A stretch of 64,000 nucleotides of DNA. It comes from Actinomyces massiliensis 4401292. Its GTDB lineage: Bacteria > Actinomycetota > Actinomycetes > Actinomycetales > Actinomycetaceae. Made by a program: the position numbers and the translations under genes. Shown in pieces: positions 1 to 64,000 of the stretch (the stretch's first letter is position 1; every line of letters starts with the position of its first letter). Below the pieces are notes generated by a model. That model saw only the letters and a list, made by a program, of their open reading frames with translations, ran no database searches and had not been told where the DNA came from. The stretch covers positions 1,861,789-1,925,788 of the forward strand of contig NZ_JH711481.1 in NCBI RefSeq assembly GCF_000269805.1, read 5' to 3'.

Positions 1-1
1 G

Positions 2-556
2 GGCGTGTCCCGGGCAGTGGGCATGACCGGACTGCCCCTGGCGACCCCGCACACGCGTCCCACTTACGTCCACCACCACGGCAACAGGCCCGAGCTGCTG
101 CCGGACCAGCCCGATTTCTTCGGCCGGGTGGAGGTACCGGGATCCATGAGCGCGTTCCTCGAGCTCCGGCTTGGGCAGGCGGGCCTCGACTCGCGCGGCT
201 TGTCGGCCGGAATCCCTCACTATGTCGCGCGTGACGACTACCCTGCGGGGGCGGCCGCCCTGCTGGCCGCCGTCTCGGCGTCCACGGGTCTGGCCCTGCC
301 GGTCGGTGATCTTGAGGCGGCTGCCAGCATCAACCGCGCCGAGATCGATGCGGAGGCCGCCGGGCAGCCCGAGGTCGCCGCCGTCGTGAGCGCGCTGGAG
401 GCCCAGTACGACGCCGTCGCACCTGTCAGTAGCACCGAGCTTGCCCATCTGGTGGATGTGCCCTCGGCGGATGAGATCGGTGCGCGCCTCGAGGCTTTCC
501 TCGAGGCGGCTGAAGCGGATGACGCATGGCGCCTCGACAACCGCCAGGAGGAGTGA
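2..556 (+). CDS. PAC2 family protein, C-terminal part (5' end outside window)
   Basis: The frame is open from the first bases of the window, so this is the 3' part of a longer gene, about 184 residues. It has the pattern of the PAC2 (proteasome assembly chaperone-like) family of actinobacteria: a TPHTRP segment after the GMTGLP stretch, then AGIPHYVARDDYP followed by an alanine-rich helix, and an acidic C-terminal helical tail. PAC2 proteins adopt a nucleoside-phosphorylase-like fold; their role in actinobacteria is not settled. The GTG at position 5 is simply an internal valine codon. The next gene converges on it. Family call is from motif memory only. Confidence 0.7.
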   Translation, partial: GVSRAVGMTGLPLATPHTRPTYVHHHGNRPELLPDQPDFFGRVEVPGSMSAFLELRLGQAGLDSRGLSAGIPHYVARDDYPAGAAALLAAVSASTGLALPVGDLEAAASINRAEIDAEAAGQPEVAAVVSALEAQYDAVAPVSSTELAHLVDVPSADEIGARLEAFLEAAEADDAWRLDNRQEE

Positions 557-651
557 GACCTACTCCCACTATCTCTCACTACTGTCCCTCACTGCGGCAG
601 GTCGGCCGGGCGCGGTCGGGAACCGGGAAATTCAGGGACCCAGCGACATGC

Positions 652-1566
652 TCAGGACAAGGCCGGATCGTCGGCCCGCCAGGTGCGCACCGGCAGTGGA
701 AGTCGCCGCACGGCTCGCTCGATGGCCTCGGCCTCACGGGCCGTGAACGGGTCGCCGCGAGCCACGATCACGAGGTTGCCCCGCCGTCGGCCACGAGCGA
801 CAGCAGCATCGGCGACCACCAGCACTCCGCCGAACACCCGCCTCGTGATAGCGAGTTCGCCGGAGAGCATCCGGTGCGGCGCGTCGGGCGCTCCGGCTGC
901 GCCGGCCGTCTTCACTGTATCGGTCGTATCGGCTGTATTGGTCGTATTGGTGGTGTTCGCCAGGTAGATGCCGCTCGGGGACAGGGCGTGTCGGCAGGCG
1001 GCGATGAACTCGTGCGTCCGGCATGCTGCCGGCACGTCGGCGCCGCGGAATGCGTCCCGCACGAGAACGTCCCATTCGCCCGCGCGCAGGCTCGGCACCA
1101 CCCGGGCGGCGTCTCCTACGCGTATGCGCAGTCTCGGGGCGCGCGGCAGATCGAACCACTCCCGTACCCGCTGGGCCAGGACGGCATCGATCTCCACCGC
1201 CAGTTGAGTCGAGCCCGGACGCGCGGCGTCCCAGGCCCGCGCCAGGGCGCAGCCCGCCCCGCCCAGGTGGACGGCCCGCACCGGTTCGCTCTCACCGCGC
1301 AGCGCCGTCAGCGCCGCGTCCATCTGCTGGAGGTACTCGAAATCAAGATGCTCCGGGTCGTGCAGATCGATCCACGATGATTCCGCTCCGTCCAGCAGAA
1401 GCAGGATCCCCCGGTCGCGCATCTGGAGCTCGGCGGTCGCCATCGAGGTGAGCACCGGCTCTGACGGCAGCGCCCGCACGGACGGCGATTCACGCCCGGC
1501 CCTGTCGCCCCTGCGAGTGCGCGTGCCGGAGCGCCTGGAGCCTCGGGGCGACCTCGGTGGTGTCAC
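652..1566 (-). CDS. Spermidine-synthase-like SAM-binding protein
   Basis: A 304-residue protein with a Rossmann methyltransferase-type core: HLGGAGCALAR (glycine-rich nucleotide loop), AVEIDAVLAQRV (acidic residue for the cofactor ribose), RIRVGDAARVV and DVLVRDAF. This is the layout of actinobacterial spermidine-synthase-like proteins; true aminopropyltransferase activity is doubtful because the typical active-site aspartate pattern is not evident. A Thr/Asn/Ala-rich insert near residues 204-230 is encoded by 9-bp tandem repeats. The GTG start at 1566 is supported by a TAGCGT -10 box six bases upstream, so the mRNA may be leaderless. The first ~30 residues are basic and low complexity, so an internal GTG near 1479 is an alternative start. 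Divergent from dinB. Confidence 0.72.
   Translation of the reverse strand: MTPPRSPRGSRRSGTRTRRGDRAGRESPSVRALPSEPVLTSMATAELQMRDRGILLLLDGAESSWIDLHDPEHLDFEYLQQMDAALTALRGESEPVRAVHLGGAGCALARAWDAARPGSTQLAVEIDAVLAQRVREWFDLPRAPRLRIRVGDAARVVPSLRAGEWDVLVRDAFRGADVPAACRTHEFIAACRHALSPSGIYLANTTNTTNTADTTDTVKTAGAAGAPDAPHRMLSGELAITRRVFGGVLVVADAAVARGRRRGNLVIVARGDPFTAREAEAIERAVRRLPLPVRTWRADDPALS
917..952 (+). repeat. 9-bp degenerate tandem repeat, four units
   Basis: Units GTATCGGTC, GTATCGGCT, GTATTGGTC, GTATTGGTG lie head to tail inside the spermidine-synthase-like gene and encode its Thr-rich insert on the opposite strand. The period is a multiple of three, so copy-number change would stay in frame. Confidence 0.75.
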
Positions 1567-1572
1567 AGGCTC

Positions 1573-1578
1573 ACGCTA
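1573..1578 (-). promoter_or_regulatory. Leaderless-type -10 element of the spermidine-synthase-like gene
   Basis: On the minus strand TAGCGT lies exactly six bases before the GTG at 1566. There is no Shine-Dalgarno sequence. The same TANNNT-N6-start geometry occurs before four other genes in this window. Confidence 0.5.
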
Positions 1579-1689
1579 TCGTGGATGCATGACCGGCCGG
1601 CGGACGGGCGGGCCGGCAGGGCGATCCCGGATGCGCTGCCGGGAAGCCCGGGAAGCCGCTGTACACAGGGCGCAGAACGGGAGGCGGTC

Positions 1690-2931
1690 ATGAGTCGATC
1701 CCCTCGTGCCCAGGAGGCGCGCCGCTCCTGGGGCCGTGACGATTCCGCCACGCCGATTCTTCATGTCGACATGGATGCGTTCTTCGCCTCGGTCGAGCTG
1801 CTCGAGCGCCCCGAACTCATCGGGCGCCCGGTCATCGTGGGCGGAACCTCGGGGCGCGGCGTCGTCTCAGCGGCCTCCTACGAGGCCCGCGCCTATGGCG
1901 TGGCCTCGGCCATGTCGATGGCAGAGGCGCACCGGCGCTGTCCGCAGGCGGTCGTCCTGCCCGTGCGTCACGGTCTTTACTCCCAGGTCTCGCGCCGAGT
2001 GATGGCCATTCTCGAACAGGTCACCCCGGCCATGGAGAAGGTCAGCGTTGATGAGGCCTTCCTCGACGTCTCAGGAGCCCGCCGGCGCATGGGGTCACCG
2101 GTCGAGATCGCCCAGTGGATCCGCGCCGAGATCCGCCGGCGCGTCGGTGTGCCCGCCTCCGTTGGTATTGCCTCCACCAAGTTCGTCGCCAAGCTCGCCT
2201 CCTCCCATGCCAAGCCCGATGGACTGCTCCTCGTGCCCGCCGACGCCACCCGGGACTTCCTCGACGTCCTGCCGGTGGGTGCGCTGTGGGGCGTGGGGGA
2301 CAAGAGCGCACAGGTTCTGAAGCGCTGGGGGATCCACGACGTGCGCGCCCTGGCTGCCACCGACGTGCGACGCCTGGAGAAGATCCTCGGAACCGCCGCC
2401 GGGCGGCACCTGCACGATCTGGCCCGCGGCATCGATCCCCGACCCGTGAGCCCGGGGCGCGAGGAGAAGTCCGTGGGAACCGAGTCGACCTTCTTCGAGA
2501 CCATCACCGATCGCGCGCACGCCCGTCGCGTCCTGCTGGATCAGACCCACCAGTGCGCCGCGCGCCTGCGCGCGGGGAACCTGCGCGGGCGCGTCGTCGT
2601 CCTCAAGGCGCGCGGCGCCGACTTCGTCACCGTCACCCGCTCGCGCACTCTGCCGATTCCAACCGACCTCGCGCGCGACCTGTTCGCGATCGTCGAGCTG
2701 CTCTTCGACGCCCTGCCCACGCCCGGAGGCGGCTTCCGGCTGCTGGGAGTCAGGGTGGAGGGCCTGGCCCGCGCCGACGACGGCGTTCAACTCCTGCTCG
2801 ACGAGGATCCCCGGCGCGGGGCGCCCGAGCGCGCCGCCGATGCCGTTCGCCGGCGTTGGGGGCGCGCAGCCGTGGCTCCCGCCAGCCTGCTGGACTCCCG
2901 AGCGGAGCCCGACGGGCGCACCGGTGAGTGA
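1690..2931 (+). CDS. dinB: DNA polymerase IV (Y family)
   Basis: 413 residues. Y-family translesion polymerase: HVDMDAFFASVE near the N-terminus (first metal-binding aspartate and steric-gate Phe region), the SVDEAFLDVSG motif with the catalytic acidic pair, then SVGIASTKFVAKLAS, a helix-hairpin-helix thumb (GVGDKSAQVLKRWGI) and a little-finger domain. The upstream ATG at 1585 is in frame, but the ATG at 1690 is preceded by GGGAGG and starts just before the conserved core, so I chose it. Near the C-terminus QLLLDED sits where a beta-clamp motif (QLxLF) would be expected; it lacks the aromatic residue, so clamp binding may be weak. Probably makes error-prone bypass synthesis possible after DNA damage; no LexA box was identified. 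Confidence 0.93.
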   Translation: MSRSPRAQEARRSWGRDDSATPILHVDMDAFFASVELLERPELIGRPVIVGGTSGRGVVSAASYEARAYGVASAMSMAEAHRRCPQAVVLPVRHGLYSQVSRRVMAILEQVTPAMEKVSVDEAFLDVSGARRRMGSPVEIAQWIRAEIRRRVGVPASVGIASTKFVAKLASSHAKPDGLLLVPADATRDFLDVLPVGALWGVGDKSAQVLKRWGIHDVRALAATDVRRLEKILGTAAGRHLHDLARGIDPRPVSPGREEKSVGTESTFFETITDRAHARRVLLDQTHQCAARLRAGNLRGRVVVLKARGADFVTVTRSRTLPIPTDLARDLFAIVELLFDALPTPGGGFRLLGVRVEGLARADDGVQLLLDEDPRRGAPERAADAVRRRWGRAAVAPASLLDSRAEPDGRTGE

Positions 2932-2965
2932 GGCGGATCGTGACCGCCTGCTCGCGGCCCCGGCG

Positions 2966-3733
2966 TCAGTCGAGGCGGGAGGCATCGACGGCGACGACGC
3001 CGACGACCCCATCCACACCCGCGAGCGCGTGGACGAGGGCCTCGGCGTCCTTGCCGCCCTTGAAGGCCATCCGGGCGGTCATCACCTTCCCCTGCTCCGT
3101 CCTCCGAGAGGATGTGGAGGAGATGGAGGCCGTATAGCCCAGGGAGGTGGCTGCTGAGATCACGGCGGGCATGACCGCGTTCCCGACCTCATACTCGACC
3201 TCCACGGCCTGGAGCCCTCCTCGCTGGGGCAGGCGCCGCATGAGCGGCCCGATGGCGAACACGAGCAGGTAGTGCAGGGCCAGGGTGAGGCATGCCAGCG
3301 GAATCATGCTCGCGCCGCACGCCATGCCCACGGCGGCCGAGAGCCACACCGTTGCCGCCGTTGTGAGCCCGCGGACCGTGTCATTGTTGACGAAGATGAC
3401 TCCGGCTCCCAGGAAGCCGATCCCGGAGACGACCTGGGCCGCAATGCGCGAGGGATCGACGCCCGTGCTCGTTCCCGTACCGGAGCCGGCCCCGAACCCG
3501 TAGGCAGACACGAGGGTGAACAGGCAGGCCCCCACGCCCACCAGGACATGCGTCTTGATGCCGGCGTCTTTGAGATGCACATGGCGCTCGAGGCCGAGCA
3601 GCAGGCACAGGCCGAAGGCCGCGCATAGGGGAGCGGCCTGCTGGCCGAGCTGATCGAGTGGTTGACCGAATGGCTGATCGAGTGCGGCGGCGCTCGCGGC
3701 GCCCGCTGCGGTGATCGATAGGGGTGCAATCAT
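2966..3733 (-). CDS. MgtC/SapB family membrane protein
   Basis: 255 residues with about five hydrophobic segments, followed by a soluble ACT-like C-terminal domain (about residues 175-250). The conserved signature GLERHVHLKDAGIKTHVLVGVGACLFTLVS is split here for display: GLERHVHLKDAG and KTHVLVGVGACLFT, then a DPSRIAAQVVSGIGFLGAG block typical of MgtC/SapB. Such proteins affect magnesium homeostasis or acid/virulence phenotypes in other bacteria, often through the membrane ATP synthase; the role here is unknown. Start ATG at 3733 has a GAGAG ribosome site. It ends 34 bp from the convergent dinB stop and lies 111 bp downstream of the lacI-type gene, so it could be read through from that operon. 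Confidence 0.88.
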   Translation of the reverse strand: MIAPLSITAAGAASAAALDQPFGQPLDQLGQQAAPLCAAFGLCLLLGLERHVHLKDAGIKTHVLVGVGACLFTLVSAYGFGAGSGTGTSTGVDPSRIAAQVVSGIGFLGAGVIFVNNDTVRGLTTAATVWLSAAVGMACGASMIPLACLTLALHYLLVFAIGPLMRRLPQRGGLQAVEVEYEVGNAVMPAVISAATSLGYTASISSTSSRRTEQGKVMTARMAFKGGKDAEALVHALAGVDGVVGVVAVDASRLD

Positions 3734-3844
3734 GAGCTGCTCTCAGATCGACGGTGCGGTGAGGATGCGGTGAATCGGCTGTGGCTGAGTGGCTGAGTGG
3801 CTGCCATCTGCCGGCGGCGGGCGGGGACCGTGGCTTCCCGCAGG

Positions 3845-4888
3845 TCACCGCTCACCCGGAAACGGCCCGGACTCGTCGGATGGCCGAGCCGGCGCTTGAC
3901 CGAGCGTCCGTCCCTCGATGATCCGTCCGGGGATGCGGATGTCGCGCTCGGCGGAGTCCCCTCCATTGAATCGGGCGGTCAGCAGAGAGACGGCTTCACG
4001 GGCCATGTCGGTCACGGGCTGTTCTACGGTGGTCAGGCCGAGAAGCGGACTGCGGTACGGGCCGACGCCGTCGAAGCCGGTCACGGAGACCTCCTCGGGG
4101 CAGGATATCCCCCACTCCTGAAGCAGCTCGAGGGCGCGCAGTGCGATCATGTCGCTGCCCGCCACGATCGCGGTGGCGCCCTCGTCCAGGGCCTGTCGCA
4201 ATCCGTTCTCGAACGCCTCGCCCTGTGCGGCGTCCTCCGTGACGATGCTCGTGGTGACGCCGGCGACGACGAACTCGGTGAGGAACGTGGCGGTTCGGGC
4301 GTGCAGGGTGGTGGCCAGGGGGTGGCGTGAGGCGGTGATGGCGACGTGCCGATGGTCCGCATCGATGATGCGTCGGGCGAGGTCCAGCTCGGACTGGGGG
4401 TCGATGCGGATGCAGTCGATGCCCGGATGGGTGGAGCTCAGGGCCACTGTGATCGTCGGGACGAAGGATGCCGAGTGCTCGATGGCCCGAGACGAGACGC
4501 GTCCTGAGGCCACGATGATGCCTCCCACGGAGTGCCCGAGGAGGTTCTCCACCGCCTCGACTTGAGTCTCCTCCTTGTCTCCACCGGCCGTGATGAGTAG
4601 ATCGAGTCCGGCCCGGTCGGTCTCGCGCTGGATCTCCGTGGATACCTGGCCGTAGAAGTGGAATCCGGCATCCCTGATGAGGAGGCCGACGGCGGTATTG
4701 CGCGTGCTGGCAAGACCCGCCGCACCGAGATTGCGCACGTAGCCCAGGCGCGTGGCCGTCGCCAGGACGGTCCTTCGAGTCTCCGGGGAGACTTTCGGAT
4801 GACCTGACAGTGCCCGGGAGGCGGTTGAATTGGAGACGCCAGCCGCTTGGGCGACCTGGGCCAGACCCACTCGGGTCTTGCGTTCCAC
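3845..4888 (-). CDS. LacI-family transcriptional regulator
   Basis: 347 residues. An N-terminal LacI helix-turn-helix (residues 8-28, with AQAAGVSNSTASRALSG, then the hinge ATRLGYVRN) is followed by a periplasmic-binding-protein-like effector domain with the usual TGFDGV segment near residue 270. The GTG start at 4888 is preceded by GGGAGGCGGG. It is the last gene of the minus-strand operon that begins with the substrate-binding protein, 43 bp after the 2H phosphoesterase. It probably represses that operon: a canonical LacI-type operator is placed over the operon's transcription start at 9522-9535. The effector is unknown; a sugar, sugar phosphate or related solute is likely by family. Confidence 0.93.
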   Translation of the reverse strand: MERKTRVGLAQVAQAAGVSNSTASRALSGHPKVSPETRRTVLATATRLGYVRNLGAAGLASTRNTAVGLLIRDAGFHFYGQVSTEIQRETDRAGLDLLITAGGDKEETQVEAVENLLGHSVGGIIVASGRVSSRAIEHSASFVPTITVALSSTHPGIDCIRIDPQSELDLARRIIDADHRHVAITASRHPLATTLHARTATFLTEFVVAGVTTSIVTEDAAQGEAFENGLRQALDEGATAIVAGSDMIALRALELLQEWGISCPEEVSVTGFDGVGPYRSPLLGLTTVEQPVTDMAREAVSLLTARFNGGDSAERDIRIPGRIIEGRTLGQAPARPSDESGPFPGER

Positions 4889-4931
4889 TTCCCGCCTCCC
4901 GTGCTCACTGCGTGCGTGATGAGATGAACTG

Positions 4932-5555
4932 TCAGTTTACGCCGAGCTCCCACTCGGCAAGCGTGTCGAAGGCGAAGATCCCCTCATCCCTGCGCTGTTC
5001 GACGCTGACCAGGCTGATCCTGTCGATCGTGAAGATGCCGGCCGGGCAGGCCTTGCTCAGAGCGGCGGCCAGTTGCCGGTCGGTCTCCTCGTCGGATGCC
5101 GTCGTGCAGTAGGCGAGGGTGAAATGGGGGCCGAAAGGCGGCTCAGTCAGCGCATCGGCGAGACCGGCCTGCGCGCAGGCCGCTCGGCTACCGCTGACCA
5201 GCGCGTCGAAGGCATCGCGATCCTCTCCCAGGACTTCGACCGCCTCGCGGCGAACGAGGGGGGAGCCGCAGCGCACGGTGAGGGGGCTCGCTGTCCGTGC
5301 GAAGGCCGCGAGCGATGTGCGCAGGGCCGTTGTCCCGTTGTCGTCCAGCTCGTCCTCGTAGAGGTCGAGGCGTTGGAGGGTCATGTGCACGTACCGCAGG
5401 GGCTGAGCGACAAGGGCGCCCATGCCGCTCAGGATCGGTTCGGCTGCCTTCGCGACCCCGGCGACTGTGCTTCCCGTTCCCGGCGTCGCGTAAAGATGGA
5501 GCGCACCGTCGCCCCGCCTCCAGTGGGTGTCCGGACGGTCGAAGAAGCGTTTCAT
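4932..5555 (-). CDS. 2H phosphoesterase / 2'-5' RNA ligase-like protein
   Basis: 207 residues with the two diagnostic HxT motifs of the 2H superfamily: HMTLQRL (about residue 57) and HFTLAYC (about residue 144), spaced as in LigT/CPDase proteins. 2H enzymes open cyclic phosphodiesters (2',3'-cyclic nucleotides, ADP-ribose 1'',2''-cyclic phosphate) or act on related phosphoesters. The start ATG at 5555 has AGGAGG seven bases upstream and overlaps the stop of the ABC ATPase gene as ATGA, so the two are translationally coupled. Its presence in a solute-importer operon suggests it processes a phosphorylated or cyclic-phosphate form of the imported compound, but that is inference. Confidence 0.8.
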   Translation of the reverse strand: MKRFFDRPDTHWRRGDGALHLYATPGTGSTVAGVAKAAEPILSGMGALVAQPLRYVHMTLQRLDLYEDELDDNGTTALRTSLAAFARTASPLTVRCGSPLVRREAVEVLGEDRDAFDALVSGSRAACAQAGLADALTEPPFGPHFTLAYCTTASDEETDRQLAAALSKACPAGIFTIDRISLVSVEQRRDEGIFAFDTLAEWELGVN

Positions 5556-6709
5556 GCGCCCTCCTGCTCCTGAGGGACGGCCCACATGAGAGCGCTATCG
5601 ACGGCGCAGTCGGTCTCATGCCCCGTTGCCCGCACGTCGGCGGTGCCGGGGGCGCGTCCCTGAAGTCGTCCGCAGGGAGTGTCCACGACGTAGTTGATGA
5701 CATCGCCGTCGAAGGCTGAGGAGACGATGGTGCCGGGGATCCGCAGTGAATCGCTGCGCTCCTCTCCCACCACGAGGTCCTCCGCACGGATCACGATGGC
5801 TGTGCTCTGCGCCTCCTCCAGGCCGGGGACGCCGTCGCACTCGATGTCTCCGAGCGTCGTGGAGATCCGGTAGCGGCCGTAGTGCGCGTCCTCGTGGAGG
5901 ACTTCTGAGACCGTGCCCTCGATGAAGTTGCTCGTGCCCAGGAATCCGGCCACGAAGCGGTTCGCGGGGCGGTGGTATATCTCCGCGGGCGTTCCGACCT
6001 GTTCGATCCTCCCGGCACTCATGACCACGATCGTGTCGCTCATGGTCAGCGCCTCGGACTGATCGTGGGTGACGAAGATGGCCGTGAGGCTCAACCGCTG
6101 CTGGAGGGATCGGATCTCCTCCCGCATCCGCAGGCGGAGGCGGGCGTCCAGGTTGGACAGCGGCTCGTCGAACAGGATGATCTTCGGCTCCATGACGAGC
6201 GCGCGGGCTAGGGCCACGCGCTGCTGCTTGCCGCCGGAGAGCTGGTGCGGGTGCCGCTTGGCGTACTCCTCGATGCCCATGGTGCGCAGGCTCGTGGCGA
6301 CGCGGTCGTCGCGCTCCTGGCGAGCCACCTTCTTGAGCTTGAGCCCGAATCCGACGTTCTCCTCCACCGTGAGGTGCGGGAAAAGGGCGTAGGACTGGAA
6401 CACCATCGACATCGGCCGCTTGTTCGCGGGTGTGCTGGTCAAAGGCTCGCCATCAAGGGTGATCTCCCCGGAGGTGACCTCCTCGAAGCCCGCGATCATG
6501 CGCAGTGTGGTGGTCTTGCCGCAGCCGGAGGGGCCGAGGAGAGTCGTGAAGGTCCCGGCCTTGATATGGAGGCTGATGCCGTCGACGGCTTTCTGAGATG
6601 TGCCGCGCCGGCCGGCGTACGTCTTGGTGACGTCCACCAGATCCAGGGCTCCCGCGGTGACTCGGGGATCGTCCTCGACGGTCGGGTCGTTCTGCTTGTT
6701 GTCTGTCAT
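5552..6709 (-). CDS. ABC transporter ATP-binding protein (FbpC/AfuC/PotA type)
   Basis: 385 residues. Walker A GPSGCGKTT, Q-loop FQSYALFPHLT, signature LSGGKQQR, Walker B ILFDEP and H-loop THDQ are all intact, so it should be an active ATPase. The C-terminal ~120 residues form a TOBE-type regulatory domain. An open frame continues upstream, but the ATG at 6709 overlaps the permease stop as ATGA and begins a normal family N-terminus. It energises the two-domain permease next door and belongs to the iron(III)/sugar-phosphate/2-aminoethylphosphonate group of importers. Confidence 0.93.
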   Translation of the reverse strand: MTDNKQNDPTVEDDPRVTAGALDLVDVTKTYAGRRGTSQKAVDGISLHIKAGTFTTLLGPSGCGKTTTLRMIAGFEEVTSGEITLDGEPLTSTPANKRPMSMVFQSYALFPHLTVEENVGFGLKLKKVARQERDDRVATSLRTMGIEEYAKRHPHQLSGGKQQRVALARALVMEPKIILFDEPLSNLDARLRLRMREEIRSLQQRLSLTAIFVTHDQSEALTMSDTIVVMSAGRIEQVGTPAEIYHRPANRFVAGFLGTSNFIEGTVSEVLHEDAHYGRYRISTTLGDIECDGVPGLEEAQSTAIVIRAEDLVVGEERSDSLRIPGTIVSSAFDGDVINYVVDTPCGRLQGRAPGTADVRATGHETDCAVDSALMWAVPQEQEGA

Positions 6710-8391
6710 GACTGGGCCGTCCTCATGGAGCGGTTGAGCTGGTTGATGGCGAGGGAGGCGATGGCGAGGACGATCAGGACGGTGCAGTAGGCGAAAGCGT
6801 TGCCGAAGTGCCCTGCGTCCACCTCGTCGAGGATCTGAGCGGTCATCACCTTGGTCTGGGGCGTGGTGATGAAGATGATCGCGGTGATCATCGTCATCGA
6901 CTTCGTGATGCCATAGGTCATCGCGGTGACGACCCCTGAGCGCAGCAGGGGGAGCGTGATCAGCCGGAGCGTGGTGATCTGGGAGGCGCCGAGTGACGTT
7001 GACGCCTCCTCCACCTGCGGGTTGATCTGCTTCAGTGCGGATATGCACGCCTGTTGCCCCGTGGGAATGGCGCGCGCGATATAGACCATGATGATGGCCA
7101 CCGCGCCCGCTCCCGTTGCGAGCCCGCCCGCGAGCGGCGGAAGTATCCGATGCCCGAGGAACCATGTGGGACCGGAGTAGGCCAGGGCGAATCCGAGACC
7201 GAGCACGGTTCCCGGCACGGCGATCCCCAGCATGCCCACGAAATCCAGGATTCTGCCCGCCCTGGGCAGGTGCCGGACCACGAGCCAGGCGATCAGAAGG
7301 GCGAGAAGTGCCGCGATGGGAGTGGCGATGAGGGTCATCATCAGAGTCTTGGTGACCGCGTCCGCCCCGAGGCGGTAGACGAACTGGTAGTGGTCCAAGG
7401 TCCAGGAGTTGTCCACCGCCAGGATCTTGACGAATCCGCCCACCAGGATTGCCGTGTAGCAGGCGAGGACCAGGGCGACCCAGACCCCCACGAGAAGGAG
7501 CACGGGGTACTTGACCGTCCGAGCGGTCACAGGTTTGACGGTTCCCGTCGGTTTTCCCGTGACGGTGATGACGGTCTTCTTGCCCGCCCAGTACTTCTGG
7601 ACGGCGAAGACGCTGATGGCGGGGACCAGGAGCACCAGGGCGATGCCCGCCGCCGAGGCGACATCGCCGCTCCCGGCCACTGCGAAGTAGATCTGACTCG
7701 CCAGGACGCGGTAGTCGCCGCCCAGGACGAGCGGATTGGCGAGGTCCGCGATGCCCTCCACGAAGAGGACGAGGAAGGAGGCCAGCAGTGCCGGGATGGT
7801 CATGGGGATGGTGACCTTGAACAGCGTCTGCAGCGGACTGGCGCCGAGGGAGGCCGCCGCTTCGAAATGCGACGGATCCATGTTCTCGAACATGCCTCTG
7901 ATATTGAGGTAGGCGACTGGCGCGAAGGTCATCGCCAGAACAATCGTCAGTCCTTGGAGGCCGTAGATGTTGTGATCAGCCCCTAGCAGGTGGAAGGTGA
8001 TGATGCCGCGCTTGCCGAACAGCGTGATCAACGCGGTGGCGGTGGCGAATGGGGGAGAGACGGTGGGAAGCAGGGTGATCCAGTGGAGGGCGCGTTTGCC
8101 CCGGAAGTCGAGGAACACCTGCGCATAGGCGGTCAGGAAGCCGATCGCGGTTCCGACTGTCCCCACGAGAACGCCCAGGACGATGGTGTTCCGCAGCGGA
8201 GTCGTCTGGCTGGTCAGTGATGTCACAATCGCTGAGCGGCCATCGGGTGAGAGCGCGGCCCCGAGGAGTTTGCCAACCGGGATACCGACCGTCAGGAAGA
8301 GGCAGGCGATCACCACTGCGAGGACTGCGGCCACGGACAGGTCCACCGGCCTGCGACGCCGAGTTCGGGCAGACCCGGGGAGGGAGGTCAT
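6706..8391 (-). CDS. ABC transporter permease, two fused halves
   Basis: 561 residues, about twelve transmembrane helices made of two homologous permease halves. Each half carries an EAA loop that docks on the ATPase: EAAASLGASPLQTLFKVTIP (first half) and EEASTSLGASQITTLRLITLP (second half). Duplicated permeases of this size are typical of FbpB/AfuB/PhnU-like systems. The ATG at 8391 has AGGAG seven bases upstream and was preferred; a GTG at 8427 overlaps the stop of the substrate-binding gene as GTGA and is an alternative start adding twelve residues. The stop overlaps the ATPase start. Confidence 0.9.
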   Translation of the reverse strand: MTSLPGSARTRRRRPVDLSVAAVLAVVIACLFLTVGIPVGKLLGAALSPDGRSAIVTSLTSQTTPLRNTIVLGVLVGTVGTAIGFLTAYAQVFLDFRGKRALHWITLLPTVSPPFATATALITLFGKRGIITFHLLGADHNIYGLQGLTIVLAMTFAPVAYLNIRGMFENMDPSHFEAAASLGASPLQTLFKVTIPMTIPALLASFLVLFVEGIADLANPLVLGGDYRVLASQIYFAVAGSGDVASAAGIALVLLVPAISVFAVQKYWAGKKTVITVTGKPTGTVKPVTARTVKYPVLLLVGVWVALVLACYTAILVGGFVKILAVDNSWTLDHYQFVYRLGADAVTKTLMMTLIATPIAALLALLIAWLVVRHLPRAGRILDFVGMLGIAVPGTVLGLGFALAYSGPTWFLGHRILPPLAGGLATGAGAVAIIMVYIARAIPTGQQACISALKQINPQVEEASTSLGASQITTLRLITLPLLRSGVVTAMTYGITKSMTMITAIIFITTPQTKVMTAQILDEVDAGHFGNAFAYCTVLIVLAIASLAINQLNRSMRTAQS

Positions 8392-8423
8392 AGTCGTGCT
8401 CCTGGGAGACATCGGCCGGCTGG

Positions 8424-9491
8424 TCACTTCGCCTCGGAGGAACCGGCTACCTGCTCCTCGAAAGCATCGATGTATTCGGTTCGTGAGTCGGCGGCATCAC
8501 GGTTGTCCCAGGTGACGTGCTTGACCCCGTCCTGCTTGGGCACGCTCTCCCCGATCTTCGCATCGGGCAGCGTCGGGGCGGCGTAGGAGGGGACGTCGGC
8601 GTACAGGTCCTGTGCCTCGGTGGACAGCAGCCAGTCCATCATCGCTTTGGCGCCCTCGCCGTTGCGGGCATTGGCGAGCACCGAGACGGCGCCGACCTCA
8701 TAGCCCGTGCCCTCCTGCGGGTAGGAGAGCGTGAGTGAGGAGTAGCCGGCGTCGATGGCCTTCTGGCAGTCCGAGTCGAGGGCGATCGCCACGGCGGTCT
8801 CGCCCCGTCCGGCCTGCTCGGTGCCGGTCGCCGCGGACTTCGAGTACTGCATGATGCTGCCGTTGAGCTGCTTGAAGTAGTCGATGGTCGCCGTCTGGTC
8901 GCCGTTGTGCAGCTGTGCCACGGTGTACATCGCCATATAGCCCACACCCGCCGTTGCCGGGTGGGGCATGGCGATGTGGCCCTTGAGGCCGGGATCGAGT
9001 AGATCCTCGAAGGACTGCGGCGCCTTGACGCCCAGACGGTCGAGTTCGTCCTGATTCGAGCAGAAGGCGATGGAGTCCGTGTAGAAGCCGGACCAGGTGC
9101 CCTTCTCGTCGTTGTACTCCGCGGGCAGGGCGCTCGCGTTCGGGGAGATGTAGTCCTCGATCCATCCCTTGTCGGAGGCCACGAGGTGGTTCTCGGCCTG
9201 GCCGCCCATCCAGATGTCGAACTCGCCCGGGTTGGTCTCGAGGCGGGCCAGGACCTCGCCGGCCCCGAGGCGGACGTAGGTGACCGTGGAGCCGGTCTTC
9301 TTCTCGTATGCGGACGTGATGGCCTGGCAGAAGTCCTCCTGCTGTGAGCAGGCGACGGTCAGGCTGCCGTTCGCCCCGGCTCCGGAGGAGTCCTCTGCGC
9401 CGGGAGGCGCTGAGCAGCCGGAGAGTGCGAGGGCCGAGGCGACGATTGCAGTCAGTGCGGTGGGTGCAGTCAGCATAGAGCGGATGCGCAT
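8424..9491 (-). CDS. ABC transporter substrate-binding lipoprotein
   Basis: 355 residues with a lipoprotein signal peptide (basic MRIRS, hydrophobic core, lipobox LSGC near residue 26), then a Gly/Ala/Ser linker and a type-2 periplasmic-binding-protein fold starting SLTVACSQQEDF. It resembles AfuA/FbpA/PhnS proteins; the ligand could be Fe(III), a hexose phosphate or a phosphonate. The canonical iron-binding double tyrosine is not apparent, which together with LacI control makes an organic phosphate or sugar phosphate more attractive than iron. ATG at 9491 with GGAAGG upstream was chosen over an in-frame ATG at 9536 that lies upstream of the operator. First gene of the five-gene operon. Confidence 0.88.
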   Translation of the reverse strand: MRIRSMLTAPTALTAIVASALALSGCSAPPGAEDSSGAGANGSLTVACSQQEDFCQAITSAYEKKTGSTVTYVRLGAGEVLARLETNPGEFDIWMGGQAENHLVASDKGWIEDYISPNASALPAEYNDEKGTWSGFYTDSIAFCSNQDELDRLGVKAPQSFEDLLDPGLKGHIAMPHPATAGVGYMAMYTVAQLHNGDQTATIDYFKQLNGSIMQYSKSAATGTEQAGRGETAVAIALDSDCQKAIDAGYSSLTLSYPQEGTGYEVGAVSVLANARNGEGAKAMMDWLLSTEAQDLYADVPSYAAPTLPDAKIGESVPKQDGVKHVTWDNRDAADSRTEYIDAFEEQVAGSSEAK

Positions 9492-9521
9492 CTTTGAGCC
9501 TTCCAGAAGTGATGACGGATG

Positions 9522-9535
9522 TGGAAACGCTTTCA
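9522..9535. promoter_or_regulatory. LacI-type operator of the ABC importer operon
   Basis: TGGAAACGCTTTCA matches the LacI/CcpA-family operator pattern TGNAANCGNTNNCA read on the minus strand (TGAAAGCGTTTCCA). It lies six bases downstream of the predicted -10 box, over the likely transcription start, the classic position for repression. The LacI-type gene at the end of the same operon is the obvious candidate regulator. Confidence 0.75.
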
Positions 9536-9541
9536 TTCGGG

Positions 9542-9570
9542 AGTGTAGCCCTGACCCGTGGGTTCGTCAA
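9542..9570 (-). promoter_or_regulatory. Predicted sigma-70-type promoter of the ABC importer operon
   Basis: On the minus strand, -35 TTGACG (9565-9570), a 17-bp spacer and -10 TACACT (9542-9547). The LacI-type operator begins just downstream. Confidence 0.65.
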
Positions 9571-9904
9571 AGAAATTCAAAGGAACTGGAGGTCTGCGTG
9601 CTCGTGTTGCCCGCAGGAGGCCGTGGAATCGTTCCCATATCAGGATTCGCTTGCGCTGCCGCCGTCGGGGAAGACCTGGCGAGACTGTGTGAAGGCCCGG
9701 CGGTGTTGTGGGCGTTGCGGGCGCTGCTCAGGTGCGGGCGCTTTCCGCCGCGATCGGCATCCTGACGTGCTCCCACCCACCTTCCTGGTTTTCTTCAGGG
9801 GTGCGGAGCGCATATTGTGGAAGCTCCGGGTCTGAACGATCGGCGCCGACCGGCCGGAGTACCGGAGGCGAGCCCGCCCCACTGGCTCAGAAACGAGGAG
9901 CATG
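9571..9904. other. Intergenic region before the DUF3040 gene
   Basis: Between the divergent importer promoter and DUF3040. I see no gene here: short frames have no ribosome site and no recognisable motifs. It presumably holds the promoter of the DUF3040 gene, but no convincing -35/-10 pair was found. Confidence 0.4.
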
Positions 9905-10300
9905 ATGGCACTATCGGAGCGTGAGCAGCAGGTGCTGCGCGATCTGGAGGAGCAGCTTCATGTCGAGGATCCGTCGTTGGCTCATACCATGGACCGGGCG
10001 GAGGTGTCCGCGGGGCGGATCTCCCCGCGTCATGTGGGCATCGGCGTCGCCCTGGTGCTCGTGGGCCTGGCCCTGGTGATCGGGGGCGTCGCGGTGGGCC
10101 ATTCCGTCGTCTCCATCCTTCTGGGCGTGGCGGGCTTCGGGGTTGCGGTGTGGGGCGTGACTCTGATGTTCACCCGGGTCGATCCTGTCGGCGTTCAGAA
10201 CTCGCCCCCTCAAGAGCCCCTCGACGGCCGTTCCGCCGGGCCGTCCTTCATGGGTCGTCACTCCGAGCGCGGGGATCGGCGCCGCAATAGAGAGGACTGA
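9905..10300 (+). CDS. DUF3040 membrane protein
   Basis: 131 residues. MALSEREQQVLRDLEEQL at the N-terminus and two transmembrane helices in the middle (about residues 44-88) are typical of DUF3040, a family found almost only in Actinobacteria and often encoded just upstream of mraZ and the dcw cluster. Function unknown. The ATG at 9905 is four bases from GAGGAG and preferred over the overlapping ATG at 9902. The tail is hydrophilic and Arg-rich. A strong hairpin terminator follows, separating it from mraZ. Confidence 0.85.
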   Translation: MALSEREQQVLRDLEEQLHVEDPSLAHTMDRAEVSAGRISPRHVGIGVALVLVGLALVIGGVAVGHSVVSILLGVAGFGVAVWGVTLMFTRVDPVGVQNSPPQEPLDGRSAGPSFMGRHSERGDRRRNRED

Positions 10301-10370
10301 TCGCCTCCCGATCCGGCCGCGAATCGATCGCGATCTCACTCCCCCCACTTCCCTCCACCCGAGCTCTTCG

Positions 10371-10398
10371 AGCCCCGTCACCACTCGGTGGCGGGGCT
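10371..10398 (+). terminator. Rho-independent-type terminator after DUF3040
   Basis: A 12-bp stem (AGCCCCGTCACC / GGTGGCGGGGCT, one G-U pair) with a 4-base ACTC loop, followed by GTTTCGTGCTGTTTTC. Ends the DUF3040 transcript. Confidence 0.75.
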
Positions 10399-10674
10399 GT
10401 TTCGTGCTGTTTTCTCTCGCATTCCCCTCGCGTTCCCCCGCTTTCTTACTGCGTTCCTGGCGGTATGGGTGCGCCTGCGACCGGGAGGCGCCACGCCGGA
10501 GTGAGGCTCTGCGCTCAATCTCCTCCACTCCGCTCCACCGCGGAAAACGGCGATTTCATGCCCCTTAGGACGGGAACGTGATGCAGGCGGGGTTCCTGGC
10601 GTGGGAGAAAAGGGAGGGAAGTGGAGTACTGTGGGGTGCGTTGGTCCGTCGAGGAGGGGAAGGAGGGATGCCCG
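10399..10674 (+). other. mraZ upstream region
   Basis: Together with the terminator this makes a 374-bp gap without a gene. Its 3' part carries the MraZ box array (10602-10636) and the mraZ ribosome site AGGAGG at 10661-10666. An open frame in phase with mraZ starts at 10621 but has no separate support. Confidence 0.5.
10602..10636 (+). promoter_or_regulatory. MraZ-binding box array (mraZ/dcw operator)
   Basis: Four pentamers in exact 10-bp steps: TGGGA (10602), GGGAG (10612), TGGAG (10622), TGGGG (10632). MraZ is known to bind TGGGN direct repeats spaced 10 bp apart in front of its own gene; two copies here are perfect and two are degenerate. This supports autorepression of the dcw operon. 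Confidence 0.7.
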
Positions 10675-11106
10675 ATGTTCCTGGGCACCCACGCCCCCCG
10701 CCTCGATCAGAAGGGGCGCCTGATCCTCCCGGCCAAGTTCCGCGACGAGCTGGCCGGGGGTGTGGTGCTCACCCGAGGGCAGGAGCATTGCCTCTACGCC
10801 TTCACGGCCTCGGAGTTCGAGCGCATGTACGCCCAGCTGCGCGAGGCTCCTCTCGCTCAGAAGCAGGCGCGCGATTACGTGCGCGTCATGCTGTCGGGCG
10901 CGGACTCCCAGATTCCGGACAAGCAGGGGCGCATCACGCTGCCGGCCCCATTGCGCGCCTATGCGGGGCTGACCAGAGACCTGGCCGTCATCGGCGCCGG
11001 AGCTCGCGTCGAGATTTGGGACGCCGAGGCCTGGCAAGCCTACCTGACTGCGCAGGAACAGGTCTTCGCCGATACCGCCGAGGAGATCATCCCCGGTTTC
11101 TTCTGA
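10675..11106 (+). CDS. mraZ: Transcriptional regulator MraZ
   Basis: 143 residues, two tandem AbrB/SpoVT-like half-domains, each with the family signature: [18 protein letters not shown] (residues 9-26) and [17 protein letters not shown] (about 81-97). MraZ forms a ring-shaped oligomer that binds direct repeats upstream of its own gene and controls division and cell-wall genes. The ATG at 10675 is eight bases from AGGAGG; an upstream in-frame GTG at 10621 would add 18 residues not seen in the family. First gene of the dcw cluster; rsmH follows after 290 bp. Confidence 0.96.
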
Positions 11107-11135
11107 ATCCATCCACCCCGCAGTCACACGCTGCG

Positions 11136-11188
11136 CAGACAGGCAGACAGACAGAACAACCGACACGACAGACACAACAGGCACAACC
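11136..11188 (+). repeat. Degenerate CAGACA-type tandem repeat between mraZ and rsmH
   Basis: Runs of GCAGACAG, GACAGA and CACAAC variants with a 4-10 bp period fill this non-coding stretch. It resembles the other low-complexity tandem arrays in the window. Confidence 0.55.
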
Positions 11189-11396
11189 GAATAACTGCTG
11201 CTGAGCACTACGAACCCGCGGCCCCGTCCCGTGAGGTCTCCGCCCGCCGCAGCGTCCGACGTCTCTTCCCCGGCGCCGGAACACGCGGGAGGAGTCCTGG
11301 CAGGACGGAGCCGGGTTCGCTCAGTGGCACGCGTCAGTCTGTGCGCCACCTAGAACGATCGACCAGGAAAAGGACCAGGAACAGGAAGGAGGGATA

Positions 11397-12566
11397 GTGA
11401 ACGACACTCGGACAACCGTCAGCAGCGGCCCCTTCGGTCGTGTCGATGAGGCCGATGAGGCGGTACCGGCGGGACGGCCTGTCGCCGAGTCCGATGCCGC
11501 GCAGGCGGCCGAGCTTCATACGCCCGTCCTCCTTCGGCAGTGCCTGGATCTACTCGCCCCGGCCCTGGTGGGGCCGAGCGCCCCCGCCCGCCCGATCCTC
11601 ATCGATTGCACGCTCGGCATGGGCGGGCACAGCGAGGCGGCGCTGGAGCGCTTCGAGAACCTCTCGGTGATCGGGATCGACCGCGATCCCGAGGCGATCG
11701 CACTCGCGAGCGCGCGGCTGGCCCGCTTCGGCGAGCGCTTCCGTGCGGTATGCGCCACCTACGACCGTGTCGATTCCCTCGCGTCGGATGCTGCGGAGGC
11801 GGCCGGGCGGAGGTCGGGAGTCGTGGACGCGATCCTCATGGATCTCGGCGTGTCCTCCCTTCAGCTCGATCGTGCCGAACGCGGATTCTCGTACTCGCGC
11901 AGTGCGCCTTTGGACATGCGCATGGACCAGTCCGGCGGACGCACCGCCCAGGACATCCTCGACACCGCTGATGAGCACGAGCTCGCCCGCATTCTGCGCG
12001 TCTACGGCGAGGAGCGCTTCGCCGCACGCATCGCCGCCGGCGTTGTGCGACGGCGTGAGGCGGGCGACCCGGTCCGCTCCACCGATGCGCTGGCGGAGCT
12101 GGTGCGCGCCTGCGTGCCGGCCGCCGCACGCCGCACCGGGGGAAACCCGGCCAAACGAACCTTCCAGGCCCTGCGCGTGGCCGTCAACGCCGAGCTCGCG
12201 GTCCTTGAACGCGCTGTGCCCCGGGCGCTGAACTCCATACGGGTGGGCGGGCGCATCGTGATCGAGTCGTATCAGAGCCTGGAGGATCGCATCGTCAAGC
12301 GGGTCCTCGCCGCAGGATTCTCATCCTCGGCCCCGCAGGAGCTGCCCTTCGTGCCCCAGGACGCCATGCCCTACCTGGAGCCGGCGACCCACGGGGCGCT
12401 CAAGGCCGACGACAACGAGCTCGCCGCCAACCCCCGCAGCGCGCCCGTACGACTGCGGGCCGCTACCCGCATCCGCCCCGCCGCCGAGGCTCCTGCGCCG
12501 GAGCCCGCACCCAGACCCCGCACCCATCCCGCCAGAAAGCCCGCACAAGGAAGGAGAGGCAGATGA
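11397..12566 (+). CDS. rsmH: 16S rRNA m4C1402 methyltransferase RsmH
   Basis: 389 residues. Methylates N4 of C1402 in the 16S rRNA P site using SAM. Motifs: HTPVLL, the SAM loop DCTLGMGGHSE, VIGIDRDPEA, ILMDLGVSSLQLDRAERGFS and PLDMRMD; NPAKRTFQALRVAVN in the second half. A ~40-residue N-terminal extension and a Pro/Arg-rich C-terminal tail (residues ~355-389) exceed the usual ~310-330 residues. The GTG start at 11397 follows AAGGAGGGA. Its stop overlaps the ftsL start as ATGA. Confidence 0.96.
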   Translation: MNDTRTTVSSGPFGRVDEADEAVPAGRPVAESDAAQAAELHTPVLLRQCLDLLAPALVGPSAPARPILIDCTLGMGGHSEAALERFENLSVIGIDRDPEAIALASARLARFGERFRAVCATYDRVDSLASDAAEAAGRRSGVVDAILMDLGVSSLQLDRAERGFSYSRSAPLDMRMDQSGGRTAQDILDTADEHELARILRVYGEERFAARIAAGVVRRREAGDPVRSTDALAELVRACVPAAARRTGGNPAKRTFQALRVAVNAELAVLERAVPRALNSIRVGGRIVIESYQSLEDRIVKRVLAAGFSSSAPQELPFVPQDAMPYLEPATHGALKADDNELAANPRSAPVRLRAATRIRPAAEAPAPEPAPRPRTHPARKPAQGRRGR

Positions 12567-13009
12567 GTACAGCTGCGGCTCGAGTCCGCCGTCCACGTAC
12601 CGACGACATCGCCCCATCCGGTCGGCGCTCCACGGCGCGCGACCAGGTCAGGCAGGTCAAGGAGCAGCCTCAGCTCCACGTCGTCCGGGGTGTCGCCCCG
12701 GCCCGAGCCACCATGCCGTTCCTGCTGGTGGTCGTCGCGATCCTGGTGGGAGCCCTGGCCGCGTCGATGCTCCTGAACGCCAAGATGGCGGACACCGCCT
12801 ACAAGATGAAGGCGGCGCAGACCGAGCTCAACGTTCTCAACGACCATATCGAGACCGTGCGCTCGGACGTTCAAGAGGCGTCCTCGCCGGACTCACTCGC
12901 CTCACGGGCCACCGACATGGGCATGGTCCCGGCGGCCGCCCCCGGCGTTGTCGACCTGTCCAATTCGACCCTGTCCGGCGGCAGCGCCGCTACGGCCGAC
13001 TCCAAGTAG
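12563..13009 (+). CDS. ftsL: FtsL-like cell division protein
   Basis: 148 residues: a basic cytoplasmic N-terminus (1-48), one transmembrane helix (about 50-70), then an extracellular helix likely to form a coiled coil (about 73-110, KMKAAQTELNVLNDHIETVR). Position between rsmH and ftsI identifies it as FtsL, which with FtsB and FtsQ activates FtsWI at the septum. Sequence conservation is low, as is normal for FtsL, so the call rests on topology and synteny. Start overlaps rsmH stop (ATGA). Confidence 0.85.
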   Translation: MSTAAARVRRPRTDDIAPSGRRSTARDQVRQVKEQPQLHVVRGVAPARATMPFLLVVVAILVGALAASMLLNAKMADTAYKMKAAQTELNVLNDHIETVRSDVQEASSPDSLASRATDMGMVPAAAPGVVDLSNSTLSGGSAATADSK

Positions 13010-13016
13010 GGCATCA

Positions 13017-14834
13017 GTGAACCCCAGTCGCCGACAGGCCCTGCAGGTCATGGGGCTCGCCGGATTCACCGCCCTGGCTGGGCGCACCGCGTGGCTCCAG
13101 ATGATCTCGGGCCCGGAGCTCGCCGCCACCTCCAAGGCCGAGCGCACCGTCACCTGGGTCAACCGCGCTCCGCGCGGCGACATTCTCGGGCGCGATGGCA
13201 CGATTCTCGCGTCCTCGGCCGTCTCGTACGACATCGGCGTCAACCAGATCAAGATCGCCCAGTACGAGCGGACCGAGGACCGCATCGACCCGGCCACGGG
13301 CGAGGAGTCGAAAGCCGTCGTCGGTCATGGTGCCGCCGCTGCGGCCAAGCAGATGGCCGAGATCCTGGGCGTGGACGCCCAGGATCTCGGAGCCCAGATG
13401 GTGGGGGAGCAGCCCTACGCCGTCATCGCCGAGGCCGTTCCGCCGGACACCTGGCGGCAGATCAAGGCGCTGGACATCCCCGGCGTCGAACCCGACCAGC
13501 GCACCCGCCGCACCTATCCGGCGGGGACGGTGGCGGGCAATGTGCTCGGCTACACCTATGAGGGGGATGGGCGCGTTCTCATCGGCTCCGCGGGCCTCGA
13601 GCTGTCCCAGAACGAGCCCCTCACGGGCGCCGATGGCGAGGGCAGCGTCGAGATCGGCAAGACTGGCGCGATCATCCCCACCGGCGAGCAGGAGGAGACG
13701 GAGGCGGTTCCGGGTACCGCCGTGCGCACCACGATCAGCCCGGACCTGCAGGCCATTGCTCAAGAGGCCATCGACGAGGCCGTCAAGGCGCAGGGAGCCG
13801 GCTGGGGATGCGTGGTGGTCATGGAGCCCTCCACCGGCAAGCTGCTCGTGCTGGCCGACTCGAATGCGGTCAACCCGGCCGATGTCGAGGCCACTGCCGA
13901 GGAGGACCGGACCGCCCGCAGCGTCCAGGCCATCTTCGAACCCGGCAGTGTCGGCAAGGTCATGACCTTCGCGGCCGCGCTGGAGGAGGGCGTCATCACT
14001 CCCGAGGACTCCTGGACCGTTCCCTACACGTGGACGGCCGCCAACGGGCAGACCTTCCGGGATTCCCACGAGCACGACGTGCAGCGCCTCACCAGCGCCC
14101 AGGTGCTGGCGGAGTCCTCCAACGTGGGCACTGTGCAGATCGGGGAGAAGCTGTCGAGCGACGTGCGCCATTCCTACATCGAGCGCTTCGGATTCGGCAG
14201 TCTCACCGGCATCGAGATGCCCGCGGAGTCCGCCGGCATGCTCGGCGCCGCCTCCGACTGGGACGACCGGACCAACTACACCACCATGTTCGGCCAGGGG
14301 ATCGCCGGGACTGCGCTCCAGTCCGCACAGGTGCTCGCCACCGTCGCCAATAAGGGCGTACGCGTCGCTCCGCGCATCATCGACGCGTGGATCGACTCCA
14401 AGGGCAACGAGACGCCTCAGACGCAGCCCGAGGGGGAGCGCGTCATCTCCGAGTCCGCAGCCGCCTCGCTGACGGAGATGCTCATCGGCGTGACTCAGGA
14501 GGGGGGCACCGCAGAGGCCGCCTCGATCGACGGCTACCTCGTCGCGGGCAAAACGGGCACCACCGAGATCCTCACCGAGGACGGCACGGTCGCCTCCTTC
14601 GTCGGTTTCACGCCGGCGCGCGATCCGGCCATCGCCGTGGCCGTCATCGTCTACCGGCCCCGGGACACCTACGGCGGTACGGTCTCGGCGCCGGTGTTCC
14701 GCAAGATCGCGCTCGCCACGATGCACTCCCTGGGCATTGCTCCCGACCCCTCGGTCACCGCGACTCAGGCGGCCGTGCAGGCCGACGCCGATGCCGCCCA
14801 CGCCGCGGAGGAGGCCGGTGAGGGCCATGGCTAG
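13017..14834 (+). CDS. ftsI: Septal peptidoglycan transpeptidase FtsI (class B PBP)
   Basis: 605 residues. A short membrane anchor (residues ~8-26) precedes the pedestal domain and the transpeptidase domain with intact active-site motifs: SxxK as S311-VG-K314, SSN at 367-369 and K512-TGT. It cross-links septal peptidoglycan together with FtsW. The open frame begins upstream inside ftsL, but the GTG at 13017 has AGGG six bases before it and gives MNPSRRQALQVMGLAG, a normal start with a short cytoplasmic tail. A 168-bp gap with its own promoter-like element separates it from murE. Confidence 0.94.
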   Translation: MNPSRRQALQVMGLAGFTALAGRTAWLQMISGPELAATSKAERTVTWVNRAPRGDILGRDGTILASSAVSYDIGVNQIKIAQYERTEDRIDPATGEESKAVVGHGAAAAAKQMAEILGVDAQDLGAQMVGEQPYAVIAEAVPPDTWRQIKALDIPGVEPDQRTRRTYPAGTVAGNVLGYTYEGDGRVLIGSAGLELSQNEPLTGADGEGSVEIGKTGAIIPTGEQEETEAVPGTAVRTTISPDLQAIAQEAIDEAVKAQGAGWGCVVVMEPSTGKLLVLADSNAVNPADVEATAEEDRTARSVQAIFEPGSVGKVMTFAAALEEGVITPEDSWTVPYTWTAANGQTFRDSHEHDVQRLTSAQVLAESSNVGTVQIGEKLSSDVRHSYIERFGFGSLTGIEMPAESAGMLGAASDWDDRTNYTTMFGQGIAGTALQSAQVLATVANKGVRVAPRIIDAWIDSKGNETPQTQPEGERVISESAAASLTEMLIGVTQEGGTAEAASIDGYLVAGKTGTTEILTEDGTVASFVGFTPARDPAIAVAVIVYRPRDTYGGTVSAPVFRKIALATMHSLGIAPDPSVTATQAAVQADADAAHAAEEAGEGHG

Positions 14835-14988
14835 ATGCTCGCCACATCATGGCTGCGCGCCTGCGATTCCCTCGGTGTGGGGGAGTGCACCTCGTGACGG
14901 TCTCCTGGGGCGTTACCAGGGCGTAGCCTTCGAACTGCGCGGTCCCCTGCACGTTCCGACGGTGTAAGCCGTCACCTTCCGGCCACGA

Positions 14989-14994
14989 TAGATT
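14989..14994 (+). promoter_or_regulatory. Predicted -10 element of murE
   Basis: TAGATT eight bases before the murE ATG. The GAGGAG that follows ends only two bases before the ATG, too close to work well as a ribosome site, so a near-leaderless transcript is plausible. Confidence 0.4.
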
Positions 14995-15002
14995 GAGGAG
15001 CC

Positions 15003-16604
15003 ATGAGCAACCACGCGTACGAGTCGGCCGCCGCGCTGCGTCCGCACCGCAGTGCTCCAGTAGCTGTGAGGGACCTCGCTACTCGCTTCGCGCTGCGCCC
15101 CGCCGCCGGAGCCCAGATGCCCGAGGCCTTCGCCTCCGATGGCGTCAGCGTCGATTCCTCGGATGTCCGCCGCGGTGAGCTTTTCGTCGCTCTGCCCGGT
15201 TTCACTCGTCACGGCGCGGAGTTCGCGCCCGAGGCGGTCGCGGCCGGCGCAATCGCGGTGGTCACCGATGAGGCCGGGGCGGATATGGTTCGCGCCTCCT
15301 GCCCGCAGACGCCCGTGCTGATTGCGGACGACCCGCGTGCCGTGGCCGGTCCCCTGGCGGCCGAGGTCTACCACCATCCCGCCGAACGGCTGACGACCAC
15401 CGCGGTGACGGGTACCAACGGCAAGACCACGACCTCCTACTTCAACGACGCGATTCTGACGGCTCACCTGGGCGGGTGCATGGTCGCGGGCACGGTGGAG
15501 CTGCGGGTGGGCGGACTCGCAATCGAGTCCCCTCGCACCACTGTGGAGGCTCCGGTCCTGCAGCGCATGATGGCTCTGGCCGTGGAGGAGGGCGTGGGAG
15601 CCGCCAGCCTGGAGGCATCCAGTCATGCGATCGTCCTGCACCGCCTGGACGGCACGGTCGTGGACGTCGCCGGGTTCACCAATCTGCAGCGCGACCACCT
15701 CGACTTCCACAAGACCATGGAGGGCTACCTCGACGCCAAGGCCCAGCTCTTCACCCCCGAGCGCGCCCGGCGCGGCGTCATCTGCGTCGATGATCAGTGG
15801 GGGCGCCGGCTCGCCGATCGTATTGAGCGGGCCGGCCTCATACCGGTGGACCGCGTGCGCGCCTACCCGGGCGACGCCTCCGCCGACTGGTGGGTCAGTG
15901 ACGCCGCCGTGTCCATGACCGACTCCGCCACCACCTTCGTTCTTCACGGCCCGGATGCCGAGCATATTGAGGCGTCATGCCCGCTGCCCGGACTGGTCAA
16001 CGTCCAGAACGCCGCCCTCTCGCTGGTGATGGCCATGCGTGCGGGCGTCCCCGTCGACACCGCGGTGGCCGCTCTGGCCACCGCCCACAACATCCCCGGG
16101 CGCATGCAGCGCATCACCCAGAGAGATGGGGGGCGCGGCACCTGCATCGTTGACTTCGCCCACACGCCCGATGCCATGGAGCTGACTCTCGAAGCGGTCC
16201 GTCAGATCACGCCGGGTCGCCTCATCGTCGTCTTCGGCTCCGACGGCGATCGGGACCGGGGCAAACGGCCCATGCTCGGCCGGGTGGCCGCCCGTCTGGC
16301 CGACGTCCTGGTGATCACGGACGAGAATCCGCGCAGTGAGGATTCGCAGAAGATCCGCGACGCCATCCTGGAGGGGGTGCGCTCTGTGCGCCCCGATCTG
16401 GCCGACGTCGAGGAGATCACCACGTGGCGCGGTGACGCTGTGCGCCGCGGCGTTGAGATATGCGGGCCTCAGGACACCGTCATCGTCACCGGCAAGGGCC
16501 ATGAGCCCTTCCAGGAGGTCGCCGGAGAATTCATCCGCTACAACGACGCGCCCGTCATGCGGGAAGCCGCCGAGGCGAAGTGGGGACCGGTGACGCCCGC
16601 ATGA
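15003..16604 (+). CDS. murE: UDP-MurNAc-tripeptide ligase MurE
   Basis: 533 residues. Adds the third stem-peptide amino acid (meso-DAP, Lys or Orn) to UDP-MurNAc-L-Ala-D-Glu. ATP loop TGTNGKTTT (about 137-145), the carbamylated-lysine region, the SSHAIVLHRLDG segment, NIPGRMQ linker and DFAHTPDAMELTL are present. The specificity motif, DNPR in DAP-adding enzymes, reads E441-N-P-R444 within TDENPRSED. Start as discussed for its -10 element. Its stop overlaps murF (ATGA). A ~20-residue N-terminal extension precedes the core. Confidence 0.95.
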   Translation: MSNHAYESAAALRPHRSAPVAVRDLATRFALRPAAGAQMPEAFASDGVSVDSSDVRRGELFVALPGFTRHGAEFAPEAVAAGAIAVVTDEAGADMVRASCPQTPVLIADDPRAVAGPLAAEVYHHPAERLTTTAVTGTNGKTTTSYFNDAILTAHLGGCMVAGTVELRVGGLAIESPRTTVEAPVLQRMMALAVEEGVGAASLEASSHAIVLHRLDGTVVDVAGFTNLQRDHLDFHKTMEGYLDAKAQLFTPERARRGVICVDDQWGRRLADRIERAGLIPVDRVRAYPGDASADWWVSDAAVSMTDSATTFVLHGPDAEHIEASCPLPGLVNVQNAALSLVMAMRAGVPVDTAVAALATAHNIPGRMQRITQRDGGRGTCIVDFAHTPDAMELTLEAVRQITPGRLIVVFGSDGDRDRGKRPMLGRVAARLADVLVITDENPRSEDSQKIRDAILEGVRSVRPDLADVEEITTWRGDAVRRGVEICGPQDTVIVTGKGHEPFQEVAGEFIRYNDAPVMREAAEAKWGPVTPA

Positions 16605-18073
16605 TTCCCCGCCCCCTTCCCCAGGTCGCCGCTGCCTGCGGTGCTTCCAGCAGCGCCGATGCTCGTGTCGTCACTCGTGTCGTCACGGATTCCCGTCAGG
16701 CGGGTCCGGGCGCCCTGTTCGTGGCCATCGCCGGTGACCGCACCGACGGCCACGCCCATGTCGGCCAGGTCGCCTCCGCCGGGGGCTCGGCCGCCCTGGT
16801 GAGCGATCCCGCCACTGCCCGCTCCTCCCTGGCCGCAGCGGGGCATGATCCGGATGGGTTCCCCCTCCTGACCGTGCCCGACACGGTCGAGGCGCTCGGC
16901 GAGCTCGCCCGCGCCCATCTGGCCGATATGCGCGAGCGCGCTGCCGCGCGAGGCGACGGGTTCGCGGTCGTGGCCATGACCGGCTCGGTGGGCAAGACCA
17001 CCACCAAGGATCTCACCCGGCAGCTGCTGGCGGCGCAGGGTCCCACTGTCGCGCCCATCGCCTCTTTCAACAACGAGGTCGGGCTTCCCCTGACCGTGCT
17101 GGAGACCGATGAGTCCACCCGGTATCTCGTGCTGGAGATGGGCGCCTCCGGACCCGGGCATATCGACTACCTCACTCGAATCGCCCCGCTGGATGCGGCT
17201 GCAGTCCTCATGATCGGTCATGCGCACATGGAGGGATTCGGCTCGATCGACGGCGTGGCGGCCGCCAAGAGTGAGATCGTCTCCGGGCTCGTACCCACCG
17301 GAACCGCGGTGCTCAATGCCGACGACGCGCGGGCCGCCGCCATGGCGGGACTCGCCCCCGCCGGCGTCCTGACCTTCTCGGCCGAAGGCGGCCCCGCCGA
17401 TCTGCGCGCCACCGGTGTGCGGCTGGATGCCGAGGCCCGGGCGGGCTTCGAGCTGCACGCCCCCGGCCTGCACGAGCCCCGGCGTGTGCGATTGGCGCCG
17501 GCCGGCGCCCACAACGTCGCCAACGCGCTGGCCGCTGTCGGGCTCGCGATCGCCGCCGGAGTACCGGCCGAGGCCGTTGCTCGGGAGCTGGGGAGCGCCC
17601 GCATTGAGAGCCCGCATCGAATGGACGTGCGTGAGGTCCCGTTCGGCGGGGGGAGTCTCCTGCTGATCGACGACTCCTACAACGCCAATATCGACTCCAT
17701 GACCGCCTCAATGGCCTCCCTGCCCGCTCTGGCGGCCGATCGGCGCCGGGTGGTCGTGGTCTCCGAGATGCTTGAACTGGGGGACTCCTCTGCAGCCGAC
17801 CACGTTCGCACCGGCGAGCTCGCGGCTCAGGCGGGGGCGGACCTGGTGATCGCCATCGGCTCCGGCACTGCTCCGGCCGCTCGCGCTGCCGCCGAGGCCG
17901 GTGTCACGACCATTGAGCTCGCCGATGCCGATGCGGCGCTCTCCCTGCTCGATTCACCCGATTGCCCGCTGCGCCGCGCGGATGCCGTCCTGGTCAAGGG
18001 ATCTCACGGCTCCGGCGCCTGGCGCATCGCCGACCGCCTTCAGGAGGGCGTCAAGGAAATGGACGCACGATGA
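16601..18073 (+). CDS. murF: UDP-MurNAc-tripeptide:D-Ala-D-Ala ligase MurF
   Basis: 490 residues. Adds D-Ala-D-Ala to complete the UDP-MurNAc-pentapeptide in the cytoplasm. The ATP loop MTGSVGKTTTKD (about 127-138), the NNEVGLPLTVL segment, MGASGPGHI and DDSYNANIDSMTASM (third domain) are diagnostic. The ATG at 16601 overlaps the murE stop and gives MIPRPLPQVA, the normal N-terminus; upstream in-frame codons are not needed. Its stop overlaps mraY as ATGA, so the murE-murF-mraY block is translationally coupled. Confidence 0.96.
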   Translation: MIPRPLPQVAAACGASSSADARVVTRVVTDSRQAGPGALFVAIAGDRTDGHAHVGQVASAGGSAALVSDPATARSSLAAAGHDPDGFPLLTVPDTVEALGELARAHLADMRERAAARGDGFAVVAMTGSVGKTTTKDLTRQLLAAQGPTVAPIASFNNEVGLPLTVLETDESTRYLVLEMGASGPGHIDYLTRIAPLDAAAVLMIGHAHMEGFGSIDGVAAAKSEIVSGLVPTGTAVLNADDARAAAMAGLAPAGVLTFSAEGGPADLRATGVRLDAEARAGFELHAPGLHEPRRVRLAPAGAHNVANALAAVGLAIAAGVPAEAVARELGSARIESPHRMDVREVPFGGGSLLLIDDSYNANIDSMTASMASLPALAADRRRVVVVSEMLELGDSSAADHVRTGELAAQAGADLVIAIGSGTAPAARAAAEAGVTTIELADADAALSLLDSPDCPLRRADAVLVKGSHGSGAWRIADRLQEGVKEMDAR

Positions 18074-19161
18074 CCGCGATCTTCGTCGCCGCCGCTGTCG
18101 GCATGCTCGTGACTCTGCTCGGCACCCCCTTGCTGATTCGATTCCTCCATCGGCGCCAGTACGGCCAGTTCATCCGCGAGGACGGACCGCAGGGCCACTT
18201 CACCAAGCGCGGTACTCCCACCATGGGCGGGCTGGTCATCATCCTGGCCACCGTGCTCGGCTATGCGACCGCCAACCTCATCGAGCTGCGCCCGCCCCGC
18301 GCGAGCGGGGTCCTGCTGCTGTTCCTCATCGTGGGCCTGGGCCTGATCGGGTTCCTGGATGATTTCGAGAAGATCTCCAAGGAGCGCTCACTGGGCCTGC
18401 GCGCCTGGCAGAAAATGCTGGGGCAGGCGTTCATCGGCATTACCTTCGCCGTGGTGGCGCTGTTCTTCGCGGACCGCAGTGGGCTCACGCCGGCCTCCAC
18501 CCGCATCTCCTTCGCGCGCGACACGAATCTCGACCTGGCCTTCGCCGGGACGGCGGTGGGTCTGATCCTTTTCATCCTGTGGGCGAACTTCCTGATCACC
18601 GCCTGGTCGAATGCCGTCAACCTCACTGATGGACTCGATGGGCTGGCGGCCGGCTCCTCGGCCATGGTCTTCGCCGCCTACACCCTCATCGGCGTGTGGC
18701 AGACGAATCAATCCTGCCAGTACAGGCATCACGACGTCGTGGCCACGTTGTGCTACCAGGTTCGCGATCCGCGCGATCTGGCCATGATCGCCGCGGCCCT
18801 CATGGGCGCCTGCTTCGGCTTCCTGTGGTGGAACGCCTCTCCGGCCAAGATCTTCATGGGCGACACCGGTTCGCTGGCCCTGGGCGGGGCGCTGGCCGGC
18901 CTGTCGATCCTGAGCCGTACGGAGTTCCTCGCCGTCATCCTCGGCGGGCTCTTCCTCGCCGAGGTGCTCAGCGACGTCATCCAGGTGGCGTCCTTCAAAT
19001 CGACGGGCAGGCGCGTCTTCCGCATGGCGCCGCTGCACCACCACTTCGAGCTCGGCGGCTGGACCGAGGTCAACGTCGTCATCCGCTTCTGGATCGTGGC
19101 CGGGGTCTGCGTCGTCGCGGGTCTGGGCCTGTTCTACGCCGAGTACCTCGTCGTGTTCTGA
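18070..19161 (+). CDS. mraY: Phospho-MurNAc-pentapeptide transferase MraY
   Basis: 363 residues, about ten transmembrane helices. Transfers phospho-MurNAc-pentapeptide to undecaprenyl phosphate to make lipid I. Hallmarks: REDGPQGHFTKRGTPTMGG near the N-terminus, NAVNLTDGLDGLAAG (Asp-rich catalytic motif), FMGDTGSLALGG and the HHHFELGGW motif near the C-terminus. The ATG at 18070 overlaps the murF stop; the frame is open further upstream but without support. A 114-bp gap follows before murD. Confidence 0.97.
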   Translation: MTAIFVAAAVGMLVTLLGTPLLIRFLHRRQYGQFIREDGPQGHFTKRGTPTMGGLVIILATVLGYATANLIELRPPRASGVLLLFLIVGLGLIGFLDDFEKISKERSLGLRAWQKMLGQAFIGITFAVVALFFADRSGLTPASTRISFARDTNLDLAFAGTAVGLILFILWANFLITAWSNAVNLTDGLDGLAAGSSAMVFAAYTLIGVWQTNQSCQYRHHDVVATLCYQVRDPRDLAMIAAALMGACFGFLWWNASPAKIFMGDTGSLALGGALAGLSILSRTEFLAVILGGLFLAEVLSDVIQVASFKSTGRRVFRMAPLHHHFELGGWTEVNVVIRFWIVAGVCVVAGLGLFYAEYLVVF

Positions 19162-19275
19162 GCGCCTTGTGAGCGCTCTGATCTGCTAGCCGCCACGAGC
19201 ACCTGCGAATATGGCAGCAGATCGCAACACATCGCAGTACATTGCATCAGTGCACCATCAGGATCGAGACCACCA

Positions 19276-20766
19276 GTGACCACCGACGACGCCATCACGC
19301 TTGAGGAACTCGCCGGGGCGCGCGTCGGCGTCGTCGGCGCGGGCCGTACCGGACTCGCCGTCATCGAGGCGCTGGCCGACCTCGGCGCGCGCATTCATCT
19401 GTTCGACTCCCGTCAGGATGCGGCCGACTCCGTGTCGGCGCCGCTGGAGCGGGTCACCCTCGGCGATGACGGTGCTCAGGCCGATGCCCTGGGTGAGGAT
19501 CGGCCCGATGTGCTCGTCGTCTCCCCAGGGGTGCCCGCGACTGGGCCGTTCCTGACCCGCGCTCGTCAGGAGGGCATCCGGGTGTGGAGCGAGATCGAAC
19601 TCGCCTGGCGCCTGCAGCGGGCCACCCGGCCGGCGGTGCCCTGGATCGTCGTCACGGGAACTGATGGCAAGACCACCACGGTCGGCATGCTCTCGGCCAT
19701 CCTGAGTGCGGCCGGACTCGACGCGCCGGCCGTGGGGAACATCGGATCGCCCACCATCACCACCGTCCTGGAGGGGCGGGCCGATGTCATGGCCGTCGAA
19801 CTGTCCAGCTTCCAGCTTCACACCACCCGGACGCTCAGTCCGCTGGCTGCGGCCTGTCTCAACCTCGCTCCCGATCACCTCGACTGGCACGGGGGGCTTG
19901 CGGCCTACGGTGCGGACAAGGCGCGCATTTATGCGCGGACTCGGCGTGCGGCCGTGTACAACACCGCCGATGCCGCGACCCGGGCCATGGTCGAGCAGGC
20001 CGACGTGGCCGAGGGCTGCCTGGCCGTCGGCTTCACCCTGGCGGCTCCTGTCCTGGGGCAGGTGGGGATGGTCGAAGACCTCATGGTCGATCGCGCTCTG
20101 AATCCCGAGCGCCGCAGTGCCGGCCTGGAGCTGGCCTGCCTGGCCGATCTCGCCCACCTGGCCCCCGGCGCCGAGGCCGAGCGGCTTCCCGCCCATGTGG
20201 TGGCCGACGCCCTGGCCGCTGCCGCCCTGGCTCTGGCCCATGACTCCGTCGCCTCCGACCCCGGAGCGATCGCCCGCGGTCTGCGTGCTTTCGCCCCCGG
20301 CGCCCACCGCCTTGTCACTGTGGCCCAGGGCGGGGGCGTGACCTGGATCGACGACTCCAAGGCCACCAACCCGCACTCCGCCGAAGCTGCTCTGGCGTCT
20401 CTGCCGGCGGGCACCGGCGTATGGATCCTCGGGGGCGACACCAAGGGCGCCTCCTTCGACGACCTGGTGCGGGCGGTGCGCCCGGCTCTGCGCGGTGTCG
20501 TCGTCATCGGCAGGGATCAGAGGGACGTGCTGGCCGCGCTGCGTGCTCAGGCTCCGGATCTGGCGGTCACCCGGATCCCCGACGGCGATGGGCACTCGGT
20601 CATGAGCGGCGCCGTCGCGGCCGCCGCCGCCATGGCGCGGCCCGGCGATACCGTCATGCTCGCGCCCGCGTGCGCCTCGTGGGATCAGTTCAGTTCCTAT
20701 GCCCAGCGGGGGGATCTTTTCGCGGCCTCGGCGCGTGCCCTGATCCAGAGCCGGGAGACGCCGTGA
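19276..20766 (+). CDS. murD: UDP-MurNAc-L-alanine:D-glutamate ligase MurD
   Basis: 496 residues. Adds D-Glu to UDP-MurNAc-L-Ala. N-terminal Rossmann-like domain (RVGVVGAGRTGLAVIEAL), ATP loop VTGTDGKTTTVGM (about 134-146), VELSSFQL, NLAPDHLDWHG and DSKATNPHSAEAAL in the C-terminal domain are all typical. GTG start at 19276; no strong Shine-Dalgarno sequence is visible, and an AT-poor degenerate repeat (ATCGCA/ATTGCA) fills the upstream gap. Stop overlaps ftsW (GTGATG). Confidence 0.95.
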   Translation: MTTDDAITLEELAGARVGVVGAGRTGLAVIEALADLGARIHLFDSRQDAADSVSAPLERVTLGDDGAQADALGEDRPDVLVVSPGVPATGPFLTRARQEGIRVWSEIELAWRLQRATRPAVPWIVVTGTDGKTTTVGMLSAILSAAGLDAPAVGNIGSPTITTVLEGRADVMAVELSSFQLHTTRTLSPLAAACLNLAPDHLDWHGGLAAYGADKARIYARTRRAAVYNTADAATRAMVEQADVAEGCLAVGFTLAAPVLGQVGMVEDLMVDRALNPERRSAGLELACLADLAHLAPGAEAERLPAHVVADALAAAALALAHDSVASDPGAIARGLRAFAPGAHRLVTVAQGGGVTWIDDSKATNPHSAEAALASLPAGTGVWILGGDTKGASFDDLVRAVRPALRGVVVIGRDQRDVLAALRAQAPDLAVTRIPDGDGHSVMSGAVAAAAAMARPGDTVMLAPACASWDQFSSYAQRGDLFAASARALIQSRETP

Positions 20767-22331
20767 TGGCGCGCTCGCGCAACCGGTCCCGCAGCAGCGG
20801 TGCGTCCCGTGCGTCCCGCACCGGTGGCCGGCGCCCCGAGCGCGACCGCAAGAAGCCGTCTGCACTGCCTTCGGCGGGTGCGCCGCCGGAGCCGCGCGCT
20901 GGCTCTCGGAAGCCGGCCGCCGAGAGCCCGGACCCTCCTGCCGCACCTTCTAGAGCCTCTGCATCCTCCACATCTCCAGCTGTTTCTACAGCTTCTACAG
21001 CTTCTGCGGCTTCTACGTCTCCAGCATCTTCAGCATCTCCAGCATCGACGACGGCAGCGGTTCCGGCGTCCCGTGGGGTGCGTGCCTGGTGGCGGCGGCT
21101 GATGGGCGCCGATGGGCCCAGACCGGGCGAGCCCGCCACACTCACGTACTACGCCCTGCTCCTGGCGACCCTGTTCCTGCTCCTGTTCGGCCTGGTCATG
21201 GTCTTCTCTGTCCAATCGGTGACCGTTGCCGCTCAGGGCCAGGACGCCTTCACCGAGTTCGCGAAATACCTCATCTTCGCGGTCGTCGGTCTGGCGGGCA
21301 TGGCAGCCATCGCCCACGCCTCGGTCCGCTTCCTGAAGCGGATGGCGATACCGACCCTGATCATCGCCAGCCTCGGGCAGATGCTCGTCTATGTTCCTGG
21401 CGTGGGCAGCTGCGTGGGCGGCAACTGCAACTGGGTCCTCATCCCAGGCATCGGCACGATTCAGCCCTCGGAGTTCATCAAGCTCGCCCTGTGCCTCTAT
21501 CTGGGGGTCATGATCACCACCCGGCAGGAGGTCTTTCTGCCGGCAGTCGATACGTGGCGCAAGTTCAGGAGCCTGGCCGGATGGATCTTCGGGCCGGTGG
21601 TGCTGTCGGTGATCCTGGTCCTGGGAGGCGGTGATCTCGGCACCGTCGTCGTCCTGGCGCTGCTGGTGGCCGGGGCACTGTGGATGGGGGGACTGGGCTG
21701 GCGCTGGTTCGCAGCACTCGGCGGGCTCGGGCTGGGCGGTTTCGCTCTGCTGTCGGCGCTGTCGGCCAATCGGCGCGCCCGCATCATCGCCTGGTGGCAT
21801 CCCGACGGTGCGGATCCGCTCGATGTCGGTTACCAGCCCAAGCACGGACGCTGGGCATTGGGCACCGGCAGCTGGTGGGGCGTGGGCCCGGGGTCATCGC
21901 GTCAGAAGTGGGGCTACCTGACTCAGGCCGACTCCGATTACATCTTCGCCGTTCTGGGCGAGGAGTTCGGCTTGATCGGCACGATCATCGTCATGGCCCT
22001 GTTCGCCATCATCGGATGGTGCTGCATGCGCATCATGCGTCGTTCCCGTTCCCTGTACGTCTCGGTGGTCACCGGCGGTCTCCTGGCCTGGATCGTCGGG
22101 CAGGCCCTGATCAACATGAGTGTCGTGGTCGGCCTGCTGCCCGTGCTCGGCGTGCCCCTGCCGCTGATCTCCAAGGGCGGCTCCGCCCTGGTGTCGGTGC
22201 TCCTGGCCGTCGGCGTGCTGCTCGCCCTGGCCCGTAATGAACCTGGCGCGCCGGAGGCCCTGCGCGCCAGCGGCGCGGCCGTGCGCCGTACTCTGGCCGT
22301 CATCGCCCCCCGCAGGAGGAACCGTGCCTGA
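20766..22331 (+). CDS. ftsW: Septal peptidoglycan polymerase FtsW (SEDS)
   Basis: 521 residues. SEDS glycosyltransferase that polymerises lipid II at the division site with FtsI. About ten transmembrane helices begin near residue 125; conserved IQPSEFIKLALCLYL, the periplasmic loop segment YQPKHGRWALGTGSWWGVG and PLPLISKGGSALVSVL near the end. The N-terminal ~115 residues are a cytoplasmic, disordered Arg/Ser/Ala-rich extension, part of which is encoded by 9-bp tandem repeats. ATG at 20766 overlaps the murD stop (TGATG); the GTG at 20763 is an alternative adding one residue. Confidence 0.95.
   Translation: MARSRNRSRSSGASRASRTGGRRPERDRKKPSALPSAGAPPEPRAGSRKPAAESPDPPAAPSRASASSTSPAVSTASTASAASTSPASSASPASTTAAVPASRGVRAWWRRLMGADGPRPGEPATLTYYALLLATLFLLLFGLVMVFSVQSVTVAAQGQDAFTEFAKYLIFAVVGLAGMAAIAHASVRFLKRMAIPTLIIASLGQMLVYVPGVGSCVGGNCNWVLIPGIGTIQPSEFIKLALCLYLGVMITTRQEVFLPAVDTWRKFRSLAGWIFGPVVLSVILVLGGGDLGTVVVLALLVAGALWMGGLGWRWFAALGGLGLGGFALLSALSANRRARIIAWWHPDGADPLDVGYQPKHGRWALGTGSWWGVGPGSSRQKWGYLTQADSDYIFAVLGEEFGLIGTIIVMALFAIIGWCCMRIMRRSRSLYVSVVTGGLLAWIVGQALINMSVVVGLLPVLGVPLPLISKGGSALVSVLLAVGVLLALARNEPGAPEALRASGAAVRRTLAVIAPRRRNRA
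20948..21055 (+). repeat. Degenerate 9-bp tandem repeats in the FtsW tail
   Basis: Repeated TCTACAGCT, TCTGCGGCT, TCTCCAGCA variants encode the Ser-Thr-Ala linker of FtsW. The local sequence is visibly less GC-rich than its surroundings, and the period keeps frame. Confidence 0.7.
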
Positions 22332-23637
22332 CACACATCCCACCGGTGCGCCCGAAGGCGCCCCCTCGCAGTCGGCGCGCTCTCCGTTGCGCGTGCTGCT
22401 CGCGGGAGGCGGCACCGCCGGACACGTCAACCCGCTGTTGGCCACGGCGGCCGCTCTGCGCGATCCCGCAACCGGCGGGGACGAGCGCGCCGAGCTCCTG
22501 GTGCTGGGCACCAAGGAGGGTCTGGAGGACCGCCTCGTGCCCGAGGCCGGCTATGACCTCGCCTATGTGCCCAGGGTCCCCATGCCGCGACGCCCCACAG
22601 GCGATCTCTTCCTGCTCCCGCGCCGATTGCAGAAGGCCGTCATCGCCTCCAGAGAGGCCATTGAGCGCGTTGGCGCGCAGGTGGTCGTCGGCTTCGGGGG
22701 CTTCGTGTCCACACCGGCGTACCTGGCCGCCCGACAGGCGGGGGTGCCCGTCGTCATTCACGAGCAGAACGCCCGGCCCGGTTTGGCCAACCGGCTGGGC
22801 GCCGGATGGGCGGCGGCCGTCGCCCTGACCTTCGCCTCGACGCGTCTGAAGGCGTCCAAGGGCCGTACTGAGGTCACCGGCCTGCCCCTGCGGCCCGCCA
22901 TTGGCGCTCTGGTGGCCGAGCGGGCCGATGCCGATGGGGCCGCTCGGGCGCGCGGCCGGGGCGCGGCGGCTCTCGGCCTGGATCCTCAGGCGCCGACCCT
23001 TCTCATCACCGGTGGTTCCTTGGGCGCCCAGCATCTCAATGAGGTCATCGCCTCCTCTCTCGGACGCCTGCCTTCCGATCTCCAGATCCTTCACCTGACC
23101 GGGCGGGACAAGGATGCGCCCGTGCGCGCCGCCCTGGAGCGGGCCGTCGCCGAGGGAGCCGCCGCCCCCGACATGGCGGATCGGTATCATGTGATGGACT
23201 ACCTCTCCGCCATGGAGCAGGCGTACGCGTGTGCTGACGGTGTGATCTGCCGCTCCGGTGCGGGCACTGTGGCCGAGCTGACCGCTCTGGGGCTGCCCGC
23301 TCTCTATGTGCCGCTGCCCATCGGCAATGGCGAGCAGCGGCTCAACGCCGCCGACTGCGTCGCCGCTGGTGGGGGCCGTCTGGTTCCCGACGGCGATCTC
23401 GCCGCTGACGACATCGTGTCGTTCACCGATCTGCTGGCGGACCCCGAGGCCCGGGTCGCGGCCGCCGAGGCTGCGGCCTCCACCGGAGTGCGCGACGCTG
23501 CGGCGCGTCTGGCGGCGCTGATCCGCTCGGTCGCCGCCGAGCCGACCGCCGGTGCGGGGTCCGTGGCGGCTCCTGATGCTGAAGGGCTTGAGAGCCCTGA
23601 ATCCGCTGGCGATCCCGCAGACCAGGAGGTCAAGTGA
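22324..23637 (+). CDS. murG: Lipid II synthase MurG (GlcNAc transferase)
   Basis: 437 residues. Transfers GlcNAc from UDP-GlcNAc to lipid I. GT28 features: GGGTAGHVNPLLA at the N-terminus, GFGGFVSTPAYLAA, IHEQNARPGLANR, TGGSLGAQHLNE, and the donor-binding segment CRSGAGTVAELTALGLPALYVPLP. GTG at 22324 follows AGGAGG and overlaps the last eight bases of ftsW. The C-terminal ~35 residues are an Ala/Gly/Glu-rich tail not present in most MurG proteins. Stop overlaps murC. Confidence 0.96.
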   Translation: MPDTHPTGAPEGAPSQSARSPLRVLLAGGGTAGHVNPLLATAAALRDPATGGDERAELLVLGTKEGLEDRLVPEAGYDLAYVPRVPMPRRPTGDLFLLPRRLQKAVIASREAIERVGAQVVVGFGGFVSTPAYLAARQAGVPVVIHEQNARPGLANRLGAGWAAAVALTFASTRLKASKGRTEVTGLPLRPAIGALVAERADADGAARARGRGAAALGLDPQAPTLLITGGSLGAQHLNEVIASSLGRLPSDLQILHLTGRDKDAPVRAALERAVAEGAAAPDMADRYHVMDYLSAMEQAYACADGVICRSGAGTVAELTALGLPALYVPLPIGNGEQRLNAADCVAAGGGRLVPDGDLAADDIVSFTDLLADPEARVAAAEAAASTGVRDAAARLAALIRSVAAEPTAGAGSVAAPDAEGLESPESAGDPADQEVK

Positions 23638-25160
23638 TGAGCATGTCCGGGGCGACTGACCTGAACGGGCGCGCCTTCCACCTCATCGGTGTCGGCGGTG
23701 CCGGCATGAGCGTGCTCGCCCAGCTCCTGGCCGAGCGCGGTGCCACCGTGACCGGCTCGGACGCTGCCGGTGGCGATGCCTTCGACCACCTGCGCGGCCT
23801 GGGCCTGACAGTGGCGCTGGGGCACGACGCCGCCCACGTGCCTGCCGGAGCCACGGTCGTGGTCTCGACCGCCATCAAGGAGGACAACCCCGAGCTCGCC
23901 GCTGCCCGTGAGCGGGGCCAGGAGGTCATCCACCGGTCCCAGGCGCTCGCCCTGGCGGCTCGAGGACGCGACTTCGTGGCCGTGGCCGGGGCCCACGGCA
24001 AGACGACCACCTCCGGCATGCTCGCTCAGGCCCTGTCGGTCGCGGGGGAGGACCCCTCCTTCGCCGTCGGCGGAGTCGTGCGCGATCTGGGGGCGGGCGC
24101 CCGCCTCGGCGGCGGCCGCGCTTTCGTGGCCGAGGCCGATGAGTCCGACCGCTCCTTCCTCAACTACGAGCCCTATCTGGCGGTCGTGACCAACGTCGAG
24201 CCCGATCATCTCGACAACTACGGCACGACCGAGGCCTTCGAGCGGGCCTTCCTCGACTTCGCATGCAATCTCCGGACCGGCGGCAGGCTCATCGTCTGTG
24301 CTGACGACCCCGGCGGCCTGCGTCTGGCTCGTGCCGCAGTCGCCAAGGGCATACCTGTGACGACCTACGGCACCGTCGATGCCGGCCTGGGAGCCGAGGG
24401 GCGGCTCATCGATGATGCTCACGTGCGTGTGGAGATCATCGAGCGCCGCGCCGGGGGTACCAGTGCGCTGCTGACCATGTGGCGTGATGAGACGACGGGC
24501 CCCGGCCCGGTGCGCCCCGGGGACTGCACGGTCACCGGACCGATCGCTCTGGAGCTCGCCCTGCCGGGCGATCACATCGTCCTGGATGCCGCTGCCGCCT
24601 GGGCGGCCGGGATCGAACTGGGTGTGGAGCCCGAGGCCATGGCCCGCGCTCTGGGCGCCTTCGGCGGGACCGGACGTCGTTTCGAGGAGCGCGGCGAGGT
24701 CGCCGGGGTGCGCGTCATCGACGATTACGCCCATCACCCCACCGAGATCGAGGCACTGCTGACCGCCGCCCGCGAGGTGGCCGATGCTCGCTCGGGTCGT
24801 GTCCTGGCGCTGTTCCAGCCGCACTTGTTCTCTCGAACCCGCGCCTTCGCCGACCGTTTCGGCGCCGCCCTGGACAACGCCGATCTCGTCGTCGTGACCT
24901 CCATCTACCCTGCGCGCGAGACCCAGGAGGACTTCCCCGACGTCACCGGCGCGACCGTCGCCGACCGGATCGAGGGGGCGCGCGCCCAGTACATAGCCGA
25001 CCATGTTGAGGCCGCACATGCCCTGGCCGACGCGGCCCGGCCCGGTGATGTCCTGCTGACCATCGGCGCCGGCGACGTGACCAGGCTCGGGCCTGTCATC
25101 CTCGAGCGGCTCGAGCAGGTCGGACGGCCCGGCGTCTCCCAGGGCGATTCCGCGCAATGA
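23637..25160 (+). CDS. murC: UDP-MurNAc:L-alanine ligase MurC
   Basis: 507 residues. First amino-acid-adding Mur ligase. N-terminal FHLIGVGGAGMSVLAQLL, ATP loop VAGAHGKTTTSGM (about 118-130), EADESDRSFLNYEP, VTNVEPDHLDNYG and VIDDYAHHPTEI are diagnostic. The ATG at 23637 is seven bases from AGGAGG and overlaps the murG stop as TGATG; the GTG at 23634 is possible. The ATG of ftsQ overlaps its stop. Confidence 0.96.
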   Translation: MSMSGATDLNGRAFHLIGVGGAGMSVLAQLLAERGATVTGSDAAGGDAFDHLRGLGLTVALGHDAAHVPAGATVVVSTAIKEDNPELAAARERGQEVIHRSQALALAARGRDFVAVAGAHGKTTTSGMLAQALSVAGEDPSFAVGGVVRDLGAGARLGGGRAFVAEADESDRSFLNYEPYLAVVTNVEPDHLDNYGTTEAFERAFLDFACNLRTGGRLIVCADDPGGLRLARAAVAKGIPVTTYGTVDAGLGAEGRLIDDAHVRVEIIERRAGGTSALLTMWRDETTGPGPVRPGDCTVTGPIALELALPGDHIVLDAAAAWAAGIELGVEPEAMARALGAFGGTGRRFEERGEVAGVRVIDDYAHHPTEIEALLTAAREVADARSGRVLALFQPHLFSRTRAFADRFGAALDNADLVVVTSIYPARETQEDFPDVTGATVADRIEGARAQYIADHVEAAHALADAARPGDVLLTIGAGDVTRLGPVILERLEQVGRPGVSQGDSAQ

Positions 25161-26140
25161 TGAGGAAGCCGAGGGCGCCGCGTCCCGAGGTGCCCGATGA
25201 TTCGCAGGACGCGCCCGACGCCTCTGGGACGGAGAAGGGCTCACCGGGCTCGCTGGGCTCCTCAAGCTCCTCGGGCTCCTCGGGCTCAGCGAGCAGGGGG
25301 CGCGAGCTTGTCGCTCGGCCCGCCTCCCAAGGGCGGGGCGGGGGCTCGTTGGATGTCTTCGGTCGCCGCACCTCGACGCCTGCGCGTGCGGATCGGCGCG
25401 ATCGTGTGGTCTCGACCGGTCTGACCGATCGACTCGCGGAGCGGCGTCGCGCCGATCGCGCTCTGCTCGTGCGCCGCCTGGCGGGTCTGCTGGCCATCGG
25501 AGCGGGTGTGTCTGCGCTGGTGTGGATCCTCGTCTTCTCGCCTCTGCTCGCCCTGCGAACTGCTGACATCACGGTCTCCGGCTCCGATGGGAGCGTGGAT
25601 GCCGCGGCTGTGCAGGAGGCGCTCGCCGGCCATGCGGGGACCTCCTTGGTCCGCCTGGATGTCACTGCGCTCGGCGACGAGGTCACCGATGACCTCGTCC
25701 GCGTGAAGTCCGCAGCCGTGACCCGTTCGTGGCCCCATGGGCTCGCCGTGGCGCTGACCATGCGGGTGCCGGTCGCGCAGCATCGCACCGATGCGGGCTA
25801 CGAGGTTCTCGATGGCGAGGCCGTCGTTCTGGAGACCACCGAGCAGCCGCAATCGGGTCTGGCCGAGGTCACGGCCGACGAGGGCGCTGCTCTGACGCAG
25901 GAGCAGGTCGGTGCCGTGGCTGAGGCCGTGGGGAGCCTGGACTCCTCGGTCCGGCCGCAGGTGGCCTCGGGCAGCGCGACGACCACTGGACAGGTGACCC
26001 TCGTCCTATCCTCGGGCGCCCATGTCGTGTGGGGGGACAGCACCGATTCGGATCTCAAGGCCGAGGTCCTCAAGGTGCTGCTGCAGCAATCGGCCTCGAC
26101 CTATGACGTCTCGAGCCCGCACAGCCCGACGACATCGTGA
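25157..26140 (+). CDS. ftsQ: Cell division protein FtsQ/DivIB
   Basis: 327 residues: a ~105-residue disordered, charged cytoplasmic N-terminus, one transmembrane helix (about 109-131), a POTRA domain (about 133-203, starting LRTADITVSGSDG) and the FtsQ beta domain. It recruits and regulates FtsWI with FtsL and FtsB. The Gly/Ser-rich stretch at residues ~29-47 comes from 9-bp tandem repeats. Start ATGATG overlaps the murC stop. Last gene of the coupled block; ftsZ has its own promoter region. Confidence 0.9.
   Translation: MMRKPRAPRPEVPDDSQDAPDASGTEKGSPGSLGSSSSSGSSGSASRGRELVARPASQGRGGGSLDVFGRRTSTPARADRRDRVVSTGLTDRLAERRRADRALLVRRLAGLLAIGAGVSALVWILVFSPLLALRTADITVSGSDGSVDAAAVQEALAGHAGTSLVRLDVTALGDEVTDDLVRVKSAAVTRSWPHGLAVALTMRVPVAQHRTDAGYEVLDGEAVVLETTEQPQSGLAEVTADEGAALTQEQVGAVAEAVGSLDSSVRPQVASGSATTTGQVTLVLSSGAHVVWGDSTDSDLKAEVLKVLLQQSASTYDVSSPHSPTTS
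25241..25300 (+). repeat. Degenerate GGGCTCCTC-type tandem repeat in ftsQ
   Basis: Six or so 9-bp units (TCGCTGGGC, TCCTCAAGC, TCCTCGGGC and variants) encode the SLGSSSSSGSSGS linker of FtsQ. Confidence 0.65.
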
Positions 26141-26304
26141 GGCGGATCTGACGGTTGGAGTGGACGCGGGCGTGTCTCAGCGGCGCCGATGTTTTCGCGG
26201 CGGTTACAGAGGGTGCAGCGGTTTCAGGGGATGCGATGCTCGCGTGGGAAAACACGCCGAGCTCAAATGCGACGACGGCGCCCGGGCGCCCCATAGCGTT
26301 GCCC

Positions 26305-26334
26305 TTGTCATCGCCAGAATGACATAAGTATAAA
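26305..26334 (+). promoter_or_regulatory. Predicted ftsZ promoter
   Basis: -35 TTGTCA (26305-26310), 18-bp spacer, -10 TATAAA (26329-26334), in an AT-rich pocket of otherwise GC-rich DNA about 70 bp before the ftsZ start. Confidence 0.65.
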
Positions 26335-26353
26335 CCTTAACTTGAGGTTGAGG
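26335..26353. promoter_or_regulatory. 19-bp dyad immediately downstream of the ftsZ -10 box
   Basis: CCTTAAC-N5-GTTGAGG, arms complementary except one position. GTTGAGG is repeated directly at 26354-26360. The same 7-5-7 layout with closely related arms precedes divIVA. MerR-family operators have this size and pattern; the regulator is not in the window. Confidence 0.55.
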
Positions 26354-26401
26354 GTTGAGGGGAGTCCCACGGGGCTCGGCACGAACTCGCGGAGGCAGAC
26401 A

Positions 26402-27697
26402 GTGGCGGAATCGCAGCACTACCAGGCAGTCATCAAGGTGGTGGGCGTCGGCGGCGGCGGCGTCAACGCCGTCAACCGCATGATCGAGGCCGGACTGCGC
26501 GGCGTCGAGTTCATCGCCGTCAACACCGATGCTCAGGCACTGCTCATGTCGGATGCCGACACCAAGCTCGACATCGGTCGGGACCTGACCCGGGGGCTCG
26601 GCGCCGGAGCCGATCCCTCCATCGGCCGCAAGGCGGCGGAGGACCACGAGGAGGACATTCGTGAGGCTCTCGAGGGAGCCGACATGGTCTTCGTCACTGC
26701 TGGTGAGGGCGGCGGTACCGGCACGGGGGCGGCGCCCGTCGTCGCCAGGGTCGCCCGTGACCTGGGTGCGCTGACCATCGGTGTGGTCACCCGGCCCTTC
26801 ATCTTCGAGGGGCGCCGTCGCGCGGCCCAGGCGGAGGACGGTGTCGCCAATCTACGTGCCGAGGTCGACACCCTCATCGTCATCCCCAATGACCGCCTCC
26901 TCCAGATCGCCGACCGGAATATCAGCGTCGTTGACGCTTTCAAGCAGGCGGACCAGGTTCTCCTCCAAGGTGTTCAGGGCATCACCGAGCTCATCACCAC
27001 CCCGGGCCTGATCAACGTCGACTTCAACGACGTCAAGTCGGTCATGCAGGATGCGGGAAGCGCGCTCATGGGCATCGGCTCGGCCGCCGGCGAGGGACGC
27101 GCCCTGGCCGCCACCGAGCAGGCCATCGCCTCCCCGCTGCTCGAGTCCTCCATTGAGGGTGCCCACGGCGTCCTGCTGTTCTTCCAGGGCGGATCCGATC
27201 TCGGTCTGTTCGAGATCTCCGAGGCGGCCAACCTGGTGCGCGAGGCTGTTCACCCCGAGGCCAACATCATCTTCGGCAATGTCGTCGATGGCGCCCTGGG
27301 CGATGAGGTGCGCGTGACCGTCATCGCCGCCGGTTTCGATGAGGAGCCCATACCCGGTGGAAAGGCTCAGCCGGTCTCCAATCTGGCCAAGGCGGCGGCA
27401 TCGGTCACTCCGACCACCCCGGCTTCGGCGCCCTCGGCGGGCTCCGCATCCGTTTTCGCCTCGCGCGGAGGCGCCCATGCTGCGGAGAACCCCGTCGTCC
27501 GGCCCGTGGTGCGCCCTGCGCTGCCGGTCAACAACAGGCAGACGCCGCCTCCGGTTCCGCCGGCGGAGAGCACCAACGAGGTTCCCGCCTACGTCGATGA
27601 CTCGCTCCCCGAGGCCCGGCCCGAGCTCGAGGTCCCCCGTGTCATCGGTGTGGACGCCGAGAAGGACGAGATCGATCTGCCCGACTTCCTGCGCTGA
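26402..27697 (+). CDS. ftsZ: Cell division GTPase FtsZ
   Basis: 431 residues. Tubulin-like GTPase forming the Z ring. GTP-binding signature [10 protein letters not shown] (about 103-112), [14 protein letters not shown] at the N-terminus, and the T7 synergy loop [11 protein letters not shown] that completes the active site. A Pro/Ala-rich linker (about 330-415) leads to the conserved tail [10 protein letters not shown], which binds SepF in actinobacteria. The GTG at 26402 is preceded by GGAGG; the frame is open 20 codons further upstream over the regulatory dyad. sepF, yggT and divIVA follow, as in other actinobacteria without FtsA. Confidence 0.97.
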
Positions 27698-27701
27698 GTC
27701 C

Positions 27702-28475
27702 ATGAGTTCCATCGACCTCCTGGAGGTCGCTCTCGGACCTTGCGCGCGCGGGTGCTTCACCACTCGTGGCGCGCAGGAGGCGCGGTCGGGGGCCGATTCC
27801 TACGCCGGTCTCAATCTCGCCGTTCATGTCGGGGACGAGCCCGAGCGCGTGGCGCGCAATCGGCGTCGCCTTGCCGAGGCGCTGGAGCTCGCCGATGACG
27901 ACATCGCCTGGATGAACCAGGTTCACTCCACCGTGGTGGCCACGGCGCAGCGCGGCGGGCATCCCACCGCGGATGCCCTCGTGCTGGAGGGCGAGGACCC
28001 GGGCGCCCCGCGCGCTGTGGGAGTCCTCGTCGCGGATTGCGTACCACTGCTGCTCGCCACGAGTGATGGCGCCCTTGTGGCAGCTGTTCATGCGGGCCGG
28101 CGCGGCATGCTCGACGGTGTCGTCGCCGAGTCGCTGGCGGTGTTCGCTTCCCGCGGAGCCCGTTCCGACGATATCTGGGCCGCGATCGGCCCCTCGGTGT
28201 GCGGCGGCTGCTACGAGGTCCCCGAGGAGATGCGCACTGCGGCGGCCGCCATTGAACCCGAGTGCGCCGCCACGACGCGCTGGGGTGCGCCCGGGATCGA
28301 TGTCGCTGCGGGGGTGCGCGCTCAGTTGAGGCGGGCGGGGGTCGGCCATGTCGCCGGCGGTTCATGGTGCACGGCGGAGGACCGGCGCTTCTACTCCTAC
28401 CGGCGCGATGGCGTTACCGGCCGCATCGCGGGGATCGCCGTCGCTCGGCCTCGCCGAGCCGTCACCGAAGCGTGA
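27702..28475 (+). CDS. pgeF: Peptidoglycan editing factor PgeF (YfiH/laccase domain)
   Basis: 257 residues, starting four bases after ftsZ. The zinc-ligand motifs of the YfiH family are intact: NQVHSTVV (His), VADCVPLLL (Cys) and VHAGRRG (His), plus SVCGGCYEVP. Family members act on purine nucleosides (phosphorolysis/deamination) and in E. coli help keep wrong amino acids out of peptidoglycan precursors. Conserved location next to ftsZ and sepF suggests a wall-linked role. No own promoter seen; co-transcribed with ftsZ. Confidence 0.88.
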   Translation: MSSIDLLEVALGPCARGCFTTRGAQEARSGADSYAGLNLAVHVGDEPERVARNRRRLAEALELADDDIAWMNQVHSTVVATAQRGGHPTADALVLEGEDPGAPRAVGVLVADCVPLLLATSDGALVAAVHAGRRGMLDGVVAESLAVFASRGARSDDIWAAIGPSVCGGCYEVPEEMRTAAAAIEPECAATTRWGAPGIDVAAGVRAQLRRAGVGHVAGGSWCTAEDRRFYSYRRDGVTGRIAGIAVARPRRAVTEA

Positions 28476-28592
28476 CTCGCCCGGCGTCGCCGTACTGGGA
28501 CACGCCGCGATGAATGATCAGCCGCTCTCCTAAACGCCGATACCGTCAGCATGTCCGGCCTGCTCAGGGACCGGACGGAGAAGGAGCACACG

Positions 28593-29060
28593 ATGAGCGC
28601 GCTGCGCAAGATGACGAACTTCCTCGGTTACTCCGAGCCCGTCGAGGACGCTTTTGAGGGCGGCTATGAGGCCGAGGTCGCCTATGACGATGAGTACGCG
28701 CCGGCCGAAGAGGCGTATGAGGAGCCCTACGACCACGCTTATGAGGAGGCCGAGGCTCCTGAACCGGTGGCCGCTCCGGATCTTCGCCGCATCGTCACCG
28801 TCCACCCCTCCACCTACAACGAGGCGCGGGTCATCGGCGAGTCCTTCCGCGACGGTGTGCCGGTGATCGTCAACCTCACCAACATGAGCGAATCCGACGC
28901 CCGTCGCATGGTCGACTTCTCCGCCGGCCTGGTCTTCGGCCTGCATGGTGCTATCGAGCGGGTCACGCCGCGGGTCTTCCTGCTGACGCCCGCGTCGGTC
29001 GATATCGACGGGGGCGCCATCGCCGCTGAGGCGAACGGCCGTTTCTTCAACCAGAGTTGA
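28593..29060 (+). CDS. sepF: Cell division protein SepF
   Basis: 155 residues: a short N-terminal membrane-binding helix (MSALRKMTNFLG), an acidic Tyr/Glu/Ala-rich linker (residues ~15-65), then the SepF core (RRIVTVHPSTYNEARVIGES, VIVNLTNMSESDARRMVDF, FGLHGAIERVTPRVFLLTP). In actinobacteria SepF anchors FtsZ filaments to the membrane in place of FtsA. The ATG at 28593 follows AAGGAG; an upstream in-frame ATG at 28551 would bury the membrane helix. yggT starts 14 bp after the stop. Confidence 0.95.
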   Translation: MSALRKMTNFLGYSEPVEDAFEGGYEAEVAYDDEYAPAEEAYEEPYDHAYEEAEAPEPVAAPDLRRIVTVHPSTYNEARVIGESFRDGVPVIVNLTNMSESDARRMVDFSAGLVFGLHGAIERVTPRVFLLTPASVDIDGGAIAAEANGRFFNQS

Positions 29061-29074
29061 CGGGGAGTACGACG

Positions 29075-29383
29075 GTGATCGCTGCCATCGCCTCGATCGT
29101 CTCGAACCTGCTCAACCTCTACATGCTGGTTCTGCTCGTGCGCGTCGTGATCGACTGGGTGCAGCTGTTCGCCCGGGACTGGCGTCCCGCCGGCCTCGTG
29201 CTCGTGCTGGCCAACTTGGTCTACGGGCTCACCGATCCGCCGTTGAAGTGGTTGCGCCGCGTGATCCCGGGAATGCGCCTGGGTGGATCTGGCGGATTCG
29301 GCGGATTCGGCATCGATCTCAGTTTCCTGGTCCTGGTCGTCGGCATCATGGTCCTTCAGCGTCTGCTGGCACTCTTGCGCTGA
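29075..29383 (+). CDS. yggT: YggT family membrane protein
   Basis: 102 residues with two hydrophobic helices (about 5-25 and 78-97) flanking a loop with the YggT pattern RVVIDWVQLF and LTDPPLKWLRRVIP. Usually encoded between sepF and divIVA in Gram-positive bacteria; role in division or membrane homeostasis is unclear. The GTG at 29075 is seven bases after GGGAG; a TTG at 29057 overlapping the sepF stop is less likely. A Gly-rich loop is made from 9-bp tandem repeats. Confidence 0.87.
   Translation: MIAAIASIVSNLLNLYMLVLLVRVVIDWVQLFARDWRPAGLVLVLANLVYGLTDPPLKWLRRVIPGMRLGGSGGFGGFGIDLSFLVLVVGIMVLQRLLALLR
29285..29311 (+). repeat. 9-bp tandem repeat in yggT, three units
   Basis: GGATCTGGC followed by two identical copies of GGATTCGGC, encoding Gly-Ser-Gly-Gly-Phe-Gly-Gly-Phe-Gly. 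Confidence 0.75.
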
Positions 29384-29531
29384 CAGCGTTCGGACACCCG
29401 CCGAATACCCGCCGACCGGCCGTGACACGCTCCTCGTCCGGCTACTCCAAGAGCGGAGTTATGGGCGGTAGACCGCATGAATCAGGCGCATCGATATCGC
29501 ACCGTGACGTGAGTCGGCGCATCCAAAGTGG

Positions 29532-29556
29532 CCTGAACCTCGAGTTCAGGTACTCT
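29532..29556 (+). promoter_or_regulatory. divIVA upstream dyad and -10 element
   Basis: A perfect dyad CCTGAAC-N5-GTTCAGG (29532-29550) is followed directly by a -10-like TACTCT (29551-29556). No good -35 hexamer is present, as expected for an activator-dependent promoter with the operator between the boxes. The dyad matches the one at ftsZ in size and arms. Confidence 0.55.
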
Positions 29557-29569
29557 ATCCATATGAGTG

Positions 29570-29584
29570 ACCGGTTGAACCGGT
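29570..29584. promoter_or_regulatory. 15-bp perfect palindrome in the divIVA leader
   Basis: ACCGGTT-G-AACCGGT lies between the predicted divIVA -10 and the start codon. It could be a second operator or a small RNA hairpin. Confidence 0.45.
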
Positions 29585-29623
29585 GACCGTGACATCTTCC
29601 GTAACGACACCGAGGTGACGACC

Positions 29624-30268
29624 ATGACGCTGCTGACGGCAGACGACGTCCTCAACAAGAAGTTCCAGGCGACCAAGTTCCGCGAGGGCTACGAGCAGGA
29701 CGAGGTCGACGAGTTCCTCGACGAGGTCGTTGAGGCGATGCGCCAGCTGGAGGCTGAGAATGCGGACCTCAAGGCCAAGCTCGAGGCTGCCAACCGGCGT
29801 GTGGCCGAGCTCGGCGACACGGCCGCGCGCGGGATCTCGGAGACCACCGTTGTGGAGCCGGTTGTGCAGCAACAGCAGGAGGCCCCGGTCGCTCCGGTCG
29901 CCCCGGTGATGGCGCCGCCCGTGTTCCACCAGGGCGCTGCCGGCGGAGGGGGCGAGGAGCCCACCGCCGCCTCCGGCATGCTCGAGCTGGCTCAGCGCTT
30001 GCACGACGAGCACGTCGCGAATGGTCGTGCTGAGGGCGAACGCATTATCGGCGAGGCTCGCGCCACCGGCGAGCAGATCGTCCGCGAGGCCGAGGACCAG
30101 CGCAACCGCACCCTGGCTCAGCTCGAGAAGGAGCGCTCAGGCCTGGAGCACAAGATCGACGAGCTGCGCCGCTTCGAGTCCGATTACCGCACTCGTCTCA
30201 AGAGCTATCTGCAGGGGCTTCTGTCCAACGTCGAGGACGGCGAGGAGGCCACCGCCGCAGGTTTGTGA
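29624..30268 (+). CDS. divIVA: DivIVA/Wag31 polar growth scaffold
   Basis: 214 residues. N-terminal DivIVA domain (LLTADDVLNKKFQATKFREGYEQDEVDEFLDE) with a lipid-binding tip and coiled coil to about residue 65; a Gln/Pro/Ala/Gly-rich linker (about 80-120); then a second coiled coil (about 125-200). It marks curved membrane at poles and septa and directs polar wall growth in actinobacteria. ATG at 29624 is seven bases after GAGGTGA; the GTG at 29615 is less likely. A strong terminator follows the gene. Confidence 0.95.
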   Translation: MTLLTADDVLNKKFQATKFREGYEQDEVDEFLDEVVEAMRQLEAENADLKAKLEAANRRVAELGDTAARGISETTVVEPVVQQQQEAPVAPVAPVMAPPVFHQGAAGGGGEEPTAASGMLELAQRLHDEHVANGRAEGERIIGEARATGEQIVREAEDQRNRTLAQLEKERSGLEHKIDELRRFESDYRTRLKSYLQGLLSNVEDGEEATAAGL

Positions 30269-30325
30269 GCCCGGCCGCTCGAGACACGCCCGACAGCGTG
30301 CTCGTGGGCGGGCGCTCACCGTCGA

Positions 30326-30360
30326 TCGAGGGCGGTGACCTTTCGGGTCGCCGCCCTCGA
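30326..30360 (+). terminator. Terminator after divIVA
   Basis: A 15-bp stem with one G-U pair (TCGAGGGCGGTGACC / GGTCGCCGCCCTCGA), 5-base loop TTTCG, then TTTA. This is the strongest terminator in the window and should end the ftsZ-divIVA transcript. A TAGGCT -10-like box at 30363-30368 directly follows and may start lspA transcription. Confidence 0.8.
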
Positions 30361-30388
30361 TTTAGGCTGCCCATCGACTTGAGGAACC

Positions 30389-31201
30389 ATGAGTCAGACG
30401 CCTGAATCCCCGTCCGCCGGCGGCCCTGCGCAGCGTGGACCCGATGCCCATAGCGATGTCATGCGCGGGCGCCCCGCCCAGGGGGCGGCGAAGATGCGCC
30501 TGCGCGCGCCGAGCCGCCCGTTCCTCGTCCTGTGGTGTCTCGCAGTGGGGGTCGTCGTCGTCGATCAGCTGACGAAGGCATGGGCGGTCACTGCGCTGGC
30601 CGATTCGCAACGGATCGATCTGCTGGGGAGCTGGCTGGGATTCGTGCTCGTTCGCAATCCCGGTGCTGCGTTCTCCTTCGCCACGGGCCAAACCTGGATC
30701 TTCACCGCGGTGGCCCTGGTCGTCATCGTGATCGTGCTCCGGGTGTCGCGGCGACTGGGCTCCATGTGGTGGGCCACGACACTCGGACTCGTGCTGGGCG
30801 GTGCCGTCGGCAACCTCATTGATCGACTCGCCCGGGAGCCCGGGCTCTTTCGCGGCCATGTCGTCGACTTCATCGACTACGGGGGCATGTTCGTCGGGAA
30901 TGTCGCCGACATCGCCATCGTGGGCGCGGCTGCGGCCATCATGGCCCTGTCTGCGGCTGGGCTTGAGCTCGATGGCACGCGGGCGGGTCACCACAGTGCG
31001 AGTGATGAGCAGCCAGTGATGGCAGAGGAAGCCGAGAAGGCCGATGCCATGGGCGAGGGCGAGCATCGTGACCGCCCGGTCCCTGACGTTCCCGAGCCCT
31101 CCGAGCTCCCCGCATTCGCCGAGAACGGGACGTCGGGCGATCCGGAGCGAGAGGACGACGGCGGAACGAGAGGCGGGGCGGCCGAGAGCGAACAGCCGTG
31201 A
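30389..31201 (+). CDS. lspA: Lipoprotein signal peptidase LspA
   Basis: 270 residues. Aspartyl signal peptidase that cleaves diacylated prolipoproteins in the membrane. Four transmembrane helices between about residues 47 and 195; catalytic aspartates in GNLIDRL and GNVADIAIV, and the [10 protein letters not shown] segment. Both ends are extended: ~40 basic N-terminal residues and ~85 acidic, disordered C-terminal residues, against a usual length near 170. Start ATG 30389 follows GAGGAA. It would serve the lipoproteins at 8424 and 59454. Its stop overlaps the next gene as GTGA. Confidence 0.95.
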
Positions 31202-32175
31202 AGACAGCGAAGACAGTAACGACAGCAGCGACGACAGCGATGACGGCGACCACGGTGAGTCCGCGACTGCTGCCGGTGCCTGACGGGCTGGCGGGGGAGC
31301 GGGTGGACGTCGCTCTGTCCCGGATGACGGGGCTGTCGCGCTCGAAGGTGGGCGACATGTGCTCACTGGGCGCCGTCCGGCTTGATGGAGTGCCGGTCGG
31401 CAAGTCCGATCGGGTGACTGCGGGCGCCATGATCGAGGTGGACCTGCCTGCGCCCCAACCCGCCGAGCCCGTGCCCACGCCGGTGGAGGGCATGGAGCTG
31501 CTTTACGAGGATGAGGACATCGTTGTTGTCGACAAGCCCGCTGGTGTGGCCGCTCATCCCACGATGGGCTGGGAGGGACCCGATGTGCTCGGCGCCCTCA
31601 AGGCGATGCGGGTGCCGGTGGCGACCTCGGGCGCGGCCGAGCGTCAGGGCATCGTCTCGCGCCTGGACGTGGGCACATCCGGAGTCATGATCGTGGCCAA
31701 GGGGGAGCGGGCCTACTCGGCGCTCAAGCATGCTTTCCGCGATCACGCGGTCGACAAGGTCTACCATGCGCTGGTCCAGGGGCATCTCGATCCCTTATCG
31801 GGCACGATCGACGCCCCCATTGGTCGGCACCCGGGGCGCGAGTGGAAGATGGCGATCATCGACGGCGGGCGCGAGTCGATCACCCACTACGACGTCATGG
31901 AGGCCATGCCCGGCGCCTGCCTGGCGCAGGTCCATCTGGAGACGGGGCGCACTCACCAGATCCGGGTGCACATGGCGGCGGTCGGGCACCCCTGTGTGGG
32001 CGATGAGACCTACGGGGCGGATCCCGCCCTGACCAGGCGAACAGGTCTGGCGCGTCAGTGGCTCCATGCTCGTGAGCTCGGCATCACCCACCCGATCACA
32101 GGGGAGTGGATGACCTTCCGCTCCGATTATCCGGATGACCTCGCCGACGCGCTCGATGTCTTGCGGATATCTTGA
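31198..32175 (+). CDS. RluA-family pseudouridine synthase (RluD-like)
   Basis: 325 residues. S4 RNA-binding domain (about 30-90), then the catalytic domain with the active Asp in [15 protein letters not shown] (about residue 154), and [22 protein letters not shown]. Probably modifies 23S rRNA; RluD-like proteins sit after lspA in many bacteria. The GTG at 31198 overlaps the lspA stop. The first ~19 residues (Thr/Ala/Lys) are encoded by a tandem repeat, so a GTG at 31255, just before [10 protein letters not shown], could be the true start. Confidence 0.92.
31200..31247 (+). repeat. 9-bp degenerate tandem repeat at the lspA/rluD junction
   Basis: GAAGACAGC, GAAGACAGT, AACGACAGC, (AGC), GACGACAGC, GATGACGGC. 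It forms the N-terminus of the pseudouridine synthase if the GTG at 31198 is used. Confidence 0.7.
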
Positions 32176-32231
32176 CGCGCCGGCGGACTTGTTCGGGAAG
32201 CCGCGTGAGAGTCGTGAGGGCACTGCCTCTG

Positions 32232-32258
32232 CTGACCCGGTTGACCCGGTTGACTCAG
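32232..32258 (+). repeat. 9-bp tandem repeat between rluD and the GNAT gene
   Basis: CTGACCCGG, TTGACCCGG, TTGACTCAG in tandem in non-coding DNA. Downstream, ACACACGATTGACTTGGGGGA leads into the next gene's ribosome site. Confidence 0.6.
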
Positions 32259-32303
32259 CAACTCATCGAGGACCGCTTCACACACGATTGACTTGGGGGA
32301 CCG

Positions 32304-32867
32304 ATGCCCTTGTCCGCCGCGCAACCGGGGTTCCCCGAGCTGCTGATCGCGCCCCTGCACGCCGCCGTCGAGCCCTGCCGGTTCGAGACCTGTGCGGGCG
32401 ATGCTGTGGATTCTGCTGCGCAGTCCACCCGTGCCGGTATCGCCGATGTCCGGCTGGAGGTCTTCGTCATCGAGCAGGGCGTGCCCTTCAGCCTGGAGAT
32501 AGACGCTCGCGATGACCTGGCCACCACGATCCACGTGTTGGCCCGCGGGGCGGATGACGCGCCGCTGGCGGCCGGACGCCTTCTCATCGACCCCGTGCGT
32601 CCGGGTGTGGTCCACCTGGGACGGCTGGCCGTGCGACGCGCCTGCCGCGGCACCGGCCTGGGGGCCAGGATGGTCTCCGCGCTTGAGGACGCGGCTTGGC
32701 GGGCTGCGGCGGCCCGGGATGACGGTGCTGCTGTCACGGTCATCCTCTCCGCCCAGGAGCAGGCCATGGGCTTCTACGAGCGCTGCGGTTACACCGCCGT
32801 CACCGGAGAGTCCTACCTGGATGCCGGAATCCCCCATCAGGACATGGCTCGTGTCGTCAGCCGTTGA
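32304..32867 (+). CDS. GNAT family N-acetyltransferase (ElaA-like)
   Basis: 187 residues. The LEVFVIEQGVPFSLEIDARDD segment and the acetyl-CoA loop RRACRGTGLGARMVSALE, followed by AMGFYERCGYTAVTGESYLDAGIPHQDM, match ElaA/YjcF-like GNAT proteins. Substrate unknown. ATG at 32304 is six bases after GGGGGA. Its 3' end overlaps the ketopantoate reductase reading frame by about 17 bp if the GTG at 32851 is used there. Confidence 0.85.
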   Translation: MPLSAAQPGFPELLIAPLHAAVEPCRFETCAGDAVDSAAQSTRAGIADVRLEVFVIEQGVPFSLEIDARDDLATTIHVLARGADDAPLAAGRLLIDPVRPGVVHLGRLAVRRACRGTGLGARMVSALEDAAWRAAAARDDGAAVTVILSAQEQAMGFYERCGYTAVTGESYLDAGIPHQDMARVVSR

Positions 32868-33936
32868 GGGAGGGTATACGAACCGGTGCACCGGTCCTGC
32901 GTCACCGACGATTGTGATCATCGGTGCGGGAGGCATCGGCGGATGGTTGGGTACGCGCCTGGTCGATGCCGGGGCGCGCGTCGCCTTCCTCGTGCACGGA
33001 CGCACCCTTGAGGCTCTGAATACCAGCGGCATCCGACTCGTTCGCGATGACGGGGTGGATGGTGCGATGAGCGGCGCACCCGGCCGCGGGCCCCGGCGCA
33101 CGGTCCTGGCCGAGATCACCGAGCCCATCGCCCATGAGGATCCTGGTGAGCTGCTGAGGACGTTGGGAGGGCCGCCCGACCTCGTCATCGTGACCACCAA
33201 GGTCGATGCCGTGGCGGGCCTCCTGCCCGCCATCAGGACCCTGACCGGTCCGGCCACGGGCGTGGTCACTGTTCAGAACGGCATTGGGGCGCCCGGAATC
33301 ATCGCCGACGCCGTGGGGGCCGAGCACGTCATGCCCGGTGTCGCCCGCGTCTACACCCGCATCGAGCAGCGCGGCACGATTCTGCTGATGGCGCCGACCG
33401 AGTCCTTCATGACGGGGGAGTGGGACGATTCCGCCTCTCCCCGAACGACCGCGCTGGTGGAGGCGCTCAACGCCTCCGGGGTTCATGCGGAGGTCCCCGA
33501 CTCCATCCAGACCGAGCTGTGGCGCAAGGCCGCCTTCGTGGTGCCTCAAGGCGGGCTCGGCGCAGCCGTCGATGCCGCCATGGGCGAGCTGCGCACCAAC
33601 CTGCGCGATGCCTATGCCGCGGCGGTGGGGGAGGTCGTCGCGGTGGCCGAGGCTTTGGGCCACCGAATGGCGACTCCTCGCACCCCGGATCTGGTTGCCG
33701 CCGTGCTGGCCATGGCGGATCGGCAGCCGCCCGGCGCCACCACGTCCATGCAGCGCGACCTGGCCGCGGGCGTGCCCAGTGAGCTGGATGCGCAGGTTGG
33801 CGCCATTGCACGTGCAGGTGATCAGGCGGGTGTGCCGACCCCCATCTTCGACGTCATCGCTGCCGTTCTGGCCCCGCGGGAGGCCGTGGCGCGCGGCCGG
33901 TGCGGGTTGGACGGGGCGTGGACGCCGAACCCCTAG
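32851..33936 (+). CDS. 2-dehydropantoate 2-reductase family protein
   Basis: About 361 residues. Rossmann loop IVIIGAGGIGGWLGTRLVDAGARV, then LVIVTTKVDAV and TVQNGIGAPGIIAD, and a C-terminal helical domain with ELWRKAAFVVPQGGLGAAVD (catalytic Lys region). The family reduces ketopantoate with NADPH for pantothenate/CoA synthesis, though many paralogues have other substrates, so I give no symbol. The start is uncertain: GTG 32851 has CAGGA upstream and overlaps the GNAT gene; GTG 32914 sits directly at the Rossmann strand and would cut it short. The stop TAG is part of the dnaE -10 box. Confidence 0.82.
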   Translation: MSSAVEGGYTNRCTGPASPTIVIIGAGGIGGWLGTRLVDAGARVAFLVHGRTLEALNTSGIRLVRDDGVDGAMSGAPGRGPRRTVLAEITEPIAHEDPGELLRTLGGPPDLVIVTTKVDAVAGLLPAIRTLTGPATGVVTVQNGIGAPGIIADAVGAEHVMPGVARVYTRIEQRGTILLMAPTESFMTGEWDDSASPRTTALVEALNASGVHAEVPDSIQTELWRKAAFVVPQGGLGAAVDAAMGELRTNLRDAYAAAVGEVVAVAEALGHRMATPRTPDLVAAVLAMADRQPPGATTSMQRDLAAGVPSELDAQVGAIARAGDQAGVPTPIFDVIAAVLAPREAVARGRCGLDGAWTPNP

Positions 33937-33939
33937 GAT
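33934..33939 (+). promoter_or_regulatory. Leaderless-type -10 element of dnaE
   Basis: TAGGAT, six bases before the dnaE ATG, no Shine-Dalgarno sequence. It overlaps the stop codon of the preceding gene. Confidence 0.5.
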
Positions 33940-33945
33940 GGAGCC

Positions 33946-36900
33946 ATGGCGGAGACGAGCGGTGAGGCAGGCAGCGGTGAGGGCGGTTCGAGGGACGATT
34001 TCGTCCACCTCCACGTCCACACCGATTACTCCATGCTCGACGGCGCGGGCAAGGTCAAGGACTATGTCGCCGAGGCCAAACGGCTGGGACAGCCGGCTCT
34101 GGCGATCACCGACCACGGCTACATGTTCGGCGCCTACGAGTTCTACGAGGCGGCCACCAAGGCCGGCATCAAGCCGATCATCGGGGTCGAGGCCTATATG
34201 ACCCCGGGGACATCCCGCTTCGACAAGACCCGTGTCTTCTGGGGGGACGAGTCTCAGCGGAGCGATGACGTCTCGGCGCGCGGCTCCTACACGCACATGA
34301 CGCTGCTCTCGCGCACTAACGAGGGCCTGCACAACCTCATGCGCATGGACTCCTACGCCTCCCTGGAGGGTCAGTGGGGCAAGGCCCCGCGCATCGACCG
34401 CGAGCTGCTCTCCCGCTATTCCGCAGGCCTGATCGGCTCCACCGGCTGCCCCTCCTCCGAGGTTCAGACGCGTCTGCGGCTCGGTCAATGGGACGAGGCG
34501 CTGCGGGCCGCCGGTGAGCTGCAGGACATCTTCGGTCGGGAGTTCTTCTACGTCGAGCTCATGGACCACGGCCTGGAGATCGAGCGCCGCGTCACCAAGG
34601 ACCTGCTGCGCCTGGCCGAGGAGATCGGGGCGCCGCTGCTGGCCACCAACGACTCCCATTATGTGCGCCCCGAGGACCGGACTATTCAGGACGCGATGCT
34701 GTGCATCAACTCCGGCTCAGTGCTGACCGACCCCGACCGCTTCAAGTTCGACGGGGACACCTACTACCTGAGGCCCGGACGGGAGATGCGCGAGCTCTTC
34801 TCCGAGATGCCTGGGGCATGCGACAACACTCTCCTGGTCGCCGAGCAATGCGATGTTCACTTCGCCACCGTCGATGAGGGCGCCTCCTTCATGCCGGCCT
34901 TCCCCGTCCCCGAGGGGGAGACGATGGAGTCCTGGTTCATCGCCGAGTGCTGGAAGGGGATGGACCGTCGCTTCCACGGAGACATTCCCGAGGATTGCCG
35001 CAAGCAGGCGGAGTACGAGATCGGCGTCATCGTCCAGATGGGCTTCCCCGGATACTTCCTGGTCGTGGCCGACTACATCAACTGGGCCAAGTCCCAGGGC
35101 ATCCGCGTGGGTCCGGGGCGCGGGTCGGGGGCCGGCTCCATGGTCGCCTACGCCATGGGCATCACCGAGCTCAACCCGCTGAACCACGGGCTCATCTTCG
35201 AGCGCTTCCTCAATCCCGAGCGCATCTCCATGCCCGATATCGATGTCGACTTCGACGAGCGCCGGCGCGACGAGGTCATCGAGTACGTCAAGCACAAGTA
35301 CGGCTCGGACAAGATCAGCCAGGTCGTCACCTACGGCGTCATCAAGGCCAAGCAGTCCTTGAAGGACTCCAGCCGCGTCATGGGCTACCCCTATGCGGTG
35401 GGGGACCGGCTCACCAAGGCCATGCCCCCGACCATCATGGGCAAGGACATCTCCATCAAGGGCATGTTCAACCCCGAGGATGAGCGCTACAGCGAGGCTC
35501 AGCAGTTCCGCGAGCTGCACGCCGAGGACACCGATGCCCAGAAGATCGTCGAGCTCGCCGGCGGACTGGAGGGCATGACGCGGCAGTGGGGCGTGCACGC
35601 CTGCGCGGTCATCATGTCCTCGGCCACGCTGACCGACATCATCCCCATGATGCAGCGCCTGCAGGACGGCGCCTACATCACCCAGTTCGACTACCCGACT
35701 TGCGAGCACCTGGGCCTGCTCAAGATGGACTTCCTGGGGCTGCGCAACCTCACGGTCATCTCGGACGCCCTGGAGGGCATCGTTGCCAACGGCAAGGAGA
35801 AGCTCGATATCGATCATATCGAGCTGGACGACCGGGCCACCTATGAGCTGCTCTCCCGCGGCGAGACCCTCGGCGTCTTCCAGCTCGACGGCGGTGGCAT
35901 GCGCACGCTGCTGCGCCTGATGAAGCCCGACAACTTCGAGGACATCTCCGCCGTCGGCGCCCTGTACCGTCCCGGCCCCATGGGTGCGGAGTCCCACACG
36001 AACTACGCCCTGCGCAAGAACGGCCTGCAGGAGATCACTCCCATCCACCCCGAGCTCAAGGAGGCGCTTGAGCCCATCCTGGGGACGACCCACGGCCTGA
36101 TCGTCTACCAGGAGCAGGTCATGAAGATCGCCACCGACTTGGCGGGCTTCTCCATGGGCAAGGCCGATGCGCTGCGCAAGGCCATGGGCAAGAAGAAGAT
36201 GGACATCCTGAACAAGATGTTCGTCGAGTTCGAGGCCGGCATGGTGGCCAATGGCTTCTCCAAGGAGAGCGTCAAGACCCTGTGGGACGTGGTGGTCCCC
36301 TTCGCCAAGTACGCCTTCAACAAGGCCCACTCCGCCGCCTACGGCGTGGTGTCCTACTGGACGGCCTACCTCAAGGCGCACTATCCCACCGAGTACATGG
36401 CGGCCCTGCTGACCTCCCAGAAGGACAACAAGGACAAACTGGCCGTCTACCTCGGAGAATGCCGCCATATGGGCATCACGGTCCTGCCTCCGGACGTCAA
36501 TGCGTCGCGCGCCCAGTTCTCCGCTGATGGCGAGGACATCCGGTTCGGCCTGGCCGCCATCCGCAATGTCGGCCTCAATGTCGTCGATGCGATCGTGACA
36601 GCTCGAGAGGACAAGGGCGACTTCACCAGTTTCGAGGACTTCCTCGACAAGGTTCCGGCTGTGGTCTGCAACAAGCGCACCATCGACTCCTTGATCAAGG
36701 CCGGCGCCTTCGACACCCTGGGCAGGACCCGGCGCGCACTGCAGGCCTGCCATGAGGACTTCGTCGATGAGATCATCGGCGTCAAGCGCAACGAGGCCGC
36801 CGGCCAGTTCGACTTGTTCGCCTCCATGATGGGCGGCGACGGCGGGGGCCTGGGGGGCGCCGATGATGCCGCGTCGCCGTTCGGCTCGGGCCCGGTCTTC

Positions 36901-37566
36901 TCCTCCGAGGTGCCGGATCTGCCCGAGTGGGACAAGAAGGACAAGCTCGCATATGAGCGGGACATGCTGGGCCTGTACGTCTCCGATCACCCTCTGCTGG
37001 GGCTCGAGGGCGTGCTGGGCAAGCTCGCGGATACCGAGATCGCCGACCTGGTCGAGGACGAGGAGCGCCCCGACGGCGCCATGGTGACGATCGCCGGGCT
37101 CATCACGGGCCTGACCCGCAAGACCACGAAGCAGGGGAACCTGTGGGCCATCGCTCAGATCGAGGATCTGGGCGGAAGCATTGAGGCCCTCTTCTTCCCG
37201 AGTACCTATCAGACGGTGTCGACAATGCTGGCGCCGGATACGGTGGTCACCGTGCGGGGGCGCCTCAACCGGCGGGACGGTCAGGTGGCCCTCTACGCCC
37301 AGGAGCTGACGCTTCCGGACGTCTCCAGCGCCGCCCATGAGGCCGTCACCATTACCCTGCCGACGAACCGCTGCACCGCTCCACTGGTCGAGAGGTTCAA
37401 ATCCGTGCTCGAGAATCACCCGGGCATGTCCACGGTGCGTCTCAATCTGACCAGCCCCGGCCGGGAGGTGCGCACGCAGCTGGACTCCTCGTTGCGGGTC
37501 GAGGCGAGCGCCGCCTTCTACTCCGACATCAAGGCGCTGCTCGGACCGGGCTGTCTGCGGCCCTGA
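33946..37566 (+). CDS. dnaE: DNA polymerase III subunit alpha
   Basis: 1206 residues, full length for DnaE1. Replicative polymerase. PHP domain starting FVHLHVHTDYSMLDGA (about 20-35), palm with the catalytic PDIDVDFDE (about 430), tandem helix-hairpin-helix (about 870-920), OB fold near 1010-1090 (MVTIAGLITGLTRKTTKQGN) and a C-terminal tau-binding-type region. A beta-clamp motif QFDLF lies near residue 955. The PHP metal-binding histidines look intact, so proofreading by this domain, known in actinobacterial DnaE1, is plausible. Confidence 0.97.
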   Translation: MAETSGEAGSGEGGSRDDFVHLHVHTDYSMLDGAGKVKDYVAEAKRLGQPALAITDHGYMFGAYEFYEAATKAGIKPIIGVEAYMTPGTSRFDKTRVFWGDESQRSDDVSARGSYTHMTLLSRTNEGLHNLMRMDSYASLEGQWGKAPRIDRELLSRYSAGLIGSTGCPSSEVQTRLRLGQWDEALRAAGELQDIFGREFFYVELMDHGLEIERRVTKDLLRLAEEIGAPLLATNDSHYVRPEDRTIQDAMLCINSGSVLTDPDRFKFDGDTYYLRPGREMRELFSEMPGACDNTLLVAEQCDVHFATVDEGASFMPAFPVPEGETMESWFIAECWKGMDRRFHGDIPEDCRKQAEYEIGVIVQMGFPGYFLVVADYINWAKSQGIRVGPGRGSGAGSMVAYAMGITELNPLNHGLIFERFLNPERISMPDIDVDFDERRRDEVIEYVKHKYGSDKISQVVTYGVIKAKQSLKDSSRVMGYPYAVGDRLTKAMPPTIMGKDISIKGMFNPEDERYSEAQQFRELHAEDTDAQKIVELAGGLEGMTRQWGVHACAVIMSSATLTDIIPMMQRLQDGAYITQFDYPTCEHLGLLKMDFLGLRNLTVISDALEGIVANGKEKLDIDHIELDDRATYELLSRGETLGVFQLDGGGMRTLLRLMKPDNFEDISAVGALYRPGPMGAESHTNYALRKNGLQEITPIHPELKEALEPILGTTHGLIVYQEQVMKIATDLAGFSMGKADALRKAMGKKKMDILNKMFVEFEAGMVANGFSKESVKTLWDVVVPFAKYAFNKAHSAAYGVVSYWTAYLKAHYPTEYMAALLTSQKDNKDKLAVYLGECRHMGITVLPPDVNASRAQFSADGEDIRFGLAAIRNVGLNVVDAIVTAREDKGDFTSFEDFLDKVPAVVCNKRTIDSLIKAGAFDTLGRTRRALQACHEDFVDEIIGVKRNEAAGQFDLFASMMGGDGGGLGGADDAASPFGSGPVFSSEVPDLPEWDKKDKLAYERDMLGLYVSDHPLLGLEGVLGKLADTEIADLVEDEERPDGAMVTIAGLITGLTRKTTKQGNLWAIAQIEDLGGSIEALFFPSTYQTVSTMLAPDTVVTVRGRLNRRDGQVALYAQELTLPDVSSAAHEAVTITLPTNRCTAPLVERFKSVLENHPGMSTVRLNLTSPGREVRTQLDSSLRVEASAAFYSDIKALLGPGCLRP

Positions 37567-37701
37567 AGACGTCCGGTCCTTGGGACTCCCGAGTGCCTTG
37601 GGAGCCCTATGGGAGCCCTTGAGAGCACTGACCGTTCTGCCGTTCATCCGCTCATCCGGCTGTCGCGACTGCGGTCGTGCGCGCTCCTTCCCTCCTCCTC
37701 C

Positions 37702-37723
37702 CGATCCGATTGTGATCGGATTG
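37702..37723. terminator. Candidate hairpin between dnaE and the S4 gene
   Basis: Stem centred on ATCCGAT-TGTG-ATCGGAT, extended to 9 bp with one wobble pair, lying between convergent genes. No U-run follows on either strand, so its efficiency is uncertain. Confidence 0.4.
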
Positions 37724-37759
37724 TGACCCGACGTGGTCGGCCGGTTACCGGGGGGAGCT

Positions 37760-37999
37760 TCAGTCCTGCTTGACGACGGCGCCCACGGCGCCGGACGGCA
37801 GGTTCACCACGACGAGATCGCCGTCGTCGAGCGCATGACCGCGGCGGGCGTCCACCTGGCCGTTGACGGTGACATCACCGGATTGGATCGCTACGCGCGC
37901 CTCGGCGCCGTCCTCGACGAGGCCCGCGAGTTTGAGGAACTGGCCGAGCTTGATCCGACCGCGCACGGGCACAGTCGAGTAAGGAACTCGTAAGGTCAT
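37760..37999 (-). CDS. Small S4-domain RNA-binding protein (YbcJ-like)
   Basis: 79 residues, almost entirely one S4 domain: IKLGQFLKLAGLVEDGAEARVAI, then GDVTVNGQVDARRGHALDDGDLVVV. Small stand-alone S4 proteins bind RNA, sometimes in ribosome maintenance. The frame is open far upstream, but the ATG at 37999 has GGAAG upstream and starts right before the domain. Convergent with dnaE; divergent from the beta-helix gene. Confidence 0.82.
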   Translation of the reverse strand: MTLRVPYSTVPVRGRIKLGQFLKLAGLVEDGAEARVAIQSGDVTVNGQVDARRGHALDDGDLVVVNLPSGAVGAVVKQD

Positions 38000-38177
38000 G
38001 GGCCTATTCTTCCAGTCCCGGCGCCGTGCCCCTGATCTTGAGAGATGCGTCGCATGCCGCGCGATACTGCGTGCCGCTACGTGTACGAACGCACTGTGTG
38101 AGATATGCGGTCGCGTTCGCGGGGCTATAACGGTACGGTAAACAAGGTTTTGAGCAACCTGCAGGAGGAGAACCAGC

Positions 38178-40508
38178 GTGCGTCGCAGTACAGCCATTGT
38201 CATCGCCGTGCTCGCCCTCATCATGCTTCCACTGACGCTTCCGCTGACGACTTCGACAGCCGAGGCCCAGCCCGCTGACGGAGTCATCCATGTGTCCGCC
38301 TCGGCCGCTCAAGGCGGCGACGGATCCGCGGACAAGCCGTACGCCACCATCGCGGAGGCGCTCAAAGACGCTCAGGCGGGAGCGACGATCGAGGTCGGGG
38401 ACGGTACCTACCGCGAGGGCGAACTCTCGGTGGACAAGAGCGTCACCATCCGTGCGGCCCAGGGGGCGGCCCCGGTGCTCTCCGGCGCCGAGGTCCCCAC
38501 CTCCTGGTCGGCCTCCGGGGGCTCAGGGGGCAGCGGGGGCGCCGGGACATGGTCGACCTCCGCGGACATGGTCCGCTTCTGCACCGTGTGCACCACCAAT
38601 GCCGATCCGTCCGCCGAGGGCATGGCGGCCCACCCCGAGCAGGTCTTCGTCGACGGCAAGCCGCTGACCCAGGTCGCCTCGCGAGCGGAAGTCACGGATT
38701 CGACCTTCTACGTCGATGACAGTGACCCGATCACCATGAAGGAGCCCGGGAACAATCGGGCCGGGTTCAACGCCAAGCCGCACAGGGGCGCCAGCTATGT
38801 GATCGGCGTCGACCCCAGCCAGCACACGGTCGAGGTCGCTCAGCACTCGCGTGCGTTGTCCCTGCTGTCCGACAACATCACTCTCAGCGGTCTGACAGTC
38901 GAGAAGTACTCTCCGGTTCAGGAATGGAACTACACGGATCCTGAGATCGGCGGCAATACGGGCGGCGTCATGGTGTTCGCCTCCGGTACCGGACTGAATG
39001 TGACTGGCAACACTTTCAGGTACTCGGGTGCTGGTTCGGCGTTGGGCATCACCAACGCTCATGACGTGACCGTGTCCGACAACCGCCTAGTGGACAACAG
39101 CGGCGTCGGCATGGGGATCAACCGCTCTTCTAATGTCACTGTCGAGAACAACCTCTGGTCGGGTAACAACAGCAAGGGCTTCATCACAACGGGCTGCGGG
39201 GCGTACTGCGCCATGTCCGATACGAAGGTGACGCACTCGGAGAACGTGCGCTATGCGTACAACACCGTCGACTATTCCCAGTCGGGCACGGACCATTCGG
39301 AACTGTCCTCGTGGACGAACAATCGGCAGGCGGCCATCTGGTTTGACGAGGGCGTCCTGAACTCCAGTGTTCTGGCCTCGCACTTCGTCAATGTGCCGAC
39401 GGCGGTCTTCGTCGAGGTCTCGAAGGGCAATACGGTTGCCTCCAACCTCGTTGAGGGTGCCGGCGTCGGTATTCAGGTCGCGGGCTCGGAGGGCACCCGA
39501 GTGTGGAACAACACGGTGACGCATGCGCTGACGAGCATTTCGGTTTATGAGGACGAGCGCTCCAATGGCTGCAATGCACGCAGCAGTGATGGGTCCTGCA
39601 CCTCGACTGAGCGCTGGTCGGCGGAGCACGGCCTGACATGGGACACCTCGGACACGAGCATCTACAACAACATCCTGTCTTCCGAACAGGTACCCACCGA
39701 TGGCGATGCGTGGCGGTACTCGGCCATGGTGCAGGTCACGGGGGCCAAGAATGCTGACGGCTCGAAGGCCTTGTACGCCAACGACATGATCTCCGGCATC
39801 GACTACAACGTCTACTACCGTCAGCCCACCAGCCAGCCCTCGACCACGGTCCTGTGGCAGTACGGAGCCGATCGCAAGTCTCAGAGCATCAACGCCGTCT
39901 CTTTGACCGACTTCTCCAGCAGTCCGAACGTGAGCGTCTCGAGCAAGGAGTCCAACGGGGTGGACCTGCAGGGCGCTCGAGACGCCAATCCGGTCCTGGT
40001 GAGCGAATCGGCTGATCCCACCGCCTGGAAAACCTCTGACCTGCACGTCAAGCCCGGCGGCCCCGCGGCAGGCACTGGCACGCCGTTGCCCCAGGACGTC
40101 GCCGATGCGCTCGGGCTCAGTGCGGGTGGTGCAGTCGATCGCGGCGCCCTGGTCAACGCCGCTTGGCGGGATGGCTCCCAGAACCAGAGCGCCCCGACTG
40201 CTGCGCAGAGCGCTGCGCCGTCCTCTCAGCCCGACGGCAAGGCTGACGCATCTGAGACATCCCAGACGGCCGAGACATCCCAGACAGCCGCCGCCGAGCA
40301 GCCGACGCAGGGTGTCCTCACACCCTCCGGGGCCGACGGCGTCGCGGTGTCGCAGGATGGGCAGAACGGATCGCTGCGGCAACCCGCTGCTTCCGGCGAC
40401 AAATCCCTGACGCTGAAGCAGATCGCCGGTCGCACCGCTGCCGGCCTGGGCGTGACTGCGACGATCGTGAGTGCGGCCGTCTATCTGTTCCGCGCGCGGC
40501 TGTTCTAG
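38178..40508 (+). CDS. Secreted right-handed beta-helix protein with C-terminal membrane anchor
   Basis: 776 residues. Signal peptide (RRSTAIVIAVLALIMLP, cleavage near AEA-QP at ~33), an ADKPYATIAEALKDAQAG DUF1565-type segment, then repeated parallel beta-helix rungs (NVTGNTFRYSGAGSALGITN, VTVSDNRLVDNSGVG, VTVENNLWSGNNSKG) to about residue 600. A Ser/Thr/Gln-rich linker with an 18-bp tandem repeat precedes a C-terminal hydrophobic helix ending FRARLF; there is no LPXTG. Beta-helix proteins of this type are often polysaccharide lyases or epimerases; no catalytic residues could be assigned. GTG start has AGGAGG upstream. Likely acts on the polysaccharide made by the neighbouring cluster. Confidence 0.8.
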   Translation: MRRSTAIVIAVLALIMLPLTLPLTTSTAEAQPADGVIHVSASAAQGGDGSADKPYATIAEALKDAQAGATIEVGDGTYREGELSVDKSVTIRAAQGAAPVLSGAEVPTSWSASGGSGGSGGAGTWSTSADMVRFCTVCTTNADPSAEGMAAHPEQVFVDGKPLTQVASRAEVTDSTFYVDDSDPITMKEPGNNRAGFNAKPHRGASYVIGVDPSQHTVEVAQHSRALSLLSDNITLSGLTVEKYSPVQEWNYTDPEIGGNTGGVMVFASGTGLNVTGNTFRYSGAGSALGITNAHDVTVSDNRLVDNSGVGMGINRSSNVTVENNLWSGNNSKGFITTGCGAYCAMSDTKVTHSENVRYAYNTVDYSQSGTDHSELSSWTNNRQAAIWFDEGVLNSSVLASHFVNVPTAVFVEVSKGNTVASNLVEGAGVGIQVAGSEGTRVWNNTVTHALTSISVYEDERSNGCNARSSDGSCTSTERWSAEHGLTWDTSDTSIYNNILSSEQVPTDGDAWRYSAMVQVTGAKNADGSKALYANDMISGIDYNVYYRQPTSQPSTTVLWQYGADRKSQSINAVSLTDFSSSPNVSVSSKESNGVDLQGARDANPVLVSESADPTAWKTSDLHVKPGGPAAGTGTPLPQDVADALGLSAGGAVDRGALVNAAWRDGSQNQSAPTAAQSAAPSSQPDGKADASETSQTAETSQTAAAEQPTQGVLTPSGADGVAVSQDGQNGSLRQPAASGDKSLTLKQIAGRTAAGLGVTATIVSAAVYLFRARLF
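40254..40289 (+). repeat. 18-bp tandem duplication in the beta-helix protein linker
   Basis: Two copies of GAGACATCCCAGAC(G/A)GCC encode ETSQTA twice in the linker before the membrane anchor. Confidence 0.75.
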
Positions 40509-40567
40509 GGCTCGGTCTTGCTCGTTGCGGTTCTCACCCGGGGGCTGTGCGATGCAGAGGAATGGTG

Positions 40568-40990
40568 ATGACGTCCACGCAGCGAGCCGACTCGGCACAG
40601 GTCGCGCAGGGTGAGGCCGGAGACGACTCGAAGGCCTTCTCACAGGCCTTGGCCCTGGTCGTCGGCGAGCGCTATCCGGTCGGGGAGCGGATGGTTACCG
40701 TCACGCCTCATCTCGCGGAGGCGACCGTGCGTGCCCGGGAGGTGCTGATCGATGTGGCGGCGCACCGCGAAGTCATCACCTACGGCGAGCTCAGTGAGGC
40801 GATCGATGGTCTCGTCTTGCCTCGGCACATGGGCCCGCTGCTCCACATGCTCGGTCATGACTGCCGTCTGCGCGATGAGCCGCTCCTGCCGGCGCTCGTC
40901 GTCAGTGCCGCCACGGGTGAGGTCGGCACGTCCGACAGCGCCTGGGCCTCTCCGGCTCGGCGGGCCTGCTGGATGCGATGGAGGTTGTGA
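40568..40990 (+). CDS. Hypothetical protein, possibly frameshifted at its 3' end
   Basis: 140 residues. Not confidently recognised. The middle (ITYGELSEAIDG, GPLLHMLGHDCRLRDEPLLPALVVSAATGEVG) resembles a small winged-helix-like domain seen in uncharacterised proteins whose core reads ..PLLSALVV..TG..G. The last ~20 residues (Trp/Arg/Ser-rich) look unlike protein, while the -1 frame from about 40927 reads HVRQRLGLSGSAGLLDAMEVV and stays open to 41133, suggesting a frameshift or sequencing error. ATG at 40568 has AGAGGA upstream. Confidence 0.5.
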   Translation: MTSTQRADSAQVAQGEAGDDSKAFSQALALVVGERYPVGERMVTVTPHLAEATVRAREVLIDVAAHREVITYGELSEAIDGLVLPRHMGPLLHMLGHDCRLRDEPLLPALVVSAATGEVGTSDSAWASPARRACWMRWRL

Positions 40991-41120
40991 AGGTCATGAT
41001 GCAGCCAACCGGGCGCCATCGCCTCATAACGAGTTGGAAACGAACTAGCGAGGGCGATGGCATTCTTTTCCGTGTCGTGGTAAATTTAACTCGCTTTTTA
41101 TCCATTTGTCCCTGTGAGAA

Positions 41121-41150
41121 ATGCACAACATGACATGTTCAGTTGTGCAT
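41121..41150. promoter_or_regulatory. Nested inverted repeats before the Wzz/kinase gene
   Basis: Outer arms ATGCACAAC (41121-41129) and GTTGTGCAT (41142-41150) are a perfect 9-bp inverted repeat. Inside it, AACATG-A-CATGTT (41127-41139) is a perfect odd palindrome that shares bases with the left arm, so the two hairpins exclude each other in RNA. The gene starts 20 bp downstream. Could be an operator or an attenuator. Confidence 0.55.
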
Positions 41151-41169
41151 CTCGATTGGTGATGGCGGT

Positions 41170-42639
41170 ATGACATTCGAGGAACTTCTCAAGCTCACTC
41201 GCCGGCAGGTTGTTGCCATTGCCGTTGGTCTTCTTGCGGCTCTCCTGCTGTCTCTTGTGGCGGCCTTATTGACTCCCGTCTCGTACAAGGCGTCCGCGGA
41301 TGCTTATGTTCGCGTCGCAGTGCAAACGGACTCGGCTCTGCCGCAGCAGACGGACTCCTACTTCGCGGCTTCTCAGATCGCTGCGAAGAAGACCGAGGCA
41401 CTCGTCCCCGTGTTCACGTCTGAAGTTGTGGCGCAGGCGGTCATCGATTCCCTGGGACTCGACATGAACTCGACTGAATTGGCCCGGTCCCTGTCGGTGA
41501 CCAACAAGACCAACACGTTGACGATCAACGTCACCGCGACCGCGCCGACCGCCTCTGAGGCTCGAAGTATTGCTGATGAGACCGTGCGTCAATCTGGAGA
41601 GCAGGTCAAGCTCCTGGAGGGAGAGGACTCGCCGGTCGAGGTCGTGCTGATGTCGCCCTCGAGCGTATCCGGCACGACCCGTTCGCCCTCGATTCTGACG
41701 TATCTCGGCGTCGGCCTCGTGGGTGGCGTTCTGCTCGGCTATGCGCTCGCGCTCGGGCGTGAGGCATGGGATAAGCGCATCCGCTCCGCGGCGGATGTCG
41801 CCAACATCATTGATCGGCCTGTTCTCGGCGTCATTCCCGTGTCTCATGCCATTGCAGATGGACAAGTGACGACGGATGGCGGTTCCGGAGCGGAGGAGGC
41901 ATTCCGCAAACTGCGCACTAATATGCGCTATGCCAATGTTGATAAGGGCGTCCGCACGTTCGTGGTGACGTCGGGAGTGCAAGGCGATGGCAAGTCCACC
42001 GTCGCCTGCAATCTGGCCCGCGTCATGGCGCTGGCGGGCCGATCGGTCGTTCTCATCGATGGTGATCTGCGCCGTCACAGGTCCCACGATGACTCCAAAG
42101 CCGGCCGTCGTCGTCCTGGATTGACTCAGCTTCTTGTTGGAGCGACCTCCCTCGACAGTGTGCTCGTGCAAACCGCGGTGCCCGGTTTGCAGATCATTCC
42201 CGCAGGTGATCCTCCCCCCAATCCATCTGAGCTTCTCGGCTCCGAGCGCATGTCGGACCTCGTGGGTTACCTCGCGTCATCTCATGTCGTGATCATTGAT
42301 GCGCCGGCAGCGCTGCCGGTCACCGATGCGGTGGCTCTTGGCGCGCACACGGATGGGGTCCTTCTGGTGGTCCGCGCTGGCCATACCACGGACGAGCAGT
42401 TGGAGCAGGTGACCGAGGCGATTCGCCAAGGGGGCGGGTCCGTGTTCGGTGTTGTTCTCAATCAGACGCCATCATCGGATCGTCGTCGCGTTGAGATCGG
42501 AGAAGCGGCTACTGCTCCGCTCTCTACGTCCCCCGTGCGAGCTTCCTCTCGTCAGGGGGCCGAGCCGACGGGGCAGCGCGCGGTCGGGTGGTCCGCGGGT
42601 GCGGCCGCCGCCGGACAGATGCCCGTCAGGGCCAGGTGA
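41170..42639 (+). CDS. Polysaccharide chain-length regulator fused to BY-kinase domain (Wzz/CpsCD-like)
   Basis: 489 residues. Wzz part: TM1 (about 13-36), an extracellular domain, TM2 (about 176-198). Kinase part: SGVQGDGKSTVACNLARV (Walker A, about 271-285), VVLIDGDLRRHR (Walker A') and VVIIDAPAALPVTDAV (Walker B). Such proteins control polymer length and export through tyrosine phosphorylation. The C-terminal tail (about 440-489) is Ala/Gly/Ser/Arg-rich and has no tyrosine cluster, the usual autophosphorylation target. The ATG at 41170 gives MTFEELLKLTRRQ, a normal start. The sugar-phosphate transferase gene follows after a 376-bp gap. Confidence 0.88.
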   Translation: MTFEELLKLTRRQVVAIAVGLLAALLLSLVAALLTPVSYKASADAYVRVAVQTDSALPQQTDSYFAASQIAAKKTEALVPVFTSEVVAQAVIDSLGLDMNSTELARSLSVTNKTNTLTINVTATAPTASEARSIADETVRQSGEQVKLLEGEDSPVEVVLMSPSSVSGTTRSPSILTYLGVGLVGGVLLGYALALGREAWDKRIRSAADVANIIDRPVLGVIPVSHAIADGQVTTDGGSGAEEAFRKLRTNMRYANVDKGVRTFVVTSGVQGDGKSTVACNLARVMALAGRSVVLIDGDLRRHRSHDDSKAGRRRPGLTQLLVGATSLDSVLVQTAVPGLQIIPAGDPPPNPSELLGSERMSDLVGYLASSHVVIIDAPAALPVTDAVALGAHTDGVLLVVRAGHTTDEQLEQVTEAIRQGGGSVFGVVLNQTPSSDRRRVEIGEAATAPLSTSPVRASSRQGAEPTGQRAVGWSAGAAAAGQMPVRAR

Positions 42640-43015
42640 GTTCACATCTGGCGCCTAATGAACATGTCGAACCCACGGCAGAAATCTCCGGATTCGCACA
42701 TCGCTTGTTCCAAGAGCAGCGTTTCCCGTTTCCGATCGGTTGGCAACCGATATCGCGTTCGCTTTTTCGACGGGGCGTGCTGCACTTCTTGTGCTCAGCA
42801 TGAACCTGGAATGAGCGCCGGTCTTTGGCGAGAATATGCGGCTCGGCGCGGTCCGCCGAGTCAGGGAAAGGCGACGAAGAAACTCGAAAGATGGTGCGGG
42901 CGCTTGATCGCCACGTCGATGCGCGTGACCGCCGAACCTCTTCATCAGTGCCGCAGCTCTCCCTGAGGTCGCCGCTCTGCGCTGCCTCGACGCCCTTTTT
43001 AACCCTGGAAAGACC
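42640..43015 (+). other. 376-bp gap between the Wzz/kinase and sugar-phosphate transferase genes
   Basis: No convincing gene: short frames on both strands lack ribosome sites and protein-like composition. It has lower GC than its neighbours, a run of five T before the next start and a weak imperfect hairpin around 42779-42801. Probably a leader or promoter region for the transferase. Confidence 0.4.
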
Positions 43016-44488
43016 ATGTCTCGCACCTACACCGCTCCCTATGACGCATCGAATATCTCCGGCGCCCGCGTCATAACTGGATTTCAGCACTCGCTCCGCG
43101 TTGGCGACTTCATCATCATTTCTTTCGGCATTATGGCCAGTCACCTCGTGGGGCTTGATGGTGAAGGGGCTCTGATCGCTCCGAATGCCGGCCATGCCCT
43201 GCCCAACGACATGTCGCTTGATATCGCCGTTGGCATCAGTTGGTGGTTTCTGCTGACGGCCATGAGTTCGTACCGTGAACGTATTCTCGGGTATGGGCCC
43301 GACGAGTACCATCGCGTGCTTCAGGCGTCCGCCGTCGAATTCGGGAGTCTCACTGTGCTGGCCTTCCTGACCGACGCGCAACTGCCCGGGGCCTACTTCC
43401 TAGTCACCCTTCCCGGCGGTGTCGCGCTGCTTCTGGCCTGGCGCTGGGTCGCGCGTCAATACTTTGTGAGGGCTAGAAGAAGGGGCGCCTTCACGCAGCC
43501 TGCGTTCGTTATCGGCTCATATAGGTCAGTCTCGGCGGTGATTGCGACCATCAGTCGGCGTCCCGAGCTCGGTCTGAACCCCTGCGGCGCCTTTCTCTCA
43601 GATGACGAACCGCCGCGCCTTGAGGAGACGCACCTGCCCGTCCCCGTTATTGGAGGCGTTGAGAATATCGACGAGGCCATGGACGGGGCGGACGGGATCG
43701 CCTTGCTGGTCGCTCCAGCCTCGGGGCTCACCTCGCGGGCCCTGCGCAGGATCGGCTGCTCTCTGGGAGCCACGAGCCGGCTCATGGTGGTCCACTCTGT
43801 TCTTGACGCGTCCGTTTCGAGCCGTCATCTGCGATCAATCGGCGGCATGGCTCTGCACGAGATCCAGTTCGGCACGTTCGGCAGAGTGAGGCTGAGCATG
43901 AAAAGGCTGATCGATATTCTGGTGTCCACTCTGCTGATCGTCCTTCTGATCCCGATGTGGATCGTCATACCGGCGATCATCTGGTGCGACGACCGCGGAC
44001 CGGCCTTCTTCCGTCAGACCAGGGTCGGCAGGAATGGCCGGGAGTTCAGAATATGGAAGTTCCGTACAATGCGCGTGAACGCCGATGCCGAACTCACTAC
44101 CCTGCTCAGCCAGCAGGGGGCGGGCGACAAGCCCCTGTTCAAAGTGGCCGGAGATCCCCGCATCACCAGGATCGGTCAATGGCTGCGACGCACGTCATTG
44201 GACGAGTTCCCGCAGTTGTTCAACGTCTTCGAGGGCTCGATGAGCCTGGTGGGGCCGAGGCCCCAGGTGCCCAAGGAGGTTGAGCTGTACGACGAGAATG
44301 CTGCGCGTCGGCTGCTGGTCAAACCTGGGATGACGGGGCTGTGGCAGGTCAATGGACGATCCTCGCTGAGCTGGGAAGAAGCACTCCGTTTCGACTTGTT
44401 CTACGTGGAGAACTGGACATTCCTCATGGACCTGGTCATCCTGCTCAGGACCGTCAAGGTCGTCCTCGCCCAGGAGGGCTCCGCCTGA
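43016..44488 (+). CDS. Polyprenyl-phosphate sugar-1-phosphate transferase (WbaP/WcaJ type)
   Basis: 490 residues. About four N-terminal transmembrane helices, a nucleotide-binding-like middle domain, then the bacterial sugar transferase domain from about residue 295: a membrane helix (MKRLIDILVSTLLIVLLIP), FFRQTRVGRNGREFRIWKFRTM, SLDEFPQLFNVFEGSMSLVGPRP with the catalytic Asp-Glu, and KPGMTGLWQVNGRS. It loads the first sugar phosphate onto undecaprenyl phosphate to begin repeat-unit synthesis. It points towards the minus-strand glycosyltransferase operon, which should complete the pathway. Confidence 0.93.
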   Translation: MSRTYTAPYDASNISGARVITGFQHSLRVGDFIIISFGIMASHLVGLDGEGALIAPNAGHALPNDMSLDIAVGISWWFLLTAMSSYRERILGYGPDEYHRVLQASAVEFGSLTVLAFLTDAQLPGAYFLVTLPGGVALLLAWRWVARQYFVRARRRGAFTQPAFVIGSYRSVSAVIATISRRPELGLNPCGAFLSDDEPPRLEETHLPVPVIGGVENIDEAMDGADGIALLVAPASGLTSRALRRIGCSLGATSRLMVVHSVLDASVSSRHLRSIGGMALHEIQFGTFGRVRLSMKRLIDILVSTLLIVLLIPMWIVIPAIIWCDDRGPAFFRQTRVGRNGREFRIWKFRTMRVNADAELTTLLSQQGAGDKPLFKVAGDPRITRIGQWLRRTSLDEFPQLFNVFEGSMSLVGPRPQVPKEVELYDENAARRLLVKPGMTGLWQVNGRSSLSWEEALRFDLFYVENWTFLMDLVILLRTVKVVLAQEGSA

Positions 44489-44640
44489 TCCCGTCGTATG
44501 CAGCCGCTCAGTGCCGCCTGACGTCGAGGCCGTGCAGTCCTCGGAGAAGCGCTCAGCACCGGACGGGTCCTCAATCTTTGTAAGCCCTCGTAGTCAGTGG
44601 TCGTCAGGCAGCGTCAGCGACTATCGGGGAGCGTCAGTGA

Positions 44641-45513
44641 TTACTGTCCGGTGAGCTTCACGCGGATCCGGTGCGCCCACGTACTCCAGCGCCGCGGCGT
44701 CGCCATCTGGCCGATGGCCCTGAGAAGCCCGTAAACCGCCATCGGGTGCCCGTCGAAGTGCTTGAGGAGGATCCTGCAACGGGAAACCAGCTGCGTCCTG
44801 CGCTTCTTATCGGAAATGCCGCCGTCGCCGGTCCGGCAGCGCACGAGGGATTGCGGGATGTTTGCAGCGTCTGCCTGCTTGAGCATCTGCGCGAAGAGGG
44901 CATAGTCCTCGGCCGCCGGGTAGGCCGTCGGATAGCCGCCGGCATGGTCATAAGCCTCTCTGCGGAAGATCGCTGCGGGATGGGTGATGGCGCAGTTGAC
45001 TCGCATGCGCTTGCGAACCGCAGTCGGATCGACTGGTTGCTCCAGCCGGTAGAGGAAGGAGCCGTCGGGCGAGACGAAGTCCACCCACGAGCCCACCAAG
45101 ACGATATCGGGATGCCTGGAGAGGAAGTCCCGCTGCGTGGAGAAGCGCTCTGGATGGCAGGTGTCACCGCAATCGAGACGCGCGATGAACGCGAAATCCG
45201 CGGGTGCGCTTGAAATCCCGGTGCGCAGCGCCACGGTGATCCCGCTGTTCTTCTCCAACTCGATAAGCCGGACCGGCGTGTCTGCGACCTTTGGGGGAAT
45301 GAAGTCCCGCGCAGGGTGCTGTTGCGATCCGTCATCGACGACGATGATCAAGTCGGTCCGCCTCATTCTCACGCTCGTCAGAGACACGACAAGGTCATCA
45401 CCCGCCTCGTAGTAGGGGATCACCAGGCAGATTCTGTCTGTAATCCCAGTACCCCCCAGACTCCCTGTACGCCCAGTACTCCTGCCGGCGGCACGGTCCG
45501 CAGACTGCATCAT
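44641..45513 (-). CDS. Glycosyltransferase family 2
   Basis: 290 residues. GT-A fold: ICLVIPYYEAGDDLVVSLTSV, LIIVVDDGS, DFAFIARLDCGDTCHPERF (DxD equivalent), and the acceptor-side YPAAEDYALFAQML. Adds a sugar to the lipid-linked repeat unit. The first ~25 residues (Arg/Ser/Thr/Gly) come from a short repeat rich in CCCAGTAC-like units. ATG at 45513 overlaps the stop of the upstream GT4 gene. Last gene of the minus-strand operon. Confidence 0.88.
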   Translation of the reverse strand: MMQSADRAAGRSTGRTGSLGGTGITDRICLVIPYYEAGDDLVVSLTSVRMRRTDLIIVVDDGSQQHPARDFIPPKVADTPVRLIELEKNSGITVALRTGISSAPADFAFIARLDCGDTCHPERFSTQRDFLSRHPDIVLVGSWVDFVSPDGSFLYRLEQPVDPTAVRKRMRVNCAITHPAAIFRREAYDHAGGYPTAYPAAEDYALFAQMLKQADAANIPQSLVRCRTGDGGISDKKRRTQLVSRCRILLKHFDGHPMAVYGLLRAIGQMATPRRWSTWAHRIRVKLTGQ

Positions 45514-46607
45514 GCCGCCAGGGCCTTCGAATACAGCATGGTCAGGGCGTCGGTGAGCCGCTGCGGAGAGTAGGCGCGCAGAAGGGGCGTGTTCCGGGCT
45601 CTGGCGTCGGCGAGTGCGTCGGCGGATCCGAGCATGTCGGTGACAAGCGCTGCGACGCCCCGGGGGGTCGACGACATGAGAAGGTCAGTGTGCTCCACGG
45701 CGGCGATCCGTCGGGCGACGATCGGGGCCCGGCAGGCGGCTGCGTCCAGAATGCTCAATGGAAACCCCTCGTAACGGGCCGAATGGACGTAGACGGATCC
45801 GCGGAGAAGCTCCTCCACTCCGGATGGACTCAACCAGCCTGTCACACGGATTCTCGCCTCAGTCAGTAGCCGACGCAGGTCGCCGTCGCCATCGCCGATC
45901 CATACGGCCTCAAGGGGCACGTCGTCCTTTCTGAGTTCAGCGACCACATCGGCGAAGAATTTCGGGTCCTTCTGCGGAGCGATCCTTCCCACCATCGCCA
46001 CGCGCCGGACATCGATCGGCCCGGAGTCCGATTGCCCTGGCGGTGTTGGCGATGGTGTCGGCATTGTCGGCATTGTCGGTATGTTCGGGATCTCGACAGC
46101 CGGTAAACGCCGTGACATCGTTCTTACAACGGCGCGTTCATGGGGGGACAGGATTCCGATGGCCGCCGTCCTGGCCATGAGAAGGCGCTCGGCGAGCCGG
46201 AATGCACCGCTTACCGGGCGTCGAAGGGATGGGTCGTCGAACTTGAAGCAGTGCGGCTCGTACACCACCGGCCGACCGAATACGCCGACCCGTGCATACA
46301 CTCCGGCCCAACTCGAATGCGCATGGACGATATCTGGATTCACCTGCCGTGTTGTGAGGGTTGTCGCCCTGATGCGAGACAGGTCGGATGCCGGGAGCTC
46401 GGTCGTGGATGCCCACTGGGAACTCGCCGGCGTCTCCTCGCCGGTCCACAGGAGGTGGTGCTCCGCTTGCGGCAGTGCCTGCGCTCTCAGCTTGACGGCC
46501 CTGCCAACACCGGCCCCGAAGCACTCGGTGACATGGAGAATCCTCAGCGGTCGTTTCGTGCCGTCGGCCTCCCGGACCAGGCCGGGGGCCAGTACTGTCG
46601 CCCTCAT
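45510..46607 (-). CDS. Glycosyltransferase family 4
   Basis: 365 residues, GT-B fold. LRILHVTECFGAGVGRAV at the N-terminus, DIVHAHSSWAGVYARV, then in the donor domain VAMVGRIAPQKDPKFFADVV, AVWIGDGDGDLRRLL, VTGWLSPSGVEELL and SARYEGFPLSILDAAAC (E-x7-E region). A Pro/Thr-rich stretch near residue 175 between the two domains is encoded by 9-bp repeats. ATG at 46607 is nine bases from a strong GAGGTGA. Start of the next gene overlaps its stop. Confidence 0.9.
   Translation of the reverse strand: MRATVLAPGLVREADGTKRPLRILHVTECFGAGVGRAVKLRAQALPQAEHHLLWTGEETPASSQWASTTELPASDLSRIRATTLTTRQVNPDIVHAHSSWAGVYARVGVFGRPVVYEPHCFKFDDPSLRRPVSGAFRLAERLLMARTAAIGILSPHERAVVRTMSRRLPAVEIPNIPTMPTMPTPSPTPPGQSDSGPIDVRRVAMVGRIAPQKDPKFFADVVAELRKDDVPLEAVWIGDGDGDLRRLLTEARIRVTGWLSPSGVEELLRGSVYVHSARYEGFPLSILDAAACRAPIVARRIAAVEHTDLLMSSTPRGVAALVTDMLGSADALADARARNTPLLRAYSPQRLTDALTMLYSKALAA
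46060..46086 (+). repeat. 9-bp tandem repeat in the GT4 interdomain linker
   Basis: Two identical GGCATTGTC units followed by GGTATGTTC, read from the opposite strand as Ile-Pro-Thr-Met-Pro-Thr-Met-Pro. Confidence 0.7.
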
Positions 46608-46656
46608 GAGAAAAAATCACCTCCACATCCGGCCGTCGCCGAGGCGCCGGACCGCA

Positions 46657-47574
46657 TTATCCGAATCTCCGGATCCACTGATCGAAGTCGTAGTGCTCCA
46701 GCAGCTCTTGACTCGCGGGCGGGGAGTCTACCCGCATGAAATCCTCGATCCTCTCGATATCGAGATGATCGAGGGTGAGGACCCGGCCCGGATCGTAGAG
46801 GGGCTCTGACGATATCTCGTCGGAGAAGCTTAATATTTTCTTGCCCATCATGAAGGCTTCGATCGGGCGCAGGGACATCCCGTTCTGGCCGGCCTGGGGG
46901 AGCTCGACAATCGCGCGAGACCTCCCCGTCAGCCGGAGAATCTCCTCGTATGGAATCGGATTGATCGGCTCTAGGAGGGGGTATGAGGATATTTCTTCCT
47001 TGCTGAGGCCGGTGACGCGGAAACAGAAGCTGAATCCATGGTCCCTGAGACTCTCCGCCAGTCGAGACAGGCTGCGGGCTCGCCCCTTGTTGGTGCCGAC
47101 GAAAAGAAAGTCGTAGTCATCCTCGGAGCGGAAACGGGCGATCTCTCTGAAAGAATAGTTCGTATTGTACTTGAGTCCGAATCGGTCGCAGTCATGGCGG
47201 TCGAACGACCATGACTCGCAGACATCGGACGGCAGCTTCGCCGGGTCGGTGCCCGGGCCGGATGGGTTCCAGTACCAGCAGATGATGCGTTTCTTGGGCC
47301 AGCGCGAGCGAATATACCGGGTGGCTGGAATCGTGAGATCGGCACCCTCGATCAGTACGATGTCGGCATCGTCGACCAGGTGCTCCCAGGGCTCGAACCA
47401 GATAGATTCCTTGGGCAGCCGTGTCCGGAAGTGAATGCGTCTGGCTACCCGCATGAGGAGATGCGGCTGCGGCTTCAGAGAGTGCGCGACGAAAACGCCG
47501 CGGTCGATGAGACGGCTGCTGTAGTAGTCGTCTCCTGCGAAGAAACCTGCGTTGAGTATGAGCGTTCTAGTCAT
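46657..47574 (-). CDS. Putative glycosyltransferase (CgeB-like)
   Basis: 305 residues. Not a clear family match at the N-terminus, but the C-terminal half (LPQAGQNGMSLRPIEAFMMGKKILSFSDEI) has the pattern of GT-B enzymes of the CgeB/DUF3880 type, where a conserved Glu contacts the donor. KKRIICWYWNPSGPG and DYDFLFVGTNKGR mark the domain boundary. ATG at 47574 overlaps the last eight bases of the flippase gene. Codon use is somewhat less GC-extreme than in the dcw region. Confidence 0.7.
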   Translation of the reverse strand: MTRTLILNAGFFAGDDYYSSRLIDRGVFVAHSLKPQPHLLMRVARRIHFRTRLPKESIWFEPWEHLVDDADIVLIEGADLTIPATRYIRSRWPKKRIICWYWNPSGPGTDPAKLPSDVCESWSFDRHDCDRFGLKYNTNYSFREIARFRSEDDYDFLFVGTNKGRARSLSRLAESLRDHGFSFCFRVTGLSKEEISSYPLLEPINPIPYEEILRLTGRSRAIVELPQAGQNGMSLRPIEAFMMGKKILSFSDEISSEPLYDPGRVLTLDHLDIERIEDFMRVDSPPASQELLEHYDFDQWIRRFG

Positions 47575-48901
47575 CGAGCGGCGTCAGTCCTCCGATGAGG
47601 GATTGGTTGGTGCGGCTTGAGTGCGTGGTCGGATGTGCGTCTCCCATGTGTCTTCTCGATCGACCGATGGCGAGAGCGGAGAAGGCGATCTTCGTGGCAT
47701 TGGCGGTTGCTGCAGCCGTCGTCCCCGCCCAGAGCGCCGGCGCGTTCGCCAAATAGCATACGAGAATGCATACCACTGTGAAGGTCAGTGACCATGCGAC
47801 CACCAGGAATTGATTACGGTACTCGTTGAGCGCCAGCAGACCTGCATTGAGCACGTAGGTGCCGGGGTCGAGAATGGCGGCTGCGGTCAGGGCCGCGATG
47901 AGCCAGGGCGAGAATGTGAAACTGTGGCCGTACACGGATTCAAGCAGGAATGGCCCGATGAGGAATGCCAGGGTCGAGAGCAGAATGCCGACCAGGCCGA
48001 TTCGGATAGTGGTCTGTTTGAGGCGGTGCAGCAGCGGTTGGAATCCTTGATCTGAGGCAATGGATTGGTACTCTCCGATGAACATCGAGTTGAGTGACGA
48101 ACCCAGGAGCGATCCGAGCGTCAGAATGTATGCCGCAGCTGCGAATCGGCCGACGTCGGCGTTATCGCCCAGGGCGGCGACGGTCCAGGTCGGGATATTC
48201 GTGATGATGACGGCCAGCATCTGGGCGAATGCGATGGGAGCGGAGATCCTGAGCAGGGCTCGGGCCGATTCGGATGTTCTTCCGGCGGCGGGCTCCGATG
48301 CGGGGCGGCGCTTCAGAACGATGATCGCCAGGATCATCGTGACCGTCGATCCCACTGATGAGCCGAAGACGATCATGGATGCGTTGGTGCACAGCGCCGC
48401 CATCAGGACGGACATGAGTGCGGAGACAAGGCCGTTGGCGATCATGATCAGGCCGTACGGAGCAAGGGCCTGCTGGCGTTGCAGAGGTCCGTAGAGGAGA
48501 TCGGTGATGCCGTCGGTCACTTTCATGACCAGGACCGCCCACAGCATCGTCGGGTCGGCCTGCGTCCATGCGCCGATCCCGATAAGCAGGAGAGCCGCCG
48601 CACCCAGAAGAAGTATCCGGAGTTTCAGATAGAGGGCGAAGGAGTAGTTCCGCCTCAGGGTGATGAGGGTGTTCCTGAGCCCCCAGCCGGCCGCGATGAA
48701 CAATGGGGTCGAGTAGGCCAGAAGCGCCGCGAACACTCCGGATTGCGCAACGCTTCCGTAGCGCGCGAGCAGCCAGAAGACGAACCATTGCGATATCGGT
48801 GCGATGAAGGTTCCGGCCAGAACGAGGGAGCGTGCTCCTGCTTTGGAGCTCATCGCTCCACCCGGTGAGTCTGCTTCTGCTGCTCCGCCATTCCCGGGCA
48901 T
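47567..48901 (-). CDS. Polysaccharide flippase (Wzx-like, MOP superfamily)
   Basis: 444 residues with about twelve transmembrane helices and short loops. Segments such as FAAAAYILTLGSLLGSSLNSMFIGEY and AALTAAAILDPGTYVLNAGLLAL fit the MOP exporter family. It would flip undecaprenyl-linked repeat units outward. The start is uncertain: ATG 48901 has AGAGG six bases upstream, while an ATG at 48853 has a Shine-Dalgarno sequence too close. Confidence 0.82.
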   Translation of the reverse strand: MPGNGGAAEADSPGGAMSSKAGARSLVLAGTFIAPISQWFVFWLLARYGSVAQSGVFAALLAYSTPLFIAAGWGLRNTLITLRRNYSFALYLKLRILLLGAAALLLIGIGAWTQADPTMLWAVLVMKVTDGITDLLYGPLQRQQALAPYGLIMIANGLVSALMSVLMAALCTNASMIVFGSSVGSTVTMILAIIVLKRRPASEPAAGRTSESARALLRISAPIAFAQMLAVIITNIPTWTVAALGDNADVGRFAAAAYILTLGSLLGSSLNSMFIGEYQSIASDQGFQPLLHRLKQTTIRIGLVGILLSTLAFLIGPFLLESVYGHSFTFSPWLIAALTAAAILDPGTYVLNAGLLALNEYRNQFLVVAWSLTFTVVCILVCYLANAPALWAGTTAAATANATKIAFSALAIGRSRRHMGDAHPTTHSSRTNQSLIGGLTPLDD

Positions 48902-49016
48902 CTACTGCCTCTACGGGGGGAGCGAGTCACCGCGCGTCTCCTGTGCGCCGGTGCGGCGTCGAGGAATGGGGCGCTCCAGAGGCGGAAAAGCGGGCCGCTG
49001 CAGGGAGAGGCGGTCG

Positions 49017-50087
49017 TCATGACAGGGTCCATTCGTAAGGAATCAGGTCTCCGTAGTGGGTGAGACTGATGAAGAAGTATGTGATGATGCCGAGCCAGAG
49101 CACTATATGTCGAGCCCGGGATCCATGAGCGAGCAGGAAGCAGATGAACATCGGCAGAGACGCCACGAAGTACAGCGTGACTCTGTCGAGAACGGCGAGT
49201 TGGAGCCCCACCACCTGTGCGCCTAGACCGAGGGAGTAGAAGCGGGTGGCGCAGCGGAGCTCGTTGGGCAGCTCTGTGGACTGGAGGAACCAGACGACCA
49301 TGAGCATGAGGGCGAGGTGGATGAGGCGGCCCCGCCCGGACCCCATGTTCTGGTCCAGGTAGGAGCCGTACTTGTCGCCGACCAGGTCCGTCAGGAAGGT
49401 CGCGAGTGCGGTGCTGATGAGCAGGAGCGCAAGAAAAACTCCCCCGGACAGCAGCACAATACGGATATTGAATGTATTGCGCTGCTGGAAACGGCGCGAC
49501 AGGATAAAAGCCGGCAGGACGATCAGGGTTGAGCTGTGGATGAGGGCGGCTGTGAGGAGGAATACCCATCCGAAACGGTGGCCCCGCAGGATGAGTGCCA
49601 CGCCGAAGACGAATATCGATATCGCCATCGCCTGCCTCATGCCGTTGAACTGGAAGAGGTAGAGGCCGGAAACGGCGTAGGCGCTGATCGCCGGGAGCAT
49701 CTTGGGGGAGATCATCCGGATCGCCTCGTACTGCAGGCCGTTGGTGACCAGGGCCGTGATGGCCAGGAACCAGTGCGTGCTCAGGCCGAAAGACCTCCAG
49801 ATGAACTCCCACAGGGCGTATCCCGGTTCCACGATCGCCTGTTGCAGGGTATTGCTCCATGAGCTGGAGTCGATGGTGATGTTGTACATCGCCACGTACA
49901 TCACCGTGTCGGTTCCCACATGCCAGGCGCGAAAACCCGGAGCGGCCGCAAGAACGACGATGCAGGCGCAATCGATGCCGCGCTGCACCATGGAGATCCT
50001 GCGCGGCTGTCCGTCTGTGGTGTCGAGAGCAGCCCGGAACAGCTGAAGGAGAATCGTGGCGACAATGGTCGCGAGATAGATGATCAC
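49017..50087 (-). CDS. EpsG-like polysaccharide polymerase (Wzy-type)
   Basis: 356 residues, about ten transmembrane helices. GTDTVMYVAMYN, EPGYALWEFIWRSFG and FNGMRQAMAISIFVFG follow the EpsG family pattern (N-terminal GxDxxxY, EPGY, FNxxRQ), members of which act as repeat-unit polymerases. GTG start at 50087 with AGAGGA upstream. First gene of the minus-strand operon polymerase-flippase-GT-GT4-GT2. Confidence 0.85.
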   Translation of the reverse strand: MIIYLATIVATILLQLFRAALDTTDGQPRRISMVQRGIDCACIVVLAAAPGFRAWHVGTDTVMYVAMYNITIDSSSWSNTLQQAIVEPGYALWEFIWRSFGLSTHWFLAITALVTNGLQYEAIRMISPKMLPAISAYAVSGLYLFQFNGMRQAMAISIFVFGVALILRGHRFGWVFLLTAALIHSSTLIVLPAFILSRRFQQRNTFNIRIVLLSGGVFLALLLISTALATFLTDLVGDKYGSYLDQNMGSGRGRLIHLALMLMVVWFLQSTELPNELRCATRFYSLGLGAQVVGLQLAVLDRVTLYFVASLPMFICFLLAHGSRARHIVLWLGIITYFFISLTHYGDLIPYEWTLS

Positions 50088-50568
50088 TGGTTCCTCTGGA
50101 TGGTCGCGGGCCGATCAAGGAGGAGGATGGAGGTGCGGCCGCCTGCGGCGCCGGCTCGGGGCCCTCGACATCGCGCGATGCCGATGGGGCGACGCCGGGA
50201 AGCGATGCCGCCCGGCTCTGCGGACGTTGATAGTCGGTGGGCATGTGTCCTTCTCGCAGGGTTGTTCCGGTGGAACGCGGACGCGCTTAGAAGGCCGGCT
50301 CTGGGGCGGGTGACGGAGCACCAGGCTGCCACGGCGGTGACGCGTGGGTGACAGGCGGGTGGCATGCGATGGCAGGGCGCTCGTCGACGGGCCTGATCAG
50401 AGGCGACGTGATGTCAGGGCAGCGGAATGCATCTCGGAAGTATATCGTCGGCTGCGCTTGTGCGGCGATCGGCCCGACCGGGGGCGTCGGGCAGGTCGTC
50501 GTCGACGCTCTGGATGCTGTGGATTCTGTGGATGCTGCAGACGCCGTGCACACTGTGAGCGCCGGCGC
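50088..50568. other. 481-bp gap between the polymerase operon and the ADP-ribosylglycohydrolase gene
   Basis: No supportable gene. It presumably contains the promoter and leader of the minus-strand operon. At 50504-50548 it holds five 9-bp repeat units. Several frames are open through it, but their composition is that of random high-GC DNA. Confidence 0.4.
50504..50548 (+). repeat. 9-bp degenerate tandem repeat, five units
   Basis: GACGCTCTG, GATGCTGTG, GATTCTGTG, GATGCTGCA, GACGCCGTG. The same kind of unit (GAY-NCN-GTN) recurs in the coding repeat at 59934. Confidence 0.75.
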
Positions 50569-51714
50569 CTACGCCTTCCCCCGATGCCCGATCCCCGCCA
50601 GCGCTGTGCTGCGCCCCAGAGATCGCAGGTCTGCGGCGCGCCGCGGCTGGGAGTCGCTACCCGCAGGGAGTCCATGGATCTTCGCCTCCCATTCGGCCGG
50701 GACCGCGGCGGCGCCGAGGTAGCTGCCCGCCACGGCGCCGGCGATTGCGGCCACGGTGTCCGAGTCGTCGCTGGAACGCACTGCCCGGGCCAGAATGAGC
50801 CGCATCCATGTGCTGGCCAGCTCTGGCCGACTGGCGCGGAGGGCGACGCGAGCGTTCGGAGCCGCATGATTGGCGGCGATGAAGGACAGACAGGCCTTCC
50901 CCAGGGCGTCCACGGTGAACCCGTCGGTGGGAGGGAGTCCGGACCAGTTCCAGTTCCCGGGGTCGTAGGTGCCGCCGTCGAAGAGGTCGTGCCAGTAGCG
51001 CCGTCGTTCCTGACTCGTCTGCCCGAGGGCGGCGAGGGCGGCGAGCGGATTGGCTCCGTTGAAGGGCATGTTCTCCCAAGCCGGTGAGGTGACATTAGCG
51101 CGGATCATCTCGGCCTGAATGACGCAGGAATCGGCCGCCAGGGGATCGGCGTGCGTGAGCGAAGCCACGGCGCGTGCCGCTGCTGCCGTGGTGCGCGGGT
51201 CGTGCAGGCGGGTCAGTCCCACGATGCCGTTGCGCATGAGCGCGCCGTTTCCAGCGCTGCGTCCGCCCGAGGTCTCGTGGTAGTCCAGCGCAGCCTGACG
51301 CATCCTCTCCGAGACGCCGGGCTCGCCGCGGTGATGGGCGACGGCTTTCAGGATCGCGCGCGTCTGAATGCCGATGTCGGAGGCCGTCGAGGCGTACCAG
51401 TCGATGAAGCCGTCCGCGATGGCGTCCAGAGCCGGCCTGCTCGTCAAGTCCGCACCGGTAGCCGCTACCCGGGCGACGATCACTGACATCTGGGTGTCGT
51501 CGCTCCACTCTCCGGGTGCGTAGGGGCCCAGTCCTCCGCCTTGCATGAAGCCCTCGCTCGCCTCGGCTCCGCAGCCGGAGTCAGTGGGGGAGTGTCCGAG
51601 TTCCCAGGGCACGCCGAGTGCGTCGCCGCAGGCCTGAACCAGGAGGACGCCTTCGGCGCGGTCGAGCTGAGAGGGGGACAGCGCCGCGAGAGCACCTGTA
51701 GTTCCTGTGGTCAT
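50569..51714 (-). CDS. ADP-ribosylglycohydrolase family protein
   Basis: 381 residues. DraG/ARH fold with its metal and substrate motifs: GVLLVQACGDALGVPWE, GEWSDDTQMSVIVA (two Asp ligands), GRSAGNGALMRNGIVGL, and SSDDSDTVAAIAGAVAGSYLGA as the C-terminal Asp/Thr metal motif. The family removes ADP-ribose from proteins or nucleic acids; targets are unknown here. The last motif has SDDSDT where GGDTDT is common. The ATG at 51714 has no ribosome site but a -10 box TAGGCT six bases upstream, so the mRNA is probably leaderless. It stands between two exopolysaccharide loci. Confidence 0.88.
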   Translation of the reverse strand: MTTGTTGALAALSPSQLDRAEGVLLVQACGDALGVPWELGHSPTDSGCGAEASEGFMQGGGLGPYAPGEWSDDTQMSVIVARVAATGADLTSRPALDAIADGFIDWYASTASDIGIQTRAILKAVAHHRGEPGVSERMRQAALDYHETSGGRSAGNGALMRNGIVGLTRLHDPRTTAAAARAVASLTHADPLAADSCVIQAEMIRANVTSPAWENMPFNGANPLAALAALGQTSQERRRYWHDLFDGGTYDPGNWNWSGLPPTDGFTVDALGKACLSFIAANHAAPNARVALRASRPELASTWMRLILARAVRSSDDSDTVAAIAGAVAGSYLGAAAVPAEWEAKIHGLPAGSDSQPRRAADLRSLGRSTALAGIGHRGKA

Positions 51715-51720
51715 GCCGGC

Positions 51721-51726
51721 AGCCTA
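51721..51726 (-). promoter_or_regulatory. Leaderless-type -10 element of the ADP-ribosylglycohydrolase gene
   Basis: TAGGCT on the minus strand, six bases before the ATG at 51714. Confidence 0.5.
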
Positions 51727-52040
51727 CGTCTCAGTCTCACTGCTGTTCACTACTTCACTACTGCGCCCAACCGTGCTCAACCGTGCTCAACTGCGGCTCA
51801 GCGGGGCCCTGACCGCTCGGCTGGTCGGAGTCCCCTGCTGAGCAGCTGAACATCGCCTGTGAGCTAACCCATGGAGCTGGCGTGACCTTTTCGTTACATT
51901 TGACGCATGCTTCCAGTTAGCATGAAGATGTATGGCGTCCGGCTGTTCTGAATACGGCCTGGCGTCCCTGTGCGAGAGTCACGGCGTCCTAACTTGGCGC
52001 GCCGCTCTCCGTTTATCACCGAGTGCCGATTGGCAACAAC
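51727..52040 (+). other. Promoter region of the synthase-type exopolysaccharide operon
   Basis: Gene-free. It has an exact 10-bp duplication CCGTGCTCAA (51771-51790, third copy degenerate), a TTGACG -35-like box near 51899 and an inverted repeat CATGCT-N7-AGCATG at 51906-51924. A good -10 at the right distance from TTGACG was not found. The AT-richer stretch around 51885-51935 is the likely promoter. Confidence 0.45.
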
Positions 52041-52334
52041 ATGTATATCCCTGAATTCATCGACGCAGGACGCGTGCTGTCAGGCTCCGCCCAACAGCAC
52101 CTCGATCTGATCCCCCGGCTGCTTCTGGACGCCGCTGGGGTGGCTTTCGTGGTCATCATCCTGCTCTTCATCGGGTTGAACCTCTACGGCGTCATCTACC
52201 GCGCGCGCCCTCTGCGCGGTGCTGCCTACCGGCCGCGCCATGCACGGCCCCGGCCCCTTCGCGGAGCCGCTTCCTACGATCAGCGGCGCTTCCTGGGCGC
52301 CGGCCCTCACCACCTGACTGCGGGGAAATCATGA
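52041..52334 (+). CDS. Small membrane protein preceding the processive GT2
   Basis: About 97 residues with one strong transmembrane helix (about 32-55, AAGVAFVVIILLFIGLNLYGV) and a basic cytoplasmic tail with two RPLRGAA repeats. No family recognised. Its place directly before, and ATGA overlap with, a processive GT2 recalls IcaD/PgaD, the small accessory subunit of HexNAc polymer synthases. Start uncertain: ATG 52041 or GTG 52023, neither with a good ribosome site. Confidence 0.65.
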   Translation: MYIPEFIDAGRVLSGSAQQHLDLIPRLLLDAAGVAFVVIILLFIGLNLYGVIYRARPLRGAAYRPRHARPRPLRGAASYDQRRFLGAGPHHLTAGKS

Positions 52335-53767
52335 ACACCCTCTTCCTGATCGATCTGATCGATCGCATCGCCTGGTTCGGTGCATTGGGAATGGTCATCG
52401 TGGCTCTCGTCTACGCCCTGACCCTCCTCGTCATCTCCCGACGCCGGCCCCGTCGCTCAGCCGACGAACAGCAAGTCGCCTTCGATCCCGGTATGCACAT
52501 AATCGTTCTCATGCCGTGCCTCAACGAGGCCGAGGTCATCGCCGCCTCTGTGCAGCGCCTGCTCGACATCAACGATCCCGGGCTGCATGTCATGGTCGTC
52601 GATGACGGCAGCGATGACGGAACCGGTGATGTCGTCGAGTCGATCGGGGATCCTCGGGCCGAAGTACTGCGACGCATTCTGCCCAACGCCCGCAAGGGCA
52701 AGGGTGAGGCCCTCAACAACGCCCTCGCCGTCGTCCGTCAGCGCTTCTCCGGCTTCGATCCGAACTCGATCATCATCGGCGTGGTCGATGCCGATGGTCG
52801 CCTGGACCCCCATGCGATCGCCGAAGCGCGCCGGGCGTTCGCCTCGGCGGAGGTCGGCGCCGTGCAGATGGGGGTGCGGATCAACAACCGCTTCAACTCG
52901 CTGCTGGCCCGCATGCAGGACATGGAGTTCGTCGTATTCACCTCTGTCTTCCAAGAGGGGCGCAGGCATCTGGGCAGTGTCGGGATGGGCGGGAACGCCC
53001 AGTTCGCCCGCCTGTCCGCGCTCAACGCCCTGGGGCGCAAGCCGTGGACGCGCTCGCTCACCGAGGACTTCGATCTGGGAGTGCGCCTCAACGGCGCCGG
53101 CTGGACCAATGAGTACTGGGGCAGGGCTGCTGTTCATCAGCAGGGCGTGACCAATAGCCGTCGCCTGCTGCGTCAGCGCACCCGATGGTTTCAGGGCAAT
53201 CTCCAATCTGCTCACCTCCTGGGGAAAGTCGCGCGTGAGCAGCGCGGACTGTCCCGGGCGGACTCCTTGTGGCAGATCCTCACGCCCTCGGTGCTCCTGG
53301 CGGGATCCTTCCTGGCCGCCTCGTTCCTGTCCGCTCTCGCTCTGACGATCGTCGCCGCAGTGCGCGGTGTGCCTCAGTCCTGGCTCTGGGTTCTGAGCGC
53401 CTACCTTCTGGCGTTCGGCCCGGGCCTCATCTTCGGGTTGCTGTACTGGCGCGTTGAGCGCAGCGAGGGGCTGGGTCTGCTGCGCACCTTCGTATATTCG
53501 CACCTGTTCGTCCTCTATGGGCTCATGCCCTGCCTCATAGGCTGGCGAGCACTGGCTCGACAGGTCACCGGCCGCACCGGTTGGGCCAAGACGGCGCGCG
53601 AGACCGAGTCGGAGGAGGAGCAGCCCGCTGTGCTGTCCGCTCTGCCTGGGGCCGCGGCCGGCGTGCCGGGATCCGTTCCGGCTCTGCCGGGGGCGCAGCC
53701 TCTGCCCGGCCCGGTCGACACCCTGGTTCCGGCGTGGCGGACGGCAGTCGTGAAGGCGGCCGGATGA
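52331..53767 (+). CDS. Processive glycosyltransferase family 2 (polysaccharide synthase)
   Basis: 478 residues. One N-terminal membrane helix (about 13-35), a GT-A domain with VVDDGSDDGTGD, IIGVVDADGRLDP (DxD-like), SLTEDFDLGVRL (ED acceptor motif) and the processivity motif QRTRW, then about four C-terminal helices. This is the architecture of membrane synthases that polymerise and extrude one polymer (cellulose, hyaluronan, PNAG types). No PilZ domain, so no c-di-GMP control is visible. A Pro/Ala/Gly-rich tail follows. ATGA overlaps on both sides couple it to the small membrane protein and the beta-sandwich protein. Confidence 0.9.
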   Translation: MNTLFLIDLIDRIAWFGALGMVIVALVYALTLLVISRRRPRRSADEQQVAFDPGMHIIVLMPCLNEAEVIAASVQRLLDINDPGLHVMVVDDGSDDGTGDVVESIGDPRAEVLRRILPNARKGKGEALNNALAVVRQRFSGFDPNSIIIGVVDADGRLDPHAIAEARRAFASAEVGAVQMGVRINNRFNSLLARMQDMEFVVFTSVFQEGRRHLGSVGMGGNAQFARLSALNALGRKPWTRSLTEDFDLGVRLNGAGWTNEYWGRAAVHQQGVTNSRRLLRQRTRWFQGNLQSAHLLGKVAREQRGLSRADSLWQILTPSVLLAGSFLAASFLSALALTIVAAVRGVPQSWLWVLSAYLLAFGPGLIFGLLYWRVERSEGLGLLRTFVYSHLFVLYGLMPCLIGWRALARQVTGRTGWAKTARETESEEEQPAVLSALPGAAAGVPGSVPALPGAQPLPGPVDTLVPAWRTAVVKAAG

Positions 53768-54456
53768 GAGGGGTGAGCAAGTGGGTACTCCGTCTGACTC
53801 GACGACGCATCGTCATCGCGGTTCTTGTTGGCGCGCTCGTTCTGAGTGGAGCCGTCGCCACTGTTGTCTACGCCATGACTGATCGCTGCGAGTGGACGAC
53901 GGTCCACCACGGGTATGGAAAGGTCTCCTGCACCCGGGGGACCGTGCGTCTGAGTCCGAAGACATCCACCAGCTCCGACGAGACGCACGCCGCTCTTGCG
54001 ACGGTTGACGGCGTCAATATCGAGGAGAACGCCACGCAGACGATCTCGGCCACTATGCGCACCGACACCCAGCTGCGCACAGGGGATGATCCCAATCCCT
54101 GGGAGGTCGCCTGGTTCTTGTGGAACTACACGGATGACCAGCACTTCTACGCGGTCGTCCTCAAACCCAACGGCTGGGAGATCAGCAAGGAGGATCCGGC
54201 TTACCCCGGGGCTCAGCGCTTTCTCGCCTCGGGGGACTCTCCCACCTTCCCGATCGGCAGCGCCTTCGACATCACGGTGACGATCACCACTGCAGAGGAT
54301 GCCGTGACCATGACGGTGAGTGTGGGCGGGGCTGAACTCGCGACCGTCACCGATCGCGAGAGTCCGTACCCGTCCGGGGCCGTTGCGGCCTACACAGAGG
54401 ATGCCACCATCACCGTCGGCCCGGTCGCGGTGGAGTCCGGGCCCGTGCCCAACTGA
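53764..54456 (+). CDS. Membrane-anchored beta-sandwich protein (lectin/DUF1080-like fold)
   Basis: 230 residues: basic N-terminus, one transmembrane or uncleaved signal helix (about 16-38), then an extracellular domain rich in beta strands. The segment WEVAWFLWNYTDDQHFYAVVL, followed by a GWEI...AFDITVTI pattern, is typical of concanavalin-like/DUF1080 domains that bind or cleave glycans. No catalytic residues could be assigned. The ATG overlaps the synthase stop, so it is made with the synthase and may bind the nascent polymer. Confidence 0.7.
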   Translation: MRGVSKWVLRLTRRRIVIAVLVGALVLSGAVATVVYAMTDRCEWTTVHHGYGKVSCTRGTVRLSPKTSTSSDETHAALATVDGVNIEENATQTISATMRTDTQLRTGDDPNPWEVAWFLWNYTDDQHFYAVVLKPNGWEISKEDPAYPGAQRFLASGDSPTFPIGSAFDITVTITTAEDAVTMTVSVGGAELATVTDRESPYPSGAVAAYTEDATITVGPVAVESGPVPN

Positions 54457-54489
54457 GAGTAACAACCGACTACAAGAAGAGATGATCCC

Positions 54490-55662
54490 ATGACTGCGCC
54501 TGACACGTCTCTGACCGCCATGCTCATCTACGGCACTCGTCCCGAGGCCATTAAGATGGCGCCCCTCGTGAGGGCAATGAGAGACGATGATCGATTCCGG
54601 CCTATTGTCGTGGTGACCGGCCAGCACCGCGAGATGCTTGATCAGGTCAACGACTTCTTCGGCATCACTCCCGATGTTGATCTCGACATCCATGCTCCCG
54701 GACAGTCCCTGACTCAGGTGACCACGAGGACGCTCACGGGCGTGGGGGAGCAGATCGAGGCGCTTTCGCCCGATGTCATCCTCGCCCAGGGGGACACCAC
54801 CTCCGCTTTCGCAGCAGGGCTGGCCGCGTTCTACCACGAGGTGCCCGTCGCGCACGTCGAGGCCGGCCTGCGCACCGGCTCCATCGCCTCGCCCTTCCCG
54901 GAGGAGGCCAATCGACGCCTGCTCGGCCAGATCACCTCGCTGCACTTGTGCCCGACCGGGCGCAGTCGGGACAATCTTCTGCGGGAGGCTTTCGATCCGA
55001 CCACAATCCTGGTCACTGGCAACACGGTGATCGACGCCCTTCTCGATGCGGTCACCCGACCGGTGCCGCCGAGTGATCCGGCGCTGGCGGAGGCGCTGTC
55101 CGAACCGGACCGACGGGTCGTCCTGGTCACTGCGCACCGGCGGGAGTCGTGGGGCGAGCCGATGGAGCGCATAGGGCGTGCCATCGCGCGTCTGGCGCAG
55201 AGTCACCCGGACACCCTCTTCGTCCTGCCGGCTCATCGCAACCCGCGTGTGCGCGAGGCGCTCCTGCCGAATATCGCCGGCTGTGACAACGTCGTGATCA
55301 CGGAGCCCCTCGAGTACGGCCAGTTCTGCACCCTCATGAATCGGGCGGACGTCGTGCTCACCGATTCCGGCGGCGTTCAGGAGGAGGCGCCCGCCCTGTC
55401 CAAACCGGTCCTGGTCATGCGTGAGAACACTGAGCGCCCCGAGGCGATCGCTTTCGGAGTCGCTCGTCTTGTGGGCACCGACGAGGAACGGATCGTGACG
55501 GAGGTCTCCCGTCTCTTGGACGATGCGGAGGCCTACGGCGCCATGGCCAGGGCGGCCAATCCGTATGGCGACGGCCGAGCCGCTGCCCGTATCCTGGCCG
55601 CGCTGGCGGCGGCCTTCGGCCGTGGCGAGCGTCTGCCCGATTTCGATCCGGCCGGTCGCTGA
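54490..55662 (+). CDS. wecB: UDP-N-acetylglucosamine 2-epimerase (non-hydrolysing)
   Basis: 390 residues. Interconverts UDP-GlcNAc and UDP-ManNAc in the cytoplasm. Motifs: YGTRPEAIKMAPL, GDTTSAFAAGLAAF, HVEAGLRTG, PFPEEANRRLLGQ, VLVTAHRRESWG and VLTDSGGVQEEAPAL, all typical. The substrate-binding His and Glu residues of the family are present. ATG at 54490, AAGAGATG upstream. Placed 33 bp after the beta-sandwich gene, it implies that ManNAc, or a sugar made from it, enters the polymer; it could also feed wall teichoic-acid-like linkage units. Confidence 0.93.
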   Translation: MTAPDTSLTAMLIYGTRPEAIKMAPLVRAMRDDDRFRPIVVVTGQHREMLDQVNDFFGITPDVDLDIHAPGQSLTQVTTRTLTGVGEQIEALSPDVILAQGDTTSAFAAGLAAFYHEVPVAHVEAGLRTGSIASPFPEEANRRLLGQITSLHLCPTGRSRDNLLREAFDPTTILVTGNTVIDALLDAVTRPVPPSDPALAEALSEPDRRVVLVTAHRRESWGEPMERIGRAIARLAQSHPDTLFVLPAHRNPRVREALLPNIAGCDNVVITEPLEYGQFCTLMNRADVVLTDSGGVQEEAPALSKPVLVMRENTERPEAIAFGVARLVGTDEERIVTEVSRLLDDAEAYGAMARAANPYGDGRAAARILAALAAAFGRGERLPDFDPAGR

Positions 55663-55715
55663 GCTCCCCTGCAACTGCGCGCGGACGGACGACAGGCGGG
55701 CCCGTTCGCTCCGGC

Positions 55716-55721
55716 TAGCAT
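55716..55721 (+). promoter_or_regulatory. Leaderless-type -10 element of hisD
   Basis: TAGCAT, six bases before the GTG at 55728; no ribosome site. It gives hisD its own promoter inside the exopolysaccharide locus. Confidence 0.5.
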
Positions 55722-55727
55722 GTCCGT

Positions 55728-57083
55728 GTGCTGACTCGAATCGACCTGCGTGACCAGGATCTGTCCGCCCGCGAGCTCGCCGAGGCCCTGCCTCGCGCCC
55801 GCCTGGACGTCGCCACCGCCCTGGCCGCGGTGACGCCCGTCATCGAGGATGTGCGGGTTCGAGGCGCTGCTGCTGTGCGTGATGCTGCTGAGCGCTTCGA
55901 CGCCGTGCGTCCGGAGCATCTGCGCGTACCCGCAGCGGCCATCAAGGCGGCTCTGGCCGACCTTGACCCGGCGGTGCGTGAGGGCCTCGAGCTGTGCATT
56001 GCGCACAACCGCGCCGGTCATGCCGCCCAGCTCCCCGCCGAGGCCGTGACCGAGGTCGTCCCGGGAGGACGGATCACGCAGCGGTGGATCCCGGTGCGCC
56101 GAGTCGGGTTGTATGTCCCCGGAGGGCTCGCGGTCTACCCGAGCTCGGTCGTCATGAACGCGGTGGCCGCGCAGGTCGCCGGTGTTGAGCAGATCGCGCT
56201 CGCCTCTCCGCCGCAGGCCGCTCACCATGGTCTGCCCCACCCCACGATCCTGGCGGCGTGCGCTCTGCTGGAGGTCACGGAGGTCTACGCGGCCGGAGGG
56301 GCCCAGGCGATCGCCATGCTGGCCTATGGCATCCAGGCGGATGAGGCTGTTGATCGAGCCGATCTCGCGGGGGCAGCAGGTTCCGGAGGCATGCTGTGCG
56401 AGCCAGTCGACGTCGTGACAGGACCCGGAAATATCTATGTGGCGGCAGCAAAACGAGCTGTGCGCGGTGTGGTCGGTATAGATGCGGAGGCCGGGCCCAC
56501 TGAGATCGCCATCCTCGCCGACGAGGGCGCGGACCCCGAGTATGCGGCCGCCGATCTGCTTTCCCAGGCCGAGCACGATCCGAATGCCGGGAGTGTGCTG
56601 ATCACGGATTCTCCGGTCCTGGCCGACGCCGTCGATGCGGCGCTGGTGCGCCGTCTGGGGCAGACCAAGCATGCCGAGCGGGCCGGTACCGCCCTGAGCG
56701 GGAAGCAGTCCGGGATCGTCCTGGTGCGCGACCTCGAGCAGGGCATCGCCGTCGCCGACGCCTATGCGGCCGAGCACCTGGAGATCCATACGGCTCGTGC
56801 GCCTGAGGTCGCGCGTCGCATCCGCAGTGCTGGGGCGATCTTCGTCGGCCCCTACAGCCCCGTGCCGTTGGGGGACTATCTGGCGGGCTCCAACCATGTG
56901 CTGCCCACTGGTGGCACGGCGCGCTTCAGTTCGGGGTTGAGTGTGATGGCCTATCTCAAGGCAGTCCAACTCGTCCACTATGACGCCGCGGCGCTGAAGG
57001 CGCTGAGTGAACCGCTCGCAGCCCTGGCGGACTGCGAAGACCTGCCGGCACACGCTGAGGCTGCTCGAGCTCGTCAGGACTGA
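55728..57083 (+). CDS. hisD: Histidinol dehydrogenase
   Basis: 451 residues. Last two steps of histidine synthesis, histidinol to histidine, NAD- and zinc-dependent. Motifs: VGLYVPGGLAVYPSSVVMNAV, GPGNIYVAAAKR, DLLSQAEHDP (zinc ligands Gln and His), the catalytic Glu-His in YAAEHLEIH, PVPLGDYLAGSNHVLPTGG (Asp ligand) and the C-terminal His in LPAHAEAARAR. All key residues are intact, so this is a real HisD rather than a recruited relative. No other his genes follow; they must lie elsewhere. Confidence 0.95.
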   Translation: MLTRIDLRDQDLSARELAEALPRARLDVATALAAVTPVIEDVRVRGAAAVRDAAERFDAVRPEHLRVPAAAIKAALADLDPAVREGLELCIAHNRAGHAAQLPAEAVTEVVPGGRITQRWIPVRRVGLYVPGGLAVYPSSVVMNAVAAQVAGVEQIALASPPQAAHHGLPHPTILAACALLEVTEVYAAGGAQAIAMLAYGIQADEAVDRADLAGAAGSGGMLCEPVDVVTGPGNIYVAAAKRAVRGVVGIDAEAGPTEIAILADEGADPEYAAADLLSQAEHDPNAGSVLITDSPVLADAVDAALVRRLGQTKHAERAGTALSGKQSGIVLVRDLEQGIAVADAYAAEHLEIHTARAPEVARRIRSAGAIFVGPYSPVPLGDYLAGSNHVLPTGGTARFSSGLSVMAYLKAVQLVHYDAAALKALSEPLAALADCEDLPAHAEAARARQD

Positions 57084-57450
57084 ATGAGCCGTATGAGCTG
57101 AATTATTGGATTCTCTCCTGTTGGGAGGCCGGTAGATCCGTTGCGGACGCCGGCCCAGAAGTGTGCTCGCCGCGTTGCCCGATTTCATTGTGAGTCAGCT
57201 ATGTGTGCGCTGTGACACATACAAGAGATGTCGTGCATGATAGCGTCGTTATCGGATCGTGACCTTGGGTGTATTGACGTTCACTTCTAAGGCTGTTTGT
57301 CCCTGTATGCGCAGTCTCTGAACGCACACGTTTCTCGATCGTCCGGCCACTGTGCCGGCACCTGGGACGCAGCAACTCATGAAGAGGACGAGCTGACATC
57401 GGAGTGCAGGATCCTTCACAACTGATAGCGAACCCTGATGGAGGTACACC
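57084..57450 (+). other. 367-bp leader region of the DUF2334 gene
   Basis: Gene-free. Contains a short hairpin TATGTGT-N8-ACACATA (57200-57221), a second small hairpin CCGGC-N6-GCCGG (57343-57358) and a TTGACG -35-like box near 57275. It may be a long 5' leader; I could not match it to a known riboswitch. Confidence 0.4.
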
Positions 57451-59391
57451 ATGTCCCTTCCTTTCCCTGACAGATCATGGACTCGACGCAAGTTCCCCAT
57501 GCTGGCGATGTGCATTGCGGCTCTCGCCCTGGCGGTGCCGGGCGCACGCGCGATGCCTGCAGCCGTGCCCGTCGTCGCCGAGCCGGCGCCGGCGGCGGCA
57601 CCCGCAGATCTCGCCGGCGATGTCGCCGATGCGGCCGCTGTCGGAGTGCCGGCTCCCGACGCCGCTAAGCAGGAGGCCCTGCCTCTCGCTCTCGATCCGG
57701 ACGCGCAGGTGAACCTCAATGAGCCTGCCGATCAAGCCGGCGCCCCCGCACAGCCGCGGGACCTCGCTGCACAGGCGCCCGAGGCGCCCGCTAGTGCCCG
57801 CAGCTTCTCCAGCCAGGCCAACGGCCCGGCCAATACCCTGGTCGTGTTCGACACCGGGGGCGAATGGGGCAGGCTCGGCGAGTACTACGCGCTGGAGGCC
57901 GGCATGCTCGCCTCTCACAGCGGGGCCGTGACAACCCTGCCGGTGAACGACTATGTTGCCGGCCTCGCGGGGCGGTACACAGCGGTGGTGTACGTCGGAT
58001 CCACCTATGACGGTGAGTTGCCCCAGGCGTTCCGTGACGATGTGCTGACCGGGAACGTGCCCGTGCTGTGGATGGGCTTCAATATCTGGCAGCTGGCCTC
58101 GACCCAGGCCGATCGGAACGCCTTCACCGCCCGTTACGGGTGGGATGCTGCGACGTCCTACATCGACGCGACCGACACGGTGGCGAAGGTGAGCTACAAC
58201 GGTCAGGATCTGACCCGCAACACCTCGAACGCCGCTGGGATTCTCTCGCCTCACATCACCGACGCCGCGGCGGTCAACGTGCTCGGGCAGGCTCGCTGCT
58301 CGGGGGCCGATGGTGCGGAGACGACCTGCGCCTCCGTGTCGCAGTCGTCCGGCACGACTTTCCCGTGGGCGGTGCAGTCGGGCAACCTGACCTACATCGG
58401 TGAGATTCCCATGACCTACATGAGCGAATCTGATCGTTATCTGGCGGCTGCCGACATCATTCTCGACACTCTCCAACCAGGGGCGGCTGCTACGCGCACC
58501 GCGGCCGTCCGCATTGAGGACGTCAATCCGGACACCGATCCCGAGCAGTTGCGCGCCCAGGTCGATTACCTCATCGGTGAGCAGGTCCCCTTCCAGTTGG
58601 CCGTTGTGCCCATCTATACCAATCCTCTGGGTGTCGATAACAACGGGACTCCCGAGGGGCCAGTCGCGCTGGCCGACAGGCCTGAGCTCGTCGACGTGCT
58701 CAAGCACGCGGTTGATAACGGAGGGACCCTGGTTCAGCACGGCACGACTCACCAGTACGGAGAGCTCAACAACCCGTATTCGGCCGTGAGCACAGACGAT
58801 TTCGAGTTCGTCCGCTCCTGGTGCACAGCCGCCCCTGAGCGAACCGCCGAACCCGTGCCATGCACGAAGACGACCTACGTGCAGATCGGTGGAGAACTGC
58901 CGAACATGTCGGCCGATGAGACCGCCGACCGAGTGGCCCGCGGACGCGACCTCTTCGCCCAGGCGGGCCTGCCCACTCCAACGATCTTCGAGACCCCCCA
59001 CTACGCGGCCACTGACGATGCGTACCAAGGGATATCGCGGGTCTACTCCACTCGCTACGAGCGCTCTCTGTTCTACGCGGGCACGCTCACCGGCCAGCGC
59101 GGCGGTCCCTACGATTATGTCGGGCAGTTCTTCCCCTACAAAGTCAGCGACCCCTACGGGATGAACATCCTGCCGGAGAATCTGGGCAACTACGAGCCCG
59201 AGGCCTACAGCCAGCATCCGGCTCGCACCGCGCAGGACATCGTCGCCGCGGCGCAGGCGAATACGGTGCTCACCCATGCCAACGCGTCCTTCTTCTTCCA
59301 CCCCTTCTATGACATCAATGCATTGAAGGATACTGTCGCCGGTATCAAGAGGGCCGGATACACCTTTGTGCCGGCGACCGACATGGGTTGA
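57451..59391 (+). CDS. Secreted DUF2334 polysaccharide deacetylase-like protein
   Basis: 646 residues. Signal peptide (about 1-34), an Ala/Pro-rich linker, then a flavodoxin-like N-terminal region and a NodB-like catalytic domain: VRIEDVNPDTD (metal-binding Asp, about residue 354), QHGTTHQYG (H430 and H434, the His-x3-His pair) and FETPHYAATD. DUF2334 members are predicted metal-dependent deacetylases acting on extracellular polysaccharides. GGAGG seven bases before ATG. A 17-bp hairpin separates it from the glycosidase gene. Likely removes N-acetyl groups from the polymer made upstream. Confidence 0.85.
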   Translation: MSLPFPDRSWTRRKFPMLAMCIAALALAVPGARAMPAAVPVVAEPAPAAAPADLAGDVADAAAVGVPAPDAAKQEALPLALDPDAQVNLNEPADQAGAPAQPRDLAAQAPEAPASARSFSSQANGPANTLVVFDTGGEWGRLGEYYALEAGMLASHSGAVTTLPVNDYVAGLAGRYTAVVYVGSTYDGELPQAFRDDVLTGNVPVLWMGFNIWQLASTQADRNAFTARYGWDAATSYIDATDTVAKVSYNGQDLTRNTSNAAGILSPHITDAAAVNVLGQARCSGADGAETTCASVSQSSGTTFPWAVQSGNLTYIGEIPMTYMSESDRYLAAADIILDTLQPGAAATRTAAVRIEDVNPDTDPEQLRAQVDYLIGEQVPFQLAVVPIYTNPLGVDNNGTPEGPVALADRPELVDVLKHAVDNGGTLVQHGTTHQYGELNNPYSAVSTDDFEFVRSWCTAAPERTAEPVPCTKTTYVQIGGELPNMSADETADRVARGRDLFAQAGLPTPTIFETPHYAATDDAYQGISRVYSTRYERSLFYAGTLTGQRGGPYDYVGQFFPYKVSDPYGMNILPENLGNYEPEAYSQHPARTAQDIVAAAQANTVLTHANASFFFHPFYDINALKDTVAGIKRAGYTFVPATDMG

Positions 59392-59399
59392 GCGAGCGT

Positions 59400-59441
59400 C
59401 CGTCCGGGTTGGCGAGGGCACGGGCTCGCCAACCCGGACGG
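59400..59441 (+). terminator. Intercistronic 17-bp hairpin (partial terminator or processing site)
   Basis: A perfect stem (59400-59416 with 59425-59441, core CCGGGTTGGCGAG / CTCGCCAACCCGG) and 8-base loop GGCACGGG. No U-run follows; instead the ribosome site of the next gene starts two bases later. Probably sets the ratio of deacetylase to glycosidase rather than ending transcription. Confidence 0.7.
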
Positions 59442-59453
59442 GCAGGAGGAGAC

Positions 59454-60977
59454 ATGACGCACCATGCGGGCGATCTCAGCAGGCGCCATGTCCTGGCCTG
59501 GACGACCAGCGCCGCGGCTGTGGCCGCCACAGCCACGGTGGCAACGGTCATGGCCGCCTGCACGGGCGGGGAGAGACCCGACTCCGATGAAGAGGCGGGC
59601 GTCGCGCGCCTCGACGTCGTCGACTCCACCGGCGCTCTGCTCGATTTCGATGGCCTGCGCGAGATCCAGTCCAACGGCGCGGGGGAGGACGGCTGGGACG
59701 ACCAGCTCTTGGACCCCGATACCTTGGAGGTTCTGGTCCACGCGCCCCTGTACGAGGATGACGAGTCCAGCGCCGCAGTCGACCTGCCCGACGGTGGTGC
59801 TGCGACGCTGACGATGTCATGGCCAACCAGCCACGGCTACTCCGCCCTCCTGGCGGACATCCCCGGTCCGGGTCGCTACTCCCTGGCCGAGCTCGCCGCC
59901 CGTGCCCTGCACGAGCGTCAGCAGTCACGACTCGACGCCGTCGATTCCGTCGATTCTGCGGCATCCGCTGAGGTGCGGGCTTTGCGGGATGATGCCGCTG
60001 CCGCCTTGGCTGCATGTTCCGCGGCCTCCGACCCGGCGCAGCGCGCGGCCCGCGGGGCCGAGGCGCTGGAGGCGGCGGCCGGCGCTCAGCTCGCCCTCGA
60101 CGAGGCGTGCCAGGCTCTCGCGCCGGCCGACGCGGTCATCGGCGTCACCTTCACCCAGCCGCCTGATACTGCTCAGATCTCGCAAGCCGTCGGCATCGGC
60201 GACGGACAGCGGCAGATGGCGGCCAGGATCGTTGTTGATGACGCCTCGGACCCCGCTGAGATGGATGCGTGGCGCCAAACCATCACGGCTCTGCACGCCG
60301 CCGGTGCGCTGGCCCTGGTTCAGGTCTGCGACTCCCAGACGATGACGAGTTTCAATGCCCATGCCTGGGATGAGCGAGTGGCGGCGCTGGTCGCCGGGCT
60401 GCCCGAGGCGGATGCCTGGGAGGTCGGCAACGAGCTGGGCGGATCGTGGCTCGGGGATGACGCTGTCGACAAGACTCTGCGGGCAGCTCGAGCGGTGCGC
60501 GACGATCCGGCGACGGCCGCCACCATCGTGGTGACCCTCTACTACCAACTCGGTCAGGAGTCGGCCGAGAACTCCGTTCTGACGTGGGCGCGCAATGAAC
60601 TCCCCTCTGAACTGCTCGATGTCACCGACGTGCTCGGCCTGTCCGTCTACCCTCAATTGCATCCACTGGGCACGGGGGCTGACCGTGTCCTGTCCGCCCT
60701 CGCCGAGGCCTTTCCAGATCAGCGCGTGGCCCTGACCGAGCTCGGCTACGGTGCTGAGGATCTCGACTCCGGTCCCTGGTGGTTCGGCTCCCAGCAGGAC
60801 ACGGCCTCCGCTCGTACCGCCACCGCCCGCCATCTGACCAGTGCGGCCCTGGGGCGCGAGAGGTCGTGGGGCGCCCCCTTCTGGTGGTACTACCTTCAGG
60901 ATGAGAAGCCCGGGGCGCCGGGAGGCCCTGTGGGCGACGTGCTCAGCGATGTCGCCACCGGCTCGCAGGGCCAGTAG
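59454..60977 (+). CDS. Clan GH-A glycoside hydrolase lipoprotein (Tat/lipobox signal)
   Basis: 507 residues. Twin-arginine-like signal SRRHVLAW, hydrophobic core and lipobox VMAAC (Cys near residue 36): an exported lipoprotein. A coiled/helical insert (about 140-220) precedes a TIM barrel with the two clan GH-A catalytic sites: Asn-Glu in WEVGNELGG (E327, acid/base) and Glu in VALTELGYG (E429, nucleophile), plus APFWWYYLQD at the last strand. The exact GH family is unknown. ATG at 59454 with AGGAGG upstream. With the DUF2334 protein it may be a two-protein counterpart of PgaB. Confidence 0.8.
   Translation: MTHHAGDLSRRHVLAWTTSAAAVAATATVATVMAACTGGERPDSDEEAGVARLDVVDSTGALLDFDGLREIQSNGAGEDGWDDQLLDPDTLEVLVHAPLYEDDESSAAVDLPDGGAATLTMSWPTSHGYSALLADIPGPGRYSLAELAARALHERQQSRLDAVDSVDSAASAEVRALRDDAAAALAACSAASDPAQRAARGAEALEAAAGAQLALDEACQALAPADAVIGVTFTQPPDTAQISQAVGIGDGQRQMAARIVVDDASDPAEMDAWRQTITALHAAGALALVQVCDSQTMTSFNAHAWDERVAALVAGLPEADAWEVGNELGGSWLGDDAVDKTLRAARAVRDDPATAATIVVTLYYQLGQESAENSVLTWARNELPSELLDVTDVLGLSVYPQLHPLGTGADRVLSALAEAFPDQRVALTELGYGAEDLDSGPWWFGSQQDTASARTATARHLTSAALGRERSWGAPFWWYYLQDEKPGAPGGPVGDVLSDVATGSQGQ
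59934..59960 (+). repeat. 9-bp tandem repeat in the glycosidase gene
   Basis: GACGCCGTC, GATTCCGTC, GATTCTGCG encode Asp-Ala-Val-Asp-Ser-Val-Asp-Ser-Ala in the helical insert. Units closely resemble those at 50504-50548. Confidence 0.7.
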
Positions 60978-60999
60978 CCCAGGGGAGGCCGGGCACGCG

Positions 61000-63405
61000 T
61001 CAGCGCTGAGCCAGCACGAAGGGATGCACCGCCGTCGCCCCGGCCCGCCGCAGTATCGAGGCGGCGACCGTGAGCGTCCACCCCGAGTTGGTCCAGTCGT
61101 CGACGAGGATCACCCGCGCCCCGTGGAGTCGGGCCCGGGCGTCATCCGACCACTCGTCCAGGGTCAGGGAGCGCGCCACCTCGGCGAGCCGGTGGGCGCT
61201 GCCGACGTCGTGACGGCCCGGATCGCCGCGAACTCCGATTATTCCCAAGGGCATGGCGGCGAGGTGATGGGCGAGTGCCCGACCTATGTGGCGCACGAGT
61301 CGGGGGCGGCGCCGCGACTCGATGAGAACGATGCACAGCGGTAGGCCGTCCGGCTGTGAGGACGAGTCTGCAGGGATGGTTCTGGCATCTTCGTCATTCT
61401 CTCCCGTCGTGTCCTCAATGAGGGCCGCCAGGCGTTCGGCTACCTGAAGTACCGGGGCCCGCAGTGCGTTGGGAACCTCGGCATCAGAGCCCGGCTCGAT
61501 CAGCTCGCGCAGTGCCCCGGCCACGCCCAGGCCGTCCATCCTCCCCACGGCCATGCCCGTTCCGGCGCGCTCGGACTCCTTGATCCGTCCGCGTAGAGCG
61601 GGCAGTCCGAGTCTGTCCATCCCGGTGGGCCACTGCCGGCGGGGTGTCAGGGCGACCCCCACCTGGGACAGTGAGGCGCGGGCCGCTCTCAATTCCTCCT
61701 CCTGCGGCTCTCGGGCCAATGTGAGACCGCCGCACAGGTCGCACGCCCCGCAGCGCCAGCCTGCGCGCATCGTCGGGTCGTCGAGGGCCGAGCGCAGGAA
61801 GGCCATCCGGCACTCGGGCGCCTCCAGCGACTCATAGCGGAGCATCGCCTCCTGCTCGTGGACTCGAGCGGCCTCGACGCGCGCGTACCGCTCGGCATCG
61901 TAGACCCAGGGCCGGCCAGTGGACGTCCAGCCTCCCCGCACCCGCCGCACCGCGCCGTCGACGTCCAGGACCTTGAGCATGGACTCCAGTCGTGTGCGGC
62001 GCAGACTCGTGACGGTCTCCAGCACATTCGTGCTCAACGATCCCCCGCCCTCCTCGGCGGCGTCATCGAGAGCCGCCAGGACCTCACGGACCGCGGGCTC
62101 GGGCGGGAATCCCTGAGCACCGAACCAGTCCCAGATGGAGCGGTCCTCGGCTCCCGGCAGTAGCACCACCTCGGCGCGATCGACGCCCCGACCGGCTCGT
62201 CCGACCTGCTGGTAGTAGGACACCGGTGAGCTCGGCGCCCCCATATGGACCACGAATGCCAAGTCGGGCTTGTCGAAACCCATGCCCAGGGCCGAGGTCG
62301 CCACAAGCGCCTTGACTCGGTTCTCCTTGAGGTCCTCCTCAAGGCGCTCCCGTTCCGCCGCGTCGGTCTGCCCGGTGTAGACGGCCGCTTTCACACCCGC
62401 GTCGCGTAGACGTTCGCTCACCTCCCCGGCTGCTGAGACCGTCAGGCAGTACACGATTCCCGAACCGGGAGCGTCGCGAAGATATGCGGTCAGCCATGCC
62501 AGGCGCGACGCGGCATCGGGCAGGCGGCGCACGCCCAGGTGAAGGGAGTCCCGCTCCAAGGACCCTCTCATGACGAGGACCTGTGCGTCCGGGGGCTCCG
62601 ATGCGTTACCGGCGAGCTGCTCGGCGACGTCGGCCGTGACACGGGCGTTGGCCGTCGCCGTGGTGGCCAGGACCGGCGTGCGCGGGGGCAGATCCGCCAG
62701 CAGGGTGCGGATCCGCCGATAGTCGGGACGGAAATCATGGCCCCAGTCCGATATGCAGTGCGCTTCGTCGATGACCACCAGGCCGGCGTCAGCGGCCAGG
62801 TGGGGGAGGACCTCGTCCCGGAAGGCCGGGTTGTTGAGCCGTTCGGGGGACACCAGTAGGACGTCGACGGCGCCGTCGCGAACCTGGGCCTCGATCTCCT
62901 GCCACTGCGCGGCGTTGGCGGAGTTTATGGTGACGGCATTGATGCCCGCGCGGCGGGCGGCTGAGACCTGGTCGCGCATGAGGGCCAGCAGCGGGGAGAT
63001 GATGACCGTCGGTCCGGATGCGGGGCCGGGCTGCCTGGCGGGCGGCGGAGTGGGCGGTGCCCATGCGCCTCCCGCAGCACCTTCGGCGCTGTGCGCCCCG
63101 GCACCTGAGTCGAACCGCTCGGGTCCCCAGCCCTCGCGCAGCAGGACTGTCGCCACGAAGTAGACGGCAGACTTCCCCCAACCGGTGCGCTGGACCACCA
63201 GGGCTCGACGGCGCTGGACCACCAGGGCGCGGATGGCTCGCCACTGGTCCTCCCGCAGGTGGGCATCGCTGCGCCCGACGAGCTCGCGCAGGACCGCCTC
63301 GGCGCGCTCGCGGAGCGGAGAAGCGGAGGACATCTCGAGGGGGTCGTCGATTTCGTCGATGCCGTTGATGTCATCAGGGGGAGTGTCGGCGGCGGGCGGG
63401 CTCAT
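61000..63405 (-). CDS. RecQ-family helicase fused to a phosphoribosyltransferase-like domain
   Basis: 801 residues. Superfamily 2 helicase core: LREDQWRAIRALV, Walker A RTGWGKSAVYF (about 73-83), VIDEAHCISDWGHDFRPDYRRI, TATAN, and motif VI QQVGRAGRG. A Pro/Gly/Ala-rich insert (about 98-130) splits motifs I and Ia. A four-Cys zinc cluster (CRMAFL..CGACDLCGG) follows the winged-helix region. The C-terminal ~130 residues form a ComF-like phosphoribosyltransferase domain, with the PRPP loop VILVDDWTNSG at 765-775. Probably a DNA repair helicase. The ATG at 63405 lacks a ribosome site but has TAGCGT six bases upstream. Divergent from marR. Confidence 0.9.
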   Translation of the reverse strand: MSPPAADTPPDDINGIDEIDDPLEMSSASPLRERAEAVLRELVGRSDAHLREDQWRAIRALVVQRRRALVVQRTGWGKSAVYFVATVLLREGWGPERFDSGAGAHSAEGAAGGAWAPPTPPPARQPGPASGPTVIISPLLALMRDQVSAARRAGINAVTINSANAAQWQEIEAQVRDGAVDVLLVSPERLNNPAFRDEVLPHLAADAGLVVIDEAHCISDWGHDFRPDYRRIRTLLADLPPRTPVLATTATANARVTADVAEQLAGNASEPPDAQVLVMRGSLERDSLHLGVRRLPDAASRLAWLTAYLRDAPGSGIVYCLTVSAAGEVSERLRDAGVKAAVYTGQTDAAERERLEEDLKENRVKALVATSALGMGFDKPDLAFVVHMGAPSSPVSYYQQVGRAGRGVDRAEVVLLPGAEDRSIWDWFGAQGFPPEPAVREVLAALDDAAEEGGGSLSTNVLETVTSLRRTRLESMLKVLDVDGAVRRVRGGWTSTGRPWVYDAERYARVEAARVHEQEAMLRYESLEAPECRMAFLRSALDDPTMRAGWRCGACDLCGGLTLAREPQEEELRAARASLSQVGVALTPRRQWPTGMDRLGLPALRGRIKESERAGTGMAVGRMDGLGVAGALRELIEPGSDAEVPNALRAPVLQVAERLAALIEDTTGENDEDARTIPADSSSQPDGLPLCIVLIESRRRPRLVRHIGRALAHHLAAMPLGIIGVRGDPGRHDVGSAHRLAEVARSLTLDEWSDDARARLHGARVILVDDWTNSGWTLTVAASILRRAGATAVHPFVLAQR

Positions 63406-63411
63406 GCGACC

Positions 63412-63417
63412 ACGCTA
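63412..63417 (-). promoter_or_regulatory. Leaderless-type -10 element of the RecQ-like gene
   Basis: TAGCGT on the minus strand, six bases before the ATG at 63405; identical hexamer and spacing to the element at 1573-1578. Confidence 0.5.
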
Positions 63418-63468
63418 ACCCGGGCCTGTGACGCTTTCAGCGCGCCGATAAGAAGTGGCCCATTTCAT

Positions 63469-63548
63469 ACAGGTACCGTGTGGAGATGATTGACTTTATT
63501 TGGAAGGCGCCTGTAGTTTCGGGGCGTCAGAAATCAACAGGTGCCTGT
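63469..63548. promoter_or_regulatory. Operator-like array and promoter upstream of marR
   Basis: GGNNCC-centred sites at 63472-63477 (CAGGTACCGTG), 63506-63511 (AAGGCGCCTGT) and 63540-63545 (CAGGTGCCTGT) are spaced exactly 34 bp centre to centre. The middle site lies between a -35 TTGACT (63490-63495) and a -10 TAGTTT (63514-63519, 18-bp spacer). A further GGTGCC occurs at 63555. Likely binding sites for the MarR protein. Confidence 0.5.
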
Positions 63549-63581
63549 CTATTGGGTGCCTCTGGACACCAGGAGATTCTC

Positions 63582-64000
63582 ATGAACACCACACGTACAG
63601 GACTTCACGAGCGGCTACGCCGCCTTCATCGGCTCATGCGTCGTCGTCACGTCGCCACCCATGCCCATGCCGGCCCCTTGGCCGACACCACTCGCGGACG
63701 CGGCCGGGTGCTCGCCGCCCTGAAGATGCAGAGCCCCATCCCCACTCGCGAGCTCGCCTACCTCCTCGACATCCGCCAGCAGTCCCTCAACGAGCTGCTC
63801 AAGAAGCTCCAGGCCGACGGGCTCATCGAGCGCGCCCCTTCCGAGACCGACCGGCGCATCATGATGGTTGCCCTGACCGAGGCCGGCCGAGCCGTCGAGA
63901 TCGGTCGGGAGGACGCCGACTACCTCGACGCCTTGACCGACGAGGAGGTCGAGACCCTGGTCGGGCTCCTCGATAAGCTCATCAATGCGCTGGAGGCAGA
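63582..64000 (+). CDS. MarR-family transcriptional regulator, N-terminal part (runs off window)
   Basis: 139 residues visible, open at the window edge. A winged helix of the MarR type: LADTTRGRGRVLAALKMQ, IPTRELAYLLDIRQQSLNELLKKLQADGLIERAPSETDRRIMMVALTEAGR (recognition helix and wing), then a C-terminal dimerisation helix. ATG at 63582 is seven bases after AGGAG. It is expected to regulate itself through the GGNNCC sites upstream, and possibly the recQ-like gene on the other side. Confidence 0.88.
   Translation, partial: MNTTRTGLHERLRRLHRLMRRRHVATHAHAGPLADTTRGRGRVLAALKMQSPIPTRELAYLLDIRQQSLNELLKKLQADGLIERAPSETDRRIMMVALTEAGRAVEIGREDADYLDALTDEEVETLVGLLDKLINALEA

Follow-up and report, generated by a model that had tools for sequence, protein, structure and literature searches.

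A candidate synthase-dependent exopolysaccharide locus of Actinomyces massiliensis and its relatives among actinobacteria

IcaD and PgaD are the small membrane partners of the Ica and Pga synthases, and the Pss product of Listeria is a ManNAc polymer. A 2020 survey lists five synthase-dependent exopolysaccharides (PMC7112194). Two papers of 2021 would add Nfr/NGR to these; they propose that E. coli NfrB and WecB synthesise a ManNAc polymer, the proposed ManNAc-based receptor of phage N4 (PMC8669472, PMC8669469). Gram-positive Pel clusters (pelDEADAFG) carry a linked epimerase, deacetylase and hydrolase around the synthase (PMC7112168); Listeria Pss (pssA-E) comprises the BcsB-like PssD and the GGDEF receptor PssE and requires c-di-GMP (PMC4125290); and in Streptomyces MatB, GT2 and CE4 are fused (PMC5972031). 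The EPS of A. oris contains 77.5% mannose among its neutral sugars, a figure that decides nothing here because amino sugars are absent from the table shown (PMC3557718).

Here, we analysed a 64,000-nt stretch (the window) of contig NZ_JH711481.1 of Actinomyces massiliensis 4401292 (GCF_000269805.1), in which seven genes, all on the plus strand, span positions 52023-60977. On balance, we favour the view that this locus, leaving aside its hisD gene, is a synthase-dependent exopolysaccharide system of Actinomycetota whose product probably contains ManNAc and is partly deacetylated, and which operates without a c-di-GMP module. A reading of the DNA made from the sequence alone had proposed a synthase-dependent exopolysaccharide system, and this part of its proposal is well supported: the genes stay together in relatives, and the model of the GT2 is synthase-like. 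The locus looks like yet another synthase-dependent exopolysaccharide beyond the surveyed five and Nfr/NGR. Among the literature matches listed (titles and abstract openings), we recognised no published account of the gene set, which is weak evidence of absence.

Gene content and comparison with described systems

The genes fall into two blocks. Block 1 begins with a small one-TM membrane protein, the putative synthase partner (52023..52334; 103 aa from a GTG start, with an alternative ATG at 52041), continues with the GT2 membrane synthase (52331..53767; 478 aa) and a membrane-anchored CBM66-like beta-sandwich protein (53764..54456; 230 aa)—adjacent genes overlapping by 4 bp—and ends, after 33 bp, with a WecB-type non-hydrolysing UDP-GlcNAc 2-epimerase (54490..55662; 390 aa; TIGR00236, 454 bits, cut-off 210). 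Block 2 joins a secreted DUF2334 putative polysaccharide deacetylase (57451..59391; 646 aa) by a 4-bp overlap to a putative hydrolase, probably a TAT-type lipoprotein, whose C-terminal domain is GH-A-like (59388..60977; 529 aa). Between the blocks lie hisD, encoding histidinol dehydrogenase (55728..57083; TIGR00069, 443 bits, cut-off 243.8), and a 367-bp gap. The sequence-only reading had listed the other six genes, each of which we confirmed, and had overlooked hisD between epimerase and deacetylase; its description of the genes as mostly overlapping or closely spaced holds within each block and breaks down across hisD and the gap.

The genome has no other histidinol dehydrogenase match, and where hisD lies with respect to the cluster varies from species to species. 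We considered whether it might be a UDP-ManNAc-oxidising paralogue standing in for WecC and rejected the idea because of the single copy and the wandering position. hisD is a housekeeping passenger outside the system, and the remaining six genes form one unit. Scans of the locus for promoters and terminators were uninformative, returning two promoter-like sites (one at 57212-57241, ahead of the DUF2334 gene) where chance predicts 0.8, and two terminator-like sites where it predicts 2.6.

The locus departs from each of Ica/Pga, Pel, Nfr and Listeria Pss in at least one tested defining feature. With Ica/Pga it shares a small membrane partner, a putative extracellular deacetylase and a putative hydrolase (the last, by annotation, residing within PgaB), but its predicted deacetylase is a DUF2334 protein without detectable PgaB similarity, and wecB and a gene for a CBM66-like protein are present. 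The seven genes include no IcaC-type protein, no match to a PgaB/IcaB deacetylase model and no PgaD- or NodB-type family match above cut-off. As in Pel, an epimerase, a putative deacetylase and a putative hydrolase surround the synthase; however, the epimerase is WecB rather than of the UDP-glucose-4-epimerase type, and none of the seven genes matches a Pel model (PelD/E/F/G, PelA-type deacetylase). Listeria Pss is likewise a synthase-dependent EPS system built on a GT2 in a Gram-positive bacterium, yet no BcsB-like or GGDEF protein is found among the seven genes, and, in contrast to the MatB fusion of Streptomyces MatAB, GT2 and deacetylase are separate proteins.

Nfr/NGR (NfrB, NfrA, YbcH, WecB) resembles the locus in having a processive GT2, dependent on WecB in Nfr/NGR, together with a WecB epimerase, and in the proposed ManNAc product. 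It differs in that DUF2334, small subunit and GH-A take the place of MshEN, NfrA and DUF4434: neither MshEN, NfrA nor DUF4434 (YbcH) proteins occur among the seven genes, and the GT2 itself carries no MshEN. The earlier claim that the locus has no PilZ or c-di-GMP module was borne out, as GGDEF domains are absent from the entire A. massiliensis genome and a Pfam search found no PilZ within the cluster's own seven genes.

The GT2 synthase, its small partner and its sugar supply

The GT2, recognised by Pfam and NCBIfam matches, displays the D, DxD, TED and QxxRW signature of synthase-dependent exopolysaccharide systems in the form of DDGSDD, DAD, TED and QRTRW (D91D92, D153AD155, TE245D246, Q282RTRW286). 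The motif acids are invariant in 40/40 aligned rows, as is QRxRW, while the first position of TED is T in 33 rows, S in 6 and A in 1. In a fold search with its structure model (pLDDT 87.3), hyaluronan synthases occupied ranks 1-13 and cellulose synthases ranks 14-16, followed at rank 17 by PcManGT, a mannosyltransferase, with a target-normalised TM-score (TMt) of 0.66 as compared to ≤0.62 for the synthases. The predicted fold is synthase-like rather than that of a soluble or glycolipid transferase, with PcManGT as a caveat. A structure resembling a non-polymerising glycolipid transferase was what the sequence-only reading had named as speaking against its proposal; with the same caveat, the best matches proved to be processive synthases.

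Could the GT2 instead be a non-processive transferase whose product, a glycan containing ManNAc or GlcNAc, belongs to the wall or is lipid-linked, and could DUF2334 and GH-A serve in wall remodelling? PcManGT, which matches the GT2 by fold and is also its best PDB match by sequence (3.6e-13), lends this some appeal. Against it stand the hyaluronan synthases as best fold matches, the universal QRxRW, the small TM partner and the absence of both a flippase and a lipid-carrier transferase from the seven genes. A Wzx/Wzy-like pair does lie close by, but on the opposite strand, and among 22 fetched congener stretches only that of A. gerencseriae has it. We judge this alternative quite unlikely.

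The small membrane protein was followed across loci by asking for a TM ORF of 60-180 aa ending just upstream of the GT2 gene. Such an ORF was present in 49/60 testable loci, as compared to 0/61 before wecB, 0/58 before DUF2334, 0/79 before the beta-sandwich gene, 0/17 before GH-A and 30/1240 at random positions; the size and hydrophobicity limits of this test were chosen after examples had been inspected. By the same limits, the gene was absent from 11/60 loci, including all six of Nonomuraea.

With respect to the family of the GT2, the best NCBIfam model was NF053846, an XrtP-associated glycosyltransferase, although at 281 bits the match lies below the cut-off of 520, and no exosortase is found among the seven genes. 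PgaC_IcaA (TIGR03937) ranked second with 90.6 bits, far under its cut-off of 422.3, so that the GT2 does not qualify as a PgaC/IcaA equivalog. On the GT2 profile, E. coli PgaC scored 88.4 bits, as compared to 16.4 for NfrB and 26.9 for the homologue NfrB_L147; a second NfrB homologue (L109) gave no reported match. Between PgaC and NfrB of E. coli, the GT2 is thus nearer to PgaC; only remotely related to NfrB (16-27 bits), it is not of the NfrB type.

These scores speak for a PNAG-like reading, in which the GT2 would be an IcaA/PgaC relative polymerising GlcNAc, and WecB would provide UDP-ManNAc for another use or for occasional residues. The reading also draws on the 7/58 loci with GT2, beta-sandwich and DUF2334 genes in which wecB was not seen within the stretch fetched around the cluster. 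We nevertheless consider it unlikely, given the wide gap to the PgaC_IcaA cut-off, the lack of PgaB similarity and of PgaD- or NodB-type matches above cut-off, and the way in which wecB tracks the synthase: an orthologue with 72-90% identity is present in 22/22 GT2-positive and 0/14 GT2-negative congeners. Some of the GT2-negative congeners retain distant epimerases, and wecB lies in pieces in the Cryobacterium locus. On the favoured ManNAc reading, WecB would supply UDP-ManNAc to the linked GT2.

Occurrence of the gene set in relatives

Among 36 congeners searched, 22 possess the GT2, and the beta-sandwich gene is found in the same 22, adjacent to the GT2 gene. DUF2334 occurs in 21 of these 22 (A. 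gerencseriae lacks it) and in 0/14 of the others; those 14 contain none of GT2, beta-sandwich, close wecB orthologue or DUF2334. Beyond the genus, 58/80 named beta-sandwich loci harbour both GT2 and DUF2334, 51 of these 58 also wecB, with 12 named actinobacterial genera represented and gene orders that differ. The clusters range over Actinomyces, corynebacteria, streptomycetes and Frankia-type actinobacteria. An order-level search (query A2, n 300) gave 7/297. Two GT2 relatives from other families of the order (G046 and G048; 39-40% identity) lack both beta-sandwich and DUF2334 genes nearby.

We also drew 394 genomes evenly from the class, A. massiliensis included: the beta-sandwich was present in 19, a strong full-length DUF2334 in 18 and both in 15, in each of these 15 on the same contig and within about 6 kb. 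This compares with 0.87 co-occurrences expected if the two were independent, a comparison that yields no probability because the genomes are related. The notion that the genes are mere neighbours without a common function could appeal to the intrusion of hisD, to DUF2334-GH-A as a separate block in A. massiliensis and to the loss of DUF2334 in A. gerencseriae, yet it is contradicted by adjacency and co-occurrence over 12 named genera in varying orders as well as by the even draw; we regard it as scarcely tenable. The gene set is conserved in relatives and is not a chance grouping. The sequence-only reading had asked whether relatives keep the genes together, and they do.

Extracellular partners and the proposed polymer

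The beta-sandwich protein matched nothing in Pfam or NCBIfam at E 0.1. Its structure model (pLDDT 92.9) showed a concanavalin-type beta-sandwich nearest to CBM66, which took ranks 1-4 of the fold search (E 5e-9 to 6e-8; TMt 0.74-0.77; 13-14% identity) and qualifies the protein as CBM66-like; the suggestion of a lectin-like partner gains support from this fold. The same fold, with its many invariant polar residues, might also suit an enzyme that cleaves polysaccharides, whether lyase or hydrolase: rank 13 of the fold search went to an alginate lyase (TM 0.42), and 4/5 scanned relatives showed weak, sub-cut-off matches to a Pfam family named 3-keto-disaccharide hydrolase. CBM66 is clearly the better fit than alginate lyase, however, and in Peregrinibacteria and Peribacteria the domain is fused to SLH domains, as a binding module would be, making an enzyme quite unlikely.

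The lectin-like family extends to Nfr-type loci. Gemmatimonas and Methylocystis carry it close to homologues of NfrB and WecB, a point of likeness to Nfr/NGR. An NfrB homologue (E 1.9e-76 or better) shares the stretch of the beta-sandwich in 9/80 loci, seven of which also carry wecB; in another 9/80, neither GT2 nor NfrB was seen. E. coli NfrA, NfrB and YbcH gave no match to the beta-sandwich profile, and kinship with YbcH, a DUF4434 protein, was rejected on that basis.

We tentatively suggest, with somewhat less than even confidence, that these loci represent unnamed, widespread actinobacterial ManNAc-polymer machines without a c-di-GMP module, in which the CBM66-like subunit recognises the polymer and is shared by two distant WecB-linked synthases, GT2 and NfrB. 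If this is true, shared use by GT2- and NfrB-type synthases would make the CBM66-like domain a genomic marker and lectin probe for ManNAc polymers across phyla, and would allow a test of the sugar in Nfr-type polymers. Through the locus, a seemingly unstudied biofilm or surface polymer would also become accessible to genetics, and the DUF2334 branch found there would gain a function.

From these data, we infer the sugar identity as well as polymerisation, deacetylation, hydrolysis and polymer binding by the locus proteins as follows. WecB would convert UDP-GlcNAc to UDP-ManNAc. The GT2 and its small partner would act as one synthase in the membrane, which joins HexNAc units into a polymer and extrudes it; ManNAc would probably make up all or part of the chain. 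The CBM66-like protein, anchored outside the membrane, might bind this chain as it emerges and serve as guide, as tether or as a capping lectin; DUF2334 would take off some N-acetyl groups outside the cell, yielding a cationic polymer, and the GH-A-type hydrolase (a GH113 protein in Streptomyces and Actinomadura) could cut or release it.

The predicted deacetylase belongs to DUF2334 (PF10096, E 2.9e-44) and contains the motifs ED, HGTTH, PHY and FFFHP; E356, D357, H430, H434, H517 and H617 are invariant in 23/23 rows. D357, H430 and H434 are, we assume from the likeness to CE4, an Asp-His-His metal site. Residues 406-435 weakly match the NCBIfam deacetylase model NF053788 (E 0.042; 13.3 bits, cut-off 280). 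The case for activity is one of motif and family, because no similarity was detectable to E. coli PgaB (probability 0.2) or to solved structures; a kinship with PgaB is thus unsupported.

In the GH-A-like lipoprotein, N348-E349 and E451 are invariant in 12/12 rows. Its TAT signal is a weak match (15.6 bits, cut-off 22.7; E 0.015), and the lipobox was read by eye. A family assignment was dropped because the only matches, to GH53, were too weak (E 0.1 and E 0.59). In four-gene loci of Streptomyces and Actinomadura, a GH113 gene stands beside DUF2334 in 10/10. The GH-A gene is also found in 5/14 GT2-negative congeners, adjoining hisD in four of these five, and may therefore act on something else.

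A seven-gene locus

The 3.37-Mb, Actinomyces-type genome carrying the window encodes seven plus-strand genes at 52023-60977: a small TM protein, the membrane synthase GT2 (52331-53767), a membrane-anchored, CBM66-like protein (53764-54456; hereafter ‘beta-sandwich’), the UDP-GlcNAc 2-epimerase WecB, the histidinol dehydrogenase HisD, a putative deacetylase (DUF2334) and a GH-A-like protein, a putative hydrolase. In that order, the first two junctions are 4-bp overlaps, the next three are gaps of 33, 65 and 367 bp, and the last is again a 4-bp overlap. The sequence-only reading had listed six of these genes as a candidate synthase-dependent exopolysaccharide system; all six are present, but hisD (55728-57083, plus strand) had been overlooked. 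Given its normal model match (443 bits against a cut-off of 243.8) and the lack of a second match anywhere in the genome, we consider hisD a housekeeping gene. It lies between wecB and DUF2334 in both the window and A. israelii (L085), yet among 22 other Actinomyces genomes (congeners) it precedes GT2 in 19, follows GH-A in two (L075, L076) and in one (L060) sits between wecB and GH-A, implying that hisD has moved relative to the cluster.

A GGDEF domain was not found in the genome, in a search whose control was positive in 8/14 cases, and PilZ had no match among the seven genes. The proposed absence of a PilZ or c-di-GMP module thus stands genome-wide for GGDEF and, for PilZ, within the cluster. 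The polymer-system candidate holds and is larger than first proposed, although its interpretation is only partly supported. The locus is related in logic to each of Pga, Pel and the E. coli Nfr system (NfrB/NfrA/YbcH/WecB), yet departs from each in at least one testable defining feature, and apparently represents an undescribed, conserved polymer locus of Actinomycetota lacking a c-di-GMP module.

Conservation of the gene set

The closest named loci are those of A. israelii and A. gerencseriae, with identities of 80 and 84% for GT2 and 70-75% for beta-sandwich. Searching 36 congeners returned GT2 in 22 (E 1e-30; the window’s genome not counted) and beta-sandwich in the identical 22. Within the 18-20 kb fetched around each of these GT2 loci, the genes are indeed kept together: the order GT2, beta-sandwich, wecB was retained in 22/22 and DUF2334 came next in 21/22, with GH-A present in every locus. 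Neither DUF2334 nor a close wecB orthologue occurred in any of the 14 GT2-negative congeners, whose wecB-like copies showed 58-60% identity in two genomes, only about 34-37% in eight, and were missing from four. GH-A was retained in five of the 14, adjoining hisD in four of these five. As these counts show, GT2, beta-sandwich, wecB and DUF2334 are gained or lost as a set, while GH-A is more loosely attached.

Outside the genus, GT2 was matched in 3/22 other genomes of the order. A 3.95-kb contig of G050 carries GT2, beta-sandwich and wecB; G046 and G048 (GT2 identity of 39-40%) have no beta-sandwich and no DUF2334 nearby, and in G048 a wecB-like gene lies about 2-3 kb from GT2 on the opposite strand. 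With beta-sandwich detected in 7/297 genomes of the order, the system is patchy.

A scan of named genomes—a collection that may leave out the window’s own record—with a beta-sandwich alignment (A1) yielded 89 relatives, of which 80 were kept; beta-sandwich, as the query, is present in 80/80 loci by construction. GT2 and DUF2334 shared the fetched stretch in 58/80, joined by wecB in 51 of these. Four loci, two of them on contigs shorter than 4.4 kb, had GT2 but no DUF2334; nine had the synthase NfrB, and nine had neither synthase. All four genes were found in Actinomyces, Actinobaculum, Peptidiphaga, Kocuria, Pseudarthrobacter, Arthrobacter, Cryobacterium (wecB in pieces), Corynebacterium, Streptomyces, Actinomadura, Parafrankia and Nonomuraea. 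Lineages differed in how the genes are ordered, which argues for function and against shared descent of one stretch. As side observations, Kocuria rosea has GT2-beta-sandwich-wecB-DUF2334 in two tandem copies (L112:2380-13712), and decay or sequencing error may underlie both the fragmented Cryobacterium wecB (L121:10592-11134) and a DUF2334 split over several matches in Tessaracoccus and one Kocuria (L104, L113).

To avoid the bias of a beta-sandwich query, we also sampled 394 genomes evenly from the class. Beta-sandwich was present in 19, and PF10096, the DUF2334 family model, matched in 52 at E 1e-10. In 18 genomes the PF10096 match was strong and full-length (E 4e-45 or better), the others being weak (E 2e-24 or worse), a cut chosen after the gap in E-values was visible. 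Beta-sandwich and a strong match co-occurred in 15 genomes including the window’s own, on the same contig and within about 6 kb, as compared to 0.87 expected under independence; the genomes being related, no probability is attached to this excess. The strong match was lacking from four beta-sandwich genomes, of which one had a partial match on another contig.

The putative synthase and the adjoining beta-sandwich

The motif acids of GT2 are invariant in 40/40 aligned rows. Searching with its structural model (pLDDT 87.3) placed hyaluronan synthases at the top (E 3e-15, TMq up to 0.64), followed by cellulose synthases. On the possibility of a non-polymerising transferase, processive synthases thus rank first, but the mannosyltransferase PcManGT—the best PDB sequence match—also fits at TMt 0.66, so that processivity does not follow from the fold by itself. 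Between the two E. coli synthases compared, PgaC (88 bits) is nearer to GT2 than NfrB (16 bits); the best named model, an XrtP-associated glycosyltransferase, stayed below its cut-off.

Two of the 62 loci carrying GT2 had too little upstream sequence, leaving 60 to be tested for an ORF of 60-180 aa that contains a strongly hydrophobic segment and ends at -300 to +60 bp relative to the GT2 start. Such an ORF was present in 49/60, as compared to 0/61 before wecB, 0/58 before DUF2334, 0/79 before beta-sandwich, 0/17 before GH-A, and 30/1240 at random positions. None of the six Nonomuraea loci had it before GT2. The sequences diverge, and across genera the ORFs are at most candidate homologues.

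The window’s beta-sandwich protein had no Pfam or NCBIfam match at E 0.1, and nothing in the PDB matched its sequence better than 0.08; four of five relatives scanned gave weak, sub-cut-off matches to PF06439 (3keto-disac_hyd; E 4e-5 to 8e-4). Its model (pLDDT 92.9) comprises a single N-terminal helix (7-39) and a sandwich, for which CBM66 occupied Foldseek ranks 1-4, in keeping with the predicted lectin-like nature of the protein; the lower ranks shown were other lectin-type or enzyme sandwiches whose target-normalised TM did not exceed 0.50. The CBM66-like domain is fused to S-layer homology (SLH) domains in Peregrinibacteria and Peribacteria (L136:3883-5385; L148:9155-10537), an arrangement that likewise resembles a binding module; neither synthase was found in these two fetched stretches.

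The nine NfrB-type loci belong to Methylocystis, Gemmatimonas and relatives, and one Elusimicrobia. Their NfrB homologues (phmmer E 9.5e-104 to 7.4e-77) lie about 1-5 kb from beta-sandwich in eight loci and about 9 kb away on the Elusimicrobia contig, with wecB also present in 7/9; the Methylocystis set comprises beta-sandwich, a TPR protein (weak NfrA_C match), wecB and NfrB. Unlike E. coli NfrB, which has an MshEN c-di-GMP domain, the two homologues scanned (L109:15639-17096; L147:12162-13703), both next to wecB, had none detected. Two reports propose UDP-ManNAc from WecB as the NfrB substrate (PMC8669472; PMC8669469). One accessory domain hence accompanies two distantly related WecB-linked synthases, from which we infer the sugar to be the simplest factor common to both.

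Putative deacetylase, putative hydrolases and flanking genes

DUF2334 residues E356, D357, H430, H434, H517 and H617 are invariant in 23/23 rows, a pattern we take to fit a putative metal-dependent deacetylase (CE4 pattern); DUF2334 had no credible relative among solved structures and no similarity to PgaB was found. The HxxxH pair noticed earlier (H430/H434) is thereby retained, as are the putative catalytic glutamates of the Actinomyces GH-A protein (E349 and E451, 12/12 rows). Where Actinomyces has the GH-A gene, Streptomyces and Actinomadura carry a GH113 relative beside DUF2334 in 10/10 four-gene loci (L129:3516-4547, minus strand, and nine further loci), an assignment made from one scanned member (E 1.6e-57).

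Just upstream of the locus, 47567-50087 (minus strand) encodes a putative Wzx-like flippase and Wzy-like polymerase, possibly a second polysaccharide locus as judged by sequence reading. Between this pair and the polymer locus lies an ADP-ribosylglycohydrolase gene (50569-51714, minus strand; PF03747, E 1.2e-39). On the other side, 61000-63405 (minus strand) encodes a helicase of the RecQ family whose C-terminal part resembles phosphoribosyltransferases (PF00156, E 0.00022, below cut-off); 20/22 fetched congener stretches contain a relative.
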